Assembly (NCBI GenBank): GCA_963575745.1
Contig: CAUYUJ010016363.1
Location: forward strand, 163,141-227,140
Length of the DNA stretch: 64,000 bases
Direction: 5' to 3'
From: Prorocentrum cordatum
Taxonomy: Eukaryota; Sar; Dinophyceae; Prorocentrales; Prorocentraceae
Made by a program: the position numbers and the translations under genes. The notes under the pieces were generated by a model that had not been told where the DNA came from, made no database searches, and saw only the letters and a program-made list of their open reading frames with translations. Positions 1 to 64,000 of the stretch are shown here, in pieces. The stretch's first letter is position 1. Each line of letters opens with the position of its first letter.

Positions 1-3000
1 CAACCACGGCGCGAGCAGGCTCGTGTTTTTGAGCACCATATTGTAATGGCCCTCAAGAGCCAGCTTCTGGGTCCGAACGAGACCCTCGATAGATTGGTGA
101 AAGCGCTCAACTGTCCCGTTAGACTGTTTGGATGCAACTGGCGTTTGCCTCAAATGAGTTTTCGGAGAACTGCCGTCGACCTGCCTCTTGTTAGCGATTG
201 CGCGGGCCAGGTCCTTCACAGAAGATTCCGAATCAGTCTGCAAAATAATTTCTCCGTTCAACCCTGAGTGCTCCAAATGTTTCACGATGTATCCGACCGC
301 GTGTGTGTCAGAGGACCCTTTGGCCTTGACCTGTGTGCACGCCCCATAGCCGTTCAAGACATCAATTACTGATACACATGTGATTACTGCTGCGTCGTGC
401 GCTGTTTTCAAAAAGAAATAATCTATCTGAACAATGGGGATAATGGACTCTTCCGGATGTTTGTGTGGAGATTGCTTGGCACGCCCGTGCACGCAGAATT
501 CGCACCAAGCACGGAAAGGTATGTGCGTAAGATTGTGCTCCAACCGCTCTTTGAGTGTTGGTCCAGTGGGGATTCTGGGAGCCAACGGCTTTTCTCCTTC
601 GTCGACCTCCTCTTGCTCTGGCTGTGACGCTGGTGGCACCTTCGAGGGCCTAAACATGGTTATCGACTGAAACGGCTGATGTTGCATCCAGGGAATGCGG
701 TCAAACGTCTCACACTTGTGATGCAGGTCTGCTATCGACACGTCATCTTCCAGAAGTTTCCACACAGAACCTTTCAACATTTGGACCCAGGTTGTCCTGC
801 GTCCGTCCATCATGTTCTCCAAACAAAGAAACCCGGTTGGAAAATTAGTTAAAACATATGTGACATCATCAATCACATGCGTCCCTGGAGGAAGTATTTG
901 AACCGCTGCTGGCGGCTCAGTTTTGCTCGAAGACTGCGCGCTTGATCCTCCTGCCTGTTGGGGTGCGCTTCCCGAGAGGCTCTGCTGAGCATCAGTTGGG
1001 TTTCTGTTTTCTTCGTGTGACCGTTGCTTCTCTGTGCAGGCTGGTGTATCTGGACGGACAAACAAAGTGATGGTTCGTCCTGGCATGATGTCGTCTTCTG
1101 GTCTCTGCATTGTGGTCCAATCGACGCGGTTTTCCAAGAGGGTCCAAGGAAGTCTGGACCATTTGACCCACGTGATTCGCAATGGGAATTCCTGCGCAAC
1201 TTTGTCATACGACAATTTGCGCGGTAGGCGTCCGATGGGCACGCGAGCCTTTTGAGCTCCGGGCGTTACCACATAAGGTTCTCCCTCAGAGGTGGTCGCC
1301 CAGATTTCTGTGTACAGTTTCGCTGGGATTGTCTTCAGGAGCTCCTCTGGCGGTTCATCCAAAGGTCTGAGAGCCGCCGACTGAATCGATTGATTTTGCA
1401 CAATGGGCATAATATGAGTTGGATCTGCAAACCGGCAGTCAGCTCGGTACAGAAAACCCCGTTCTTTGATGACGATTTTGTTTGGTATGCTAGGGCCTGT
1501 TAGCGATAACGACTTCGAGTCGAAGGCAAAATGTATGCTCTTTTGTTTTGCTAGCCGGTTGATGCTCATCAAAGTTGCGCATGCTTCTTTAAATGCGCCG
1601 AATCGCACCACCAACACGACTGACGCACCATTGTGTCCTAGGATCACGATCGGGACGTCCTTGTGTCCTAAGCGAGTCATGTTGTGCCCTGATGCTGTTA
1701 CTCCTGCCGTCCCCTGGGAGGGGATAAGAGGAATATGAGGAGCGAACTTTTCGTTGCATACGTGATCAAACGTGCCGGAATCCATCAATACCTGAAATGG
1801 TGCATTCCGTTGCGACCTCTCTGGTGCGTTCCCCCATGGTGCGATGAACATGTTCACGCCCTGCCGTCCGTTGGTCCCAGCACCCATCAGTGCTGAGAAG
1901 AACAACGCTGCCAACACTGCACACCACATGGTTTTCGACACGACTGAGACAGGAAAACGGGTTACATCACTGAAAAGACGTTCCCCGACCCCCCGAATCC
2001 AAGAACACGTGACTTTATGATCGATTTCGTAGGGGTGTGTCGAATCGTCACAAGATATGTCGAACCACTGGGGGCATTCGAAGAACTCAACCTCTGACTC
2101 CTCGCTCGCGGGGTCTATCCGAGAGCCCGCTGTTGCACCCTGTATGTGATTGGCCTCACTCGTGGGATCAGTCTGAGAGCCCACTGAAACAGTTTCCACG
2201 ATCCTAATTTGGTCAATTCTCACATCTGGAGCCCCGTATTCGATATCGAGTGCGTCCTCGCCTTCTGGCAGAAAGGCGCTCGCCGGTATCAATGCCGCAA
2301 ACTCCTCGGGGGAGTGCTGGGGGTATGAACTCCAATCTGCGTCGTCCTGTTCGGCTCCTGCGTCCCGGTTACCGTCGCCCTGCTCATCCCAAGACCAACC
2401 GGGACCCCACCGGTTCTGATCCCAGGCCTGTTCATGTGAGTGGCTTCCTTTTCCTGACCGCTGTTTCCCTTTGCCGTTGAACCTGCACTCTGACGTCCAA
2501 TGGTTCTTCATCCTGCAAATGTCGCACCATTTATTTGCGGAAGGATTCCAACCAGTCTTGCCTCCACTATTCGAATATTCCTTACCCTTGCCTCCAGTGC
2601 TCGACTGATCTTTCCATTTACCTTTACGGTCATGTTGGTGCCAACCCTGAGCCTGGGTGGAGGAACCCGGTCCTTGCCAAGAGGATGACGGGTATCCACG
2701 GCCAGACCCCGCTCCGTGGGAATATCCCTTAGGAGTGCCCTTGGGGATGCCTTTCGGGGATCCTTTGGGAGAGCCCCTATTGTCACCCTTTGGGAATCCT
2801 TTCGGAAAACCTTTCGGGGTACCTTTCGGAGAACCTTTCAACGCATCTACTTCCATAGGTTTGGGGCCGTTATCCTTTCTAGCGTACGGGTTTTTCCACT
2901 CACGTTTGATTCCTACGTATTTGTGTATCTCTCGTTTGATGTCTTCGTAAGTTTCACACAAATGGCTGTTCAAGTCGAAATGTGTCTTCATGGGTTCCGG

Positions 3001-3513
3001 GATCGTCTTCATAACCACGCTAACTATCACATCGTCTGCTAGCTCGTCAGGGCTGGCTAGGTCGTCGTACTCTTTGATTAGCAACTCCATTTCTTCCAGG
3101 CGCTCAAGAACCTCTGGGAGGGAGGCGCCCGCGAAACTAAAGTCCATGACCGCATTCAGAACTCCTTTTTTCGTATTTTTGTCTTTGTGTTCATACCTAA
3201 TGCACATCCTACGCCACATCTCAAGACCATTACCTTTCTCGATCTTCCTAAATACTTTCGTCATCTCTCCGTACACAACGCTCTTTAGAATGTAAGCTAG
3301 GTTCGCATAATGTTGTTTTACATCTTCTTCTGTAGCTGCTAGTGTGATGGGGTTCACATGTTCTCGTGCACGTTCCATGTGTTGCAACATGTATTGGCTC
3401 ACAGCTCCACAATAGGATTCGAAACGATAACACCAATCACTCCAATCATTCTCATCACCCGAGAAATCTTTAAGACCACGTCCTAACAACTTCGTGTCAA
3501 TCACTGCTGCCAT
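1..3513 (-). CDS. Ty1/copia-type retrotransposon Gag-Pol polyprotein (3' part cut by window edge)
   Basis: An open frame of 1171 codons starts at the ATG at 3513-3511 and runs off the left edge. In order it shows: a Gag region (about residues 1-230); a repetitive linker of xPKG units (about residues 230-270); a CCHC zinc knuckle C-x2-C-x4-H-x4-C (WCDICRMKNHWTSEC, near 2485-2530); a protease motif LMDSG (near 1782); a pre-integrase zinc motif with HIPFRAWCEFC (near 500); and an integrase core with D in QIDYFF, D in QTDSE (near 235) and E in GTVERFH (near 105). The order Gag-PR-INT with a GAG-pre-integrase motif is the Ty1/copia plan. Reverse transcriptase and RNase H should lie beyond the left edge. 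I found no stop or frameshift in the stretches read, so the copy may be young. No LTR is identified in the window. Family placement is from motifs; membership of a named lineage is not claimed. Confidence 0.9.
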   Translation of the reverse strand, partial: MAAVIDTKLLGRGLKDFSGDENDWSDWCYRFESYCGAVSQYMLQHMERAREHVNPITLAATEEDVKQHYANLAYILKSVVYGEMTKVFRKIEKGNGLEMWRRMCIRYEHKDKNTKKGVLNAVMDFSFAGASLPEVLERLEEMELLIKEYDDLASPDELADDVIVSVVMKTIPEPMKTHFDLNSHLCETYEDIKREIHKYVGIKREWKNPYARKDNGPKPMEVDALKGSPKGTPKGFPKGFPKGDNRGSPKGSPKGIPKGTPKGYSHGAGSGRGYPSSSWQGPGSSTQAQGWHQHDRKGKWKDQSSTGGKGKEYSNSGGKTGWNPSANKWCDICRMKNHWTSECRFNGKGKQRSGKGSHSHEQAWDQNRWGPGWSWDEQGDGNRDAGAEQDDADWSSYPQHSPEEFAALIPASAFLPEGEDALDIEYGAPDVRIDQIRIVETVSVGSQTDPTSEANHIQGATAGSRIDPASEESEVEFFECPQWFDISCDDSTHPYEIDHKVTCSWIRGVGERLFSDVTRFPVSVVSKTMWCAVLAALFFSALMGAGTNGRQGVNMFIAPWGNAPERSQRNAPFQVLMDSGTFDHVCNEKFAPHIPLIPSQGTAGVTASGHNMTRLGHKDVPIVILGHNGASVVLVVRFGAFKEACATLMSINRLAKQKSIHFAFDSKSLSLTGPSIPNKIVIKERGFLYRADCRFADPTHIMPIVQNQSIQSAALRPLDEPPEELLKTIPAKLYTEIWATTSEGEPYVVTPGAQKARVPIGRLPRKLSYDKVAQEFPLRITWVKWSRLPWTLLENRVDWTTMQRPEDDIMPGRTITLFVRPDTPACTEKQRSHEENRNPTDAQQSLSGSAPQQAGGSSAQSSSKTEPPAAVQILPPGTHVIDDVTYVLTNFPTGFLCLENMMDGRRTTWVQMLKGSVWKLLEDDVSIADLHHKCETFDRIPWMQHQPFQSITMFRPSKVPPASQPEQEEVDEGEKPLAPRIPTGPTLKERLEHNLTHIPFRAWCEFCVHGRAKQSPHKHPEESIIPIVQIDYFFLKTAHDAAVITCVSVIDVLNGYGACTQVKAKGSSDTHAVGYIVKHLEHSGLNGEIILQTDSESSVKDLARAIANKRQVDGSSPKTHLRQTPVASKQSNGTVERFHQSIEGLVRTQKLALEGHYNMVLKNTSLLAPWL

Positions 3514-3529
3514 TGTTCCTACACTAGGT

Positions 3530-3607
3530 GTCTTCCCAGAGCCCTACTTGGGTTGGGGATGCTACTCTACAACGAGTCTTCCCAGAGCCCTACTTGGGTT
3601 GGGGATG
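3530..3607. repeat. Two direct copies of a 32-bp sequence upstream of the copia ORF
   Basis: The 32-bp sequence beginning GTCTTCCCAGAGCCC occurs at 3530-3561 and again, identically, at 3576-3607. The offset is 46 bp. It lies 17 bp upstream of the minus-strand Gag-Pol start, so it is in the 5' leader of the retrotransposon. A role as a promoter or packaging signal is possible but not shown. Confidence 0.8.
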
Positions 3608-3737
3608 TATCCTAAGTCCGTGTATTTGTCACCACGGCTCCGCCACCATGAAAAGATAAGCGGGTGATTTCGATATGGAGGAATTTATCCTGGGCTCGAG
3701 GCTCAAGCCGGCTGCGGGTGAAGGAACCGTAACAGGA

Positions 3738-4336
3738 GGAGGAGGAGGAGGAGGAGGAGGAGGAGGAGGAGGAGGAGGAAGAGGAGCAGGAGGAGGAGGG
3801 AGGAGGAGGGGAGGGGAGGAGAGGAGGAGGAGGAGGAGGAGGAGGAGGAGGAGGAGGTGAGGAGAAGGAGGAGGAGGAGGAGGAGCAGGAGGAGGAGGAC
3901 AAAGAGGAGGAGGAGGAGGAGGAGGAGGAGGAGGAGGAGGAGGAGGAGGAGGAGGAGGAGGAGGAGGAGGAGGAATAGGAGGAGGAGGAGGTGAGAGGAG
4001 GAGGAGAGGAGAGAGGAGGAGAAGGAGGAGAGAGGAGGAGAGAGGAGGAGAGAGAGGAGATAGAGGAGATAAGGATGAGATAGGAGGAATATGAGGAGGA
4101 GAGAGAGGAGAGAGAGGAGAGAGTAGGATGGATGATAGAGAGAATGAGGAGGGGAGAGAGGAGAGGATAGGATGAGTAGGGAGTAGGAGGTAGGAGGAGG
4201 AGGAGGAGGTGAGGTGGACGGAGGCGAAGGAAGGAGGAGGGAGGAGGTGGATGAGGAAGGAGGAAGGAGGAGGGGAGGAGGAGGAGGAGGAGGGGGAGGA
4301 GGAGGAGGAGGAGGAGGAGGAGGAGGAGGAGGAAGA
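3738..4336. repeat. GGA/GAG trinucleotide microsatellite block
   Basis: About 600 bp of near-continuous GGA repeats on the plus strand, interrupted by GAGAGGA variants around 4000-4190. The long Ser/Pro/Leu-rich open frames on the minus strand here are by-products of the repeat and are not called as genes. Confidence 0.95.
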
Positions 4337-4557
4337 GCACCTCCTCATCCTCCCTCCTCCCCCGTCCCACCTATGGCAGTGGGTGTGGAGAGTTGGCCCA
4401 TCGTGGGCGGCAGCTGCACACAGAGAGCATAGCAGCCTGCGCGAGGCGCCGCGCGTCCCCGGGCTCGCGCGGATCTGGCCTGTCGGGGGGCGCGGCGCGA
4501 CGAGCGCCTCTCACAGAACACAGGAGCAAGGAACCCTCGTAGGCGAGAGGACATGAG

Positions 4558-4712
4558 CTCAGAAGGGAAAGAAACACACAGACACAATCAATCGTCGACT
4601 CCCCAGGAAATATGGGAAAATATGGAAAGTGGGGGGGAAGACAGAAACCCATGAAATGGGAACATATGGGAATTATTTGTGTGTATTTATTTGTGTGTCC
4701 CAAGGCTCCTCC
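4558..4712 (+). repeat. Dispersed ~160-bp element family A, copy 1
   Basis: It starts near CTCAGAAGGGAAAGAAACAC, has an A-rich core with ATATGGGAAAATATG and GTGGGGGGGAAGACAGAAACCC, and ends TTTGTGTGTCCC. The ends are imperfect inverted repeats (ACACACAGACAC against TTTGTGTGTCC). Four more copies occur in the window, all in this orientation. Confidence 0.8.
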
Positions 4713-4984
4713 AATGAGCGGCACAGAGGAAACGGACTCGACTGCCGCAGGCCGTTCATGAGAGAGAGGGGGGTGGTCGGAGACACGCCGTTGGGGAGCT
4801 GTTCGGACGCGCACCCATCGAGGCCGGACGCCCTCCCACAGTGTGTCTCGGAGTTGGGCAGTCGAGGACCCTCCGCCCCTGCCGGCCTCCCTCCCGGAAG
4901 CCCCCCTGCCAGGGGAGGTGCGCAGGTGCCCCTCGGCGGCGCCTCGAGGGCCCAACCTGGGCCACCAAGAGAGCCGTGGAGCTG

Positions 4985-5146
4985 GGTCGGGCCTGTCCCT
5001 CCACAGGAGGAATATATTCAAGAATAGTTTAAACAAATAGTCGGAGGACGTTTTTTGCGTATCTGTTGACCGTTTGGGAATCTTTGTGTTGTGAATATGT
5101 CTTTCGTTTTTCATCCAGAGTCCGCCTGCAGGGGGACGCCCGACCT
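4985..5146 (+). mobile_element. MITE family B, copy 1
   Basis: The left end GTCGGGCCTGTCCCTCCACAG and right end CTGCAGGGGGACGCCCGACC are terminal inverted repeats around a ~110-bp AT-richer core containing TTTTTCATCCAGAGTCC. Each end also contains a small internal hairpin (CCTGT...ACAGG). The TA flanks have decayed in this copy. Confidence 0.85.
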
Positions 5147-6050
5147 GAGCGTGGAGGCCACGGCCTCGCTCACCTGGCCTCAAGCACCCGGCGGCCGTTG
5201 GAAGTAGGTAAGGCTGTTTGGGATCTCCCAGATCCCAGTCTGCTTCCAGCGCCCTCCCATTTCAAGAACCGATATGCCTTTGCTGTGCTTTGTCATTCTC
5301 TGGGAGGGCCTGATCCCAACCTACCTTATCCTCCTTCCTATTCCATATTTTTGCCTGCTTCTTCCGACCGACGTGTACTGTAGGTTCGCGTCGTGCGTCG
5401 TGTCGATCGGCGGCGACCTCGCCGCGGCGTTCCACTTTGGACGCCGCCGGCGACCCAGAATTGGGGCTCAAGAGACGGGGGTCCACGCAAACGAAGGACA
5501 GTCAGAGCGCCAGATTTTGCAGGATCCTGCAGAGCCAGCGGGTTGCACTGACCCTGGCTTGGGCGCAGGGTCCTGCAGGATCCTGCAAGGCCTGACTGAC
5601 CCGGGTCTGGATTGACCCGGGCCAGCAGGTCCCCGACAGAGTGGGTCGATATTGAACGATCTGGCATTTCGGGAACGACCGATCCCTCAGGGATTGAACG
5701 ATCCCCGCGAATTGATGAGCCAGCGCCGGGGGCGGCTCGACACGCACTTGCCGCAGGCCCAGGCACTTGTCCGCACGGGTGTTGGTTCGTTCTCGCCGGG
5801 CGCGTTCCGCTGCTCGCAAAGCGCCTACTCGCAAGCGTCGCACAAACATATGTTGTTCGATGCGATGGAGCTTCTCCGCCTCAGCGCAGAGGATCCAGGC
5901 CATTTGCGAGCAGCTACTTTGCGAGAAGTGGAGCGCGCTTGCCTGCGTTCGTTCCTCCCCCTCCTCTTCTCCATCCTCCTGCTCCCTCCTGCTGCACGCC
6001 CCGTCGGTGCGTCCCGCTGCTAGAGTGGGGCATTGACCCATCTATGCTTA
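5147..6050. other. No gene recognised; short local repeats
   Basis: GC-rich sequence without a convincing coding frame. It contains CTGCTTCTTCCGACCGACGTG (near 5357-5377), also seen near 17280, and local inverted repeats of GGATCCTGCA around 5520-5590. Confidence 0.5.
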
Positions 6051-6204
6051 AGTCGGGCCTGTCCCTCTACAGGGGGAGTCTTCAAAAGTAGTAAAAAAAT
6101 GTCTGGGATTTTTTGTTTGAGTATTTTTGTACATATTTTGAAAATTTGTTGAGGATGTTTTATTTTTCGTCCACAATCCCCCTGTAGGGGGACAGGCCCG
6201 ACCT
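6051..6204 (+). mobile_element. MITE family B, copy 2
   Basis: A well-preserved copy: TA, then AGTCGGGCCTGTCCCTCTAC on the left, and CCTGTAGGGGGACAGGCCCG ACC then TA on the right. The TA dinucleotide on both sides fits target-site duplication of the Tc1/mariner type. The core includes TTTTTCGTCCACAATCCCC. Confidence 0.9.
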
Positions 6205-6967
6205 AAATCTGTGCAAACGGGTCGCGTCACCCACGTCGGCAATGTCGGCAGGCGACACTATCACGGCACTCCCTACTTGTTTCCGTATTCGACCATGTTG
6301 TTGATTTCGAGTTTTGTCGGTCTGGTCCGGTCCTTCTTGCTGCGCCCTCCCTCCTGCCTCCTCTTGGTCTTGGTCCTGTCGTCCCCCCCCGTGCTCTGCT
6401 CTCCCCAATGTCGTCCATCCGGACAGGGCTAGGACGAGGATAACTCCATTCCAGAGCGTTCCAGAACGCTCTCAGAGCGCTTTGGGACGCTCTGAGAAGG
6501 TTGCGGCGCCCGAGACATCCTCCAGAGCCGCGGGATCGCAAAGCTTCTCGACTCATCCTTGCCCGATTTTTGGTCCTCTTCCTGGCTTCGTCGTATCCTG
6601 CATCCTCCAAACCTTCCTCTCTCCTCCTCCCTCTGCCCCCCTTGCGCCTCCCTGCTCATCCTCCCTCCTCCTGCTCTCCCCCTGGTCCCTCCCCGGAACC
6701 CTTGCAGATCCTCCGGAAAGAAACCCAGAACGCGCTCGAGATCTCCAGACAGCCTGGATCCTCTCCCCTCCCCCTCATCCTCATCTTTCTCTCGACATCC
6801 TCCATACGTACGTCCTGCCCCTGCTCCTGCTCCTCCTCCTCCCCTCCTCGGGCTCCTCCTCCGCCGTTTCCTTGCTGTTCCTCGACCTCCTTTACACACC
6901 CTCCGCAGTCCTCGACCTCGTCTTCCTCCCTCCTCCCAGTCTCCTCCGCCTCTCCTCCTCCTCCTCC
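6205..6967. other. No gene recognised; CTC-rich sequence before the Penelope-like element
   Basis: The sequence becomes pyrimidine-rich from about 6590. Around 6450-6500 there are short inverted repeats of AGCGTTCCAGAACGCTC type. Open frames here are Pro/Ser-rich shadows of the CTC bias. Confidence 0.5.
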
Positions 6968-7345
6968 GCATACTCTGCGTTGTGTGTGTCACCGAGCGCA
7001 GCAATGTGCTCCCCTTGGGTCAGTTCGAGGCGCCGCGAAGCCCTGGCCCGTGACGCCGTGACGCCCGGCCTAGCAAACCGAGAGCCGGGCTGTTCACTCA
7101 ATGTTTGCCCCTATGTCTTCGTCGTCCTCGCCTTGTTTCTTAACCATTCGTTCTCTTCCCATACATTCGTTCTCTTCTCCTCCGTCTGCAACGTTGGATC
7201 GAGCTTTTCGGCGCGTACCGGCACTGCACGCAAGGGTGCTCAAGTGTAGACTTGGTGGCCCAGGCTCGTCTTGATTCTCGCGCCTTGAGCGTGTCTGCCT
7301 GGTTGGAAAAAGTGCGCCAGTAGCATACACGCCATCAGCAGATCT
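6968..7345 (+). repeat. Pseudo-LTR, left copy
   Basis: About 97% identical by eye to 11829-12216. Differences include one TGTG insertion, GTACCGG against GTGCCGG, and a few bases around 7245-7280. It ends CAGCAGATCTC just upstream of the GIY-YIG frame. Confidence 0.9.
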
Positions 7346-7430
7346 CTTCTTCTCGCGCAGGTGGCCGGGACATCCGACGGTGCGTGCGCGTGTCATCCCC
7401 TTCATATTCTTCATATTCATTTGCTTGGCC

Positions 7431-8876
7431 ATGGTTGCCATCGGTCGCAGCGTAGCGCTGGTTCCTGGGCCTTCAAAGTTTGGCGCGCACGTATCTCGCG
7501 AGATATCCAAGTGGAGTGCCTTTCTGCAGTGCCCTCAACGTGGAGCCTTTCAAGATTTTGGGAAGTGGGTATTCGCATGTGCAGTGCGGCAGGACATCCC
7601 TGTGTTGATGGAGTGCTTTTCGATTATGATCAAGTGTATGGCACCACCATTGGCAAAGAGCGTAACCACAAAGCAGCGGTTCCCGGTTGTTCTTGCTCTT
7701 GTTCAATGTGGCCTAGCAGTTGGGCGACTTCGTGCTGTGTTTCGGCCCGATTGTCACCCACAATGGTTTGGAAACGTGTGGAAGTTTATCCCACCAAGCG
7801 TACGTCAAGCTATCTCACTGGGTGAACAATCGTGGTGGGAAAATGTACCAGGTCAATGTGTCGAGGCTCAACAGGGCACAGCATCGTATGTCTTTCTCGG
7901 TCACGCAACTTGCTACGTGGGCAGAGCAAAATTTGGGCGTGGTGACAGCATCCCAGGTTTACCAAAGAGGCTCGTGGAGCACATGAGTGGCATTTTGTAT
8001 CCTTCGTCGTACAAGGGCAAAAACCTAACATACAAATTACTGCGGAAGAACATCCCCAACTTGTGTTTCTTACCCATCGTCGAGTACAGCAGCGAACAAC
8101 AAGCATTGGCAGTGGAAGCGGTCCTTATCTCGGCAGGGAGGCCTGGAGCGAACAGCGTGCATCGTGGGGTATCTTCATACTCTTTTGGGGAATACGTCAA
8201 ACCCAACAAAGCTGGCAGGTCGAGACCTCCGCGCAGGTTGCGAAAATCTGGTTTTGAGTTGCCCACCACCACGGTGGACAGCATATGGTTGCAGCAACAT
8301 TTTCTTGTCGGCGCAGAGAAAAAGCTCGAAGCTCTTCACAGCCATGGAAAAACGTTCATCCCGGACATGTTCGGCAATCCTACTCCGGCATTCGGTTACG
8401 GGAGCTTGTACCGTATCTTGCAGTGCCGGGTTCTTCTTCTGACCGGTGCGATTGGGCCTCTGCCATTATTTCAAGCAGGATTCTTTGGCTTTGGCTATCC
8501 TTCCTTGCGTCAAAAAATGCCAGACCGTGGTTTCCAACTGGATGGGAATGATGGCGCATTGCAGCTTATCTTTACGACTCGGTCTCTGCCATTCCGGATT
8601 TCTTTCGGAGTGAGTCTGCAAGGTGGTCAGCAAAATACGCGTGCACATGCATTTTACGACGGCTGCATCTACCTCCAGCAGAATTCGCCCTATCCGGGTT
8701 GTTTGTTTTGTGGCGGCAAATTTGGGACAGTTGCGGGTATTAGTCAAGCGAGGTCTCAGGTATATTCGAAATGTCGCGATACGAGTGTGGGTGGAAAAGA
8801 ATATCAAGTTTGTCGTGGCCAAGTGGGACAAATGGCGGGACTACATCAATGCAGAATCATGGCTCAAGAAGTTTGA
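7431..8876 (+). pseudogene. GIY-YIG endonuclease domain ORF of the Penelope-like element
   Basis: The frame begins at the ATG at 7431 (the upstream open part starts with GTG) and stops at 8876. The nuclease signature spans about 7880-8140: ASYVFLGH, then CYVGRAKFGR, then an Arg in GLPKRLVEHMSG, and finally a Glu-containing segment EQQALAVEAVLISAGRPGAN. This matches the GIY...YIG...R...E order of the family, with SYVF and CYVG in place of the canonical words. Downstream of about 8720 the likely coding sequence continues in another frame, so the tail to 8876 is probably a shadow. The first ~150 residues are unassigned. Confidence 0.75.
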
Positions 8877-10540
8877 TCTACAGGAATACCAGAAGTTATC
8901 GGAAGGTGAGCTGGGGCAGCGCATGCAGATGATATCATTGCGGGCTTTCCGAGCCCCGTGGCGTCTTCCTCAGTGGCCTACTCGGGACAAGCTTCTGCAG
9001 ACTTTCACCAGCGAGTGGGAAAAGTGGGCGTGCTTCCATATGGTGCCGGTGCGCGTGTCCAGGATGATCTCCAAGCGGATCCCTGATTTCGTGCACAAGT
9101 TGCGTCTACGTGAGCGGCCGGAGCTTTGGGCAACGATGGGAACTTACATGGGCAGTGTTGTCAAAGAGCATGTGTGCATTGTCCAAGACGATCGAGACAC
9201 GTCCAAAGTATGGGGGTGCGAGCCTTGTGAGCTTATTGCAGGTGTGTTGGGTGCTATTGTATCTGACCCAGAGTGGAGCTTGGACCACGAGGCGACCCCT
9301 GGATACCTTCAAAGTATTGGTTATGCGCGGGCATTTGCAGGGCTACCGCCTTTCCTTCGCCTTTCTTCACGTCGCCGGCAGCGGACTCATCCTCCATACT
9401 TGTGGCCATTTGTCAAAAGCAAATGTTTCGGCGATGTCGGAGGCCGCGTCTGCACCAAGCCAGGCCACTCCTGCTGCAGACCAGCGTTGGACTGCAGTTG
9501 TATTCCGCGCAAGAAAGGTTGGCGAATCATGGGGCGCGCGATTCGGGGGGCATTGCAGACGCTGGATCAGCATGAGCTCTTCGATGCATGTGACGAAGGG
9601 CCTAGCTTGCAGGCCATGCTAAAAAACTTGGAACCCCCGCAAGTAGGTGAGAGTGGTGAGTGCAAGTGTAAGCAATGTGGAAAACGAACCGGTGGCCGTC
9701 TGTCTTTTTTCACCTGCGATATTGATCAAGCGTTCGATGCGCGCGATGCCCGCAATATTCCGCGGGGCTGGGAAAAAGTTGCCGCTGCGTTCCAGGAGAA
9801 GACAGGGCAGTCTCGGATTCTCGTTCACAGAGGTCCCGAAGTGCAAACCCGAGCGTCGGCTTCGTTCGGCTCTCCAGCGTGGTGGGCCATCAGCTTGGAG
9901 GATATGGGGCAAGCGTTGCGCGCCGCCTGAAAAGGAGGCACGTACGCCTGTGTCAGGGACATGGTTCCCAGGGCGCAGGGTCTCTCGACCGGAGGGCGCA
10001 TGTCGAACGCCGCTGTCGCCGTCCATCTTGCATCAGAAGAAGGCGTAGGAGAACCATCGTTTCTCCAGAGGTGCCTTGGAGGCAGCATTTGGGGCACCTG
10101 GAAAACATTTGGTCGATTGGTTGCGATATGTAGATGATGCTTTGTCAGCCAGCTACCAGTGCTGCGCGCCCTGCTTGAAGACGTTTTTTACATGCATTCC
10201 AAGAGTATTTCCGAAGTGTACTACAGTGATACCAACGAGTGCAACACGTTCGAATGGCTAACGCTAGAAGTTCGCATCCTGGACAGCAGCATCTCCTGGA
10301 GCCTAAAGAACCCGAACCGTCAATGGATCTCGGGGCTCTCGGAGGTTCCTGGGAAATCATTCCCACCGCGGCTGGGAGCTCTTACATGTTCTTTCGGAGT
10401 TCTCCGAGGCGCATTGCTTGGGAAGCTGTCCATGGCCAGGGGCGCCCTTGTGTCTGGAGGAGATTCGCTCGTAGTATTGGTCGAAATGATCGTGGAGTTA
10501 TCGAAGTTTGGGTGTCCCCCAGGCGCCCTTTGTCATAGTC
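8700..10540 (+). pseudogene. Reverse transcriptase of the Penelope-like element, broken
   Basis: The RT is spread over several frames. One frame (to the TGA at 9928-9930) holds DDRDTSKVWG (near 9190), PPYLWPFVKSKCF (near 9400), a Cys-rich segment CTKPGHSCC...CSC (9450-9510) and the motif A-like TCDIDQAFDA (about 9710-9740). After the TGA the same frame gives a motif B-like LSTGGRMSNAAV (9982-10017). The catalytic box RYVDDAL is in the next frame (10124-10144). The thumb, with FEWLTLEV and FPPRLGALTCSFGVLRG, returns to the first frame (about 10245-10420). At least one stop and two frameshifts separate these pieces. The family call rests on the YVDD box, thumb wording and GIY-YIG neighbour. Confidence 0.75.
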
Positions 10541-10602
10541 TTCCGCTCAGCTTCTCTGCAGTGTTGACGGCTCGAAGGATCGCCAGGTGCTGGATTGCCG
10601 TC

Positions 10603-11424
10603 ATGGACCGTCGCCCGCACCCGCAGCAGCCTCGCCGGTGGGGGTGGGATGGCCGTCGCCAAGATCATCGCCAAGGCCGGCGCAGTGGTCACCGTCGCTC
10701 CCCGTCATTGTCTTCTTCGCCGGACGACGAGCGCAAGGCGGCGAGAGCTGCCACGGCGCAGAAGGTGTTGAAGAATGCCGACCCGCAGCACGCAGCGTTC
10801 TTGAAGGCGGAGGCTGAACGGGAGCACGAGGCCATCTACCAGCGCCAGGGGCGGCTCCTGGCAGACGTCTTGGAGAGCCAGGGCGCGTGCTCGGGGTCAT
10901 CTTCGGCGGCCGGCAGCGGGCAGGCGCAGCTGCAGCGCCCGCCGGGCGCCCCGCCGGCCCAGTTTCCGCCGGCCCCGCCCGACGGCGGTTTCAACGAGAG
11001 GCAGTTGGAACATATCCAGAGCATGATCAAAGCAGCTCTTCCGGCATCGCCTCCATCTCCAGAGGCGCCAGTTGTGGACCGCGAGAAGTTGACGTCGGGG
11101 GACAAGGCCGTCATCCGCAAGGTGTTCAAGGGCAAGATCACGCGCTCCGCAGGGGCCCTCGACGAATTCAAAGCCGAGTTCGACCAGGCCTGGAAGCATG
11201 CCCCGGTCCGCGAGGCATTCAAGAAGTACGCGAAGGAGAAAGGGAAGAAAGAGGAGGACATTCCACATTTCAAATCCGCGAAGGCCATCTTCTTTTCGGA
11301 AGCTACTCAAGGGCAAGCCGTGAGAAGACATGACGATTCGTATTATCATGGATCCTTCATCTCATCCAGGGGAGCGCAAAAATTGGGAACAGCCAAACTA
11401 TGGTGGGATATTTCAATGTTGTGA
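10603..11424 (+). CDS. Unrecognised charged ORF at the 3' end of the Penelope-like element
   Basis: An open frame continues from the RT thumb through an ATG at 10603 to a stop at 11424. It is Arg/Pro/Ser-rich at first, then has a helical region (ERKAARAATAQKVLKNADPQ and following), a Pro/Ala linker, and a Lys/Glu-rich end (FKAEFDQAW...AFKKYAKEKGKKEED). It may be a nucleic-acid-binding C-terminal extension of the RT polyprotein or a separate second ORF. No catalytic motif is seen. Confidence 0.4.
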   Translation: MDRRPHPQQPRRWGWDGRRQDHRQGRRSGHRRSPSLSSSPDDERKAARAATAQKVLKNADPQHAAFLKAEAEREHEAIYQRQGRLLADVLESQGACSGSSSAAGSGQAQLQRPPGAPPAQFPPAPPDGGFNERQLEHIQSMIKAALPASPPSPEAPVVDREKLTSGDKAVIRKVFKGKITRSAGALDEFKAEFDQAWKHAPVREAFKKYAKEKGKKEEDIPHFKSAKAIFFSEATQGQAVRRHDDSYYHGSFISSRGAQKLGTAKLWWDISML

Positions 11425-11518
11425 CAGTTGCTGTTGCATACTCATCTTCCTCACCCTCTGCCTGATAACGTGGATGGTGTTCAGCGCCTGGTGCTTTGAT
11501 GTCCTGTTGGATGTTTAA
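11330..11518 (+). CDS. Possible small membrane peptide (62 aa)
   Basis: ATG at 11330. The C-terminal half is Cys-rich and strongly hydrophobic (CCDSCCCILIFLTLCLITWM), like a single transmembrane segment. It overlaps the end of the preceding ORF in another frame. It could equally be a frameshifted tail of that ORF. Confidence 0.25.
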   Translation: MTIRIIMDPSSHPGERKNWEQPNYGGIFQCCDSCCCILIFLTLCLITWMVFSAWCFDVLLDV

Positions 11519-11828
11519 AATACTCTTGCAAATAGTATCACTCAGCAGATTGCTTAACACCTTAACCATACGCTGTTGCGCGGGATGCCTGGCCCCAGGG
11601 AGCCAGAAATGGAGATGAGAGATCAAGCTATTTCAATGGCCCGCACGGTTCTTGGACCGCTCACTGGTTATTTATTCGCCCGGCAGGTCTTGAAGGCGCT
11701 ACCGTTTTTACCCCGACTTGCAATTCTTGGAGGTTGACCTCCGCTGGTGCTGCTGAGTGAGAGGACGTGCTCGTGTCTTGAGAAGCAGCGCTGGGGGTTC
11801 GGCGTCTTTCTTCTACCCACCTCCCTTG

Positions 11829-12216
11829 GGCATACTTTGCATTGTGTGTGTGTGTCACCGAGCGCAGCAATGTGCTCCCCTTGGGTCAGTTCGAGGCGCC
11901 GCGAAGCCCTGGCCCGTGACGCCGTGACGCCCGGCCTAGCAAACCGAGAGCCGGGCTGTTCACTCAATGTTTGCCCCTATGTCTTCGTCGTCCTCGCCTT
12001 GTTTCTTAACCATTCGTTCTCTTCCCATACATTCGTTCTCTTCTCCTCCGTCTGCAACGTTGGATCGAGCTTTTCGGCGCGTGCCGGCACTGCACGCAAG
12101 GGTACTCAAGTGTAGAGTTGGTGGCCCAGGGTCGTCTCCGATGATTCTCGCGCCTTGAGCGTGTCTGCCTGGTTGGAAAAAGCGCGCCAGTAGCATACAC
12201 GCCATCAGCAGATCTC
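11829..12216 (+). repeat. Pseudo-LTR, right copy
   Basis: Direct repeat of 6968-7345, downstream of the RT. The shared block includes CACCGAGCGCAGCAATGTGC, the CCCATACATTCGTTCTCTTC segment and CATACACGCCATCAGCAG. Outside the repeat both sides turn to CTC-rich sequence. Confidence 0.9.
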
Positions 12217-13039
12217 CTTCTCCCGCTCCTCCTGCTCCCGCGCTCCCTCTCCCCCCCCCTCTTCCCCAGATCACCCTTCCTCCTCCTCATTCTCGTATTC
12301 CTCCTCGACCTCCTCCTTCCCCATCTCCCTGGCACCCCCGATGTCGGAGGCAGCCGACGCGACCGACTTCAAGAGGGAGCACACCATGCTCAGGACTGGG
12401 CGGGGAGCGCCGTCGCGCGGAGGTGCCGCATGGCAGGCGACTCCGTCGACGACCACGACCACGACCACGACCACGACGGCGACGAGGACGACGGCGAGGA
12501 CGACGATGACGACGAGGACGACGATGACGACGACGACGACCACGACGACCACGACGACCACGACGTTTCTCGACGTTCTACGTTTGTAAGTTTGTCCTCG
12601 GTCTCGACGGCTGCAAGTCTGTCCAAGACGTTCTGCCTCCAGGGGTCGTTCTGCCCGGGCCTGGGGCCGCCGGAGATCGGTCGGGGGTGGGGAACTCGTC
12701 AGGATGGGCCCGCCGGATATGTGGCGATTTGGAGGCGGCTTTCGGTCGGATGACGTCGGTGCGGCGAGGAACGAATTGCAAGCGCGTTTGACCTCTTTGG
12801 GGCTCTTGCAGGGGCCCCAGTCGCCACCGAACGGCTTGGTCCGCCTCGAGATCCTCGAGGATATCAAGGCTCCTTCTCACTTTCCCCCTCCTCTCATCAG
12901 AATCAGATCAGCTCCCTCTCATCCCACCCCATCCTCTCTTCAACAACCAAATGCCATCCACCTCCCCATGTTTTCACCAGCCCCTCCCCTCCTCCTCCTC
13001 CTTCTCCTCCTCGTCCTCCTCCTCCTCTCCTCCTCTATT
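12217..13039. other. Low-complexity stretch: CTC-rich, then ACG/ACC repeats, then CTC-rich
   Basis: CTC-rich at 12217-12330, an ACG/ACC microsatellite at about 12437-12565, unique GC-rich sequence, then CTC again from 12983. No gene is recognised. The Asp/His-rich and Thr-rich frames are microsatellite products. Confidence 0.6.
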
Positions 13040-13490
13040 CCTTCTCCTTGTAGATAACTTCTCCCTGTCGCACCCCGAGGCCAGTTTTTAGGAAGGGCCG
13101 GGCGCTTCGCCTGAGACTACCTCACCATTTATAGTTCTGAAGCTTTACAAGTGACAACAGTTTCACGGATTGAGGGCGGGTGGTTTTCAAAGTGTGGCAC
13201 TCGCCTTAGCGCCGCGCACATTCGTTTCAAACGTTTGCAAGAGTTTCACGGATTGAGGGCGGGTCGCTTTCAAAATTTGATTATCGCTCTCGCGCCGCGC
13301 ACATTCGTTTCAAACGTTTGCAAGAATTCAAACTGTTGTTCTCGCCTTAGCGCCGCGCATTTTCGTTTTAAACATGTGCAAGAATTTGACGGATTTTGGG
13401 CGGCTTCTTTTTTTCAAATTGTGGATATTGCCTTAGCTCCGCGCACATTCGTTTTCAAATGTGCAAGAATTTCACGGACTCCCATGATCA
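13040..13490 (+). repeat. Dispersed repeat with four internal ~80-bp tandem units, copy 1
   Basis: Following a CTC microsatellite, the sequence TTCCTTCTCCTTGTAG...CACCCCGAGGCCAG...TTTCACGGATTGAGGGCGGG leads into about four degenerate units containing CGCCGCGCACATTCGTTT. A second, shorter copy with the same leader and one unit is at 15133-15330. Confidence 0.8.
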
Positions 13491-13797
13491 ACGTACCAGG
13501 AATTGTGTTTTGGCAGGATTCTGGATAATGTGGGTGCAACCGTCATGTTGATTCGCGGTGTTGAAGTCCCAAAAATGGCATTATGGCACCATTCTGGATC
13601 GTGAAGACGCAGCAGTCAGGTTGATACGTGGCCGTGAAATCACGAGAACAATATTTTGGCATGCTTCAGGACATTCAAACGGTTGTCTTCCAACGCGGCA
13701 GTTCCCTCAATGGGAATGAACCGTTGTAGGGGCCTATGAAGAGGGAGCTTGGGGGAGGGTTAATTCCAACATCGTTGATGATTCTTGGCTTTACGCT
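13491..13797. other. No gene recognised
   Basis: Unique-looking sequence between two repeats. Nothing coding or structured was seen apart from short echoes (GCATTATGGCACCATTCTGG). Confidence 0.4.
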
Positions 13798-14655
13798 GGT
13801 CCTCCTCCTCCTTCTCCTCCTCGTTCTCCTCCTCCTCCTTCTCCTCCTCCTCCCCTCCTCGGGCTCCTCTTCCCCGTCCTCCTCCTCTTAATTCGCTTGC
13901 TTCCGCACGCTGTGCCTCATCATCCTGCGCTTCCTCCTCCTCCTCCTGCTCCTCCTCCTCTTCTTCCTCCTCCTGTTCCTCCTCCTCGTCCTCCCTCATC
14001 CCTCTTGCTCTCACTCAACCCTGTCCCCACGTGAATTTTCGCCTGCCTTGTCCTCGCCCCCCTTTCTGCATTTCATCCGCCTGCCCCTCCTTCTCCCCTC
14101 ATCCTGCTCCTCCTCCTCGTCCTACCCCTCCCCCCTGAGCTCCCCCGTCGCCTCGTCGGCTGTGGCGCCCCAGAGGAGCTCCAGCATCGCCGGAGGCCTG
14201 GCGGCTCAGATCAAGAGCGCCGTTGCTGGAGCAGACCCCCTCGCGCAGGCTCCTCATTCGCCTTCTCCTCTTCATCCTCCTCATCTTCCTCCTCCTCCTC
14301 CTCCTCCTCCTCCTCCTTCTGCTCCTCCTCGTCCTCGTCCTCCCTCATCATCCTCATTGTCCTCGTCCTTCTCCTCGTCCTCGTCGTCTTCCTCATCCTG
14401 ACTCCTCTGTACTCCTCCTCTTCCTCGTCCCCCTCCTCCTTGTCCTTGTCCTCCTCCCCGTTCCCTTCCTCCTCCTCCTTCTGCGTCTTCTTCTCCTCCT
14501 CCTCCTCTTCCTCATCCTTATCCTCTCCCTCCCTCATTGTCCTCCTGCTCCTCCGTATCCTAATCCTGACTCGTCCTCCCTCTTTCCTCATCCTCTCGTC
14601 CCCTCTTCCCTGCTCTTTCTCCTCCCTTTCTCCCTCCCTCCCTCCCTCTCTCCTC
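13798..14655. repeat. CTC/TCC pyrimidine-rich microsatellite block
   Basis: About 860 bp of interrupted CTC/CTT/CGT triplets on the plus strand, with a small unique island at about 14135-14240. Long Leu/Ser-rich and Glu-rich open frames here are shadows. Confidence 0.9.
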
Positions 14656-14821
14656 CTCCGGGGGGGTATATCCCGCCTGGGGATGTTCTCCAGCAGCCGT
14701 GCCTCGCCGAGAACGTTCCCAGGGTGCTGGGATCGTCCCTGGCGGCCTCAGAGACCAGAGTTATGAGCCGCCCCCCCCCCTTCCTCGCAAGTGGCCGGGG
14801 GAGGGGACTCAATTATCTTTG

Positions 14822-14970
14822 AGTCGGGCATGCCCTTCTACAGGAGGAATACTTCAGAACAGAAGTAGTCTGGCACCGTTTTGTTCTGCTCTTTTGACTA
14901 CTTCCGAGGCTTTTTTTACTATTGCTTATTTTTCTTCCGAGATCCGCTTGTAGGAGGACATGCCCGACCT
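14822..14970 (+). mobile_element. MITE family B, copy 3
   Basis: Left end AGTCGGGCATGCCCTTCTAC, right end TTGTAGGAGGACATGCCCGA CC followed by TA. The core has TTTTTCTTCCGAGATCCGC. Same orientation as copies 1 and 2. Confidence 0.88.
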
Positions 14971-15014
14971 AAATCTGACGCGTCATCATTTTGAAAGAGT
15001 GGTGCGCTCCTCTG

Positions 15015-15132
15015 CCCCTCCTCTCGCCTTCCTCCTCCTCCGCCCCCTCCTCCCCCTCCTCCTCCCCCTCCTCCTCCTCCGCCCCCTCCTCCTCCTCCTC
15101 CTCCTCCTCCTCCTCCTCCTCCTCCTCCTCCA
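15015..15132. repeat. CTC microsatellite
   Basis: Near-pure (CTC)n with a few CCC interruptions, immediately followed by the dispersed repeat at 15133. Confidence 0.95.
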
Positions 15133-15330
15133 TTCCTTCTCCTTATGAGTAACTCTTCCTGTCGCATCCCGAGGCTGGTCGCAAGGGCGGGCCAGGCGTT
15201 TCGCTGGGGATTTCCTCACCATTTGTGACCCTGAAGCTTCAACATTGGCAATAGTTTTACAGATGGAGTGCGGGTGGTTCTCAAAATGTGGCTCTCGCCT
15301 TAGCGCCGCGCACATTCGTTGCTAAACTTC
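15133..15330 (+). repeat. Dispersed repeat of the 13040 type, copy 2
   Basis: It shares the leader TTCCTTCTCCTTATGAG, CGCATCCCGAGGCTGG and GGTGGTTCTCAAAATGTGGC with 13040-13490, but has a single CGCCGCGCACATTCGTT unit. Both copies begin directly at the end of a CTC tract. Confidence 0.8.
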
Positions 15331-15866
15331 CAAGCCCTGGATGTCATCTTTCTTTGTCATGGTCCCAACATCACAGAGCGCATTTCATTCGGAAAACAAT
15401 AGGATGGGCCCGCAGTATCCTGGAGCATTTCGTTCCGGATTTCGAATTGTGTGCGGATTTGTCTTGGCCAGGAATGAATGGTACAACAAATCCATGTGAA
15501 ACTAATTTCGCTTTTTTGCTCGCCGTTTCGGGGCTTGCATTGTCAGAACTCCACGCAACAATCCGCTGCAGCACGTCCCTCCGTTCGAGCCAGCTCGATA
15601 CATGAGGGCCCAGGGTGCCGAAATTTGGCGACACCGCCTGCTTTGACAAGCATGCATCGGCAGGATCTGAGGGTGCAAAGGTTCCTGGCCGTATACGAGG
15701 GTTGGGGGCTCCCCCTGCCCTCCTCTCGCTGTCTGTTCATGGGAGCCTTGGGCGACGACATGGAAATCAGCTTTTCCTGCATGTTGACCGCATTTGAACC
15801 GCAGATGGGCCTCCTGCTCCTCCTCGCCGTTCCTGTTCCTCCTCCTCCTCCTCCTCGTTCTTCTCG

Positions 15867-15898
<32 letters not shown>

Positions 15899-16288
15899 GG
15901 GAGGCTGCAGCACCGCTCAACATGTGCTGTCAACCGAACCTGCAGGGTGTGCCTTCTCCACTATTCTGTGCACTTCAGCTTTGGCTTCGGCCTCAGCTGC
16001 GGGTGCACCGTGAAGCGCCTTCGGGCCAGCTCACCCGATCTGCATTTTCCGATCGCACGGGTGCTACCTCCCACCCTCCCCTCCCCTCCCCCCCTCGTTC
16101 TTTTCGTCTCTGGTCCAAATCCAGTCCAAATTCGGTCCCAGGTCCAGTCCACATTTGGGTCCAAATCAGGCTCAAATCCCATGGAACGGACACAGAACCT
16201 CCACACCTCCCGAGATCGGCAGCACCGAAACGTTTTTTTACCGCGTGTGCGTCGGCACCCCATGGGCGACGCGCGCGCTGAGGAATCT
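15331..16288. other. No gene recognised; includes CTC/TC microsatellite
   Basis: At 15838-15897 there is (CTC)n followed by (CT)n. At 16110-16180 short tandem words of the GGTCCAAATC type repeat. The frames of 100-270 codons are rich in Leu/Ser/Pro and show no domain. Confidence 0.5.
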
Positions 16289-16460
16289 TACATTGGAGAC
16301 CCATGCCAACAAACACCCTGCTTGCCTCCAGGGTGCCCTGGGTTTCTTGGGCTTCGATGATTTTGCGATGGAAAACGTGACGTTCCCACGCCAAAAATCA
16401 CTGGACGTCCTGGGGTCTCAGGGTTGGGTGTCTTGTGGAAGGTGTCTTGTGGATCGGCCC
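16289..16460 (+). repeat. Dispersed ~170-bp repeat family H, copy 1
   Basis: It contains GGTGCCCTGGGTTTCTTGG, GATTTTGCGATGGAAAACG and GGGGTCTCAGGGTTGGGTG. Two more copies lie at 19250-19395 and 60316-60490 in the same orientation. Confidence 0.8.
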
Positions 16461-16592
16461 CCCTGTACAGCATATGCTCGGGGGCGAGCGCCTTCTGGCT
16501 ACACCGCTCGGGCTATGATATACTGCAAGAGATGTATACTGCATGTCCGTGTCGGGCGTGCGCCTCCAGCATCAGCACATGACTCTAGCATT

Positions 16593-16744
16593 GTCGGGCA
16601 CGTCCCTCTACCGGAGGAATCTGCAAAAATAACAGAAACTTGTATGGGGGCGATTTTTCAAGTATTTTCGGGCATGTTTGAATCATTGTTCTGACTATTG
16701 CGAACTCTTCGACTAAATTCCGTGTGTAGGTGGACATGCCCGAC
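16593..16744 (+). mobile_element. MITE family B, copy 4
   Basis: Left GTCGGGCACGTCCCTCTACC, right GTGTAGGTGGACATGCCCGA C. Flanks no longer show TA on the right side, so this copy is older. Confidence 0.8.
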
Positions 16745-16969
16745 TCCCCGACATAACATTAGCTCAATGAAGTTGCACAGTAAGGATGAGCAATTTTCCG
16801 AGGTTGCCCTTGCATCCGTGCCCCCTCGGGCCCATCCTCGGCGACTTTCACTGGCCAGCCCCGCTCGAAAACGCCGACATGGCCCTCCGAGGCACTTGCA
16901 TCCTTACACGCCGGTGGTTGAGAGTTGGGATTTCTGGTTTCCAAGCCCACTCTGCTTCAAGCGCCTTCC

Positions 16970-17190
16970 TACGTGATCGTGTTTTTATTCGTTGTTTTGC
17001 AAATCGGCTCGGGCCCAATCCCCCCTCTCCCCCCATGGAGTAGATCTTGGCTGTTTGTTGGCGCATGTTTCGAGCGTGTGGAGTCTCCCCAAGAGGCAGC
17101 ACTCTTGCGAACAGTCGCACTAAGCAGAGGTCTGGAACCAGAACCCCCCTCCCCCCCCTTTCCGCCCAATGTCGAAACGCCGAATGAAAA
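16970..17190 (+). repeat. Dispersed ~230-bp repeat family I, copy 1
   Basis: The segment from GTTTTTATTCGTTGTTTTGC through CCATGGAGTAGATCTTGGC to GTCGAAACGCCGAA is repeated at 62485-62720 with roughly 85% identity by eye. Confidence 0.8.
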
Positions 17191-17879
17191 AAAACGCTCG
17201 CCATCGATATGTCTTGGCTGCTGCTTGTGATTATTCGGGGCGGCTCCGACCCCGATCTACTCTCTCCGCCTTCCTGCCTCGCTACCTGCTTCTTCCGACC
17301 GGCGTGTACCATCCTTCTCACGCGATTTGACTCGGCGGCGAGCGGGGGGGGGAAGTGAGGAGGAGAAGGTCTCCTCAGAAGGTTCGGCAGTCCCGAGGCA
17401 TCCTGAGAAGTGTTCTGAGCCTTCCCCCCTTCCCTGAAGACCAGCAACAGCTTCTCAGAAGGCGCGAGGGCTTCTGAGAAGTCCCGCCGCCATCTCAAAA
17501 AGGCCTCGCAGCGACCTGCTGGGAGCCCATGCCGACATGTGGCGGGCCATGGGCGAGTCATTACGTTGGCAGTGTCGCTCTCCGGGCCGACAGCATCTTG
17601 CTGCAGGTGCCATCCCGCTTAGAGGGCCAGGAAGTGATCGAGCGCGGCATCCCCTCGTGGCCCGTGCAGGGCAGCCCCTGAGATCCGCCGCTGCGAACAA
17701 AAATTGCAACCTTGCCAGAAAAATGACGCACAGAGCCCCAGACACCATAGCTCTGCGGCCTTTTTCGAGCCCGAGCATTTCCTTTTTCTCCCCCTCGCTC
17801 GCCGCCGATGTACTGCATGCCTTCCCCCCTTTCCCGAAGACCAGCAAAAACAGCTTCTCAGGGCGCGCCTTTCCTGTAA
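17191..17879. other. No gene recognised; old repeat remnants
   Basis: Words such as GGGGAAGTGAG, GAGAAGG and CTTCTCAGAAGGCGC around 17350-17480 recur near 59700-59830, pointing to a decayed dispersed repeat. No domain was seen. Confidence 0.5.
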
Positions 17880-18033
17880 GTCGGGCCTGTCCCTCTACAG
17901 GAGGAATATTCTAACATAGTAAAACAGTATGGGGACATTTTTTTAGTATCTTCTCACCATTTGGGAGTTTTTATTGTTTGGAGTATCTTTTATGTTTCGT
18001 CGAAAATCCCCCTGTATGGGGGACACGCCCGAC
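17880..18033 (+). mobile_element. MITE family B, copy 5
   Basis: Left TA-A-GTCGGGCCTGTCCCTCTAC, right CCTGTATGGGGGACACGCCC GACT. The core has TTTCGTCGAAAATCCCC. Close to the consensus. Confidence 0.88.
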
Positions 18034-18239
18034 TTCACCTCTCCTCTTTCTCGCTTCCCCCCTCGCCGGCCGCCGCCGGACGGCACGCCCCCCCCCCGCG
18101 CCCCCCGCGAGGCCCCCGGCGTCCGCCGGCCGCTCAGCCGCACGACCATCAGCCGCCGCAGGCCCGCGCCCAAGGCCACCCCCCGCCGCCCCCCCCGGCC
18201 GCATGGGGGGGATCGGGCCCGACGAAAGGGGGGGATTGG
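18034..18239. other. GC-extreme spacer
   Basis: Homopolymeric C and G runs and CGCC/GGCC words. No gene recognised. Confidence 0.5.
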
Positions 18240-18485
18240 GAGAGGAGGAGGAGGAGGAGGAGGAGGAGGAGGAGGAGGAGGCGGAGGAGGCGGAGGAGGA
18301 GGAGGAGGAGGAGGAGGACGAGGAGGAGGGTCTGGCCAGGACGAGGAGGACGAGGAGGAGAAGGAGGAGGAGGACGAGGAGGACGAGGAGAAGGAGGAAG
18401 AGGACGAGGAGGACGAGGAGAAGGAAGGGGGGAGGAGGAGGAGGAGGAGGAGGAGGAGGAGGAGGAGGAGGAGGAGGAGGAGGAG
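18240..18485. repeat. GGA/GAC microsatellite
   Basis: (GGA)n with an internal GACGAGGAGG block at 18310-18430. Confidence 0.95.
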
Positions 18486-18756
18486 GATCGGGCCGAACGA
18501 ACGGGGGGATAGGGAAACGGGGGGTTACGAAATCTGATGCGTGCAGCTGGTTTCGGCCCCGCCGCCGGGCCCATTCCTCGACACATGGGCGCCTCCGGCG
18601 CCGGGAGGCGCCGGGAAATTCAGCTACGTGAGCTGAGTCTCACCCCCCCCTTTTGCTATCCCCCCTCTACGCCCGACCCGAGGGGCGGCGGCGGTGGGGG
18701 CGGCGCGACGAGGACGGCGTCGCTACCCCGGCGAGACCTGCCAGGCATCAAAACTA

Positions 18757-18903
18757 ACTCGGCCACGTCCCTCTTTCAGGAAGCAGATTCAAAGATAGCC
18801 CCCCCTAAATAGCCTGTGGGTGATATTTTGACTACGGTGGAATACTTTTGGGTGATGCTTCACTTTTCTTCCAAAATCCGCCTGTAGGAGGACATGCCCG
18901 ACT
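18757..18903 (+). mobile_element. MITE family B, copy 6 (left end diverged)
   Basis: The left end has drifted (CTCGGCCACGTCCCTCTTTC). The right end is well kept (CCAAAATCCGCCTGTAGGAG GACATGCCCGACTT). Confidence 0.78.
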
Positions 18904-19154
18904 TGACGTTAAGAAGACATAGTATCGCCATTGGGGAAGCGGGTCCTTCATGGGCAACGACAGGGGGGAGAGGCATAGGGGGGGATGCATCGATCCCAAA
19001 TCGCGCATTGATCGCCGAGAGGGGCCCGATCGCCCCCCCCCGCCTAGGAAGGTGTGGATTCGCTGTCGGGAGCCCATCGCCGATCTATCGGCGATGTATC
19101 GCCGATTCCTGGTCGATGCATGCCCCCCCCCTATCGTTGCCCTTTAGTCCTGAG

Positions 19155-19212
19155 TGAAACGTATTGTTTGTCTATTTTGCATTTTTCGTCCAACACCCCC
19201 CTGTAGGAGTCC
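19155..19212 (+). mobile_element. MITE family B fragment (right end only)
   Basis: Only TTTTTCGTCCAACACCCCCC TGTAGGAGTCC is recognisable. The terminal GCCCGAC is missing. It abuts repeat family H copy 2. Confidence 0.55.
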
Positions 19213-19249
19213 TGGGGTTTTCGATTCGTATGTCGTATTTTTCGTCATA

Positions 19250-19395
19250 GTTTGTATTTGTCGCCCCTGGGTTTGAATGGTTTTGCGATGGAGGGCGCGG
19301 CGCTCCCACACCAAACGTCCCTGGACGCCCTGGGGTCTCAGGGTTGGGGGTCTCTTGTGGAGGGTGCCCTGTGGCAGGGCCCCCTGCTGTGGCAT
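19250..19395 (+). repeat. Dispersed repeat family H, copy 2
   Basis: Contains CCCCTGGGTTTGAATGG, TTTTGCGATGGAGGGCG and GGGGTCTCAGGGTTGGGG. The 5' part is less conserved than in the other copies. Confidence 0.75.
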
Positions 19396-19466
19396 AGGCC
19401 CGCCGTGGCCAGAAAGGCCCTCCGTTCCTCATTTGGCAGCGTGCTCGCGACAGTGAAAGAAAGGCA

Positions 19467-19467
19467 A

Positions 19468-19524
<57 letters not shown>

Positions 19525-19545
19525 ACGGCGACAGCGACGACGGCG
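19467..19545. repeat. ACG/GAC microsatellite
   Basis: Near-pure (ACG)n with a few GGC interruptions. Confidence 0.95.
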
Positions 19546-19826
19546 GCATTGGCCTCATGCTCGGGGAAGTATTTCCCCCGACCTGTGGATCCGGCGCCCG
19601 CGCGCGGAAGGGGGGTGGGGTGGAGGGGGGGAGGAACTCTCAGACCCCCCGCTTCTCAGCAGGCGCGGGCCACATATGCATAGAGATGTTAGGCCGGCGC
19701 CCCCTGAGAGGCAGTCTCCTTCCATGAAGCCTTCCCCTCTCCCTCCACCCCCTCTTGTGCGCGACGCCAAGACATGCTCTTCGCCCGTGCTGAAAACACG
19801 CATCGTGTTCAAAGCGTTCGTGGTGA

Positions 19827-19991
19827 CTCAGGAGGGGAAGAAACACACAGACACAAGTAATCGGCGACTCCCAGGAAAATATGGGAAAATATGGGAAGTG
19901 GGGGGGAAGACAGAAACCCAGAAAATATGGAAACATATGGGGAATCTTTTTCTCTGTGTGTATTTACTTGTGTGTCCTGGGGCCCCTTCAG
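19827..19991 (+). repeat. Dispersed element family A, copy 2
   Basis: Starts CTCAGGAGGGGAAGAAACAC, core GAAAATATGGGAAAATATGG and GTGGGGGGGAAGACAG, ends TGTGTGTCCTGGGGCCCCTT CAG. Confidence 0.85.
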
Positions 19992-20330
19992 TAACATGTC
20001 GCGTGCTGGTCCGGCACGTGCTGTCCCACACTCCTGGCGAGCGCCTCGCGCCGAGCGTGCGCGGTGCGTATATCGGGCCGGCGTTAAGCCCTCGGCCGCT
20101 GGGGGCCCTCGACAGGCAACGCGGGACGTCACAGGGCGGCTCGGGGTGAGACAAGCAGGTCCAGGGGAAGGCATCGGGAGTTCGGAAGGACCGCGCCAGA
20201 TCAGATCGGCACTGACGGCGTCACCCCGATAGACATCAGACTGCGCTTCTCGGCCTCAAGGGGCTCTGCTGGTGGCGGGAGTGGTAGAGCGTCGTGGCGC
20301 CCCTCGGGAGGCCGAAAAAGGACGCAGCGC

Positions 20331-20447
20331 CACCCAGCAGGATTCCGAGTGGGAGCGGCACGGGAGCTGGTTTTTTGTCGATCACGGCACCCAGCAGGAT
20401 TCCGAGTGGGGGCGGCACAGGAGCTGTTTCTTTTGTCGATCACGGAC
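20331..20447. repeat. Tandem duplication of a 58-bp unit
   Basis: CACCCAGCAGGATTCCGAGT begins at 20331 and again at 20389. Both units end TTTGTCGATCACGG. Confidence 0.85.
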
Positions 20448-20718
20448 GCCACGTCTGTGAGGCCGCGCTTGGCCAAAAACCAGGACACCGAACGCCTTGG
20501 GCCGAGATCCTGCCCGGCGTCTCCAGCTTTGTTCGCGCCCGGCGTGCCGGACGGGCCTCCTCTCGGGCCCTCCGGGGCCCTCGCGGGTCGATTGGGCTCG
20601 AGGAGCGGCGCCGCCGTGGTGGTCCAGGAGTCTGGTCGTGAGGTCTCGCGAGCCATGGGGCGCTGCGATCTGCGGGACCGTCGCCACGTTCGACGGCTGC
20701 TGAGGGGTCCAGCGGAGT

Positions 20719-20892
20719 TCAGGAGGGAAGAAAACACACAGACACAATCAATCGTTGATTCCCTAGAAAATATAGGGAAACATGGGACAATATGGGAAGT
20801 GGGGGGGAAGACGAGAACCCAAACAATATGGGAAGATATGGGGAATCTGTTGATTTGTGTGTATTTATTTGTGTGTCCTGGGGCCCCTTCAG
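20719..20892 (+). repeat. Dispersed element family A, copy 3
   Basis: Starts TTCAGGAGGGAAGAAAACAC, ends TTGTGTGTCCTGGGGCCCCT TCAG. The same 3' end as copy 2 followed by unrelated sequence defines the element boundary well. Confidence 0.85.
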
Positions 20893-21048
20893 GTTCGAGC
20901 TCGCCGTCCCTAGGGGCCTGCGAGCTGCGAAACCGTCGCCACGTTCGAGGGCTGGAGGGATCATGGTCGGACCTAGGTACAAGATCGAGGTCGGCTCGGG
21001 GAGGGCATCCTCATGTAATTTGTGTTTGTTGGATTCAGAGCGTGAATT

Positions 21049-21186
21049 ACCTACCCCGCTTTCGCTTCCAGGCAAAACCAAATCATACCACGCGCCTCCT
21101 CGTCAAGCGGCCTGACCAGTACAGGCCGTAGTTTGGCATCGCTTGGTATCTCTTGGAAGCGAGGGTGGTCAAAAGCGAGGTAGGTC
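21049..21186. mobile_element. Small inverted-repeat element inserted in a duplicated segment
   Basis: ACCTACCCCGCTTTCGCTTC on the left mirrors GAAGCGAGGG...AGCGAGGTAGGT on the right. Its neighbours (20970-21040 and 21190-21305) correspond to one continuous stretch at 21669-21846 that lacks it, which makes an insertion likely. Confidence 0.6.
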
Positions 21187-21351
21187 TGTTTGCCCCCTAT
21201 GGATGGTCTTGTGCATCCTGGGGGGGTACCTTCGAATGCTCTTCAGCTTGGCTGGCGGAGGACCTCCTGTTGTGGAGGGGTGTTATTTTGCCCCAGGTCC
21301 GGCCGTTTGTGTATGCCTGTTTTGTTCAGTTCATCGCTAGAGGGCCAGTTA

Positions 21352-21568
21352 TGTTGCATCTTCGGGGGACCTCGCCTGTCCCCAAAGTTGGTGTCTTTTC
21401 TTGTGCCCGACGTGGGTTCGATGCGGACTCGACGCGAATCTGGCGTGGATTCGACGCGACTTTGACACGGATTCGACACGGGGTCCGACGAGTCCGACAT
21501 GGATTCGACACAGATTCGACGCGGATAGGGTCGCGACGGGACAGGCAAGGTCCCCCGAGGATGCAACA
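21352..21568. mobile_element. 217-bp inverted-repeat element with TA flanks and internal 16-bp repeats
   Basis: The ends TGTTGCATCTTCGGGGGACC and GGTCCCCCGAGGATGCAACA match at about 30 of 32 positions over a longer stretch, with TA on each side (21350-21351 and 21569-21570). The core (21405-21530) is a degenerate array of GATTCGACACG-type words. Confidence 0.75.
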
Positions 21569-21668
21569 TAAGGCCAGGGAGGATCCGCAGGGCGTGCGCG
21601 AAGACCAGCAGCCTCGGGCGACGCCCCTGGGGCGCTCCGCGCCCCAGGGTTCGGGTACGACGGCCGGA

Positions 21669-21846
21669 CCGAGGTATACGATCGAGGTCGGTTCGGGGAG
21701 GGTGCCCTGATGTTCTTCGTGTGTTTGTTGGGTGCCCTTTTGCATCCCTGGGAGGGTAGCTGCCCTTGGATGCTCTCTGCGTTTTGGCCGGCGGAGGGTC
21801 TCGCGCTCTGGGGACGGATGTTCTTCTGCCCTAGGTCCGGCCGTGC
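21669..21846. repeat. Segmental repeat of 20970-21305 without the insertion
   Basis: Shares GATCGAGGTCGG, GGTGCCCTTTTGCATCC-like and CCTAGGTCCGGCCGT-like words with the earlier copy, which is split by the 21049 element. Confidence 0.65.
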
Positions 21847-22016
21847 TCGGCGAGCCTGCTGCGGCCAGCCGGGGCTTCTCGGGGGGGGGGGGGCCGTCGA
21901 GGCCCGCCGGGGCTACCCGAGGGTGCGGCCGGCACGCGGGCCGAAGCCTCACCAGCCACGGCTTCTGCGGCGAAACTCAGGAGCAAAGTATGGGAAGTCG
22001 ATTGGTCGTCGATCTC

Positions 22017-22161
22017 ACTGGACACAAGTGATCGTCGATTCCCAGAAACCATGAGCAAATTATGGGAAGTGGGGGGGAAGTCGAAGACCAAAAAGGTATG
22101 GAAACATAGAGGGAATCCTGATAGTTGTGAGTATGCGTTTGCGTGGCCCTGGGCCCATTCA
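22017..22161 (+). repeat. Dispersed element family A, copy 4 (diverged)
   Basis: GACACAAGTGATCGTCGATT, GTGGGGGGGAAGTCGAAGAC and a degraded 3' end GTGGCCCTGGGCCCATTCA. Same orientation as the others. Confidence 0.7.
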
Positions 22162-22444
22162 TAAACGCAGGAGTCCGCCGTGGAGCAATCAGAGGAAGCG
22201 GGGGCCCGAGGTGTGTCTCACTGTCGGAGGGCTTAGGGGCCTCCCACAGCCTCCGGCTAGACGTAACAGTCCGCCGTTGAGCAATCCGGTTCTGAGGAAA
22301 CGGGCCAAGCGGTTCTCGTCACCGCTGTCGGGCTCCCAGGACACTCCGCGGGCCTAGGGTCCGTGGGAAAACGACTCGGCAGGATGAGCAGCTGGCCTTG
22401 GGAAGGAAGGCCACTGTGTCCAGGACGCGCTTCCCTCGAGACTT

Positions 22445-22588
22445 ACGTTGGGCACGACCCTCCACTGAAGGAATATTCAAAAATTGGAAAAATTATCAGG
22501 GGACGATTTTTCTATTATTGTTTGACTATTGTTGACTACTTTTTTATTTTTCGTCCAAAATCCGCCTGTAGGGGGACATGCCCGATCT
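22445..22588 (+). mobile_element. MITE family B, copy 7
   Basis: The left end is diverged after TA (CGTTGGGCACGACCCTCCAC). The right end is good (TTTTTCGTCCAAAATCCGCC TGTAGGGGGACATGCCCGAT C then TA). TA on both sides supports a target-site duplication. Confidence 0.82.
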
Positions 22589-23182
22589 AATAGCCCCAGC
22601 ACGCAGCACGCATGCCCCTGCTGTCGCATCGCAGGCAACCCATCGGCAAGCCGCGCACTCCAGGTCAACATGGCCTACGGCCACCTCTGTCGGCTAGCTG
22701 AATTTTCGCCACGCGGGCGCTCCAGAAGGAAAGCCGTCGTCCTCGCTGTCGCCCTCGTCGTCAGCGTCGTCGCCGTGGCCGTGGACCTCGACGTCGTCGT
22801 CGTCCCCACGACGTCCCCAGGATTGCGCCCTGCCGAAGATCTCGAGGCGGATCCAGCCGTGGCCACGACGAGGCCCTAGGCCTAACAAAAAAACTGTCAT
22901 CGCCGTCGTCCTCGTCGTTGTTGACGTCGTCGGCCACCTGCCATGCGTTGTTCGCAAGGGGCCCATCTCGGGCTAGCAGGCACACGGGGTTCTGAGACGA
23001 CCTTGCGCGCGCGACGCCGTCGTCTTCGTCGTGAGCCTCGTCGGCGCGGTCGTCCTCGTCGGCGTCGCTGCCGTCGCAGGGCGCGAGCGGGCGCGCGCGC
23101 GCGGGAAGCCAGGTGATCACAGACGGCGCGGTGCAGCTGCGATCTGGCAGCCTGGCGAACTTGTGCGCCGAAGGCGCCCCCC
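22589..23182. other. No gene recognised; GTC-rich sequence
   Basis: CGTCGTC-rich, with open frames on both strands that are Arg- or Asp-rich shadows. Confidence 0.5.
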
Positions 23183-23350
23183 CCCCTCCTCCTCCTCCTC
23201 CTCCTCCTCCTCCTCCTCCTCCTCCTCCTCCTCCTCCTCCTCCTCCTCCTCCTCCTCCTCCTCCTCCTCCTCCTCCTCCTCCTCCTCCTCCTCCTCCTCC
23301 TCCTCCTCCTCCTCCTCCTCCTCCTCCTCCTCCTCCTCCTCCTCCCCCTC
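23183..23350. repeat. Long uninterrupted (CTC)n microsatellite
   Basis: Roughly 55 consecutive CTC triplets with almost no interruption, the purest array in the window. Confidence 0.98.
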
Positions 23351-23389
23351 CTCCCCCCCCCCCGAGCGGCCCCGGCGCCCCGGGACTGC

Positions 23390-24349
23390 GAGGCTCGAGG
23401 TGTAGGGTCGAGGATCAGGGATCGAGGTCCGAGGCTCGAGTAGGCCTCGGGAGGCTCGGGGTTCGGGTGGGCCTCGGGGCTCGAGGCTCGAGCAGGCTCG
23501 AGGCTCGAGCAGGCTCGAGGATCGGGGATCGGCGACTGGGCAGCCCTGGCGCTGCCGGACCCCCTCGCGGACGCATCCGCCCTACCTTTGGCGGGAGGCA
23601 CGATCCGTGCGCGCCGTCTCGGGACCCCCTTCGCAGACAGCCGCGCCCTCGCGGGAGGGGAGGCATACGTGTGCACGTCCACGGCCTCGCGGGCCGCGAT
23701 CCCGTGGGTGCGGGTTTTTCGAGGAAGTCCCGCGCGGAGGCCGCGCATCCACGGGCTCGCGCCCCAGCATCCAGACCGTGAGGGCGCGGGTGTGCACACG
23801 GTGAGGGCGCTCGTCAAGGACTGTTCCGCTGGAGGGTTCCTCATCCGATCTTATCTGATGAGAGTGGCGGTGATCTCCCTGGCCAAGTCTCAGATGAAGG
23901 TCCACCAGCCTCCAGACCCTGGACTCCTCATCCAAGGCTCCCTTGTCCCTGGACTCTTGTCGAAGGGCCCCTTGTCCCTTATCCAGGCCCTGGATTCCTT
24001 ATCTAAGGGTCCTTCTCTAAGGGAGCCGTGGACTATGAGGGAAATCCTGGAGGCCTCGCGCGGCGCGTGGTAGCTGTATGATCTAGTCCATACGTCAGCT
24101 CCGTCAGCTATGGGTCGACGCTCGCGCGGCGATGCTCCGGCGCCAGTCCGACGCACGTCCGACCTGATTCTGACGCAGCCCGACGCGAACCCGACGTACA
24201 TCGGGTCTCAAGTTGCCGCGCGAGGCCTCCAGGAGTTTCCTCATAACGTGGAGCAGCTGTACAGATCCCGTCGCACTATTAAGGGAGGCAGAGGTTCAGG
24301 GTGGGCCCGGCCAGGAAGCCAGGGATCATCTGTACAGATCCCGGGAGGG
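23390..24349. other. No gene recognised; short degenerate repeats
   Basis: AGGCTCGAGCAGGCTCGAGG words at 23390-23530 and CCCTTGTCCCTGGACTC words at 23910-24010. No domain seen. Confidence 0.5.
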
Positions 24350-24492
24350 GGAGGGGGAGGAGCGGGAGGAGGAGGAGGAGGAGGAGGAGGAGGAGGAGGA
24401 GGAGGAGGAGGAGAAGGAGGATAAGCAGGAGGAGGAGGAGGAGGAGGAGGAGGAGGAGGAGGAGGAGGAGGAGGAGGAGGAGGAGGAGGGGG
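24350..24492. repeat. GGA microsatellite
   Basis: (GGA)n with one GATAAGCA interruption at about 24419. Confidence 0.96.
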
Positions 24493-24655
24493 AGGGGTGG
24501 CAGCGGCCATTGGAGCCTCTCTTGGCCCTCGCGGGGCCCGCGGGCGCGCCCGCGCACCTGCATTCTCGCCGGGCGAAGCGCCTCGAGCGGGGCTCCCCGG
24601 GCGGGGTGCCCGCGCGCCGCCGAGTGTTTCCCGGAAGGGGCGGGGGCCCAGCAGG

Positions 24656-24920
24656 GGTTCTCTTTTCGTACTGCTACCCCCCGGGGTGTCGACTCGAGGG
24701 CGGCCGGCGGAAGTATTCCCGGAGAGGGCTTAGGCCCAGGGTTCTCTTTTCGTATTGCTACCCCCCGAGGTGTCGACTCGAGGGAGGCCGGCGGAAGTAT
24801 TCCCGGAGAGGGCTTAGGCCCAGGGTTCTCTTCTAGTTGGTTTGCCCCCGGTGTCGACTTGAAGGAGGCCGGCGGAACTATTTTGCGATAAATGACGAGC
24901 TTGAAGGAGGCCGGCGGAAC
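24656..24920 (+). repeat. Tandem repeat, ~80-86-bp unit, about 3 copies
   Basis: Units start GGGTTCTCTT at 24656, 24742 and 24822 and share GTGTCGACTCGAGGG and GGCCGGCGGAA. A short fragment follows at 24897. Confidence 0.85.
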
Positions 24921-25107
24921 TATGTTTTTTAGGAAGTCTCAGGCGAAACGCTAGTTTTTCCCAACCCTCCCTTGGTTGGGTACTCGTTTTGAGTAGAGCA
25001 CTCTGGTCGCCCCGTCCTCCCGCCCACCTCCCTCCTGCCTCCTACCTCCTCCTCGCGGCGCCCTCTGGGGGGCTGCGATATGCGCATCTGTCGCCTCCTG
25101 CGATCTT

Positions 25108-25678
25108 GCGCAACTGTCGGCACTTTCGTGGGCTCCTGGGAGGCCCAGCGGAGTGGGGTTACACGCGGATCGCGTCGGGACCTCGCGGCTCCCTGCGGGG
25201 GGAGCTGCCAACTGCGCAACTGTCGGCACTTTCGTGGGCTCCTGGGAGGCCCAGCGGAGTGGGGTTACACGCGGATCGCGTCGGGACCTCGCGGCTCCCT
25301 GCGGGGGGAGCTGCCAACTGCGCAACTGTCGGCACTTTCGTGGGCTCCTGGGAGGCCCAGCGGAGTGGGGGTTACACGCGGATCGCGTCGGGACCTCGCG
25401 GCTCCCTGCGGGGGGAGCTGCCAACTGCGCAACTGTCGGCACTTTCGTGGGCTCCTGGGAGGCCCAGCGGAGTGGGGTTACACGCGGATCGCGTCGGGAC
25501 CTCGCGGCTCCCTGCAGGGGGAGTTGCCAACTGCGCAACTGTCGGTCCTTTCGTGGGCTCCTGGGCCCAGCGGAGTGGGGTTACACGCGGATCGCGTCGG
25601 GACCTCGCGGCTCCCTGCGGGGGGAGCTGCCAACTGCGCAACTGTCGGCACTTTCGTGGGCTCCTGAGACGCCAAGAA
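25108..25678 (+). repeat. Minisatellite, 106-bp unit, about 6 copies
   Basis: GCGCAACTGTCGG starts at 25108, 25214, 25320, 25427, 25533 and 25635. Copies differ by only a few bases; the fifth has a 4-bp deletion (GAGG). The near identity implies recent expansion. The 200-codon open frames across it are periodic and are not called as a gene. Confidence 0.95.
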
Positions 25679-26056
25679 TGCAATGGTCGTCGCTTTCGTG
25701 GGCCTCTTGGACGTCCAGCGGATGTTCAGCTATTTTGAAAGCGGCAGTTGATAATGCCACTTGTTGCCAAAGGGTTGGGTACGTCCCTGGGTAATGTTTT
25801 CAGAAATTGCTGAGGATGTCTCGAGCGAAACGCTGGTTTTGCAGAGTTGGGGGATGTCTCGAGCGGGGGCCTCGTGGGGGCCAGACTTCAGAGGATGTCT
25901 CAGGCGAAATGCTTGTTTTCACGTCCCGCTCGCAGGAATTCCGAGGATGTCTCGCGCGTGCCGCGTCCCTCGCGCAGGAATTTAGAGGATGTCTCGACTA
26001 ATTCGTTTGTTCTGCCAGGATTTCCTTGGCCGCAAAAGGGGGGCATCTAACACGTT

Positions 26057-26700
26057 CTGCCCGAGCTAGAACCACGTCCCTTCACGCGTCCAGGGCACCC
26101 AGGTGGGTCTCTAACATTGTGGTCCCGAGCTGGTACCACGTTTTTTCCGTGTCCTGGCCACACAGGGAGGTATCTAACATGGTGGTCCCGCGCTGGAGCC
26201 ACGTGTTTTCACGTGTCCAGGCCACCCAGGTGGGTATCTAGCATGGGCCTCCTGGATCTTTCCTGGGACTCGGAACGGAACGTCGAGAGTTGATTTGTAT
26301 TTGGTATCGGTTCGTGTATTTGTTGGCCTCCAGGCGCCTCTGGGCGTTCTTGGGCCCTCCTGCGCTCCAGACGACCGCATGTTAGATATCCCCCCTGGGT
26401 GGGCTGGAGCACATGTTTTTATGTGTGCAGGCCACCCAGGGAGGTATCTAACATGGTGGTCCCGAGCTGGAGCCATATGTTTTTACGTGTGATTGTCCCG
26501 AGCTTGAACCACGTGTTTTTACGTATCCAGGCCACCCAGAGGGGTATCTAACATGATTCTTATGAGCAATGACCCCGTGTTGTAACGAATCCAGGCTATT
26601 CTGGGGTGTATATGGCATGGTTTCCCGAGCTGGCACCATGTGTTTTTAGGTGTCCAGGCCATCCAAGGGGATATCTAACATGGTTGCCCCGAGCAAGGAC
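26057..26700 (+). repeat. Degenerate minisatellite, ~60-65-bp unit
   Basis: Repeated words CAGGCCACCCAGG, GGGTATCTAACATGGT, CCCGAGCTGG and CACGTGTTTTTACGTG recur roughly every 60-65 bp, with an unrelated interruption at about 26250-26380. Confidence 0.8.
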
Positions 26701-26712
26701 CACGCATTTTAA

Positions 26713-27455
26713 CGTTCCGTAGCGCGTCCCCTCGTCACGTCCCGCGGTGCGTCCCCGTGGTACGTCCCCTGGCACGTCGCTTGGCGCGTCCCTTAGGACG
26801 TTCCGCGGCGCGTCCTCCTGGCATGTTCCCTTATCAATTAGCTCTGGGGCAGCTACTATGTGCTGAGGCAGCTCGAGCTTAAGATCCAGATCAGTTCGGT
26901 CAGGACTCGGATGCAAAGGAGGACTCGATCCACAACGCTATAGAGCACAATCGCGGCATGGCACATCGCATTTCAGCACAGCGCTGCACAGCACAGCCCT
27001 GGGCACGGTACATCAAGGTCGATACCTTCAGCATTGCAACCTGGCACGTTCCGTGGCCCCCGTGGCGAGTCCCCCTGGCACGTCGCGCGGCGCGTCCACT
27101 GGCACGTCCCGTGGCACGTCCATTGGCACGTTCCGTAGCGCGTCCCCTCGGCACGTCCCGCGGTGCGTCCCCGTGGTACGTCCCCTGGCACGTCGCCTGG
27201 CGCGTCCCTTAGGACGTTCCGCGGCGCGTCCTCCTGGCATGTTCCCTTATCAATTAGCTCTGGGGCAGCTACTACGTGCTGAGGCAGCTCGAGCTTAAGA
27301 TCCAGATCAGTTCGGTCAGGACTCGGATGCAAAGGAGGACTCGATCCACAACGCTATAGAACACAATCGCGGCATGGCACATCGCAGTTCAGCACAGCGC
27401 TGCACAGCACAGCCCTCGGCACGGTACATCAAGGTCGATACACTCAGCATTGCGT
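26713..27455 (+). repeat. Two copies of a ~415-bp tandem duplication
   Basis: CGTTCCGTAGCGCGTCCCCT starts at 26713 and 27128. Both copies continue through CTTATCAATTAGCTCTGGGG, GATCAGTTCGGTCAGGACTC and CATCAAGGTCGATAC. The first part is itself made of short GGCACGTCC-type words. Confidence 0.88.
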
Positions 27456-28465
27456 TTGCCCGTCCCCCAATCAGGCGTCTTTGAAACGTTGCCATGCCTT
27501 ACATGTCTATATTCCTTTCCGGGCTCGTGGGTCGATCATGTTTGCTTGAGCGTCTCCACGATATCTCGGCACGATCGAACTGGGTACGGAAATAATGGGT
27601 ACGATGCCCAACATAGGTCTGGGCCTCCTAGATTGGGTCGGAGTAAACGGGGTCGGAGGATCGTGCCGCATCGCCGATGCCTCGGCGATGCATCGCCGAT
27701 GCGGCTCCATGTGGAGCTCGATTTTCCCCACGCCGGCGTCCCCGATGCGTCGCCGACGCCGCCGATGCATTGGTGATGCGGCGCGATCCTTCGCCACCAT
27801 CTGCTCCGACCCCATCTCGCCGGCCAATAGGGGAACAGAGGATGACGTAAACAGAAAATTCGGAGCTCCACGCGGACCTCTCGGAGCCGAGCTGGGGCCC
27901 CCGGGCGGCGCCTCCGGCGCCGCCCCCGGCGCGCTCCGCGCACCAGGGAGGGGGGTCCAGCGCCGATCCGAGGAATCCGCGCGGACCTCAGAGTTTCTAC
28001 GTTTATGTCATTTTTCGTTCCCCTACAACCGCAGTTCCTGTTCATTTTGCACACGGCTCGCTGTCCGCGCTGCTGCGGGCGTTGTCCATTCGGGGCAGAA
28101 GGCCACCTGCCCTCACAACAGCGGCCGCTGTCGTTGTTGGATAACATTTGTTGGTGGGCATTGAGCCCATTTCTTCCGAACCCATTTCGGGCGTCCAAGC
28201 TATCGCGCTGCAGGAATGGAGTGGTTTGTGTGGGCTGGCGGGGGGGGGGACTTCGGGTTGGCCATCTCTCTTCGGAGCGCGGGGATTCAGGATTGGGTTT
28301 CCGGTGAGGGTTTCTTGCGGCCGCGCCCGCACTGTACTGGCCTTGCCCTCGAGGATCGACGGAGTTGCCATCTCTTACTCGGCGGTGGAGGGCCGGCGAC
28401 GGGTGGCGGAAGTCAAGTTGTGGAGGACGATCAATGGAGAGGAAGCATGTTGCCAAATACTTTCC
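27456..28465. other. No gene recognised; contains repeat family M copy 1
   Basis: GCCGATGC-type words at 27660-27780. At 27850-28000 a ~130-bp segment with GCGCGCTCCGCGC-like, CCAGGGAGGGGG and CAGCGCCGATCC words is repeated at 59875-60007. Confidence 0.6.
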
Positions 28466-28560
28466 AGATGTCTAAAACATGTTTCAGACGTGTTTTTCCA
28501 TATGTAAAAACATGTTTGAAACATTGTTAGAACATGTTTTGCACATGTTAAACACATATT
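28466..28560. repeat. ACATGTTT-rich AT island
   Basis: Five or more copies of AACATGTTT-like words within 95 bp in otherwise GC-rich DNA. Confidence 0.7.
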
Positions 28561-29469
28561 TAATTCAATGATCGGATTTTTAGAGTGTCCATTGTCATGG
28601 CATCCACAACCGTTAGGCGAGACCGTCTCCGCCGGCGGAAGCTGGCAGAAGGTTGGCGGAAGCCGGCGGAAGCAAACGTCGACCTCCCAAGAGGTCGCAG
28701 CCTTTTGGGGTTCAGGGTTTCCCGAATCCCCTGTTCGGAGTAGCGAATGGGAGGCTTGAACCTAAGGAATCCCATGTGCATCGGGCAGTGGGAGTTCTCT
28801 CGCGTGTTCTTGAAGGCGTGGTGTAACTATCCCCAGGGAGCCAGTGGCGCAGGCCCGGAGCTCGGTTTCTGAGCCAACGCGGGGCGGGAGCAGCGAACAT
28901 ACATACCGTCTCACGCGAGGCCGTTGCACAAGAAGAGTTTTCGGAAGCACTCGGCATCGAAGGATGTTACATCTGGAGGGTTTCTCTGAAGGGCTTCGAC
29001 GACCCGTGCTCCTCCTCCTTTTCCTCCTCCTCCGTCCTCCTACCTCCCCTCGACCTCGGAGGATTCGGAGGATGCTCACACGTTTCGTGCACCCAACGCG
29101 CTGCAACACGGAGAGAGCAGTGGAATGCTGGCGGGTTCACCGTGGCTGGCGGCTCTGTGGCGCATTACACCCTGCGGGCAAAGGCACCAGAGAGGTGTCC
29201 AATGAAGATAACCGCGCCCAGGAGCGAGGAGGACGAGGATGAGCTCCCCAACCTCATCCCTACTCCTTCCCCCTCCTCAGCTCCGCTATGTGGCTCAACA
29301 CTGATGTTTAGGCCGGTGGCTCGTACTCTGGGCCACCTTTGGCAGGATGCACTCGGGGGGGCCCTCGGTGAAGCTTTCGTTCGGTCCGACGTTCTGGTGG
29401 GTGCTCGGCCCCCGCCTTTTCCGTAAGCAGCCCCTTGGCAATGCCGACGGCTTGCTCGTCATTTGGCCA
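28561..29469. other. No gene recognised
   Basis: GC-rich sequence without convincing coding frames, domains or long repeats, apart from a short CTCCTC run near 29010. Confidence 0.4.
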
Positions 29470-30640
29470 ATTCGGAGGGTCAGACCTCCTGGACACAGCC
29501 CGGCGGCAATGTCGTCGGCCTTTCACATTCGCACTTCCTGGTGCGAGGCATGTGCCTCAAGGACATGGCCTCAAGATCGTGCTGGCGGAACCATGTCCAC
29601 GTCGGAGGTTCTGCCCTCCAGGACAGCCCGGCGGCAGCGCCGGCGGTCCTGCACTTATCTTCCCTTCCAGGCACGTGCTCCAGGTCACGGTCCAGCGATT
29701 TTGCTGGCCCTCGTTTTCATCAGGCTCGTCGGAGGTTCTGACCTCCAGGACAGCCCAGCGGAAATGCCGGCGGTCCTACACGCCTTCTTCATGAGGCACG
29801 CGTCTCCAGGACACGGCCTGGCGACAGTGCGGGCGCTGATTTTGTCAATCGACACGTCGGAGGTTTCGCCCCCTCGGACACAGCCTGGCGGCAATGCCGG
29901 CGGTCCTGCACACTCAGCCGTGCATCCCCGCGTATACGGCTATTCCGAAATCAACCCGGAGGCAATGCCGACGGCGTCATTGTGGTCGTTTTGGTCAATT
30001 CGGAGGGTATGACCTCCAGGACACAGCCTGGCGACAATGCCAGCGGTCTTGCACATCTTCATATTAGTTCGCGAGGCTCGTGCTTCCAGGAGAAGGCCCG
30101 GGTCAATGCCGGCGGAGCTACCTTCACATCGGAGATTCTGCCTTCCAGGACACAGTCGGGCGGCAATGCCGGCGGTCCTGCAGTTACCCGTCCCTGCGAG
30201 GCACCTGCCTCCAGAACATGGTCCTGCGATATTGAATGCAATTGTTTCAATCTGGCACGTCGGAGGTTCTACCCTCCAGGGCACAGCCCGGCGGCAATGC
30301 CGGCGGTCCTTCACATCCTCCCCCCTTCGAGGCAAATGCTTTCAGGTCACGGACTGGCGACAGTGCCGGTTGTGCATTTTTTAATCGTCGCGTCGGAGGC
30401 TCTGACCTCCAGTACACAGCCTGGCGGCAACGCCGGCGGTCCTGCACACCATCCCCTCCTTACGGGACATGCTGTTCCGTGGCACAGCCCGGCGACAAAG
30501 CCGGGAAGGGTGCTTTCATTCGCCACGTCGGAGGTGTTTACCTGCAGGACACCGCCCGGCGGCAATGCCGGCGTTCTTGCACACCTACCTCGCCTCACTA
30601 AGAATTTGGTCTGCCCGCCAGGACACTGAGTCGGCGGTCC
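29470..30640 (+). repeat. Degenerate minisatellite, ~133-bp unit, about 9 copies
   Basis: The words CAGCCCGGCGGCAATGCCGG, CGGTCCTGCAC and ACGTCGGAGGTTCTG-like recur about every 133 bp across the block. Units are 70-85% alike by eye. Protein frames across it are periodic shadows. Confidence 0.88.
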
Positions 30641-31039
30641 TGGGTAAATATACCCATCTTCGTGGCTTACGGCATCAAGTTATTTCTGGGGCCCCCCTTC
30701 GCTGTCTATAACCGTTACGTGGCACGGCAGTGGCAGCAAGCAAAGGCCACGACGGGTCCCTCCGATTCCGCCTCCAATCCAGCGCTCGTTGCGCACTCAG
30801 CTGATCGATATGATTATTCTACGTGACTGGGGATCGGCCGTGCTCCCCACGAGGAGCGACAAGAGCCCCCCAAGCACCCTCAGCGACAACATTCGGTATC
30901 GCGAATTTCCTGGCAGGTTCGGGGGCATCTGCTTCGGTTTGGGCGTCACGGCCCAGCCGCGATCGCTAGGTTGGGGCGCGCCGGCATATCCGTAATCACC
31001 CGCTGCCGCACGTGCTGGACCTACGTAATTAGGTTGTTG

Positions 31040-31470
31040 CGGCCGGTGGGGAGGACAAATCGTGCCCGCCACTCAGGCACCTTCAGAACACCGGTTAGTT
31101 GGACAGCTCACCGGTGCACTGCGGCAGCACCCCGTGGGGCGAACAAATCCTGCCCCCCCACGGCACCCGCAGGACACCGGTTAGCTGGACAGCTCACCGG
31201 TGCTTTACGGCTGCGCCCTGTGGGGAGGACAATTCGCGCCCCCTTTGGGGCATCTGCAGAACGCCGGCTAGCTGGGCAGCTCACCGGTGTCCTGCTGTCG
31301 CTTCGACCTCGTGGCAGCAAAGAGCGATTCGGACTCTATCACTCGCCCGCTGCCGCACGCTCTGGTTCTAAGTTGTTGCGACCGGTGGGGCGGACAAATC
31401 GTGCCCCCCCCTCAGGCATCTTCATTACACCGCTTAGCTGGACCGCGCTCACAGGTGCACTGGCTAGGGG
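31040..31470 (+). repeat. Degenerate minisatellite, ~85-90-bp unit, 4-5 copies
   Basis: Units share GGTGGGGAGGACAAATCGTG, AGAACACCGGTTAG-like and TGGACAGCTCACCGGTG words. Confidence 0.85.
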
Positions 31471-31879
31471 TAGCAAGCCGCCCTGACCTTGTAGCACCCA
31501 GTAAGCTTCCACAGGACCTCCCTACATGGCTACGGAGTCTGCGTCTGACGCTATTCTGGAGGATACCAGTTCATCCTCCGACCAGACGATGTGACACGCT
31601 TCGCGCCTCATAAATTGCTGGGTAGGCGGCGATGTGACCTGTCGCGAAGCCCCCACCGCCTAATCGAATGTGTCGAACAGAGGTGGCTGTCTCGGGTATG
31701 TCCACCACACGTACCACCCACCAGTACACGGTGCCTAACGGTTTCCCGCCCAGGCTCTGGGACCACAAGGGTTGTCACCCCAACCTTCACGAGCACCGCA
31801 TCAAGGATGGGCGAGCCTATGTGCCCCATCCGACTGACAGGGTCATGCCTACCCTCAAGGGCATTAGCGCTACATTGCG
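31471..31879. other. No gene recognised
   Basis: Unique-looking sequence with no domain in any frame. Confidence 0.4.
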
Positions 31880-32013
31880 ATCCTCCTCCTCCCTCCTCCT
31901 CCTCCTCCTCTTCCTCCTCCTCCACCACCACCTCCTCCTCCATCTCCTCCTCCTCCCCCTCCCCCTCCCCCTCCACCTCCTCCTCCTCCGCCTCCTCCTC
32001 CTCCTCCTCCTCC
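31880..32013. repeat. CTC microsatellite with CCC and CAC interruptions
   Basis: Interrupted (CTC)n. Confidence 0.93.
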
Positions 32014-32339
32014 TCGGGTCGCCAACGGCCCCGGTGGAAACCGTGCAGTTATATCTTGATTGAGTGGGTCCGTTTGGTTGGTTGTGTTTTGTGACCCGGG
32101 TCCCCACGATGCATTGTCAGTCCGAGTTTCTTATTGCATCGGACTTCGCACAGCAGGGCAGGGACCATCATTTGCTGGGCCGTTTCACTCTACCAGGTCT
32201 ATTGTTCAGGGTCTCAGATCCTGCCCCGTGTCCACCCGCCCTTCCTCCAGCCCCGGGCTCCTGCCCATCACCACTCCTTCCAGTTCCCGGATGGACGAGA
32301 AGGAGGAGAAGGAGGAGGATGTAACAGGATGGGAGAGGA

Positions 32340-32475
32340 TGTAGGAGGAGGAGGAGGAGGAGGAGAAGGATGAAGCAGGATGAGGAGGAGGAGGAGGAGG
32401 AGGAGGAGGAGGATGTAGGAGGAGGAGGAGGAGGAGGAGGAGAAGGATGTACGAAGAGGAGGTGGAGGAGGAGGA
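32340..32475. repeat. GGA microsatellite
   Basis: Interrupted (GGA)n with GATGTA and GATGAA words. Confidence 0.93.
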
Positions 32476-32632
32476 GAACGCCGACGAGGAGGCGTCGAAG
32501 ACGACGTCGAGGAGGCCGAGGGCGGCGCCGACGGGCCCGGCGCGAGGCGGCTTGGACGACTCGCTGCGGTCGCTGCCCACGCCGTCGACCTGCTGCTCTA
32601 CCAGCCCAGGAGGCTCCTCGTCGCCCTCCTAG

Positions 32633-32858
32633 AGCCTGTTTTTTTTTCAGACTCTGGCAAGTTTACTTGCATGGACGGGGGGGGGGCTGAGCCTGAAGCA
32701 AGCCGCAAACGACTTGCACGTTCGGGGGGGTGCGGAAGTCACGCAAGTCGAAAGGCACTTGCACGCTAGTATTCGCTTGAAGAGGGGCGAGGGGGGGGGG
32801 GGGGGGGGGGGCGAACGCCATACAAGTAAACTTGCCCGAATCCAAAAAAAAACAGGCT
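32633..32858. mobile_element. MITE family C, copy 1
   Basis: AGCCTGTTTTTTTTTC...GGCAAGTTTACTTGCATG on the left mirrors CATACAAGTAAACTTGCC...AACAGGCT on the right. CCTAG flanks both sides (32628-32632 and 32859-32863), a candidate 5-bp target duplication. The core has G runs and CGCAAACGACTTGCACG. A second copy is at 37120-37338. Confidence 0.88.
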
Positions 32859-32867
32859 CCTAGCCTT

Positions 32868-33028
32868 AGGTCGGGCCTGTCCCCCTACAGGGGGATTTTG
32901 GACGAAAAACAAAAGATCTTTCAGAACTACCACCCCCCAAATGGTCAACAAACAATCAGCACATCATCCCCAGACGATTCCGTGACTGTTCTGGAATACC
33001 CCCCCCTTAAGAGGGGCAGACCCGACTT
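32868..33028 (-). mobile_element. MITE family B, copy 8 (reverse orientation)
   Basis: Here the GATTTTGGACGAAAAAC end is on the left, so the element is inverted relative to most copies. The left flank is TTA-GGTCGGG and the right flank is CCCGACT-TAA, leaving TA on both sides. It lies 5 bp from the family C element. Confidence 0.88.
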
Positions 33029-33246
33029 AATCATAGTCGTTGTCGTCGTCCTTCTCCTTCCCAAAACGAGCAGAGCACACTGTGGAAGGTTTTGGGCAAT
33101 TTTCAGCCTACGTATGAGGGGTTCCCACTGGGCCCCGGGACAGTCAAGCACTACCACGCCGTTGGAAGACAATACGTCGGGGGTTTTGGTGATGATAGTA
33201 TGACAAATCTGAAGGACTGAGCCTTCTGCCGCCAGCCCCCAAGTTT

Positions 33247-33401
33247 AAGTCGGGCCTGTCCCTCTACAGGAGGCATATTCAAAAGCAGTCAAACAGTAGT
33301 CTGGGGACGATTGCTGGACTATTTGGGGAAACTCTTGGACAGTTTTGAATCTTTTAGATTTTCCGTCCAAAATCCCCATGTAGGGGGACATGCCCGACCT
33401 A
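33247..33401 (+). mobile_element. MITE family B, copy 9
   Basis: TA, AGTCGGGCCTGTCCCTCTAC on the left; CCATGTAGGGGGACATGCCC GACC, TA on the right. Well preserved. Confidence 0.9.
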
Positions 33402-33911
33402 GCCCCAAGGCCAAGCCACTGTGTGCCTACACGGGGGCAGCTGGGGAGCGTCGCGGGGCTTCCCGGGGGCATCCTGGGGCCTCCAGGGCTATCTCTGGGC
33501 CGTCTGGGTCGGGGGCGGCAGAGAGGGAGGGGATGAACAGGGCGGGTGGGTATCATGGCGTGGGCCATGACATCTCCCCAGATTTCGTGGCGCCTGTTCT
33601 TATTTCAATGCGTTCCCTGGCCAACCGCTGGGCCATGCACGTGCCGCTGGCCGCGCCCTCTTGGGCGCCCCCTCTTGGACGCCCCCCTCTTGGCCGCCCC
33701 CGACTGGGGGACTCTCGGGGCCGTGCTGAAGCTTCTGGGATCAATCCTGGGGCCATCTTGGCGCCTTGCTGGGCTATGCTATGCGATTTGGGTGGCATCT
33801 CGGGGCCCTTGTGGGACGCATCGGGGCCATCTTGGGCAATCTGGGCTCCGTCTTGAGGCGATGCCTGGGCATCTTACGCTCAACGCGTGGGACGGGACAA
33901 CTTTTATGTTT
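33402..33911. other. No gene recognised
   Basis: Repeated GGGGC/CTTGGGC words. Open frames lack domains. Confidence 0.4.
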
Positions 33912-34070
33912 TTCAGGATGGGAAACCACACAGATGCAGTGAATCGTCGATTCCCAGGAAGAGGTGGGAAAATATAGGAAGTGGGGGGGAGACAAAACCC
34001 ATAACGTAGGGACAAATATGGGGAATCCTGGGATTCGTGTACTTTTTTGTGTGTCCTTGGGGCCCCTTCG
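33912..34070 (+). repeat. Dispersed element family A, copy 5
   Basis: TTCAGGATGGGAAACCACAC, then GATTCCCAGGAAG, GGAAGTGGGGGGGAGAC and a 3' end TTTGTGTGTCCTTGGGGCCC CTTC. Confidence 0.8.
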
Positions 34071-34078
34071 GTTTTGCA

Positions 34079-34232
34079 GTGTGTGTGTGTGTGTATGTGT
34101 GTGTGTGTGTGTGCGCGTGTGTGTGTGTGTGTGTGTGTGTCTGTGTGTCTGTGTGTCTGTGTGTCTGTGTGTCTGTGTGTCTGTGTGTCTGTGTGTCTGT
34201 GTGTCTGTGTGTCTGTGTGTCTGTGTCTGTGT
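34079..34232. repeat. (GT)n / (TCTGTGTG)n microsatellite
   Basis: Dinucleotide GT repeats pass into an octamer array TGTGTGTC. It starts directly after the 3' end of the family A element. Confidence 0.97.
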
Positions 34233-34626
34233 TGCCCTCTCGCGGGCGTATTAAGCCGCCTTCGGTAAAGCCTCCCCGGGCTGCCTTCGAGCTCTTGGGC
34301 TCTCCTGGTCGCGCGGTGACGTCCCGATGGGAATCCTAGGGCCAGCTAGTGCGGCCAGGAATTAGTAGGTCGACCCTGCCAAATCAAGGGTACCCTTGTG
34401 TCCTGTGTCTCGCGGCCCATGCTTCCTACATTCCTGTTGCAATGTGGCCCTCGGAAGGGTCTTGTGTCCTCTCGCGCGTCCTGTCCAATCGAGTCCGACT
34501 GTAGAGCGGCCAGGGATCTGAGGGGCACCCCCCAGGTTGTTCTTGTTCACGCCGGGAGCGGGCCTGTGGGCGCCAGAGCCAGAAGCGCCGGCCGTGCCGC
34601 GAGCAGCTCGCATATCCTGCCGCCTG

Positions 34627-34705
34627 CTTCTCCTACTCCTCCTCCTCCTCCTCCTCCTCCTCCTCCTCCTCCTCCTCCTCCTCCTCCTCCTCCTCCTCCT
34701 CCTCC

Positions 34706-34740
<35 letters not shown>

Positions 34741-34745
34741 TCTCC
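34627..34745. repeat. (CTC)n followed by (CACCCT)n microsatellite
   Basis: About 25 CTC triplets, then five CACCCT hexamers. Confidence 0.96.
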
Positions 34746-34979
34746 CCTCCTCCTCGTTCCAGTCGCGTTGCACGATTTTTGTTGCCGTGCGAGCGATTGA
34801 GAATTGACGGGTCCAGGCGATGGCGCAAGTGGTTGCCGATCCAAGGGAAGAGCGCCACCCACCTCGGGTCCACGGTGACCAGTAAGCTTCGCAGACAGGA
34901 AGAAGAGATCGGATTGGAGATACAGGAGACACCAAAGAGAGACAACACACAGGGAACAATGCATCACAGGAGGACATGA

Positions 34980-35144
34980 ACCCATGCCGCTACCCTTGCC
35001 TCGCTTTCACCTCTCTGGGCCTCCTGGGAGGCCCTTTCGATGCGGATCCAGCCGTGGCGACGAGGGCCCCGTCGCCACGGCTGGCTTCGCATCGACATGT
35101 TTGTCAGGACGCACCCTGGGAGAGGTCCGGAGAATAGCAGTATT
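34980..35144 (+). repeat. Dispersed ~150-bp repeat family K, copy 1, with an internal hairpin
   Basis: Shares CCATGCCGCTACCCTTGCCT-like, GAGGTCCGG and AGCGGTATCGGCACC-like words with 37342-37500 and, more weakly, 56900-57070. It contains an interrupted palindrome CGTGGCGACGAGGGCCCCGT CGCCACG near 35053-35080. Confidence 0.6.
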
Positions 35145-35330
35145 GGTACTCCAGATTTCGTAATAAATGGAGGGGGGTCTCATTTCGGGGGGGGTCTCTT
35201 CCAGGCTATCTTGGAGGGCCTGGGGGGTCTGGGGACGATGTTTTGGAGGGTTCTCCCACGGGGGAGGTCTGAAACGGCTTGTCTTGGAGGGTCCAGACCC
35301 CCTCCCTTTTATTACGAAATCTGGAGTACC
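35145..35330. mobile_element. 186-bp inverted-repeat element
   Basis: GGTACTCCAGATTTCGTAAT at the left end is mirrored by ATTACGAAATCTGGAGTACC at the right; the inverted repeat extends to about 36 bp with about three mismatches. TT flanks both sides. The core is GGTCT-rich. Confidence 0.75.
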
Positions 35331-36582
35331 TTCTGGTTTCCACAATGTAGCAGTCCAGCAGCAATCCACATTGCTTGGGTGCCCTCAGGGAGGTCGGCGC
35401 ATGATCTTCCAACTGCCACGGTGTCGGGCAAATACTTTGGCAAGGGGGCCACGCCAGTTCAGGACAGTGCGACATGGGTCGCAAGGTTCGGTAGCGCTTG
35501 GTCGGTTCGCTCTGATCGGAAGTTGCGCCATTGCGGCGTCACTGTGACCTCCTAGACTGCTCGCGGCCTGCCGGTTTCGGTTGGTTTTGGTTTCGCTGTC
35601 GGCCGGGTCGGTTGTCGGTTGTGTTGTCGCCGTGGACGTTCTTGGATCACATTGGGATCAGTTTTCCAACCTCAGATGCAGGTCTTAGCACCGATCGCCG
35701 TCGGGCAGTTCTGGCCGACCTGCGAGTGTCTCCTAGGCCCCGCCTCTAGGCAGGATCCGACTCGCGCTGATTCTTGTCGTCTTCATGCTCCTCCTGCATC
35801 TCCTCCTCCTCCTCCCTTCCCATCGGCGGGATCAGGAGGTGGAGGCAGGGGAGGAGGGTGTAAAGTAGTTCACTGGGGCCGAAGTCTTGGCACTATCTGG
35901 GAGACATACTAGCCAAGAAGGGCTTCGGCGCGGGGTTCGAAGACGTTTTCTAGGTCCGCGATCAATGATGCAGCGCACCGAAATGAGGGTTGAATTCTGG
36001 CAGCAAGTTATTGGAGGTCCCCGTTAGAAAGATCAAATATTGGAGGTCCCCTTCAGAAAGATAGAGATCATTGTGAGCAAACGTCAACAAATTGGACAGA
36101 CAACGATATCATGAAGCATTTCGACGGGAGGCATATGGGAGAGGGGTAAAGTTCAGCATTGGAAGTTGGAGAGGTGGACATGTCGTCCTTTACCATGTGT
36201 GGGCGTTTACTGCGCCGGCAAATTTATGGAGGTAGGGGTTGGAAGGGGGAAGGAGGAGGAGGAGAGGGGGAGGTGGGGAGGAGAGGGGGAGGTAGGAGGG
36301 GGATAAGAAGCAAGGATGAGGCTCCTCTTCCTCCTCCAGCTTCTTGCTTCTTGCCTGTTCCCCTCCCTTCTCGTCTTCCTCCTTCTTGTCCCTATTTACC
36401 CTCCTTACTTCCTATCCCTCCTCAAGCTTCTCTTCCTCCCTACCCCCTCTCCGTTCCCATATTCCTCGTTGTCGTCGCCCGCCTAATCCTTATCTCCATC
36501 CCTTTTCATTCCTCCCTCCTTCCACTCCTCATCTTCCTCCCCCTCCTTTCTTCTCGTCGTCTTTCCTCGTCCGCCTTCCCTG
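35331..36582. other. No gene recognised
   Basis: Includes a direct echo TATTGGAGGTCCCC around 36010-36050 and CTC/TCC bias from about 36320. No domain in any frame. Confidence 0.4.
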
Positions 36583-36729
36583 TCCTCCTCCTCCTCCTCC
36601 TCCTCCTCCTCCTCCTCCTCCTCCTCCTCCTCCTCCTCCTCCTCCTCCCCCTCCCCTCCCCTCCCCCCACTCCACTGTCCCCGACGACGACGTTGACGAC
36701 GACGATGCCGACGCCGACGACAATGACAA

Positions 36730-36771
<42 letters not shown>

Positions 36772-36830
36772 TGCTGCAGAAGACGACGACGATGACGACG
36801 ATACGGAAACCGACGACGACGACGACGAAG
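36583..36830. repeat. (CTC)n and (GAC)n microsatellites
   Basis: (CTC)n at 36583-36655 and (GAC)n at about 36690-36830, separated by CCCCTCCCC. Confidence 0.96.
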
Positions 36831-37119
36831 ACCCCCAGCTGGGCCTCGGGGGGCCCCCCCGAGGCCCGTGGGGAGGCACCAGGAGACCCACGGAGGTCGA
36901 AGAAACAGAGGAGGAAAAAAGGAACCCATACCGCTGCCCAGACACGATCGCGTCGTAAACATTTCAGGATGGAGGTTTTTCGCTGCTATCAGCCTCTGGA
37001 GGCCCTCGCCGGGTCCTAGAACCGTCAAAACACTGTTCCGGATGAAGAGCCGGTCCCGGGAAGAGGGTGGGGGCTTCTGGGGACCGCGCAGCGAAAAAAT
37101 CAGGGCGTCGCGTGTCTGG

Positions 37120-37338
37120 AGCCTGTTTTTTTTTAGACACTGGCAAGTTTACTTGCATGGACGGGGGGGGGGGCTGAGCCTGAAGCAAGCCGCAAACGAC
37201 TTGCACGTTCGGGGGGGCGCGGAAATCACGCAAGTCGAAAGGCACTTGCACGCTAGCTTGAAGAGGGGGAGGGGTGGGGGTGGGGGGGGGGGGGCGAACG
37301 CCATGCAAGTAAACTTGCCTGAATCAAAAAAACAGGCT
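37120..37338. mobile_element. MITE family C, copy 2
   Basis: The same ends as 32633-32858 (AGCCTG...CAGGCT with TTTACTTGCATG arms). Flanks are TCTGG and CCTGG, a near-match 4-5-bp target duplication. Confidence 0.87.
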
Positions 37339-37341
37339 CCT

Positions 37342-37500
37342 GGGAAGGGTACCCATGCTGCTGCCCTTCCCTCGCTTCCCCCTTTCTGGGGCCTCCTGGG
37401 GGCTCCCCGTCGCCACCGCTGGATGCGCCTCGATATTCTGGTCAGAGCGCCCCCCGGGGGGAGGTCCGGGGACCAGCGGTATCGGCACCTCGGAAAGAGC
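37342..37500 (+). repeat. Dispersed repeat family K, copy 2
   Basis: GGTACCCATGCTGCTGCCCT, GTCAGAGCGCCCCCCG, GAGGTCCGG and AGCGGTATCGGCACC. Next to it (37520-37660) GGGTCACTACCGGTTCGAAC occurs twice in tandem. Confidence 0.65.
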
Positions 37501-37938
37501 GTGTTCTACCGCTGCTGGCGGAAAACCAGGGGGGGTCACTACCGGTTCGAACCCCTCCCCCCCCCCCTTCGGAAAACCCGGGGGGGTCACTACCGGTTCG
37601 AACCCCTCCCCCCCCCCCAGCTCATCATGAAAGGGGGGGGGGGTCACTGCACCTCGTGGTCCCCCCATGGGAAGGGACGGACCCAGGCATCTGGCGCCTC
37701 GGGAGAGTCGGGGCGGGAGTTCTTGGCCGTGTGCGGCCCCTCGGGGTCCTCACTGGGCCTGGGGAGGTGGTCGAGAGGTCGGGGGCCCGTGTCTCGAGGA
37801 TGTCTGGCCGCCCGATTGTCTGGGGAGCGTCCGCCGCGTCCCTGCGGTGGCGGCCGTGGGAGGTTCACTGCCGTGACGGCCGTGTGGCTGTTGTCCCGCA
37901 GGCGGCCTGGCAGATGGCGGTGGGGGGGGGTAGAGCGG

Positions 37939-38268
37939 GACGAAACGTCCGCAACTTCGGTCCTCGATTTCGATTCTACAGACTTACGCCACATCCGCCG
38001 ACCCCTTCTGTGACTGTTGCGAGGCCAGGAGTTTCTGGCCAGCGGCGTCTTGTGTGAGGGTGCGGTGTCGCGCGCGGGTGGTGGCAGATGCGTAGGGGGT
38101 CCAAATGTTTGCGTGATGCCGGTGGTCTGGGGCGTGTTTTGCGAGCGCCTTGCGTGCTGTGCACCCGGGTGCGGGGTGTCCTTCTGGGAGGTCGGCCTTT
38201 CGACCCTCAACCAAGTGGAGGAGCACCGGAAGACGAAACGTCCGCAACTTCGGTCCTCGATTTCGATT
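37939..38268. repeat. Direct 37-bp repeat, the second copy interrupted by a MITE
   Basis: GACGAAACGTCCGCAACTTC and the following 17 bp occur identically at 37939-37975 and 38232-38268. MITE family B copy 10 begins immediately after the second copy. Confidence 0.85.
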
Positions 38269-38270
38269 TA

Positions 38271-38439
38271 GGTCGGGCGTGTGCTTCTACAGGCAGATTC
38301 TGGACGAAGGAGAAAGAGTCTAACAGTAAGCACAAAACAAACATGCTTAACATATTCCAGAAATGTTCCGCGTATTATGCTTTGACGATAATGGAACATC
38401 CCTCCTGTAGAGGGACACCTGTAGAGGGACACGCCCGAC
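38271..38439 (-). mobile_element. MITE family B, copy 10 (reverse orientation)
   Basis: GGTCGGGCGTGTGCTTCTAC and a GATTCTGGACGAAGG end on the left; on the right CTGTAGAGGGACACGCCCGA CT, with the subterminal AGAGGGACACCTGT unit duplicated. TA precedes the left end. Confidence 0.83.
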
Positions 38440-38890
38440 TTGATCTTCGATCGATCCATCGATCGATCGAAGACGGCGTCCCTGGAAGTCCCGACCCGTT
38501 CCCCAGGAGCGGTGTTTCGACCTGAGTCGTTTTGTGACGCTCCCGGGGCCTGGCGAGGGCCCCCAAGGGCCGAAAATAGTGAAACCATTGCCTTCCGGAT
38601 TTTCTTAAGACGCCATGCCTGTGGACGAAACGTCTGGAAATCGCGGTCCTCGGCGTCGACCGATCCATCGGTCGATCGCGACGACGACGCCAGAGAGAGG
38701 GCGGCGCCGAGAGGAGGCAGCCCCCCCGGCTCCACGAAGACAGCGGGGTATCCAGGCGCGCGCCACGCCTCCCTCCGTCGGCCCCGGGCAGTCTTCGTCC
38801 TCGATCTCGTCGTCGTCCTGCTCCTCCTCCTCTTCCTCCTCCTCCTCCTAAGCGGACTGGCTTGCCCGGTGTGAGGAATACGTTCTTCGC

Positions 38891-39178
38891 ATGCTCCGTC
38901 GAGACAACTTTCAAGTATTATTCCGAGGCGAATCTGGCCAACAACTTCGCAATCGAGCCAGCCGTATTTGTTCAGACGCTTGGCTCTTCACAGTGATGAG
39001 CCGCCGCCAGACGAGAAACGTCTTCTTCGGCGCGCGCACCACAGAAGTTCAACAACGCTTCACCGCTGCTGCTGCTGCTGCTGAACACCGTGCTCGTCGC
39101 AGACTCGTACTGGACGCCGACTTCCAGAACGACAACACCGACCTCCTCCCAGACCTCACTGAGGACCTGACCGAACAG
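38891..39178 (+). pseudogene. LINE-type retrotransposon fragment, upstream half
   Basis: A short ORF (ATG 38891) with FQVLFRGESG and RRRLVLDADFQND ends where the large transposon begins. Downstream of the transposon, at 55664, a fragment resembling the C-terminal region of LINE polyproteins resumes. I infer that the two halves were one sequence. The left half alone is not diagnostic. Confidence 0.45.
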
Positions 39179-39180
39179 TA

Positions 39181-39207
39181 ATCCGATAGCCCTTATAACG
39201 GCGACGA
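39181..39207 (+). repeat. Left terminal inverted repeat of the 16.5-kb transposon
   Basis: 27 bp beginning ATCCGATAGCCCTTATAA. It matches the reverse complement of 55635-55661 at 26 of 27 positions and is preceded by TA. Confidence 0.9.
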
Positions 39208-39213
39208 TGGAAC

Positions 39214-39280
39214 ACAGTGCCGGGGAACTGCTTTGAACATCGCCAGTCGTTCAAAGCAGTGCCCCGGCACTGCTTTGAAC
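39214..39280. repeat. Subterminal hairpin pair, left end
   Basis: The first, imperfect hairpin is at 39214-39238. The second, at 39249-39280, has 15-bp perfect arms (GTTCAAAGCAGTGCC and its complement) around a 2-bp centre. They mirror the pair at 55561-55628. Confidence 0.88.
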
Positions 39281-39427
39281 GATGCGGAAATGCGATCAGC
39301 AGGAGCCTTCGTCTGTTCCTTCTCCTCTTCTCGTCGCTGTATGCTCTTCCTTGTCCTCCCTCCTCCCCCGTTCCCTCTCTAATTAATTACCTCGTTCTCC
39401 CAGTCTCACGCGCACTCTTCCTCCCCC

Positions 39428-39735
39428 CTCTCCTCCTCCTCTTCCTGCTTCTCCTCCTCGTCCTCCTCCTCCTCCGCCTCCTCCCCCTCATTTGTTATAT
39501 TTCTCCGTCCTTGTCCTCCTGTCCCCGTTCTCCTTCTCCCTCTCCTCCTCCTCCTCCTCCTCGTCGTCGTCGTCCTCCTCCTCTTCCTCCTCCTCCTCCT
39601 CCTCCTCCTCCTCTTCCTCCTCCTCCTCCTCCTCCTCCTCCTCCTCCTCCTCCCCTTCTTCCTCCTCCTCCTCCTCCCCCTTTTCCTCTCCCTCCTCCTC
39701 CTCCTCCTCCTCCTCCCCCTTCCCCCTCTTCCTCC
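39428..39735. repeat. CTC polypyrimidine microsatellite upstream of the first transposon ORF
   Basis: Interrupted (CTC)n. CTC-rich sequence continues to about 39990, immediately before an SL-like sequence. Confidence 0.95.
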
Positions 39736-39991
39736 TCTGCTATCACTCCTCCATAATTCCTGTCCGCTCCTCCCCTTCACTGATCTTCCTCTTCGTCATC
39801 ATCATCCCTTTCGTCGCACGCCTCTTAATCCTCAATCGGTTCCCAATCTTCTCGACTTTCTTGTCATCCGCGTCCTTGGCTGTTGGAGGGGCCTCAGGAA
39901 TTCTCAGGGCTCTTGTGTTGCACGCGAAGGCACACCTCCCAGGAACGCATCATCCTCCTCACATTCACCCTCCTCCTCCTCATCCTCCTCC

Positions 39992-40012
39992 TCCATGCAC
40001 GTTCGGCTCAAG
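39992..40012 (+). promoter_or_regulatory. Candidate spliced-leader relic / trans-splice acceptor region, ORF 1
   Basis: TCCATGCACGTTCGGCTCAA G resembles the dinoflagellate spliced leader (CCGTAGCCATTTTGGCTC AAG) at about 16 of 22 positions. The 3' GGCTCAAG is exact. It follows a CTC tract and lies about 75 bp before the ATG at 40087. Confidence 0.45.
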
Positions 40013-40086
40013 CCCGCGCCGACGGTAGGTTTCACGGCGGTTGGGCGGGCTCGCGCCCGCCTCCGCGGCCTGCAGTCGGGGCAGAG

Positions 40087-41253
40087 ATGCGTGCAGGGTG
40101 GGATGACAAAGCGGAAGAGGAAACACGGGCCGCAGTTGCGGATTCTTCAAAGAGCAGCGGCGGCGGTTGGGGAACAAGTGGGGGTTGGGGCGGCCGCAGT
40201 GGCGGATACGGCGGCGGAGGTGACCGCAGTGGCGGCTGGGGCGGCGGAGATTCTCTTGGCGGATGGAGAGGAAAAGCGCAGGATGGCGGCGACGGAAGTG
40301 ACCGCAGTCGCGGATGGGAGGGCGGCGGATGGGGCGGCAACGGATGCGAGGGTTGGGGAATGGAGGGCGCCCGCTGGTGGGACGACGAGGGTGGCTGGTG
40401 GAATGCATGGGAAGGTGGCCGCTCGAGTGCCTCGGCAGGTTCTCCTGCCGCGGAGCCCGCGGCCGCAACAGCGGCGGGCAAAGGAGGCGGTCCCCTGCTT
40501 CCCCCAGGGCGCGAAGAACAAGGCGCAGTTGCGCTGTTTCAAATTGTGCGCAATGAGCCGCTGCCAATTTTCAAGTTGGAATTCTTCGAGAACTTCAGGG
40601 CGAACTGGAACGGCAATTATAAGCAGCACAACGCGGCCTTGAAGTGGTTCCGAGACGAGTACGAAGACCGAGAAAACCCTTTCGGCAGCCGCACGCCCGT
40701 CTTCGGAGGTACCGCAGTTGCGGAGGAAATTTCGAAGATCCTTAAGTACCGCGCAAAGGGGAAGGCGCAGGACAACAGGGATTGGGACTGGGACCACACT
40801 GTCAAAGTGCCGTGGTCTTGGCTGGAGATGGTCGCGCAGATGGATGGACCTACAATGCTGCGCGTCGTGTGCGGCCCTGACAATGACCGCAGTCGCGGGT
40901 TGGTCCGCTGCGAGTGCCGCCCGTGCCCTAGCAGTCTCGACAACATGAGGCACACGAAAGGGGTGGACAGAGGACAGGCGCAAAGAATCCCTCTGCCCCA
41001 GTGGGATTTCGTCCTCATCCGCGACGACGGCTCGGGCATTCGCGTCCACCCATCCTGGTCTAGCCCGAAGTTCAACACGTATGAGGTGGAGCCGCACTCG
41101 CATCCCGTGCGGGGCCCGAGGGCAGGTCTCGGCAAGAGCGATGGCCACGGAACGTTCACGTTCTGGAAGATGCTGCACGCCCATCCGAATCCTGGGCGGT
41201 TCGACGCGAGCAAGGGGGCGCAGCTGCAACCGCGGTGGTCCGCGCAGCCTTGA
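40087..41253 (+). CDS. Transposon ORF 1: Gly/Trp-rich protein of unknown function (388 aa)
   Basis: I chose the ATG at 40087 because the frame upstream has only a TTG and runs through the CTC tract and the SL-like sequence. Residues about 20-120 are very rich in Gly and Trp (GGWG, GGWR, EGWGMEGARWWDDEGGWW). Residues about 150-388 form a compact-looking domain with FKLEFFENFRANWNGNYK, KVPWSWLEMVAQMDGP and a Cys-rich LVRCECRPC. No enzyme motif is recognised. The GW-rich part resembles low-complexity GW-repeat regions seen in Argonaute-binding proteins in composition only. Six copies of the 12-bp tag lie within the gene: two read AVA, four read RS[GR]G. Confidence 0.7.
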   Translation: MRAGWDDKAEEETRAAVADSSKSSGGGWGTSGGWGGRSGGYGGGGDRSGGWGGGDSLGGWRGKAQDGGDGSDRSRGWEGGGWGGNGCEGWGMEGARWWDDEGGWWNAWEGGRSSASAGSPAAEPAAATAAGKGGGPLLPPGREEQGAVALFQIVRNEPLPIFKLEFFENFRANWNGNYKQHNAALKWFRDEYEDRENPFGSRTPVFGGTAVAEEISKILKYRAKGKAQDNRDWDWDHTVKVPWSWLEMVAQMDGPTMLRVVCGPDNDRSRGLVRCECRPCPSSLDNMRHTKGVDRGQAQRIPLPQWDFVLIRDDGSGIRVHPSWSSPKFNTYEVEPHSHPVRGPRAGLGKSDGHGTFTFWKMLHAHPNPGRFDASKGAQLQPRWSAQP

Positions 41254-41918
41254 CACCGCAGTTGCGGGATTGCGCAGCCATGGAACCGCAGTTGCGGGGA
41301 CCGATCGCGTGACGCCGCGCTCGTTTGACTCACTATGCGCGCTTTCGGCCGCAGTTGCGGCGCTGCCTTCTAGCGACTTCATACAGCTTGGCCGCAGTTG
41401 CGGCGCTCCCACGACTGACCGCTGTAATTAGGTGCTTCGGGCGCGCATCACCTCCGTTGAAGCACTCGTGACGTTAATTAGCGCGGCCGCAGTTGCGGAG
41501 ACAGGTACTTAAACAGATGGATCCGCAGTTGTTCGTCGTCCTCGTCGCCCCTTCCCCGTCGTCCTCGTCGCAGTCTCCTCCCTCCGCCTTTCCTCCTCGT
41601 CGCAGTTCCTTCCGTTGGCCGTAGCCCGCCTCCGTTGGCCGAGTCATTTCCCGTCGTCCTCGTCGCAGTCCCCCCCGAGGGCCGCAGTTGCGGACTTTGT
41701 TGATTCCTCCTCCTCCGTTTCTGCCCCGTCATCCTCGTCGCAGTCCCCTTGCTCCTTTCACCCTCGTCTGAGCTCTTCGCGCCATCCTCTTCCGTCGCGT
41801 CCTCTCCATCCTCCTCTTCGCCTTCCTCGTCCTCATCCCCGCCGTCTCCCTCGTTGTCCTTCCTCTCCCAAGCCGGCCGCAGTTCCCCCGTCGGACGGGG
41901 GCCGCGCGCGGCCACGCC
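41254..41918. other. Spacer between transposon ORFs 1 and 2
   Basis: Six full 12-bp tags (41256, 41286, 41349, 41392, 41487, 41682), then a GTC/CTC pyrimidine-rich tract from about 41530. A weak SL-like sequence (GCCGTAGCC...TTGGCCGAG, 41618-41643) is far from the ATG at 41919. Confidence 0.6.
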
Positions 41919-43745
41919 ATGGACCCAGGTCGCAAAGCCGAGGTCGACAAGCGGTTCGCCGAGCTGAAGCAGCAACTGCGGGAAAGGTTCGGCCTGCAAG
42001 GGGCTGCCGCGGATGCCGCAGTCGCGGAGCCGACGGAGGACCGCAGTTGCGGAAGCCCCGAGCGACCGCCGCGCGAGGCCTCCCCGCAGTCGTCTAGCTC
42101 CTCGCGGGAATATCGGCCGCCGCCGCCGATAAGCGCTGCGAGTGGGAGCTCTGCTGGTGGGAGGCGCGAAGAGGCGCAGTTGCGCAGGGCGCACTTGACC
42201 CCCAAGGCAAAATGGGGGCCTCGGGCGCAGACGCCGACGAAGCAGCAGGACCAACCAGCAGTGACGGGAGCCGCCACCGAGACCGCAGTTGCGGGGGTGG
42301 CCGGCGAGCCAGGTGCCGCGCGCGGCTCATCTGGGAGCAGCGCGCCCTCGGCCGTGCTGCTCGCAGCCGAGTCCAAACGAGGCGCCCAACCCGAAGACGA
42401 GGCCGCCTCCCAGGAGAAAGCCGCCGAGACAATCGCCTCGGCCGATTCGCGGCCGAGGAAAAGGCCGCCTCCCACGGAAGGCTCGCCGCTGTCAGAACCG
42501 CAGTCGCGGGGTCGCGCGGGGCCTCCGTCGGAACCGCAGTTGCGGGAAGATGCGGGAGCACCGCGGAAGAAGCAGCGGACCAGGTCCCCTCCAGGGATAA
42601 ACTACGTTGGGGAACGCCCCAAGTGGAACGAAGGATTCCTTCGTACAGCAGACGGCAATCGGGTTCCGTCCACCATCGCTTTGGTGTTCAACGTGGTGGT
42701 CATCACGAAGGTGGCAACAAAGGAAGATGTCTTCAGGTGCATCTTGCACCAAACTGCGGCGGTCGTCTTCGTCGTATGGGACCCCGAGCTGTTCCGCACG
42801 GGGAACGTCGAAGGCGCTTGCAGCTACGACGTTCCCGTTGGACTCAGGACTGCCGTCGAAGACGCTGTCACTTTGAAAAACAACACCGCGGAGCCTTACT
42901 GGACGACGGTTGGCCTGTTCAGAGACACGGGCGTGGTGCTCGTGCGCCCGCACATCATCGCAGAGACCGCAGTTGCGGGTCATGTTGTTGGGGCCACCCA
43001 CGCCGTCACGATCCTGCGCTTTCGCCTGAAGGGCTCCGACATGAATCCTGCCGCGGTGATCCGTTTTGCCGTCGTGTCCAGACACGCAGTCACCGAACGT
43101 CTCCAACAGAAGATCACGCAATCAGAACAAACAGCGTGGCATCCAAGTTTCTTCAAGGACGCGGTTGCTTCCATCCATAAAAATGATGTGCGGTTCTTGT
43201 GCGGCCTGTTTGACATCCCGCCTGAGCAGCTCCAAGCATTTGGCCGCAGTTGCGGAGCCAGCTACACCTGCCCGATGGGGGTGGTGCTCAGGGCTGGACC
43301 CGCCCTGTTCGGAGGCCTTGTGGAGGGCACACGCGTCATGCATCCGAATTACGTCCTCCCCATTGGCCCGTGCGACGTGCGCATTGCGGACTACAACGCG
43401 GATTCTGCAGGGAGGCCGTCGAAGAACGATCCCCAGTGGCTCCCTGATTGGATGCATCGAACAAGCGACTCCATCATCTCTCGGCGCTGGGTCCCAGCGA
43501 AGTACATGCCCAAGTGGGAGGATGACCCTGACCGCAGTAGCGGAGTCAGAAGAAAGCTCGGCTTGGCAGCGCTGCCCCCAATCGGCAAGGTCATTCAGAA
43601 GGAGCTCAACGAGAAGACCTTCAGCACGCACTGGTGCGAGGGCATCCACCAAAACGTCGTCTTCGTCGGCCACGGACGCCAGAGTCGGGCGAGCAAGCGG
43701 AAGCACGAAGAGGCGCGATCTGCCGCAGTTGCGGACGAGCGGTGA
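41919..43745 (+). CDS. Transposon ORF 2: probable degenerate EEP-fold protein (608 aa)
   Basis: ATG at 41919 in a strong context (GCCACGCCATGG). Residues 1-225 are disordered, Ala/Pro/Ser/Arg-rich, with a basic patch (PRKKQRTRS) that could be a nuclear localisation signal. Residues about 226-590 are globular. The stretch VIRFAVVSRHAV... followed by NDVRFLCGLFDIPPEQL lines up in order and spacing with VMAVHVHHSL... and WDVKVCMGDFNMCMFQL of ORF 6. This suggests a related endonuclease/exonuclease/phosphatase fold in which the catalytic GDFN has become GLFD, so probably inactive. That relation is inference. Nine 12-bp tags lie inside, in all three frames (AVA, RSCG/RSSG, PQLR/PQSR). Confidence 0.65.
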   Translation: MDPGRKAEVDKRFAELKQQLRERFGLQGAAADAAVAEPTEDRSCGSPERPPREASPQSSSSSREYRPPPPISAASGSSAGGRREEAQLRRAHLTPKAKWGPRAQTPTKQQDQPAVTGAATETAVAGVAGEPGAARGSSGSSAPSAVLLAAESKRGAQPEDEAASQEKAAETIASADSRPRKRPPPTEGSPLSEPQSRGRAGPPSEPQLREDAGAPRKKQRTRSPPGINYVGERPKWNEGFLRTADGNRVPSTIALVFNVVVITKVATKEDVFRCILHQTAAVVFVVWDPELFRTGNVEGACSYDVPVGLRTAVEDAVTLKNNTAEPYWTTVGLFRDTGVVLVRPHIIAETAVAGHVVGATHAVTILRFRLKGSDMNPAAVIRFAVVSRHAVTERLQQKITQSEQTAWHPSFFKDAVASIHKNDVRFLCGLFDIPPEQLQAFGRSCGASYTCPMGVVLRAGPALFGGLVEGTRVMHPNYVLPIGPCDVRIADYNADSAGRPSKNDPQWLPDWMHRTSDSIISRRWVPAKYMPKWEDDPDRSSGVRRKLGLAALPPIGKVIQKELNEKTFSTHWCEGIHQNVVFVGHGRQSRASKRKHEEARSAAVADER

Positions 43746-44453
43746 GTGCGGCAAGACCGAGGAGCCGCAGTTGCGGAACAGAGCTCGGTACTACTGGGCG
43801 CCTGCTGCCTGCGTAGTGCATCCCATTAGCGATGGAGTGCATGTTGCGGTGTAGGATAGCCCGCAGTTGCGGGGTTGCGGTTGCGAAGCCGCAGTTGCGG
43901 TTGCGTATAATAGGAGAGCACGCGGTTGCGAAGCCGCAGTTTGCAATAAGTGTGCGCGCGCTGGGTCATCATCATCGTCGTCGTCCGTCCTCGTCGTCGT
44001 CGCTGCCGTCGTCGTCGTCGCGTCTGTCGTCTGTCGTCAGCAGTCGTCGTCGGTCGTCGTCGTCGTCAAGTCTGTCGTCTGTCGTCAGCAGTCGTCGTCG
44101 TCGTCGTCCCTCCTCCCTCCTCCCTCCTCCCTCCTCCCTCCTCCCTCCTCCCTCCTCCCTCCTCGTCCTCCTCCAGGCCGCATCCCCCCGCCACCTCCGT
44201 CCTAGCTCTCCTTCCCCTTCCCCTCCTCGTCCTCCTCCAGCTTGCACCCCCCTCCCTCCTCCAGCCTGCGCCCCCCCCAAGCTCTCGCCCGATATTTTGG
44301 ATTAAAACTGAGCCTTCAGTCGTCCGCAGGCATTCGGCTCAGCAGGTCGTTGGGCTCCTGGCACACACGCCTCCACCCTGAGCGACGGACGTCGTGCCAT
44401 AGTCCGCCATATCGGAGCTCCGGGCCCCAGTGGCGGACAGCGTCGGCACAGAT
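43746..44453. other. Spacer between transposon ORFs 2 and 3, with pyrimidine tract
   Basis: Tags at 43765, 43861 and 43889, then GTC repeats (43975-44105) and a CTCCCTC tandem array (44107-44165) running into a CTC-rich tract up to about 44280. Confidence 0.7.
44323..44345 (+). promoter_or_regulatory. Candidate spliced-leader relic, ORF 3
   Basis: TCCGCAGGCATTCGGCTCAG CAG matches the dinoflagellate spliced leader at about 18 of 22 positions allowing small gaps. It sits downstream of a polypyrimidine tract and 109 bp before the ATG at 44454. Confidence 0.45.
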
Positions 44454-46880
44454 ATGAACGACAGCGTCGGCACAGATAATGCCGCAGTGGCGGACAAGAA
44501 AGCCGCAGTGGCGGACGAGACAGCCGCAGTTCCAGGCGGAACGCAAGGGATCTTTCAGAGGGCCAACGCCTTGAGGTCTAGATTCAGGACAGGGGACAAG
44601 GTGCGCCTCCCTGTGCTCATGCTCGCCCCGCACACGGGCAACCGAGGCGGGCACTACCCTCAGCAGGAAAGGGTTCGGGAACTCGCTGTGAAAATCTTCC
44701 TGGCTGGATTCACGCAAGCCGAAGCTGACCACGAAGGTGTCTGCGTTCAGATGTACCCAGCACAAGAGCTGGTGCTGAGAAAAAAGGAGGACCCGAAGTT
44801 CCAGACGTACACAGAGTACAATCTGGAAAAAGCGACCGGCCACCTCGCTGCGTGCTTCGACCGCAGTTGCGGAACAGACGTTGCGTATGGGACGTGTTCG
44901 CACTCCCACTTGTGCCTCGTGTTGCGGGCGTGCGCCCTGGGAGCCAAGTGGCCCATCCCCCAAGGCATGGAGTTCACGGAGGACGAGAGCGCGAGGCTGA
45001 AGCGCGTGCTCGATAAGGACGGCAATCTCGACATGGCCGCAGTGGCGGAACATGACCCTGTCGCTAAGAAACTCGTGCAGGGGGGTATGCTCATGGAAGT
45101 GCTTAGCTGGAAAATCATGGACGAGGAACCCACTGGTGCTTCGCTCATCAGCCAGTCCCTCAATAAAGGAGCCGATTTTGCGTTGCGAACGACTGAACTC
45201 ACCGCGCTCCGTGTTCTGTGCAAGGCTGTTGACGCGGAGCTGCACGCCGCAGTTGCGGATCAGGTTGCCTTTGACAAGGTCAAGCTCTCCGTCATGCACG
45301 AACTCGATCGAGTCGTTCAGGACCCAGACTTCATTGAGCTGTTCTCGTTCGTTGTTGGGCTCGGGAGCACGAAAGCGCAGTTCATCCCCTTGCTGCTCCA
45401 GTTCTGCGAGGTCTACGTGAACTCCAGGAGAAGGGCCCTTCGGCTCGGTGCCTTCGGGGCAGCCAGCGAGCTTCCCGACGAAGTGCCGTGGGTCAAGGTT
45501 GCCGTGGTGATGCGATGCTACAGGAACGCGCCTGCGAGGAAGAGGGGCGTTGACACTCCTGTGTGGTGCCCTGACCCAGAACAATCGTGGAAGAAGAAGG
45601 AGTTCCGAGACTTCCTCATCGACATGAACTCGGCTCTCCGTTTGTACTTGTTCACGCTGAGCAAGGCCATCGACGGCATGGGCCCTGAGAAGGCGATCGA
45701 GTTCAAGGCGAACCTGTGCATACTGACCGCAGACGGCTTCATGCAGTACCTGAAGGACACCCACGTCAAGGAACGAAGTATCCCAGGACATCGTCAGGCG
45801 CTCCTCCGCGCTTGCGCGGAGGCCACGGGGAAGGTGGAGCCGAAGTCCAATCGGGACGCCCTTGAGAAGGCCCTCGGCGAAGTGGGAGTCGGAGGCGGGA
45901 AGCCCGATTGGTTCGATTTCAACGCGTTGCCGCGCCCAGAACCGAATGAGCCCGCAGTGGCGGGGAAGACAAAGGCTTCCGCAGAGGGGCACGAGTTGAT
46001 GCCGACGGTCATTTCCTTTGACCCCACGACGCAATTACCAACGAACCACCAGCGCAGCAGGGACACGACGGCCATTCCACGCGGATCCTTCCCTTTGCCA
46101 ATCGCCGAATGGAGGCGTTCAGCGGCAGCGAAGGAGCTGGGGCGGGAGCCTGCTTTGGTCAGCGCAGTGTTGCTGTGCCTTTGGGCGCGCCACATGTCCG
46201 CAGTTGCGGAAGCGCAAGTAGAGGTGTTGCAAGACGCTGACACAGAGAAACGCACCGTCAAGGCAACCGCTGCAAACGACGAAAAATGCATCGAGTTGTG
46301 GCCGTGCGTCCCAAAGGCATCCAAGGTGCACGCCGCAAGCACGCACCCCGAGAGGGTGGCCGTGCAAGTCTGGGTGAAAGGAGATCCAAATGGGGCCACG
46401 CCCACGACCTTCTACTTGCACCCCGAGTTCAAGCCGCCTGCGGACAAGACGCCCGCCGACGTGGCTGACCACGATGTGCGGTTGAGAGCATGGAAGTGGG
46501 ATGCGCAAGAGACAATGCACGTCTTCTGGGCAGTCAACAGAGTCACGGAACAGGAGATCCAGCAGAGAAACAGCCGTAATGAAAGCGCAGTTGCGCGCAT
46601 CAACATGGAGCTGGAGACGAAAGAATTGGCGGTGTGCGTGCCTGGGACAGGCGGGGTCGTGCTCGCCGTGAATGTCCCTGTGCTGGTGAATACCACGGCC
46701 GTGAAGAAAGGAGAAGAGCTCCTGTGGGAGGCGAGACCCAAAACCGCACCGAAGAAGAAGGCGGCCGAGGAGACGTGGAAGACGGACGCGGCCAAGAGGG
46801 CCAAAGGGAAGCCTTCGGGCCAGCCCGCGCCGAAGAAATCGAAGAAAGGGTTCGACGAAAGCGGGAAGATGTCGCTCTAA
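44454..46880 (+). CDS. Transposon ORF 3: 808-aa protein, possible ParB/Srx-like N-terminal segment
   Basis: ATG at 44454; the frame extends 24 bp upstream only through a GTG. The N-terminus contains two AAVADK/E tag peptides. Residues about 45-95 (KVRLPVLMLAPHTGNRGGHY...VRELAVKIFLAGF) resemble the start of ParB/sulfiredoxin-like domains in pattern; this is a weak call. A Cys/His cluster follows (AACFDRSCGTDVAYGTCSHSHLC). The middle is helical and unassigned. The C-terminus has GEELLWEAR, as at the end of some SET-like domains, then a Lys-rich tail (PKKSKKGFDESGK). Tags inside mostly read AVA, one RSCG. Function unknown; DNA binding is plausible from the basic tail. Confidence 0.65.
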   Translation: MNDSVGTDNAAVADKKAAVADETAAVPGGTQGIFQRANALRSRFRTGDKVRLPVLMLAPHTGNRGGHYPQQERVRELAVKIFLAGFTQAEADHEGVCVQMYPAQELVLRKKEDPKFQTYTEYNLEKATGHLAACFDRSCGTDVAYGTCSHSHLCLVLRACALGAKWPIPQGMEFTEDESARLKRVLDKDGNLDMAAVAEHDPVAKKLVQGGMLMEVLSWKIMDEEPTGASLISQSLNKGADFALRTTELTALRVLCKAVDAELHAAVADQVAFDKVKLSVMHELDRVVQDPDFIELFSFVVGLGSTKAQFIPLLLQFCEVYVNSRRRALRLGAFGAASELPDEVPWVKVAVVMRCYRNAPARKRGVDTPVWCPDPEQSWKKKEFRDFLIDMNSALRLYLFTLSKAIDGMGPEKAIEFKANLCILTADGFMQYLKDTHVKERSIPGHRQALLRACAEATGKVEPKSNRDALEKALGEVGVGGGKPDWFDFNALPRPEPNEPAVAGKTKASAEGHELMPTVISFDPTTQLPTNHQRSRDTTAIPRGSFPLPIAEWRRSAAAKELGREPALVSAVLLCLWARHMSAVAEAQVEVLQDADTEKRTVKATAANDEKCIELWPCVPKASKVHAASTHPERVAVQVWVKGDPNGATPTTFYLHPEFKPPADKTPADVADHDVRLRAWKWDAQETMHVFWAVNRVTEQEIQQRNSRNESAVARINMELETKELAVCVPGTGGVVLAVNVPVLVNTTAVKKGEELLWEARPKTAPKKKAAEETWKTDAAKRAKGKPSGQPAPKKSKKGFDESGKMSL

Positions 46881-47400
46881 TTAAGAAGCCGCAGTGGCGG
46901 CAGTCAGGGCGGCTTGCTCGCGTGACCGCAGTTGCGGGCAACAGGCCGAAGGGGGGGGCGCACGCGTGACCGCTGTTGCGGAGCGCTCGTGTAGTTTGCA
47001 GTGTCACTGCTTCTGTTAGCTGATGCCGCAGTAGCGGACCGCTGACGATCGAGCACGGAGGTTCGAAACGGACCTCCTCCCTCCCTTCTCCCTCTCCTCC
47101 CTCGCCCTTCCTCCACTTCCTCCCTCTCTCCTCCTCCTTTCTCCCCTTCCTCCCAAGTTGGAAGCCGAAACTACTCATTTCCTCACTCCCTCCCTCCCTC
47201 CCTGGAGGCCCTGGAGGGCCTCCGCCCTGGAGGGCCTGGAGGGCCCTGGAGGCCCTGGAGGGCCTCCCTGGAGGCCCTGGAGGCCCTGGAGGGCCTCCCT
47301 GGAGGCCCTGGAGGCCCTGGAGGGCCTCCCTGGAGGCCCTGGAGGGCCTGGAGGGCCCTGGGCTGAGGGCGGAGGCCCTGGAGGGCCTCCGCCCTCAGAA

Positions 47401-47478
47401 TGCTTCAAAGCAGTGCCGCGGCACTGCTTTGAAGCACCCAGGTGCTTCAAAGCAGTGCCCCGGCACTGCTTTGAAGCA
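47401..47478. repeat. Central hairpin pair of the transposon
   Basis: TGCTTCAAAGCAGTGCC arms form 17-bp perfect hairpins at 47401-47436 and 47443-47478. The pair is itself enclosed by an inverted repeat (CCCTGGAGGGCCTCCGCCCT CAGAA on the left, its complement on the right to about 47505). The core TTCAAAGCAGTGCC is shared with the terminal hairpins. Confidence 0.92.
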
Positions 47479-47549
47479 TTCTGAGGGCGGAGGCCCTCCA
47501 GGGAGGCGCGAGGATCGCAGGGGCCGAGGGAGGCCCTCCAGGGAGGCGT

Positions 47550-47571
47550 TCGTCTCGCCATCTGGCTCAAC
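47550..47571 (+). promoter_or_regulatory. Candidate spliced-leader relic, ORF 4
   Basis: TCGTCTCGCCATCTGGCTCA AC shares GCCAT and TGGCTCAA with the spliced leader, 71 bp before the ATG at 47642. Confidence 0.4.
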
Positions 47572-47641
47572 CGCGCGCGGCCCCACTGCCCGCACCTCCG
47601 CCTTGCCCGCAGTTGCGGCTGTGTCCAGCGCAGTAGCACAC

Positions 47642-48640
47642 ATGCCGACTTCGAGCGAATGGAGCCCTGTGTGCGTTGAGAAGGTCTTGTGCATCCGTGG
47701 AGGTTGGCTTGCGCAGACCACCCCCATCCCCGAAAAGGATGTCAAGGTGCTCCACGCAGGGCCCCTCGGAGAGATAAGCTTCGTGCACGTGAACATGCAA
47801 AAGGCTTGGCTGCTCAAGGTGTGCGCCAAAGGTAAACCGACCGCAGGGGCCTTGAAGGCCTCCAAGGCCTGGGACGCGCTGAAGAAAGAACTCGCGAAGC
47901 AGGGCGGCGCCGCAGTTGCGGACGAGGAGAGCGACGGCGACGCGGGGGACGAAGCAGATGACCCCATGTCGGCCCTGGTCAGCTCCACGGACGCCACGAA
48001 GAAGCAGGCAGCGACCCCGACCAGCGCCAAGAAGCAGAAGACTGGAACGCGTGCGGCGACTACTGGCCTGCCCAGGGGCGAGGCCGTGGAGTCGGCCATA
48101 GCCACTGTGCACTCCGTACAGATGCCCGCAAAGAGCCCCATGAAGTTTCCGCACGACACGGCCGTTCGAAACGTGCGGGTGGCCAGCTTCAAGCGGAGGA
48201 CGTTGTGGCTGGACGCTGCAGACCTTGGGTGGCTGATCGACATGATCGTGGACGACGTGAGCCTCGGCGGTGTCCCCGACATCGACGACGGCGACAAGGA
48301 CGAGGCCGCAGTGGCGGACAGGGACTGGGCAACGGCGGTTGACCCTGCCACCCCGCTGGCGAAGCAAAAGGAGGTCGACTCCCCCGTGGCGCAGGGGAGC
48401 GGCTCTGGCTTCACCGTCGTTTGGGACTTCAAGGGCGCTTGGGTCGCGACCATCACGCGAGAGTGTGCCAACAAGGGCAAAAGGATCGAGATGGATGTGA
48501 AGAAACTTACAAAGAAGAAGTGGCAGTCGGCGCAGTCGGTGAAGGGCTACGACTACGAGTGGGAGGGCATGACGCAGCACCAGCGCAAGCAAGCGGCTCT
48601 GGATTACCTCGAGCTCCAAATCCCCAGTCTGTTCGACTGA
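47642..48640 (+). CDS. Transposon ORF 4: 332-aa protein of unknown function
   Basis: ATG at 47642; upstream the frame runs only through the hairpin pair from a TTG. The N-terminal ~80 residues are compact (SPVCVEKVLCIRGGWL, ISFVHVNMQKAWLLKV). An acidic then Lys/Thr-rich linker follows (EESDGDAGDEADD...KKQAATPTSAKKQK). The C-terminus is globular (RRTLWLDAADLGWLIDMIVD and GFTVVWDFKGAWVATITREC). No catalytic motif is recognised. Two tags inside read AVA. A DNA- or chromatin-binding accessory protein is possible but unsupported. Confidence 0.65.
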   Translation: MPTSSEWSPVCVEKVLCIRGGWLAQTTPIPEKDVKVLHAGPLGEISFVHVNMQKAWLLKVCAKGKPTAGALKASKAWDALKKELAKQGGAAVADEESDGDAGDEADDPMSALVSSTDATKKQAATPTSAKKQKTGTRAATTGLPRGEAVESAIATVHSVQMPAKSPMKFPHDTAVRNVRVASFKRRTLWLDAADLGWLIDMIVDDVSLGGVPDIDDGDKDEAAVADRDWATAVDPATPLAKQKEVDSPVAQGSGSGFTVVWDFKGAWVATITRECANKGKRIEMDVKKLTKKKWQSAQSVKGYDYEWEGMTQHQRKQAALDYLELQIPSLFD

Positions 48641-49015
48641 GGCCCGAAGCCGTATGGGCCGCAGTTGCGGTGGGGCTACTGAGTGCCCGCAGTTGCGGGG
48701 TGGCTGGGTGCGCGTGAACACGCGGAGGGCGAGGCGGTGTGAGGAGGCAGGCGGAAGGTTTAGGGTGTTCCACGGGTGCACGCCTTAGTGCGCCAACTTG
48801 TGTGGGCGAGCGTTTTTCTTAGAGAAGCATGGAGTGAAGCATCGAAACCCTGTGCGCGCGATGATTGGGGCTTCCGCGCGGGCGTTGTTGAAATGTACCT
48901 CCTTCTTCGCCCCTCCGCATCGTCTTCAGTTGCTCCTCCCTCCTCCCCTCCCTCTTCCTAGTTCTGTAGCCCGCAGCCGAGTGCCCGGCCCGAGTCGTTC
49001 GCCACGCGACCGCTC
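48641..49015. other. Spacer between transposon ORFs 4 and 5 with splice-acceptor-like tract
   Basis: Tags at 48659 and 48687. At 48930-48961 there is a CTCCTCC...CTCTTCCTAG tract that looks like a textbook 3' splice site. It is followed by TCTGTAGCCCGCAGCCGAG (48963-48981), a weak SL match. Confidence 0.55.
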
Positions 49016-52000
49016 ATGGATGTTCCCGTGGGGCGGACATGGTATGGCGAGGAGGACGGAACGCATTTCGAGGTGGAGTGGCTCCATTACGACAGCGGCT
49101 GCGCACCGAGGAAAACGAAGTATGGCACCACTGGGCTCGCCAACATCTTGAGCCGCAGTAGCGGCGTTCCGTGCCCCAAGAAGATAAAGGTGCACGCATG
49201 TGCGGATTTTCCGTGCCTAGCGAAGTGGCCCGCGTCGCAGTACGGCCTTGCTGAGCCGCCTCGCTTTCATTTGCGGCCGTCTGCTTGGCGACCGGGCGCG
49301 ACGCCACCACCCGCAGTTGCGGCTCCAGGCGGCACCGCAGTTGCGGCTCCCTCGGCCCCTGCACACATAGCACCAGCAACACCAGCAGAACTCGCAGCTC
49401 CTGCGCAAGAAGGACACGCAGCTCCAGCACCAGAAGCACCCGCAGAACCCAAACCTCCAGCAGCCCCTGTGCCCGAAGCACCCGCAGCAGCAGTCCCTCC
49501 AGCTCCTCCAGCTCAAGTGCACGCAACACCAGACCCGCCTGCTGCGCAGGAGACCGCAATTGCGGTTGAAGCTCCTGAGGGAGTGGAAGCGGACAAAGAC
49601 ACACCACTTCCAGCACGCTTGCCACCAGCGCGGCCGCTGCCAGAGAACTGGTCGAAGACGCAGGTCGCATTCTTCCCGTGCCCAGACCCAAAGGCTGCAG
49701 CACGAGTTGCGGCGCCTGTTGGCGACGCCTTGCGGCCACGAGTCGCGGCGCCACCCCTGGCGCCAGAGAAAGGTGTACCTGTGGAAGACGCGCCAAAGAT
49801 CCAGGCCGCAGTGGCGGCGACGGTGCCTGACCGCGTGATGGCTCTCCTGAGGCAGATTCTGTCCGAGAATTCCTACATAGGGTATTCAGCTTTCATGCTG
49901 TTTGCCTTGCGGTTCGGGCGTCAACCTTACGTGTGGGAAGGCGAGAACCGCAAGGACCTCCTTGACTTCTACATGCCTTGGGCAAAGGAGAAGTGCACTG
50001 AGCCATGCGCCGTCGACGGCGTGGCGTGCGTACTCGCCGCTGCTGAGGATCTGTTCGGGGAATGGACAACGGTGGAACTCAGGCCCGTGACTCCCGAGAA
50101 CCCTCTCCATGAGGTGCGCCACTGGGTGGCCGCAGTTGCGGTGGGTGGCGTGTGCTCTGAGGGGGCGGACGCGTTGAACAGGTTCTACGGTCCTCTGGGA
50201 CAATGGGTCCTAGGGACTGTTTGCGATGGAAACTGCGGCATTGACCTTATGGCGATGATGTTGCAGAAACCGCAAAATGCCGAGACGCGCAAATGGCTTC
50301 GGGAGGAACTGTACGATTTCGGGGTGCGCCGCTGGGACGAACCGTGGTTGCACGACATGCTCGTTGTCACGCAGGAACTAACCTTGGAGGAGGTGCGGGC
50401 GTACCGCAGTTGCGGGGCCAGCGGCCCTGCTGGACCCATGGTCCTGCACGACTCCGAGGGCGAGGGCGAACCAGCAGAGGCGCCGAGAGAGGCGAGCGCG
50501 CCACGCCCCGCTCTCATGGCGGCGTTAGAGTGGCAGACGGGCGTGCAGGACATGGGTATATTGCTTGCCATGGCTGAGGCTATGCCCGAGGCGTTGCAGG
50601 AGGAGCAGATCAGGGCGCACGCACTGGCCAGCGCACGCCCAAAACCCGAAGTTGCGGAACAGAAGCGGCGCGTGTGCCCGCACATGCTCAGAGACCGCGA
50701 ACTGGTTTGCAAAGACCTGGAGGCGCACGCACGCAGTTGTGGTTGGATGGGCGAGGGCGTTCTGCCACGGAATTCAATCGCGTCTTTTTGCGAGCGGTTC
50801 ACGTGGCCGAAGGGCATGGGGGTCGTCCAGCAGCGCCAGGCCGTCTCCAAGTGGTTTCAAAACTGGCGCACACAAGGTGGACATGGCACGGCGGGCGTGC
50901 ATGGCCGACGCCGCGCGCGGGGCAACCAAGGGCGCCCGAACAAGGCTCCATGGCTGGAAGCCGCTCTGTACGAGTGGTGGTCCCACATGAGGTACTCCGT
51001 GGACTGGAAGGCGGTGGCCAAGCGAACCGCAGTTGCGGAGGAGAGGCCCAAGATGTTGGCCAGGTTCTCCCAATCCCTGCTGGTTACGAAGGCGAAGCAA
51101 CTCGTCGCGGACTACTGCGTGGAGACAATGAAGCGGGGAGGCAAACCGATGGTGCCGCAGTTGCGGCCTCGGTGGTGGGTGAAGTGGCGGCGCTCCTACG
51201 GCCTGAGCATGAAGAAGCCGAACCGCAAGTACAAGGTGCCAAAATGGTTGCTCCAATCTCGTTTTGAGACTATGATCTTGAACGTGGCCAGGGTCCGCGC
51301 AGCTGCAGAGGAGCTTCTGGGGTACGACCCGCACATCCTGAACTGGGACCAGTCGCCCTTTCACCACAACGAGTCGTCGTCGGCCTCGAAGCCGACCTTG
51401 GCTGTGAAGGGTGGCATTGTCCCGCTTGTCGAGGCGCATGACGACAGCAGGGCTCGGTGGACAGCGAACCTGACGGTGTCGAGCGACGCGGAGGACATCC
51501 GCAGTTGCGGACCACCGCCGGCGGAGCTAATGTTCAAGGGGGGATCTGTCATCGCTGAGGGCTTGGCCGCACATGCCCGCAGTCGCGGCTATCCGTCTTG
51601 GGTGAGCACGGCGACGTCCGAGAAGGGGTCCTACCGCGCAGACGACGTTGTATCATTCTTGCAGCGGCACTTGCGGGCCTGGCCCGACGACCCGCAGTTG
51701 CGGGGAAAGTGGCGCATCCTCATGGCCGACGACCATTCCCCGCACAAAGCAGACGCTGTGCGGAGACTCGCCTGGCAGCGCGGCTACGTGCTGATCATTC
51801 ACGGCGGGGGGGCGACCGCAGTTGCGCAGCCCGTGGACACGGACTTGAACCAGCACGTGAAGCGCCGGTACATTGCCCTCGAGACCAAAGCGCTGGTGCA
51901 GCAAATGGCGTTGGGGAAGCACGTGCCGCAGTTGCGGCGTTCCGATTGCGCCGACTTGATGCTGTCAGTGTTGGAGAATGTGCAGTTGCACTTGGACGCC

Positions 52001-53131
52001 GCGAAAGGTTTCCTGAAAGTGGGAATTCGAGCGCCCTTCGACAAGTCAGGAGATCTCGAGATTTGCCGAGAGGCGGCGGAACTCTGGGAAGCAGGGGGGC
52101 TGCGAGCAAAAGTGGACACCGCAGTCGCGGAGGTGAGGGAAGAATGCGAGCAGAAACGTTTGAAATGGTCCTACAATGACGTGCTGCGTCTCATACACGA
52201 ATACGAGAAACACGACGCCACAGATTCCGTGTTGGAGAAGCTCGGCGACGAAGCGCTAGGCCAGGAGCCAGGCCACGAGGAGGGCGATGAGGAGGGCGGG
52301 GAGGAGGAGGAGGAGGAGGTGCACGAGGAGCACGAGGAGGACGAAGAGCAAGAGGAGGCCTCGTGGGCCGAGGCTCTTGCGGAACAGTGCGATGCCGCAG
52401 TTGCGGCACCTGGGCCTCAAGGATCCTCGGTATCCATGGACTGCGTGGTCGACGCAGAGGCGGCCGAGCAGGTGGCAGTGGCGACGTCCTTGGCAGAAAC
52501 GCTCCGCGAGGCGGAAGATATGCTGCGCCAAGTGGGCATGGAGAAACTAGCGCAGGATTGCCGACAGCAACAACACAAACAAAAGAAGCGGTTGAGAGAG
52601 CTGGCGCGGGAGGACAACGAGGTCCTACGAGCGTTGACTGCCCAGCGAGACCACGAAGCCGCAGTGGTGGCGAAAAAGCGGCGCCTGGCTCTGGAAGCGA
52701 ACGACAGGACGAAGGCGTTGCACGATCTCAAGAAGCAGATTCGAGAGGCCGAGGCCGCCTTGAGGGCAAAGAAGGAGGCCGCAGTTGCGGTGGAAACGGC
52801 TTTGGCTAACAAACACGCCCTAGCGCAGTGGAATCCCGAGGAGTTCAAGATCAAGAAAAACAGGATGGCAGCTCTGGATCGCCTGGCTCGCGGAAAAGGC
52901 GTCCTCTCAGACGAGCAGAGGGGGGAGTGGGCATGGTTCAAGACGCATTGGGACGAGGAGATGTGCAAGCAGCACAAGGAGCAATGGCCGCTCACGTTTG
53001 CTGGGTGGCTGCAAAAAGTCGCGAACGACGCGGCGTCTGGGAACCGTTCGGCGCTGTCGCAGTTCGTGCATTCGGAAACAGTGAGAACCCTGGGAGGGCA
53101 AATGGCGCTGGTAATCCCAGCCCTAGCGTGA
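49016..53131 (+). CDS. Transposon ORF 5: OTU-like domain + DDE/D transposase (1371 aa)
   Basis: ATG at 49016. Order: N-terminal ~85 residues with Cys pairs; Ala/Pro-rich linker (90-260); OTU-like cysteine-protease segment with the Asp-Gly-Asn-Cys box at residues 404-407 (VCDGNCGIDLM); a basic, AT-hook-like RARGNQGRPNK (near 638); a pogo/CENP-B-like helix region (WLEAALYEWWSHMR, WWVKWRRSYGLSMKKP); and the DDE core with Asp778 (NWDQSPFHHNES), Asp905/906 (ADDHSPHKADAV) and Asp941 (QPVDTDLNQHVKRRY). The QPVD...K spacing is that of DDE_1-type transposases. Then come an acidic run (about 1090-1117), a coiled coil (about 1175-1290) and a C-terminal WPLTFAGWLQKV segment. About 17 full 12-bp tags are read in three frames, several within the catalytic core. 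It presumably mobilises the element via the TIRs; an active OTU is uncertain because its His is not identified. Confidence 0.85.
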   Translation: MDVPVGRTWYGEEDGTHFEVEWLHYDSGCAPRKTKYGTTGLANILSRSSGVPCPKKIKVHACADFPCLAKWPASQYGLAEPPRFHLRPSAWRPGATPPPAVAAPGGTAVAAPSAPAHIAPATPAELAAPAQEGHAAPAPEAPAEPKPPAAPVPEAPAAAVPPAPPAQVHATPDPPAAQETAIAVEAPEGVEADKDTPLPARLPPARPLPENWSKTQVAFFPCPDPKAAARVAAPVGDALRPRVAAPPLAPEKGVPVEDAPKIQAAVAATVPDRVMALLRQILSENSYIGYSAFMLFALRFGRQPYVWEGENRKDLLDFYMPWAKEKCTEPCAVDGVACVLAAAEDLFGEWTTVELRPVTPENPLHEVRHWVAAVAVGGVCSEGADALNRFYGPLGQWVLGTVCDGNCGIDLMAMMLQKPQNAETRKWLREELYDFGVRRWDEPWLHDMLVVTQELTLEEVRAYRSCGASGPAGPMVLHDSEGEGEPAEAPREASAPRPALMAALEWQTGVQDMGILLAMAEAMPEALQEEQIRAHALASARPKPEVAEQKRRVCPHMLRDRELVCKDLEAHARSCGWMGEGVLPRNSIASFCERFTWPKGMGVVQQRQAVSKWFQNWRTQGGHGTAGVHGRRRARGNQGRPNKAPWLEAALYEWWSHMRYSVDWKAVAKRTAVAEERPKMLARFSQSLLVTKAKQLVADYCVETMKRGGKPMVPQLRPRWWVKWRRSYGLSMKKPNRKYKVPKWLLQSRFETMILNVARVRAAAEELLGYDPHILNWDQSPFHHNESSSASKPTLAVKGGIVPLVEAHDDSRARWTANLTVSSDAEDIRSCGPPPAELMFKGGSVIAEGLAAHARSRGYPSWVSTATSEKGSYRADDVVSFLQRHLRAWPDDPQLRGKWRILMADDHSPHKADAVRRLAWQRGYVLIIHGGGATAVAQPVDTDLNQHVKRRYIALETKALVQQMALGKHVPQLRRSDCADLMLSVLENVQLHLDAAKGFLKVGIRAPFDKSGDLEICREAAELWEAGGLRAKVDTAVAEVREECEQKRLKWSYNDVLRLIHEYEKHDATDSVLEKLGDEALGQEPGHEEGDEEGGEEEEEEVHEEHEEDEEQEEASWAEALAEQCDAAVAAPGPQGSSVSMDCVVDAEAAEQVAVATSLAETLREAEDMLRQVGMEKLAQDCRQQQHKQKKRLRELAREDNEVLRALTAQRDHEAAVVAKKRRLALEANDRTKALHDLKKQIREAEAALRAKKEAAVAVETALANKHALAQWNPEEFKIKKNRMAALDRLARGKGVLSDEQRGEWAWFKTHWDEEMCKQHKEQWPLTFAGWLQKVANDAASGNRSALSQFVHSETVRTLGGQMALVIPALA

Positions 53132-53413
53132 TGCAGGCCGCAGTTGCGGACCCACAGGAAGTCCAGAGGGAAGTTGTTTTTCCAAGCGGCTCCCGCGCGG
53201 GCAGGAGATGAGGCAAAACCGCAGTTGCGGTCTTCCTGCTGCTGTGAAAATAATCCTTTCACAGTCCCTTGCAATCGTCGCCCTCCTTCTGCTTCTCCGC
53301 CAGTCCATTTGTTGTTCTTTCGGTTCCTTTGAGTCCTCGCCCTCCTTCTGCCACTCCTCGAATCCTCTTTGTCTCCTCCCTCCATCCGACCCCATGCCCA
53401 TTCACGATCCATT
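53132..53413. other. Spacer between transposon ORFs 5 and 6
   Basis: Tags at 53138 and 53219, then a pyrimidine-rich tract (CTCGCCCTCCTTCTGCCACT and similar) at 53275-53400. Confidence 0.6.
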
Positions 53414-53435
53414 TCCGTAGCCACCGTGGCTCGAG
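53414..53435 (+). promoter_or_regulatory. Spliced-leader relic, ORF 6 (best match in the transposon)
   Basis: TCCGTAGCCACCGTGGCTCG AG has the exact 22-nt length of the dinoflagellate spliced leader and matches it at 18 of 22 positions without gaps. It follows a polypyrimidine tract and precedes the ATG at 53459 by 23 bp. Confidence 0.6.
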
Positions 53436-53458
53436 GTGGCGCACGCGAAGACGCAAGC

Positions 53459-55444
53459 ATGTGGCCGCCCGCGCGCCCGAGCGCATCCTCAGGGAGTATG
53501 GACCGTGGACTTCGATTCGCCAGAACGGTGTTCATCCACAACGCTGAGGAGGAGGAGGGAGGCAAAGACGAGGAAGCCGCAGTTGCGGATGATGACGACG
53601 ACCAGCGGACGCAAGATGGCGACAGCACCGTCGCGTCCTCGGCTGCCTCCGCTGACGAGGCTGAGTCCCGGGGAGGTGCGGGAGCCGCAGTTGCGGCAGC
53701 ACATGACTCCTACATGCCGAGAGTGTTGTCGTCGCGGAGAACCTGGAAACGGGTGCCCATCATCGAGACAAGCAATCTGTCGGAAAAACAAAGAGCTCTT
53801 GTCGACGCATGGGAGGAGAAAACGGAGTTCGAAGCGGGACGGGTCGGCTTCTACGTGGCCAACTTCGGAGGGACTGCAGCTAGACCCACGCAACGCGCGG
53901 ACGAGTGGGCGCAGCTCCGCGCGAACCCTGCCCAGATCATCGCCCTCTGCGAGTGCGACGACGAGACCTGCGCGGTACTCAGTGGGGAGCACGACGCGAG
54001 GGACAGTGCAGCCGCAGTTGCGGACGATAGGTTTCGGAGTCGGACTCAATACAACTACCTGTGCGTTAAGGGCGGCGAGCCATCAGGGACCCTCCTTGTT
54101 GGCATGAGGGACCGCAGTGGCGGCCACATTGAACACGTAGACTTTGCGAGACTCTTCCACAAGCAGGAGAAGTCCAAAACGAAGAAGAAGAAGAAACAGT
54201 CCGCAGTTGCGGAGGCTCCTGCGCCAAAGCTGCACAACAAGTACTCCAGGGCGATGGTGGTGCGCGTCCACCTGGACCAGGCCGTGCCCCATTTGGGGGG
54301 CTCCTTCAACGTCATGGCGGTGCACGTCCACCACAGCTTGGCCAACCAAGACTGGGGCGTCACGAAGCTCCATGAGTTCTACAACTGGTTCGTCGCCTAC
54401 GTCAGGGAATGGGACGTGAAGGTCTGCATGGGGGACTTCAACATGTGCATGTTCCAGCTTGTGTCCTGGTGCCGCAATTGCGGCCTGACTGTGGACGTCG
54501 CCGCGTGGACCCCCTGGAAGACAGCAGGCGGCCAGCCCAGGGCAGACAGCATGGCGATTTTGTTCATAAACTGTCCTGGGCAGTACAAGCTTCACCATGG
54601 CCTGAGTGTTCTGCACGACCGTGAGGGCGGATTCTTGACGACCCAGCATGATCCGTCTTTCCCTGTCTTCGACTACACGAATGGCCCTGGGAAGATGCTT
54701 CAGACTTACGTGCCCAAGGCTGAGCCCGTTGAAAACAAGATGCGCGCCTTCCTGACGCCATCTGGCGAATCCTTGACCGCAGATGCGGAGTTCGAGCAAA
54801 GGATGGCGCGCAGGGAACGCGACGATTGGGTGCGCTATCCCTTCAGAGTGAAGCAGGGCAACCTCGACGACAAGATATGGCATGGCGCCTTCGGCAGGGC
54901 GAGGCACGGAGCGCACTTCCCTCTGGTGGCTTTCACGCACAATACGTGCCGCAGGTCACCTGAAAGACTCGCCGCGAGGTTGGAACGCAGGAAGGGCGGC
55001 AGGAAGGGCGGCAAGAAGGGCGGCAAGAAGGGCAGCTACGCGGACACCGCAGTTGCGGGGAAGGGCGTCCGACCCCAGATGGGAACCGCAGTTGCGGGGA
55101 GAGACGCTGGGGCTGAGCGAGCTGGGAACACGCCACCGCCGCAAGCTGCCAACGGCGACGATGCGACCCCTTCTTGTGCCGCAGTGGCGGCTGGGTCCTG
55201 GGACGCCAGCGGCAGCGGCGCATGGGAGGCGCGCAGTCCCGCCACGAGATGGCAGGGCTGGTCCTGGTGGGACTGGAGCTCGAGCGAATGGGGCGCTGAT
55301 GGCGCGCAGTGGTGGCCCTCTGATCATGCCGCAGTTGCGGACAATGCCCCTGAGGGCTCGCCTCCTCAGCGTGAAGTCGAGTGGGGCTCGAGCGGGCGAC
55401 CTGCCGAGCGCCCTCCGTGGAGCTTCGAGGCGCAGCGTTGGTGA
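53459..55444 (+). CDS. Transposon ORF 6: endonuclease/exonuclease/phosphatase (EEP)-type protein (661 aa)
   Basis: The ATG at 53459 follows the SL-like sequence; an open frame exists upstream through the pyrimidine tract but is disfavoured. Residues 1-130 are charged and disordered. The EEP domain runs about 130-430: VGFYVANFGG at its start, IIALCECDDE as the first acidic strand, VMAVHVHHSL, and the diagnostic GDFN (residues 325-328, in KVCMGDFNM). EEP enzymes are metal-dependent nucleases or phosphatases and are the endonuclease of many LINEs. Residues 511-525 are basic repeats (RKGGRKGGKKGGKKG), and the C-terminal ~120 are Trp/Gly/Ser-rich (WQGWSWWDWSSSEWGADGAQ), echoing ORF 1. Ten full tags lie inside. 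The role is not known; a nicking or processing nuclease is plausible. Confidence 0.8.
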   Translation: MWPPARPSASSGSMDRGLRFARTVFIHNAEEEEGGKDEEAAVADDDDDQRTQDGDSTVASSAASADEAESRGGAGAAVAAAHDSYMPRVLSSRRTWKRVPIIETSNLSEKQRALVDAWEEKTEFEAGRVGFYVANFGGTAARPTQRADEWAQLRANPAQIIALCECDDETCAVLSGEHDARDSAAAVADDRFRSRTQYNYLCVKGGEPSGTLLVGMRDRSGGHIEHVDFARLFHKQEKSKTKKKKKQSAVAEAPAPKLHNKYSRAMVVRVHLDQAVPHLGGSFNVMAVHVHHSLANQDWGVTKLHEFYNWFVAYVREWDVKVCMGDFNMCMFQLVSWCRNCGLTVDVAAWTPWKTAGGQPRADSMAILFINCPGQYKLHHGLSVLHDREGGFLTTQHDPSFPVFDYTNGPGKMLQTYVPKAEPVENKMRAFLTPSGESLTADAEFEQRMARRERDDWVRYPFRVKQGNLDDKIWHGAFGRARHGAHFPLVAFTHNTCRRSPERLAARLERRKGGRKGGKKGGKKGSYADTAVAGKGVRPQMGTAVAGRDAGAERAGNTPPPQAANGDDATPSCAAVAAGSWDASGSGAWEARSPATRWQGWSWWDWSSSEWGADGAQWWPSDHAAVADNAPEGSPPQREVEWGSSGRPAERPPWSFEAQRW

Positions 55445-55560
55445 TGGCCGCAGTTGCGGGCAAGTGGAGCATGATGTTGATTGCCGCAGTTGCGGACAGT
55501 GTACGCTGGAAAAATCATCATCATCATCAATCATAATCATCATCATATCATCATATCATA

Positions 55561-55628
55561 CGTTCAAAGCAGTGCCGGGGCACTGCTTTGAACGCGTTCA
55601 AAGCAGTGCCGGGGCACTGCTTTCGATC
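55561..55628. repeat. Subterminal hairpin pair, right end
   Basis: CGTTCAAAGCAGTGCC arms form a 34-bp hairpin at 55561-55594. A second at 55595-55628 has shorter arms (CAAAGCAGTGCC). They mirror 39214-39280, including the degraded outer member. Confidence 0.9.
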
Positions 55629-55634
55629 GTCGCC

Positions 55635-55661
55635 TCGTCGCCGTTATAAGGGCTTTCGGAT
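55635..55661 (-). repeat. Right terminal inverted repeat of the 16.5-kb transposon
   Basis: 27 bp ending CCGTTATAAGGGCTTTCGGA T, followed by TA. Pairs with 39181-39207 with one mismatch. Confidence 0.9.
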
Positions 55662-55663
55662 TA

Positions 55664-56194
55664 CGCAACAACTGTGGCGGCAACGACGACATGACTATGC
55701 TCTTCCAGCTGCCGCTCTCCATGCGAAGCTCGTGGCGACGGCTGCGACCACATGTTGCTCAACTACCGCCTTCTCGTTTCTGGCCAGTGATGAAAACCTT
55801 GTCGGGCGGCTGGGGCACAGCACATCGCCTCCACGTTCAACCTGTTCGCCGCAGCTGCGTCTTCGGCTGCGACCCCGAGCTCAACCCCGACACGTTCGCC
55901 CACTACCTGATCTGCAAACGCATGTGGCATCATTGATCGTCGCCACGAGGCCGCCTTCACCAATGCGTGCTCGCCCGCCTGGGGCTCCACGGTGCCAACT
56001 TCTCCGACAGCGGCGACCCCGACAACTTCATCGATCATCGCGCGTACCACAGCATGCAGAACACGCTCCACCACGGTTCGGCCGTGGACTCCATAAGCTA
56101 CCACACCCACGTCAACGAGGTGAAGGCCGTTCGGTGTGCCCTGAGGCTCGGCCCCAGCCCGATCGGCGGCGCTCCCGCGCGCGGCCGCGCATGA
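55664..56194 (+). pseudogene. LINE C-terminal fragment flanking the transposon
   Basis: One frame (55691-55936) reads SGGWGTAHRLH then SCVFGCDPELNPDTFAHYLI and CKRMW, the C-x(n)-C-H-C type zinc-like end seen after the RT of many LINEs. After a stop, a second frame continues with LARLGLHGANFSDSGDPDNF. The break shows the LINE was already decayed. It resumes right after the TA at the transposon's right end. Confidence 0.6.
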
Positions 56195-56221
56195 AGAAGA
56201 CAACGTCCGCCAGTGGACGCT

Positions 56222-56562
56222 CGCTCCTCCTTATCCTCCTTCTCCTCCTCCTGTTCCTGTTCCTGTTCCTCCTCATGTTGCTCCTCCTCCTTTTCCTCCT
56301 CCTCCTCTTCCTCCTGCTCCGCCTCGCCCTCCTCCTCCTCCTCCTCCTCCTCCTCCTGTTCCTGTTCCTGTTCCTCCTCCTCCTCGTGTTCGTCCTCCAC
56401 CTGCTGTTCCTCCTCCTCCCTCCCCCGCCCCCTCTCCCCTCCTTCCCGCGCGCGCTGGGGCTCTCGCGGAGGAGGAGGAGGAGGAGGAGGAGGAGGAGGA
56501 GGAGGAGGAGGAAGAGGAAGAGGAGGAGGAGGAGGAGGAGGAGGAGGAGGAGGAGGAGGATC
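56222..56562. repeat. (CTC)n tract facing a (GGA)n tract
   Basis: (CTC/CTT/CTG)n at 56222-56455 is followed after ~12 bp by (GGA)n at 56467-56562. On one strand the two are complementary, so a very long hairpin could form. Confidence 0.92.
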
Positions 56563-57592
56563 GGGGGATCGGGGGATCCGAAAGGGGCACGGAAATAGTG
56601 GGTACAGAGCCAACATCAGTTCTTGCGCATTTTGAATAGGATTCGTTGCCCTTTTTCTCCAGTGCCCAGCCCTGGCGTCCAACGAGGAGGATATTGAATC
56701 GAGTTTTGTCGTGCGGCTTGTACATTTCTGGGATCCTTGAAGGTTTCCGGGGGGTTCCAGGGGACCCTTCTATCCCTCCCGAGAGGAGCCTTTTCTGTGC
56801 CAGATGGGCTTCCGTGCGGCGGAGCCTTGCACGACCGCAGTCGGATTCTGAATAGTCTGTCCGAGAAGAGGAACACGCTGACCATCACCCAGGTCCCGTG
56901 GAGGAAAAGGTACCGATACTGCTACCTTTTTTTCTTGTTTTCCCATTTTCGGGGGCCTCCGCTTCGAAATTCCAGTCAGAACGCGCCCCAGGAGAGTAGC
57001 GGTATCACTATCTGGTTTCCCCAAAGATGTCGCGGAATCTTGTCGACGCCGCTCTTGATCATGGTCGCTGTCTAAGTAGGCCCCGGAAACGGCAGGGCCG
57101 TTTTTTTCACCGTTTCCGAAAAGTGCCTTTTGAAAGTGGAAACATAATTTGCAACCGAAAACGAAAGAACGGCTCCCGAATTGGAACAAGACCCCAGCCT
57201 GGAACTGGCACAACAATTGCGACGGAACCGCGAAGGGAACGGCGGCTGAACCGGCAGGAAAACGGCAAAACGGAACCGGTAAAAACACGGCCTTGTCGTT
57301 TCCAGGGCCCGCCAACGTCCATCCGTGCTTTCGCCGTTTCGCGAGGCTGATCTACGGGTCGACGTTGACCAAGATGGACGGTGACCAAGATCGGCGCCGC
57401 CGTTTTAATGTTCAGTACTGTTCATGGTCCACGCGTGTTTTCTTTTTATCAATGCCGAGGTGCTGCATGAATTGCAAGTCGCAGGTAATTCACTTTCTCC
57501 GCAGGGGATCCCAGCCTGCCAGACGGACTCCATCCGCCGACATGGTCTGTAAGACATCTTGCCGAGCGGGGATGCCCAGAAGATAATCTGAC
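56563..57592. other. No gene recognised; weak copy of repeat family K
   Basis: 56900-57070 shares GGTACCGATACTGCTACC, TCAGAACGCGCCCCAGG and GTAGCGGTATCACTATC words with family K at 34980 and 37342. The rest is unassigned. Confidence 0.5.
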
Positions 57593-57755
57593 TCAAGTCG
57601 GGACTGTCCCTGCGCAGGAGGAGTATCCAGAAATAGGCAACTTGATAGTCTGGGGACGATGTTTGCGCATTTGTTGACTATGTTGGTGCATTTTCTGTTG
57701 TTGGTATGTTTGAAGTTTCGCCCGGAACCAGCCTGTAGGGGGACATGCCCGACCT
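57593..57755 (+). mobile_element. MITE family B, copy 11
   Basis: Left AAGTCGGGACTGTCCCTGCG CAGG, right GCCTGTAGGGGGACATGCCC GACC then TA. The core has TTTCGCCCGGAACCAGC. Confidence 0.85.
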
Positions 57756-58289
57756 AAATGTAACCCATTTGGCCCGCAGCACGGCGTCCATGGAGTCCAA
57801 ACTGTCCGACGGGTTCGGAGCTCGCCGACCGGATTCAGCTTCGCCGAACGGACGTTTTGAGATCGGTGCGAGGTGCCGTTCGCACATGTGGATGCTTCCA
57901 ATGTCAGTACCGTCAGTGATACATTCAAGCTGCTAACAAAAAAAAATAATGTGATGCAATCGGCGGGACCTCCATACTTTGTACCTAGTGGGCTGACCAT
58001 GAACTGTAATGGGTTGGACCAGTAAGAATAAGAAATGAGATTCCCCCAACATTGTTTGCCCTTAGGAGCTCCTACTTCTTCCAAAGGAACTGGGCCTGAG
58101 GGCGGGTGCGGCGGCTCCCTGCTCGCCTTCGCCGCCCCATCGCCGCCTCGTCGCCGCCGGTCGTCTGGACATGAGGGCCGGTCTGGCTGCTCCGTGCTCG
58201 CCGTCGCCGTTGCGTCGCCACCTCGTCGTCGCCCGACGTATAGGCATGCGGGCTGGTCTGGCGCCTTCGTGCTCGCCGTCGCTGCCTCA
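57756..58289. other. No gene recognised
   Basis: Contains two similar segments with GGTCTGGC-GCTCGCCGTCGC words (58170-58290). No domain. Confidence 0.4.
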
Positions 58290-58610
58290 TCGTTGCACTG
58301 CGTTGATTTGCCTTGCTTCGCACTGCTGTGCATTGGTTTGCATTGCGTTGCTATGCCTTGCTTTGCGTTGTTTTTAGGTGCGTTGCATGGCATTGATTTC
58401 CACTGCAGGGCATTGCTTTGCGTTGTGCTTCATTGCTTTGTGTTGCTGTGTAGTGCATTGCATTGCTTTGTCTTGTTTTGCATTGCTATTCATTGCCTTG
58501 CATTGCTTTGCATTGCATGGCGTTGCATGGCGTTGCATGGCGTTGCTTGCCTTGCTTTGCGTTGCTTTGGGGTGCTTTGCATGGCATTGCTTTTCTTTGC
58601 ACTGCGCGGA
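58290..58610 (+). repeat. Degenerate short tandem repeat of CATTGCTTTG words
   Basis: GCATTGCTTTGCATTGC-like units of about 5-10 bp recur over 320 bp. The Cys/Leu/His-rich open frames are a consequence. Confidence 0.9.
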
Positions 58611-59225
58611 TTGTATGTATCACATCGTTTGCACCACCCGTTGTGCACGACATGGATTGTACACCAGACGTTGCGCAGCTATACATGTTGCATGCAGTCG
58701 GGGCCCTGAAGAAGGAACCCTTGTCGTTGGGGAGGGGCTCCGCGTTCCTTGACTGTTTCGCAGCCTGCCTCAGGGTTCCCTTCTTATGTGTTCGACAGGG
58801 AGTCGAAGTGTAACTTGTGGAACAAAAGGGGCCTCGTTCCTTATTTAGGGTTCCTGCGGTCAACGCCCCGACTGTACACCTTAGGCGATGCTTAAGAAAA
58901 CTTAAATTTTCGGCCAGAGTCTCGATTATTCTTAATGTTTCAATGTAGATCCTAAGAACTGAATGGGAACTTTAGGTTTTTATTCAAGTTCTGAGACTAT
59001 GAATTTCTTAACCCATGATTTCTTAAGCATTCCGCAGGGTGTAGAGTGCTCCACCCGGACTGCCCAGCACAGTCTGCCAGACCGCGCACCTGTGGGGGCC
59101 CACGCTGGCTGGCCAGTACAGTGCACGGCTGGCACGGGGCACAGCGTCGCGGCAGGCTCGGGGAGGCAGCCACGATGTCCCTCGCGTTTGCTGCACGTCG
59201 GTGTGCATCCTCCTACATTCTCCTC
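58611..59225. other. No gene recognised; AT-richer island
   Basis: 58880-59010 is AT-rich with CTTAAG/TTTAGG words. No coding domain seen. Confidence 0.4.
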
Positions 59226-59268
59226 CCTCCTCCTCCTCCTCCTCCTCCTCCTCCTCCTCCTCCTCCTG
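59226..59268. repeat. CTC microsatellite
   Basis: About 14 CTC triplets. Confidence 0.96.
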
Positions 59269-60007
59269 GGGGAAGGGGGCCCTCGAGTGCTCTCTTCTTC
59301 GCTCGGACCGGCGAGAAGGCTTCCTGTTCCCGGAGGGAGCTCTTCTGCCCGAGGTCCTGCCGCACTGCACCAGTCCAGAGCGTGGTGTTCTATCTGTGGC
59401 AGTGGCCAGCGGGCAGAGAAACAGCGCGCGCACGGGGCGGCTCGGCCGTGCTCCACCCGCCCAATCTGCCGCAGTCTGCCGCAGGGCTCGACCTGAGCGG
59501 TGTCTTGGCGATTCCGTTGACCGTTTTCGTCTCGAGGCCGCTTGGCAGCAGAGCAGGAACGAAGACAAGCCGAGGCAAGGCGACAGCAAGACGAAAACGG
59601 AAAGCACCGTTTAGGTCGAGCCCGGATCTGCCGTCCTCCGCGCTCAGGGGCCTGCGGTCGGAAGTCCGCAAATCTGGCACTTGCCCGAAGTCGGCGGCGA
59701 GCCTGGCGGGGAAGTGAGAAGGAGAAGACCTCAGAAGGCTCGGAAGTCCCCCGGCCCTGTGAGAAGTTTTCGAAGCCTTCCCCGAAGACACGGAACACTT
59801 CTCAGAAAGCGCAATGAGTTCGGAGAAGCCCCGCCGCCTTTTTGAGAAGGCGGTCTCTTTCTAAGAACAAGAATTGCAGAACTCAAGACATTCGGCGCTC
59901 CGCGTGGACTTCTCGGGTCCCCCTGGGCCCCCCAACGGCGCGCGCTCCGCGCGCCAGGGAGGGGGCCCCAGCGCCGATCCAAGCAACCCGCGCGAAACTC
60001 CGAACGG
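59269..60007. other. No gene recognised; repeat family M copy 2 at its end
   Basis: 59690-59840 resembles 17340-17480 (GGGGAAGTGAGAAGGAG and CTTCTCAGAAAGCGC words). 59875-60007 resembles 27850-28000. Confidence 0.5.
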
Positions 60008-60175
60008 GTTTCTGAATAAGCGTGGGGGCGTACCCCCCTGTCGGGGGTCAACCTGGCTTCGTCGTCGCGCCGCGACAGGGGTCCGAGCGCCTTCGGCGCG
60101 CTGTGGCTGCCCGCGACGGGGGTCGATGTGGGGTTGTCGGCGGGGGTGACGCCCACACCACGCTTATTCAGAAAC
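60008..60175. mobile_element. 168-bp inverted-repeat element
   Basis: GTTTCTGAATAAGCGTGG at the left end is perfectly mirrored at 60158-60175. GACAGGGG/CGACGGGGG hairpin-like words lie inside. No clear target duplication. Confidence 0.8.
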
Positions 60176-60315
60176 TCGGCGTATGTCTTTGCTTCTCACT
60201 TCCCCCCCGCGCTCGCCGCCGACAAAAGTCCCTCGCGCCGCGAGAGAGTCACGACGGCAGCTTTTCTGGCTTGTCTGTTATAGTTTCGCCTTCTGCAGGC
60301 CCTCGCCGGGTCCCG

Positions 60316-60490
60316 CATGACCGCACAGTGGAGGCCCATGCCAAGAAACGCCCTGCTTGTGTCTCCCGGGTGCCCTGGGTTTCTTGGATGTCGATGGTTC
60401 TGCCACGGAGAGCGTGACGCTCCCACACCAGAAATCCATGGACGTCCTGGGGCCTCAGGGTTGGGTTGCTTGTGGAGGGCTTCTTATGGA
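60316..60490 (+). repeat. Dispersed repeat family H, copy 3
   Basis: GGAGGCCCATGCCAAGAAAC, GGTGCCCTGGGTTTCTTGG and GGGGCCTCAGGGTTGGG match 16289-16460. It supplies the first ATG (60317) of the NHL frame, a reason to prefer a later start. Confidence 0.8.
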
Positions 60491-60630
60491 CTGACATCCA
60501 TTGTAATTAGAAGAACGAGTCGGGATGGAAAACCGGTGCAGGGGAATGGGTCGAGACCTCCAGGGGGCCGTCGCATCTTTTTCGCGTCTTCAGCGCATCA
60601 AGAGCCCGAGCTGAAAACGGGTCAAAAACG

Positions 60631-60664
60631 GCCCATGTTGGCTCAAGCACCATTTGGGCTCAAG
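60631..60664 (+). promoter_or_regulatory. Two tandem spliced-leader relics at the start of the NHL gene
   Basis: GCCCATGTTGGCTCAAG (60631-60647) is directly followed by CACCATTTGGGCTCAAG (60648-60664). The second matches the 3' 15 nt of the dinoflagellate spliced leader at 14 positions; the first shares TTGGCTCAAG exactly. Stacked relic leaders are a known signature of genes re-inserted from trans-spliced mRNA in dinoflagellates. Confidence 0.7.
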
Positions 60665-62347
60665 CCCCCCAGGCGCATCAGCGGGCGCGGCACGGGGCAG
60701 TTGGAGTCCAGCGCACGACACCCGAACGGCGGGCACGGCAAGGGGCAGTCGGCGCTGCCCCGCAACGCGGAGGCCACAACAGTGCGCACGCTGGCAGGCA
60801 GCGGCGATATGGGGTACGCGGACTGGCAGGGCGCGGCGGCCAGCTTCTGTTGTCCGATGGGGGTGGCGGTGGACGGCGCGGGCAACGTGTTCGTGGCCGA
60901 CGCGGAGAACCACCGCATCCGGAAGATCTCGGCGGGCGGAGCCGTGAGCACGCTGGCGGGCAGCGGCGATATGGGGTACGCGGACGGGCAGGGCGCGGCG
61001 GCCAGCTTCTGGTGTCCGATGGGGGTGGCGGTGGACGGCGCGGGCAACGTGTTCGTGGCCGACGCGGGCAACCACCGCATCCGGAAGATCTCGGCGGGCG
61101 GAGCCGTGAGCACGCTGGCGGGCGGGGGCGCTGCGTGGCCCGCGGACGGGCAGGGCGCGGCGGCCAGCTTCTGTGAGCCGAAGGGGGTGGCGGTGGATGG
61201 CGCGGGCAACGTGTTCGTGGCCGCGGGCAACCACCGCATCTGGAAGATCTTGGCGGGCGGAGCCGTGAGCACGCTGGCGGGCAGCGGCGATATGGGGTAC
61301 GCGGACGGGCAGGGCGCGGCGGCCAGCTTCTGGTGTCCGATGGGGGTGGCGGTGGACGGCGCGGGCAACGTGTTCGTGGCCGACAGTTACAACCACCGCA
61401 TCCGGAAGATCTCGGCGGGCGGAGCCGTGAGCACGCTGGCGGGCAGCGGCGATATGGGGTACGCGGACGGGCAGGGCGCGGCGGCCAGCTTCTGGTGTCC
61501 GATGGGGGTGGCGGTGGACGGCGCGGGCAACGTGTTCGTGGCCGACAGTTACAACCACCGCATCCGGAAGATCTCGGCGGGCGGAGCCGTGAGCACGCTG
61601 GCGGGCAGCGGCGATATGGGGTACGCGGACGGGCAGGGCGCGGCGGCCAGCTTCTGGTGTCCGATGGGGGTGGCAGTGGACGGCGCGGGCAACGTGTTCG
61701 TGGCCGCGGGCAACCACCGCATTTGGACATGCGTTTCAGGCAGTTTTTTCGCACATCCAGCATTCACTGCTCACTTTCATCGTTTCATTGGTACAGAGCA
61801 GGTCGTTGATTTTTCTCAGCTGAAGCATGCGGAATTCATCTGGGAAGGTATAGTTCAAGGATTTGGAATCGACTGCGCGGGCATCTCTCAGGAACGAGGG
61901 CTTCGAGGCATTTGCAGGACAGGAGTTGTCGCGAGTGTGAGATTCGACAGCTATGCCCAAGGATCAGGTTCATCTAAAGCAGCCGCTGCGCATGAGGTAC
62001 ACTTGAAGCTGAAGCCCAAATACGAAGATTATGGTGGCTACCTGTATTACCCCAGCTCATTTAACAAAAAGCGGTGCAGGAAACAGAGAGCGGGGCGTCG
62101 TTGCCACGGTGAATGCGGAAGTCTCAGGAGTAAGCCAAGCGAGTATTCATGTTTGGCGTCATCTTTCAGCTGCCACTTGACTTTGATTTCAGGTTGGGGT
62201 ATCATGCTGCAAACCGTTGAGCGGGATGGGATCCTGGGTGAAGGCCAGGAGGAGGAGGCTGACATGGCTGCATCGTTGCGGATCCCAATCGTGCAGTGCT
62301 GGTATGATGAGGACCGCTACGCTTTCATGTTCAAGGTGCTTGGCTAA
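60635..62347 (+). CDS. NHL-repeat (beta-propeller) protein, 570 aa
   Basis: The ATG at 60635 lies inside the first SL relic and is preferred over the ATG at 60317, which is inside a dispersed repeat. Residues about 50-365 are six NHL repeats of ~54 aa, each with TLAGSGDMGYADGQGAAASF, a VAVDGAGNVFVAD strand and NHRIRKI. The 162-bp DNA units are nearly identical, pointing to recent duplication or gene conversion. Two repeats carry the shortened VAAGNHRIW form. NHL propellers are protein- or ligand-binding scaffolds. The ~200-aa C-terminus (CVSGSFFAHPAFTAHF...) is unassigned. Stop at 62345-62347. Confidence 0.85.
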   Translation: MLAQAPFGLKPPRRISGRGTGQLESSARHPNGGHGKGQSALPRNAEATTVRTLAGSGDMGYADWQGAAASFCCPMGVAVDGAGNVFVADAENHRIRKISAGGAVSTLAGSGDMGYADGQGAAASFWCPMGVAVDGAGNVFVADAGNHRIRKISAGGAVSTLAGGGAAWPADGQGAAASFCEPKGVAVDGAGNVFVAAGNHRIWKILAGGAVSTLAGSGDMGYADGQGAAASFWCPMGVAVDGAGNVFVADSYNHRIRKISAGGAVSTLAGSGDMGYADGQGAAASFWCPMGVAVDGAGNVFVADSYNHRIRKISAGGAVSTLAGSGDMGYADGQGAAASFWCPMGVAVDGAGNVFVAAGNHRIWTCVSGSFFAHPAFTAHFHRFIGTEQVVDFSQLKHAEFIWEGIVQGFGIDCAGISQERGLRGICRTGVVASVRFDSYAQGSGSSKAAAAHEVHLKLKPKYEDYGGYLYYPSSFNKKRCRKQRAGRRCHGECGSLRSKPSEYSCLASSFSCHLTLISGWGIMLQTVERDGILGEGQEEEADMAASLRIPIVQCWYDEDRYAFMFKVLG

Positions 62348-62484
62348 GTGCAATTCGCAGGAGGCTGCGCTGCAGCGTTGGGCCACATCGTCGTTATTTC
62401 CTGCTAAGGGGGGGGGGGGGAAAAGGACGGCCCAGGGCTTATTCAAGAATAACCAAGTCCTTTCCGCCCTTGGCCTCGTCCAGT
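62348..62484. other. 3' flank of the NHL gene
   Basis: Includes a run of 12 G at about 62408 and AGGGCTTATTCAAGAATAACC. No polyadenylation signal is assigned. Confidence 0.4.
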
Positions 62485-62825
62485 GTGATCGTTTTGTTAT
62501 TCGTTGTTTTGCCGATCGGCCCGGGCCCCCAAATCCCCCCGATTGTCTCTACCCCCCATGGAGTAGATCTTGGCTGTTTTGTTGGCGCCTGTTTCGAGCA
62601 GGTGGAGTCTCCCCCAGAGGCAGCACTCCTGCAAACAGCCGCACTCAGCAGAGTTCCGGAGCCAGACCCCCCCCCCTTCCCCCCCCCCCTTCCGCCCAGT
62701 GTCGAGACGCCGAACAAGACAGCCAGGCCCCTCCGCTCCGCGAGCCTCATTGCAGTGGGCGGAGATGGAACCCCGTCCCCCCTTCCCCCCCCCTTCCGCC
62801 CACTGTCGAGACGCCGAACAGGACA
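62485..62825 (+). repeat. Dispersed repeat family I, copy 2 plus a partial third unit
   Basis: GTTATTCGTTGTTTTGCCGA, CCATGGAGTAGATCTTGGCT and GTGTCGAGACGCCGAACA match 16970-17190. The tail (CCGTCCCCCCTTCC...CTGTCGAGACGCCGAACAGG) is repeated at 62755-62825. Confidence 0.8.
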
Positions 62826-63819
62826 ACGCTTGACTTCTCCGAGAAGAGCCAAGCCCTTGGCCTCGGCGCCCGTGGCCTGCCTCGTCCGATCCCGTCCTCC
62901 TTCCGCGCGCGGCTCCTCGGCGCCGCCGCCCGTGCCCCTGCGCGCTCCCCCCCGTGTCTTGGGCTGACCGGGCTGCCCGCCCCCGCCCCGTCGCGGGGGG
63001 GGGGGGGGCACCCTTCGAGCAGGGGCATGCCCAGGGGGCCAGCACGTGGGCGGAAGACTCGAATCGGGGGCGGGCAGATGCCCCCCCCCCCCTTGACGCG
63101 TCGACCGGTGAATTGTCCGTTTCCGGTTCTCGGGGGGGCGCCGCGGCCGTCGTTTTCCAGGCTTGCGCCCCCCAGGTTTGGGCCCGAGGTCGTTTTCACT
63201 AGACCGCGTTTTGCTAAAGGGGGTTCTGTCCATCCCCGATTCGAGCCCTCGCACACTTGAGGGGGATACTTTCGCAGGCCGAAAGGCTGTCCTCTTGAGC
63301 CCCAGACGTCGGAGGCGACGGCATCCCGCCCCCTCTCCCCTTCTCCCCCCTCCTCGTGCCTCCTCCCTCCTCCTTCCCCCCTCTGTCCTGGGAAGACCCC
63401 CCTCCCCCATAGAATCATAGCTTTGGTCAGCAGATCCACTGTTCCGTGGATAGCATGATGCTTCACGTGCAGTGCCCCGCGGATCCCATTTCCCTTGGTT
63501 CCAGGATGTTAATTATTCTTTTTGTTTTCCGAGGTTGGGGGGTGAGTCCGACGTGAAACTGAGACCACCCCTACCGGGAAATCGATTTCGGTTTCGGGTT
63601 CGTGTCGTGCGTGCCGTGCGCGCGTGCGGGCGAGGCGAAGCTGCGTGGGCTGGCGAGAGGAAATCCTCCCGTGGATGGGCCGCGGCCGGACCAAATGTTT
63701 CTCCTCCAGCGGCCGGTGGCCCGCGGTTTCCCGCCGGTGTCCCGCTGGTGTCCCGAAATCCTCCTGTGGCTGGGCCGCGGCCGGACCAAATGTTTCTCTT
63801 TCAGCGGCAGGTGGCCCGC
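62826..63819. other. No gene recognised
   Basis: GC-rich with C and G homopolymers. The segment GGCCGCGGCCGGACCAAATG TTTCTC occurs twice (63678 and 63776), a ~98-bp tandem duplication. Confidence 0.45.
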
Positions 63820-64000
63820 GGTGTCCCGCGGTGTCCTGTGGTGTCCCGTGGTGTCCCGTGGTGTCCCGTGGTGTCCCGTGGTGCCGATCGATAGTGAGAT
63901 CGGTAGTGAGATCGATATCGGGATCGATAGTGAGATTGATATTGAGATCGGTACTGAGGTCGAGTCCCAAAAAGTGAGACCGACAGTGAGATCGACAGGT
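63820..64000 (+). repeat. Short tandem arrays at the right edge
   Basis: GGTGTCCCGT decamers (about 63820-63880), then GATCGATAGTGA/GATCGGTAGTGA units to the window end. Confidence 0.9.

Follow-up and report, generated by a model that had tools for sequence, protein, structure and literature searches.

A short, family-specific hairpin motif on the sense strand of the genes of large putative DDE-type transposons in Prorocentrum cordatum

Introduction

Several described systems share one or more features with the repeated motif reported here. The DNA uptake sequences of Neisseria and Haemophilus are short, exact motifs of self-identity that are repeated through genes, at the level of DNA and across a whole bacterial genome, and the Rickettsia palindromic elements are palindromes inserted inside open reading frames (ORFs). 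Transposons of the IS630-Tc1-mariner/pogo group carry TA at both ends, inverted repeats and a DD35D-like spacing. In RNA viruses and HBV, according to the portions of that literature drawn upon here, many short stem-loops, dispersed through the RNA and alike in their loop motif, have been proposed to bind one self-encoded protein. Lastly, for the yeast RNase III Rnt1p, AGNN is described as the main loop class although AHNN loops are also cut, and the first five base pairs adjoining the loop are essential, with a preference that extends over 7 nt (PMC4334505, in the part of that source used here).

By what means a mobile element distinguishes its RNAs from host RNAs and from the RNAs of rival elements is an open question, to which the sequences described below offer a possible answer. 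The window (the whole 64-kb stretch of P. cordatum DNA that was analysed) had earlier been read from its letters alone, and this sequence-only reading had pointed to about 70 copies of a 12-bp interrupted palindrome, spaced about every 220 bp. In a literature search at the level of titles and beginnings of abstracts, with incomplete journal coverage, neither this exact 12-mer nor the tag system was found to be described.

Results

The motif lies within a transposon, which we will refer to as family A, whose features are as follows.

39179..55663, + strand: whole transposon, 16.5 kb, six genes, ends TAATCC...GGATTA; based upon matching inverted ends and other copies with the same ends and unique flanks
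39179..39208, + strand: left terminal inverted repeat, which matches the right one at 28 of 30 bases; left end recovered from 8 of 10 further copies
55634..55663, - strand: right terminal inverted repeat; right end recovered from 7 of 10 further copies
40087..41253, + strand: ORF1 from the first in-frame ATG (open from 39829), with a Gly/Trp/Arg-rich N-terminus; relatives in C15, L012 and family B
41919..43745, + strand: ORF2, 608 aa, without a significant Pfam match
44454..46880, + strand: ORF3 from the first in-frame ATG, 808 aa, without a significant Pfam match
47642..48640, + strand: ORF4 from the first in-frame ATG, without a significant Pfam match
49016..53131, + strand: ORF5, 1371 aa, a putative DDE-type transposase judging from invariant D778, D905 and D941 and weak Pfam DDE_1 matches in relatives
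53459..55444, + strand: ORF6 from the first in-frame ATG, without a Pfam match; endonuclease/exonuclease/phosphatase-like by eye only

At least 128 matches to this element are present in the genome. In 20 end regions from 10 copies, the 15 ends that could be found, 8 left and 7 right, all had TAATCC/GGATTA and unique flanks, and the remaining five regions lacked the exact search string. These TA-ended inverted repeats are consistent with a TA target duplication. Palindromic arrays are situated close to the ends of the element. With a cutoff of E=1, a search of the window against Rfam gave 21 matches, all of them below the gathering score, and the best fell on palindromic and repeated stretches around 39.2, 47.2-47.5 and 55.5 kb. 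A weak match to a group II intron (41321-41482, minus strand, E 0.84) overlaps two tags.

The assignment of ORF5 is based upon an alignment of 31 rows in which D778, D905 and D941, a putative catalytic triad picked by eye, occupy invariant columns, with 35 residues between D905 and D941. The Pfam model DDE_1 weakly matches two of the 31 relatives (best E 0.0079) and DDE_3 matches one (E 0.074); the ORF5 of the window element matched no Pfam transposase model at E up to 0.1. A Pfam scan of the six ORFs and six relatives' ORFs gave nothing significant and no RNA-binding domain, and in viral_contigs the pattern of the terminal repeats was unmatched and no relative of ORF5 was found.

A scan of the whole window finds 67 exact copies of the motif CCGCAGTNGCGG, which extend from 40130 to 55495 and are without exception on the + strand; no copy was found on the minus strand or in the remaining ~47.5 kb. 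The number expected by chance in the window, as estimated by dinucleotide shuffling, is 0.09, and the highest single shuffle contained one. Only four sites combine an unchanged AGTN loop with one mismatch in the stem, and the form GCGC-AGTT-GCGC adds three further sites. In all, the element contains 71 stem-AGTN-stem hairpins with a mean spacing of 219 bp, one of which (GTGC-AGTT-GCAC at 51980) may be a chance occurrence. The number, spacing, strand, absence elsewhere in the window and improbability of the motif given in the sequence-only reading are thus all borne out. The free loop position of the 67 exact tags is T in 47, G in 11, C in six and A in three, and the flanks have nothing in common past the adjacent base. 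The tags are located as follows (all on the + strand).

40130..40898: ORF1 tags at 40130, 40194, 40224, 40302, 40712 and 40887 (CCGC/GCGG), and at 40523 (GCGC/GCGC)
41256..41693: spacer tags 3' of ORF1 at 41256, 41286, 41349, 41392, 41487 and 41682
42016..43734: ORF2 tags at 42016, 42041, 42283, 42498, 42534, 42967, 43244, 43532 and 43723, and at 42174 (GCGC/GCGC)
43765..43900: spacer tags 3' of ORF2 at 43765, 43861 and 43889
44482..46596: ORF3 tags at 44482, 44503, 44861, 45037, 45247, 45952 and 46198, and at 46585 (GCGC/GCGC)
46889..47037: spacer tags 3' of ORF3 at 46889, 46926 and 47026; also CCGCTGTTGCGG at 46970
47607..48317: tags in or shortly 5' of ORF4 at 47607, 47910 and 48306
48659..48698: spacer tags 3' of ORF4 at 48659 and 48687
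49153..52790: ORF5 tags at 49153, 49311, 49335, 49806, 50130, 50404, 51027, 51155, 51499, 51577, 51692, 51926, 52119, 52395 and 52779
53138..53230: spacer tags 3' of ORF5 at 53138 and 53219
53577..55340: ORF6 tags at 53577, 53685, 54012, 54112, 54201, 55047, 55086, 55179 and 55329
55448..55495: tags 3' of ORF6 at 55448 and 55484

Forty-nine of the 67 exact tags lie inside the six ORFs, where they occur in three phases (31, 13 and 5), and the other 18 are in spacers. In family A the spacer tags are placed significantly close behind stop codons (p=7e-5 after masking), a pattern that was not seen in family B (13 tags, p=0.37) or C15 (7 tags, p=0.42), both described below. As this pattern holds in family A only, little weight is given to the argument that the tags occur only in mature mRNA.

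In the P. cordatum genome (4.13 Gb) the motif has 33,633 sites, compared with 5,964 for a control in which it is written backwards, which corresponds to an average of one per ~123 kb versus one per ~0.25 kb inside the element. Its confinement to a single element holds within the window but not genome-wide, where the sites include other copies and relatives. Among the matches listed, the motif cluster C84 is a 97.9% copy of the window element, C15 is a diverged relative of it and C4 is a fragment of another relative, all with their tags on one strand; a small cluster, C3, has the motif on both strands and no ORF homology. When stems of the forms CCGC, GCGC, TCGC and CCGT were counted, four elements or fragments carried no reverse copy of their own tag, the plus/minus numbers being 70/0 for A, 51/0 for C15, 7/0 for L012 and 48/0 for B.

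Among 29 other copies and the window, none of 192 tag bases varied, compared with 86 of 3739 other bases, a rate at which about 4.4 varying tag bases would be expected. Forty-nine window tags could be aligned to C15, which is 33-65% identical; 21 of these are tags at identical codons, and gaps of at least two residues lie opposite only four of the 49. In 42 relatives, including the window proteins, tag-encoded peptides, of which AVA is the most frequent, occurred 258, 74 and 28 times versus 5.5, 2.5 and 1.0 expected from shuffling.

Based upon its pattern of change, the motif is best read as an RNA hairpin with a CCGC/GCGG stem, an AGUN loop and a covarying fifth flanking pair, of which the family A element has ~70, with fixed loop and compensatory stems. 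Double changes in the stem were compensatory at 15 of 31 tag-loop sites but at only 153 of 1993 control sites (p=3e-9); as two of the 15 (40523 and 46585) are common to C15 by descent, the 31 sites are not all independent. At homologous codons pairing is kept both at 42967, where CCGC..GCGG becomes TCGC..GCGA, and at 49153, where CCGCAGTAGCGG becomes CCGTAGTGACGG. Among single stem changes, C>T, which keeps a G-U pair, exceeds G>A by 13:3 versus 63:73 in the control (p=0.015, based upon 16 changes). With Watson-Crick, G-U and G-A pairs counted, the fifth position is paired in 56 of 71 family A hairpins (reached by 0 of 5000 permutations) and 44 of 51 in C15 (3 of 5000); G-A joined these classes only after it was noticed in the window, and it is not enriched in C15 (10 versus 11.3 expected). 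Watson-Crick pairs alone number 18 versus 14.0 expected in A and 27 versus 18.1 in C15. No pairing signal was present at the next two offsets in either element. Isolated 12-mers are predicted to fold at about -5 kcal/mol, whereas the predicted minimum-free-energy folds of three stretches of 61-66 nt did not form the tags as local hairpins, one of these folds having two tags paired together.

The genome also contains a second family, family B, with a tag that differs. The one element of it that was fully read is 24.1 kb long, ends in a 31-bp terminal inverted repeat with TAATCC, and contains CCGC-AGCA-GCGG 48 times on the plus and 0 times on the minus strand; the general form of its tag is CCGC-AGNA-GCGG. 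A third code, CCGC-AATN-ACGG, is found in L014, a relative in a bacterial metagenome-assembled genome record (21 exact copies plus, 0 minus). The fifth pair covaries here also, with Watson-Crick and G-U pairs at 41 of 48 tags in B (27.6 expected; 0 of 10000) and 19 of 22 in L014 (14.9 expected; 12 of 10000). AGTA is the sole loop form common to the codes of A and B, and in A, C15, L012 and B no tag of the other family was found that does not also fit the element's own. At window position 51692 the tags read CCGCAGTTGCGG (A), CCGCAGTCGCGG (C15), CCGCAGCAGCGG (B) and CCGCAATCACGG (L014). Tags at common codons number 4 of 32 between A and B and 1 of 16 between A and L014. In the phylogenetic tree, B and L014 are separated by supported forks and branch among rows with peptides indicating AGUN, the tag types of the metagenomic rows being inferred from peptides; the family B row itself has a weak peptide signature (AVA 3, AAAA 2, RSSG 1, PQQR 1).

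The L014-type tag was also sought in P. cordatum, where CCGCAATNACGG had 751 sites versus 569 for its backwards control, scattered among the matches listed, and in view of these numbers and this placement it is near background. A search for a third family with the P0030 piece gave 131 scored matches, and those listed were mostly known family A places.

Discussion

The fixed orientation, the covariation of the hairpin, its maintenance at homologous codons and the different tag of each family, even at one codon position, are established at the level of sequence. We consider it probable that the motif serves as an RNA hairpin tag specific to its family, with dozens of copies spread over the sense strands of all genes of a large DDE-type transposon. 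Such a tag would act in mRNA, where a protein encoded by the element would read the hairpin of its own family on its own mRNAs, and the element could in this manner recognise its transcripts, so that they are selectively protected, exported, translated or packaged. The reader is likely to be element-encoded, since two codes would be superfluous for a host reader that serves both families. A first candidate for an RNA-binding protein that reads the tag is ORF1, whose N-terminus is rich in Gly, Trp and Arg; a PDB sequence search for the reader gave nothing significant (best E 0.44). The suggestion of a self-recognition tag or an array of binding sites made in the sequence-only reading gains support from the second family with its different tag. 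A more tentative proposal, to which we give slightly less than even chances, is that the tags form an orthogonal and switchable code of RNA self-identity, in which an element-encoded reader bars rival families from the element's products and the code changes in place, across the whole element, as the reader changes.

As all of the genes lie on one strand, gene orientation is confounded with element orientation, and the tags follow the one as well as the other. An element protein might therefore read oriented hairpins or half-palindromes in double- or single-stranded DNA, as sites of polarity or self-identity for transposition or replication. This would suit an element that is a DNA transposon and has palindromic arrays close to its termini, the short distance (about 170 bp in A and 370 bp in B) that separates the last tags from the right end, and the spacer tags of B and C15, which are not limited to positions after stops. 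However, the left ~900 bp of A and ~620 bp of B are without tags, the central AGT is fixed yet the base N that would complete the palindrome is free, and changes that keep G-U outnumber those that make C-A. We regard DNA-level recognition as unlikely.

It is distinctly improbable that the tags are a host RNA-processing signal, in which AGNN-capped hairpins serve as RNase III-type (Rnt1p-like) or other processing or stability sites. The loops of A (AGUN) and B (AGCA) are of the AGNN form and that of L014 (AAUN) of the AHNN form, and five pairs covary here, five being the number required according to the part of PMC4334505 used here. In contrast to the 7-nt preference given in the same part, no pairing signal was seen past the fifth pair in A or C15; a common host reader would not account for two tags in one genome; and dozens of cut sites would be expected to destroy the transcript. 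Still more improbable is pairing between tags that zips transcripts together or condenses them. A family A tag with N=T, as in the majority, is self-complementary with two G-U pairs, and the one predicted fold with neighbouring tags paired would agree with this, but tags with N=C, G or A occur at homologous sites, those of B and L014 would have central mismatches, and a fixed AGT with a free N better suits a loop.

A 12-bp mobile palindrome that invaded the element, akin to the Rickettsia palindromic elements, had been suggested as a tiny mobile repeat, and copies in coding regions in three phases would fit this; the idea fails because 21 of 49 aligned tags sit at identical C15 codons, and with only four facing gaps, flanks unshared past the adjacent base and compensatory stem changes, it is refuted as the main explanation. 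A protein-level repeat or artefact of codon usage, for which the prevalence of AVA might speak, has practically no probability left, being refuted by the three phases and 18 noncoding copies, and the rest of the GC-rich window has no copy.

Comparison with Known Systems

Two different codes are present within a single genome, a further code is known from elsewhere, and different tags occur at a common codon. This makes the coevolution of the proposed reader and its code directly testable and could provide orthogonal RNA tags with their binding proteins.

The comparison with DNA uptake sequences, drawn in the sequence-only reading, holds for a short, exact, many-copy motif that runs through genes, but is otherwise weak: the tags are hairpin-like with a fixed loop, oriented with the genes, and dense only in the elements, the genome average being one per ~123 kb. 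Like the Rickettsia palindromic elements they are palindromes within ORFs, but many are kept at homologous codons without insertion. The elements themselves resemble IS630-Tc1-mariner/pogo transposons in the TA at both ends, the inverted repeats and the DD35D-like spacing, and differ from them in their length of 16-24 kb, six genes, hairpin tags and, in the window protein, the absence of a Pfam transposase match. With the Rnt1p hairpins they share the AGNN loop and five covarying pairs (PMC4334505, in the part used here), whereas the tags number dozens per element, have no signal past the fifth pair and differ in their loop by element family. Like the dispersed packaging signals of RNA viruses and HBV, as portrayed in the portions of literature referred to above, the ~70 stem-loops, known here from sequence, have a common loop motif; unlike them, they are near-identical 12-mers that recur in all genes of a DNA transposon for which no coat protein is known, and they differ by family within one genome.

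The window element and its copies

Within the window, the tag described below is confined to a transposon of six genes (ORF1-ORF6), which we refer to as family A:

39179-55663, all six ORFs on the plus strand: family A transposon, inverted ends starting TAATCCGA
49016-53131, plus strand: ORF5

In other copies, TAATCC/GGATTA and unique flanks were present at every end that was located (8 left and 7 right), the survey covering 20 end regions of 10 other copies by exact-string match, with the string absent from the remaining five regions. Three invariant columns of ORF5 (D778, D905, and D941) in a 31-row alignment are read as the DD35D triad of a transposase, for which the backing from Pfam was weak (2 of 31 rows). 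Upstream of this DDE part, ORF5 contains HWVA...DGNCGID, which by eye resembles a Ulp1/C48-type cysteine protease and which we take to be a candidate for one. Two weak protein matches of ORF3 carry the name Prorocentrum cordatum, and we take this dinoflagellate to be the host. The ORF3-ORF4 interval (47190-47540) carries short GGAGGCCCTCCAGG-type repeats and sub-threshold microRNA-like matches to Rfam.

At least 128 matches to the ORF5 core, including the window's own, are present in the genome (128 scored out of 1088 candidates). When 30 of these loci, the window being one of them, were fetched and compared, 28 of the 29 others matched the window at 99.69% identity or more along the stretch compared, and one at 98.4%, which indicates that the amplification of family A was very recent. 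None of the 192 tag bases varied among these copies, as against 86 of 3739 other bases.

A tag repeated along the element

The window contains 67 copies of CCGCAGTNGCGG between 40130 and 55495, where 0.09 are expected, and all 67 are on the plus strand. Just four window sites combine an intact AGTN loop with one stem mismatch, and three further sites have the form GCGC-AGTT-GCGC. The coding tags (49 of 67) are read in three phases, giving AVA (31), RS[CRSG]G (13), and PQ[LSW]R (5), and the other 18 are in spacers. Comparison of the tag flanks in the window revealed nothing in common past the adjacent base. In the searched genome (4.13 Gb, 21,875 contigs), of which the window is C15514:163141-227140, 33,633 sites were found, compared with 5,964 for the same motif reversed. 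A small motif cluster at another locus (G000:C3:993524-995450) looks like another kind of repeat: both strands are represented, a spacing of 354 bp recurs, and the locus shares no homology with the window ORFs.

Evidence for a hairpin

As AGT is constant in the centre of the tag and the fourth base is free, a CCGC-AGUN-GCGG hairpin fits better than a DNA palindrome. When family A, C15 (a diverged relative), L012 (a fragment of another relative), and family B (a second family, described below) were pooled, pairing was restored in 15 of the 31 double stem changes found with the tag loop, two of these 15 being common to A and C15 by descent; the control sites gave 153 of 1993. Among single stem changes, C>T, which retains a G-U pair, was commoner than G>A (13:3 versus 63:73, p = 0.015). 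Covariation was also seen at the pair directly outside the stem in A, C15, B, and L014 (a bacterial-MAG relative), and was absent from the next two positions outward in A and C15. The outer-pair counts for A and C15 include G-A, a class added after the window had been inspected; Watson-Crick pairs alone number 18 in A (14.0 expected) and 27 in C15 (18.1 expected). Counter to the hairpin, the tags were not local hairpins in the predicted folds of three longer stretches.

Other families with other tags

Family B, located in the same genome (contig C15888) using a piece of L014 as query, is a 24.1-kb element with a 31-bp TIR with TAATCC and the gene order of family A, to which it is 39% identical in the main ORF5 segment and 24% in ORF3. 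It has 48 tags, of which 44 are CCGCAGCAGCGG; every one lies on the plus strand. The form AGTA, which fits both tags, occurs in two family B and three window tags; apart from it, neither family's tag was present in those elements of the other family that were read. Clusters of CCGCAGCAGCGG on contigs C114 and C146 are on one strand each among the matches listed. The genome total for CCGCAGCAGCGG is 15,283 versus 12,336, so that most single sites are background.

The palindrome TTCAAAGCAGTGCC[C/G]GGCACTGCTTTGAA lies near both ends of the window element (39222-39283 and 55562-55622) and once inside it (47401-47479), and the ends of family B carry a different one, CCCCCTCTGTCACAGAGGGGG; these palindromes may be family-specific transposase sites.

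L014 (NHDG01000044.1) was deposited in a Planctomycetia MAG, TMED53, and its ORF5 is 36% identical to that of the window. Its plus strand has 21 copies of CCGCAATNACGG and one of TCGCAATTACGA, and its minus strand none; this tag is near background in P. cordatum (751 versus 569). The contig resembles a fragment of such a transposon from a eukaryote and is probably misbinned. At the codons of the tag at window position 51692, each of the four elements (A, C15, B, and L014) has a different tag; otherwise few codon positions are common (A and B, 4 of 32; A and L014, 1 of 16). That each family carries its own tag is drawn from the sequences of several elements of the A type, a single element of family B and a single contig for L014.

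Age and probable switching of the tag

C15 has the same gene order as the window element, with protein identities of about 33-65%, and 51 tags with the stems CCGC (42), GCGC (6), TCGC (2), and CCGT (1). Of the 71 window hairpins, 49 could be aligned to C15; 21 of the 49 face a tag in precisely the same codon positions, and two of these 21 show compensatory changes. Tag-encoded peptides were far above shuffled expectation in 42 relatives, counting the window's proteins, at identities down to 28%; the exception was P0025, a protein relative that groups with L014 in the ORF5 tree. These comparisons indicate that the tag is old.

In a 34-row ORF5 tree, whose root is a drawing aid, B fell within a group of 13 rows (support 97/94) and L014 with P0025 within another of 20 rows (94/89). 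Because B and L014 are in separate groups, each surrounded by rows whose peptides indicate an AGUN tag (the tags of metagenomic rows being deduced from peptides), we read the tag as having changed at least twice.

Proposed mechanism and known systems

The tag, its covariation, age and family specificity are results of sequence comparison; a reader, action in RNA and a purpose are what we infer for it. An element-encoded protein would bind its own family's hairpins along its own mRNAs, and the bound hairpins would mark these mRNAs for selective handling. The presence of two codes in a single nucleus suggests that the elements, and not the host, encode the readers. The main rival is recognition of the tags at the DNA level; gene-sense orientation, a hairpin of fixed loop and tolerance of G-U together point to action at the RNA level. 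According to the published genome paper (PMC10666404), transcription in P. cordatum is polycistronic and followed by spliced-leader trans-splicing. In family A, 16 of 19 spacer tags lie in the first third after the stop codon (p = 7e-5 with pyrimidine tracts masked), as expected if mature mRNAs carry the tags; this bias was absent in B and C15, where it was also looked for.

Of the ideas already known, dispersed viral packaging signals and the AGNN loops of Rnt1p (PMC4334505) come closest. As these are set out in the portions of the sources available, family-specific and switchable tags throughout a DNA transposon go beyond what either of them covers.
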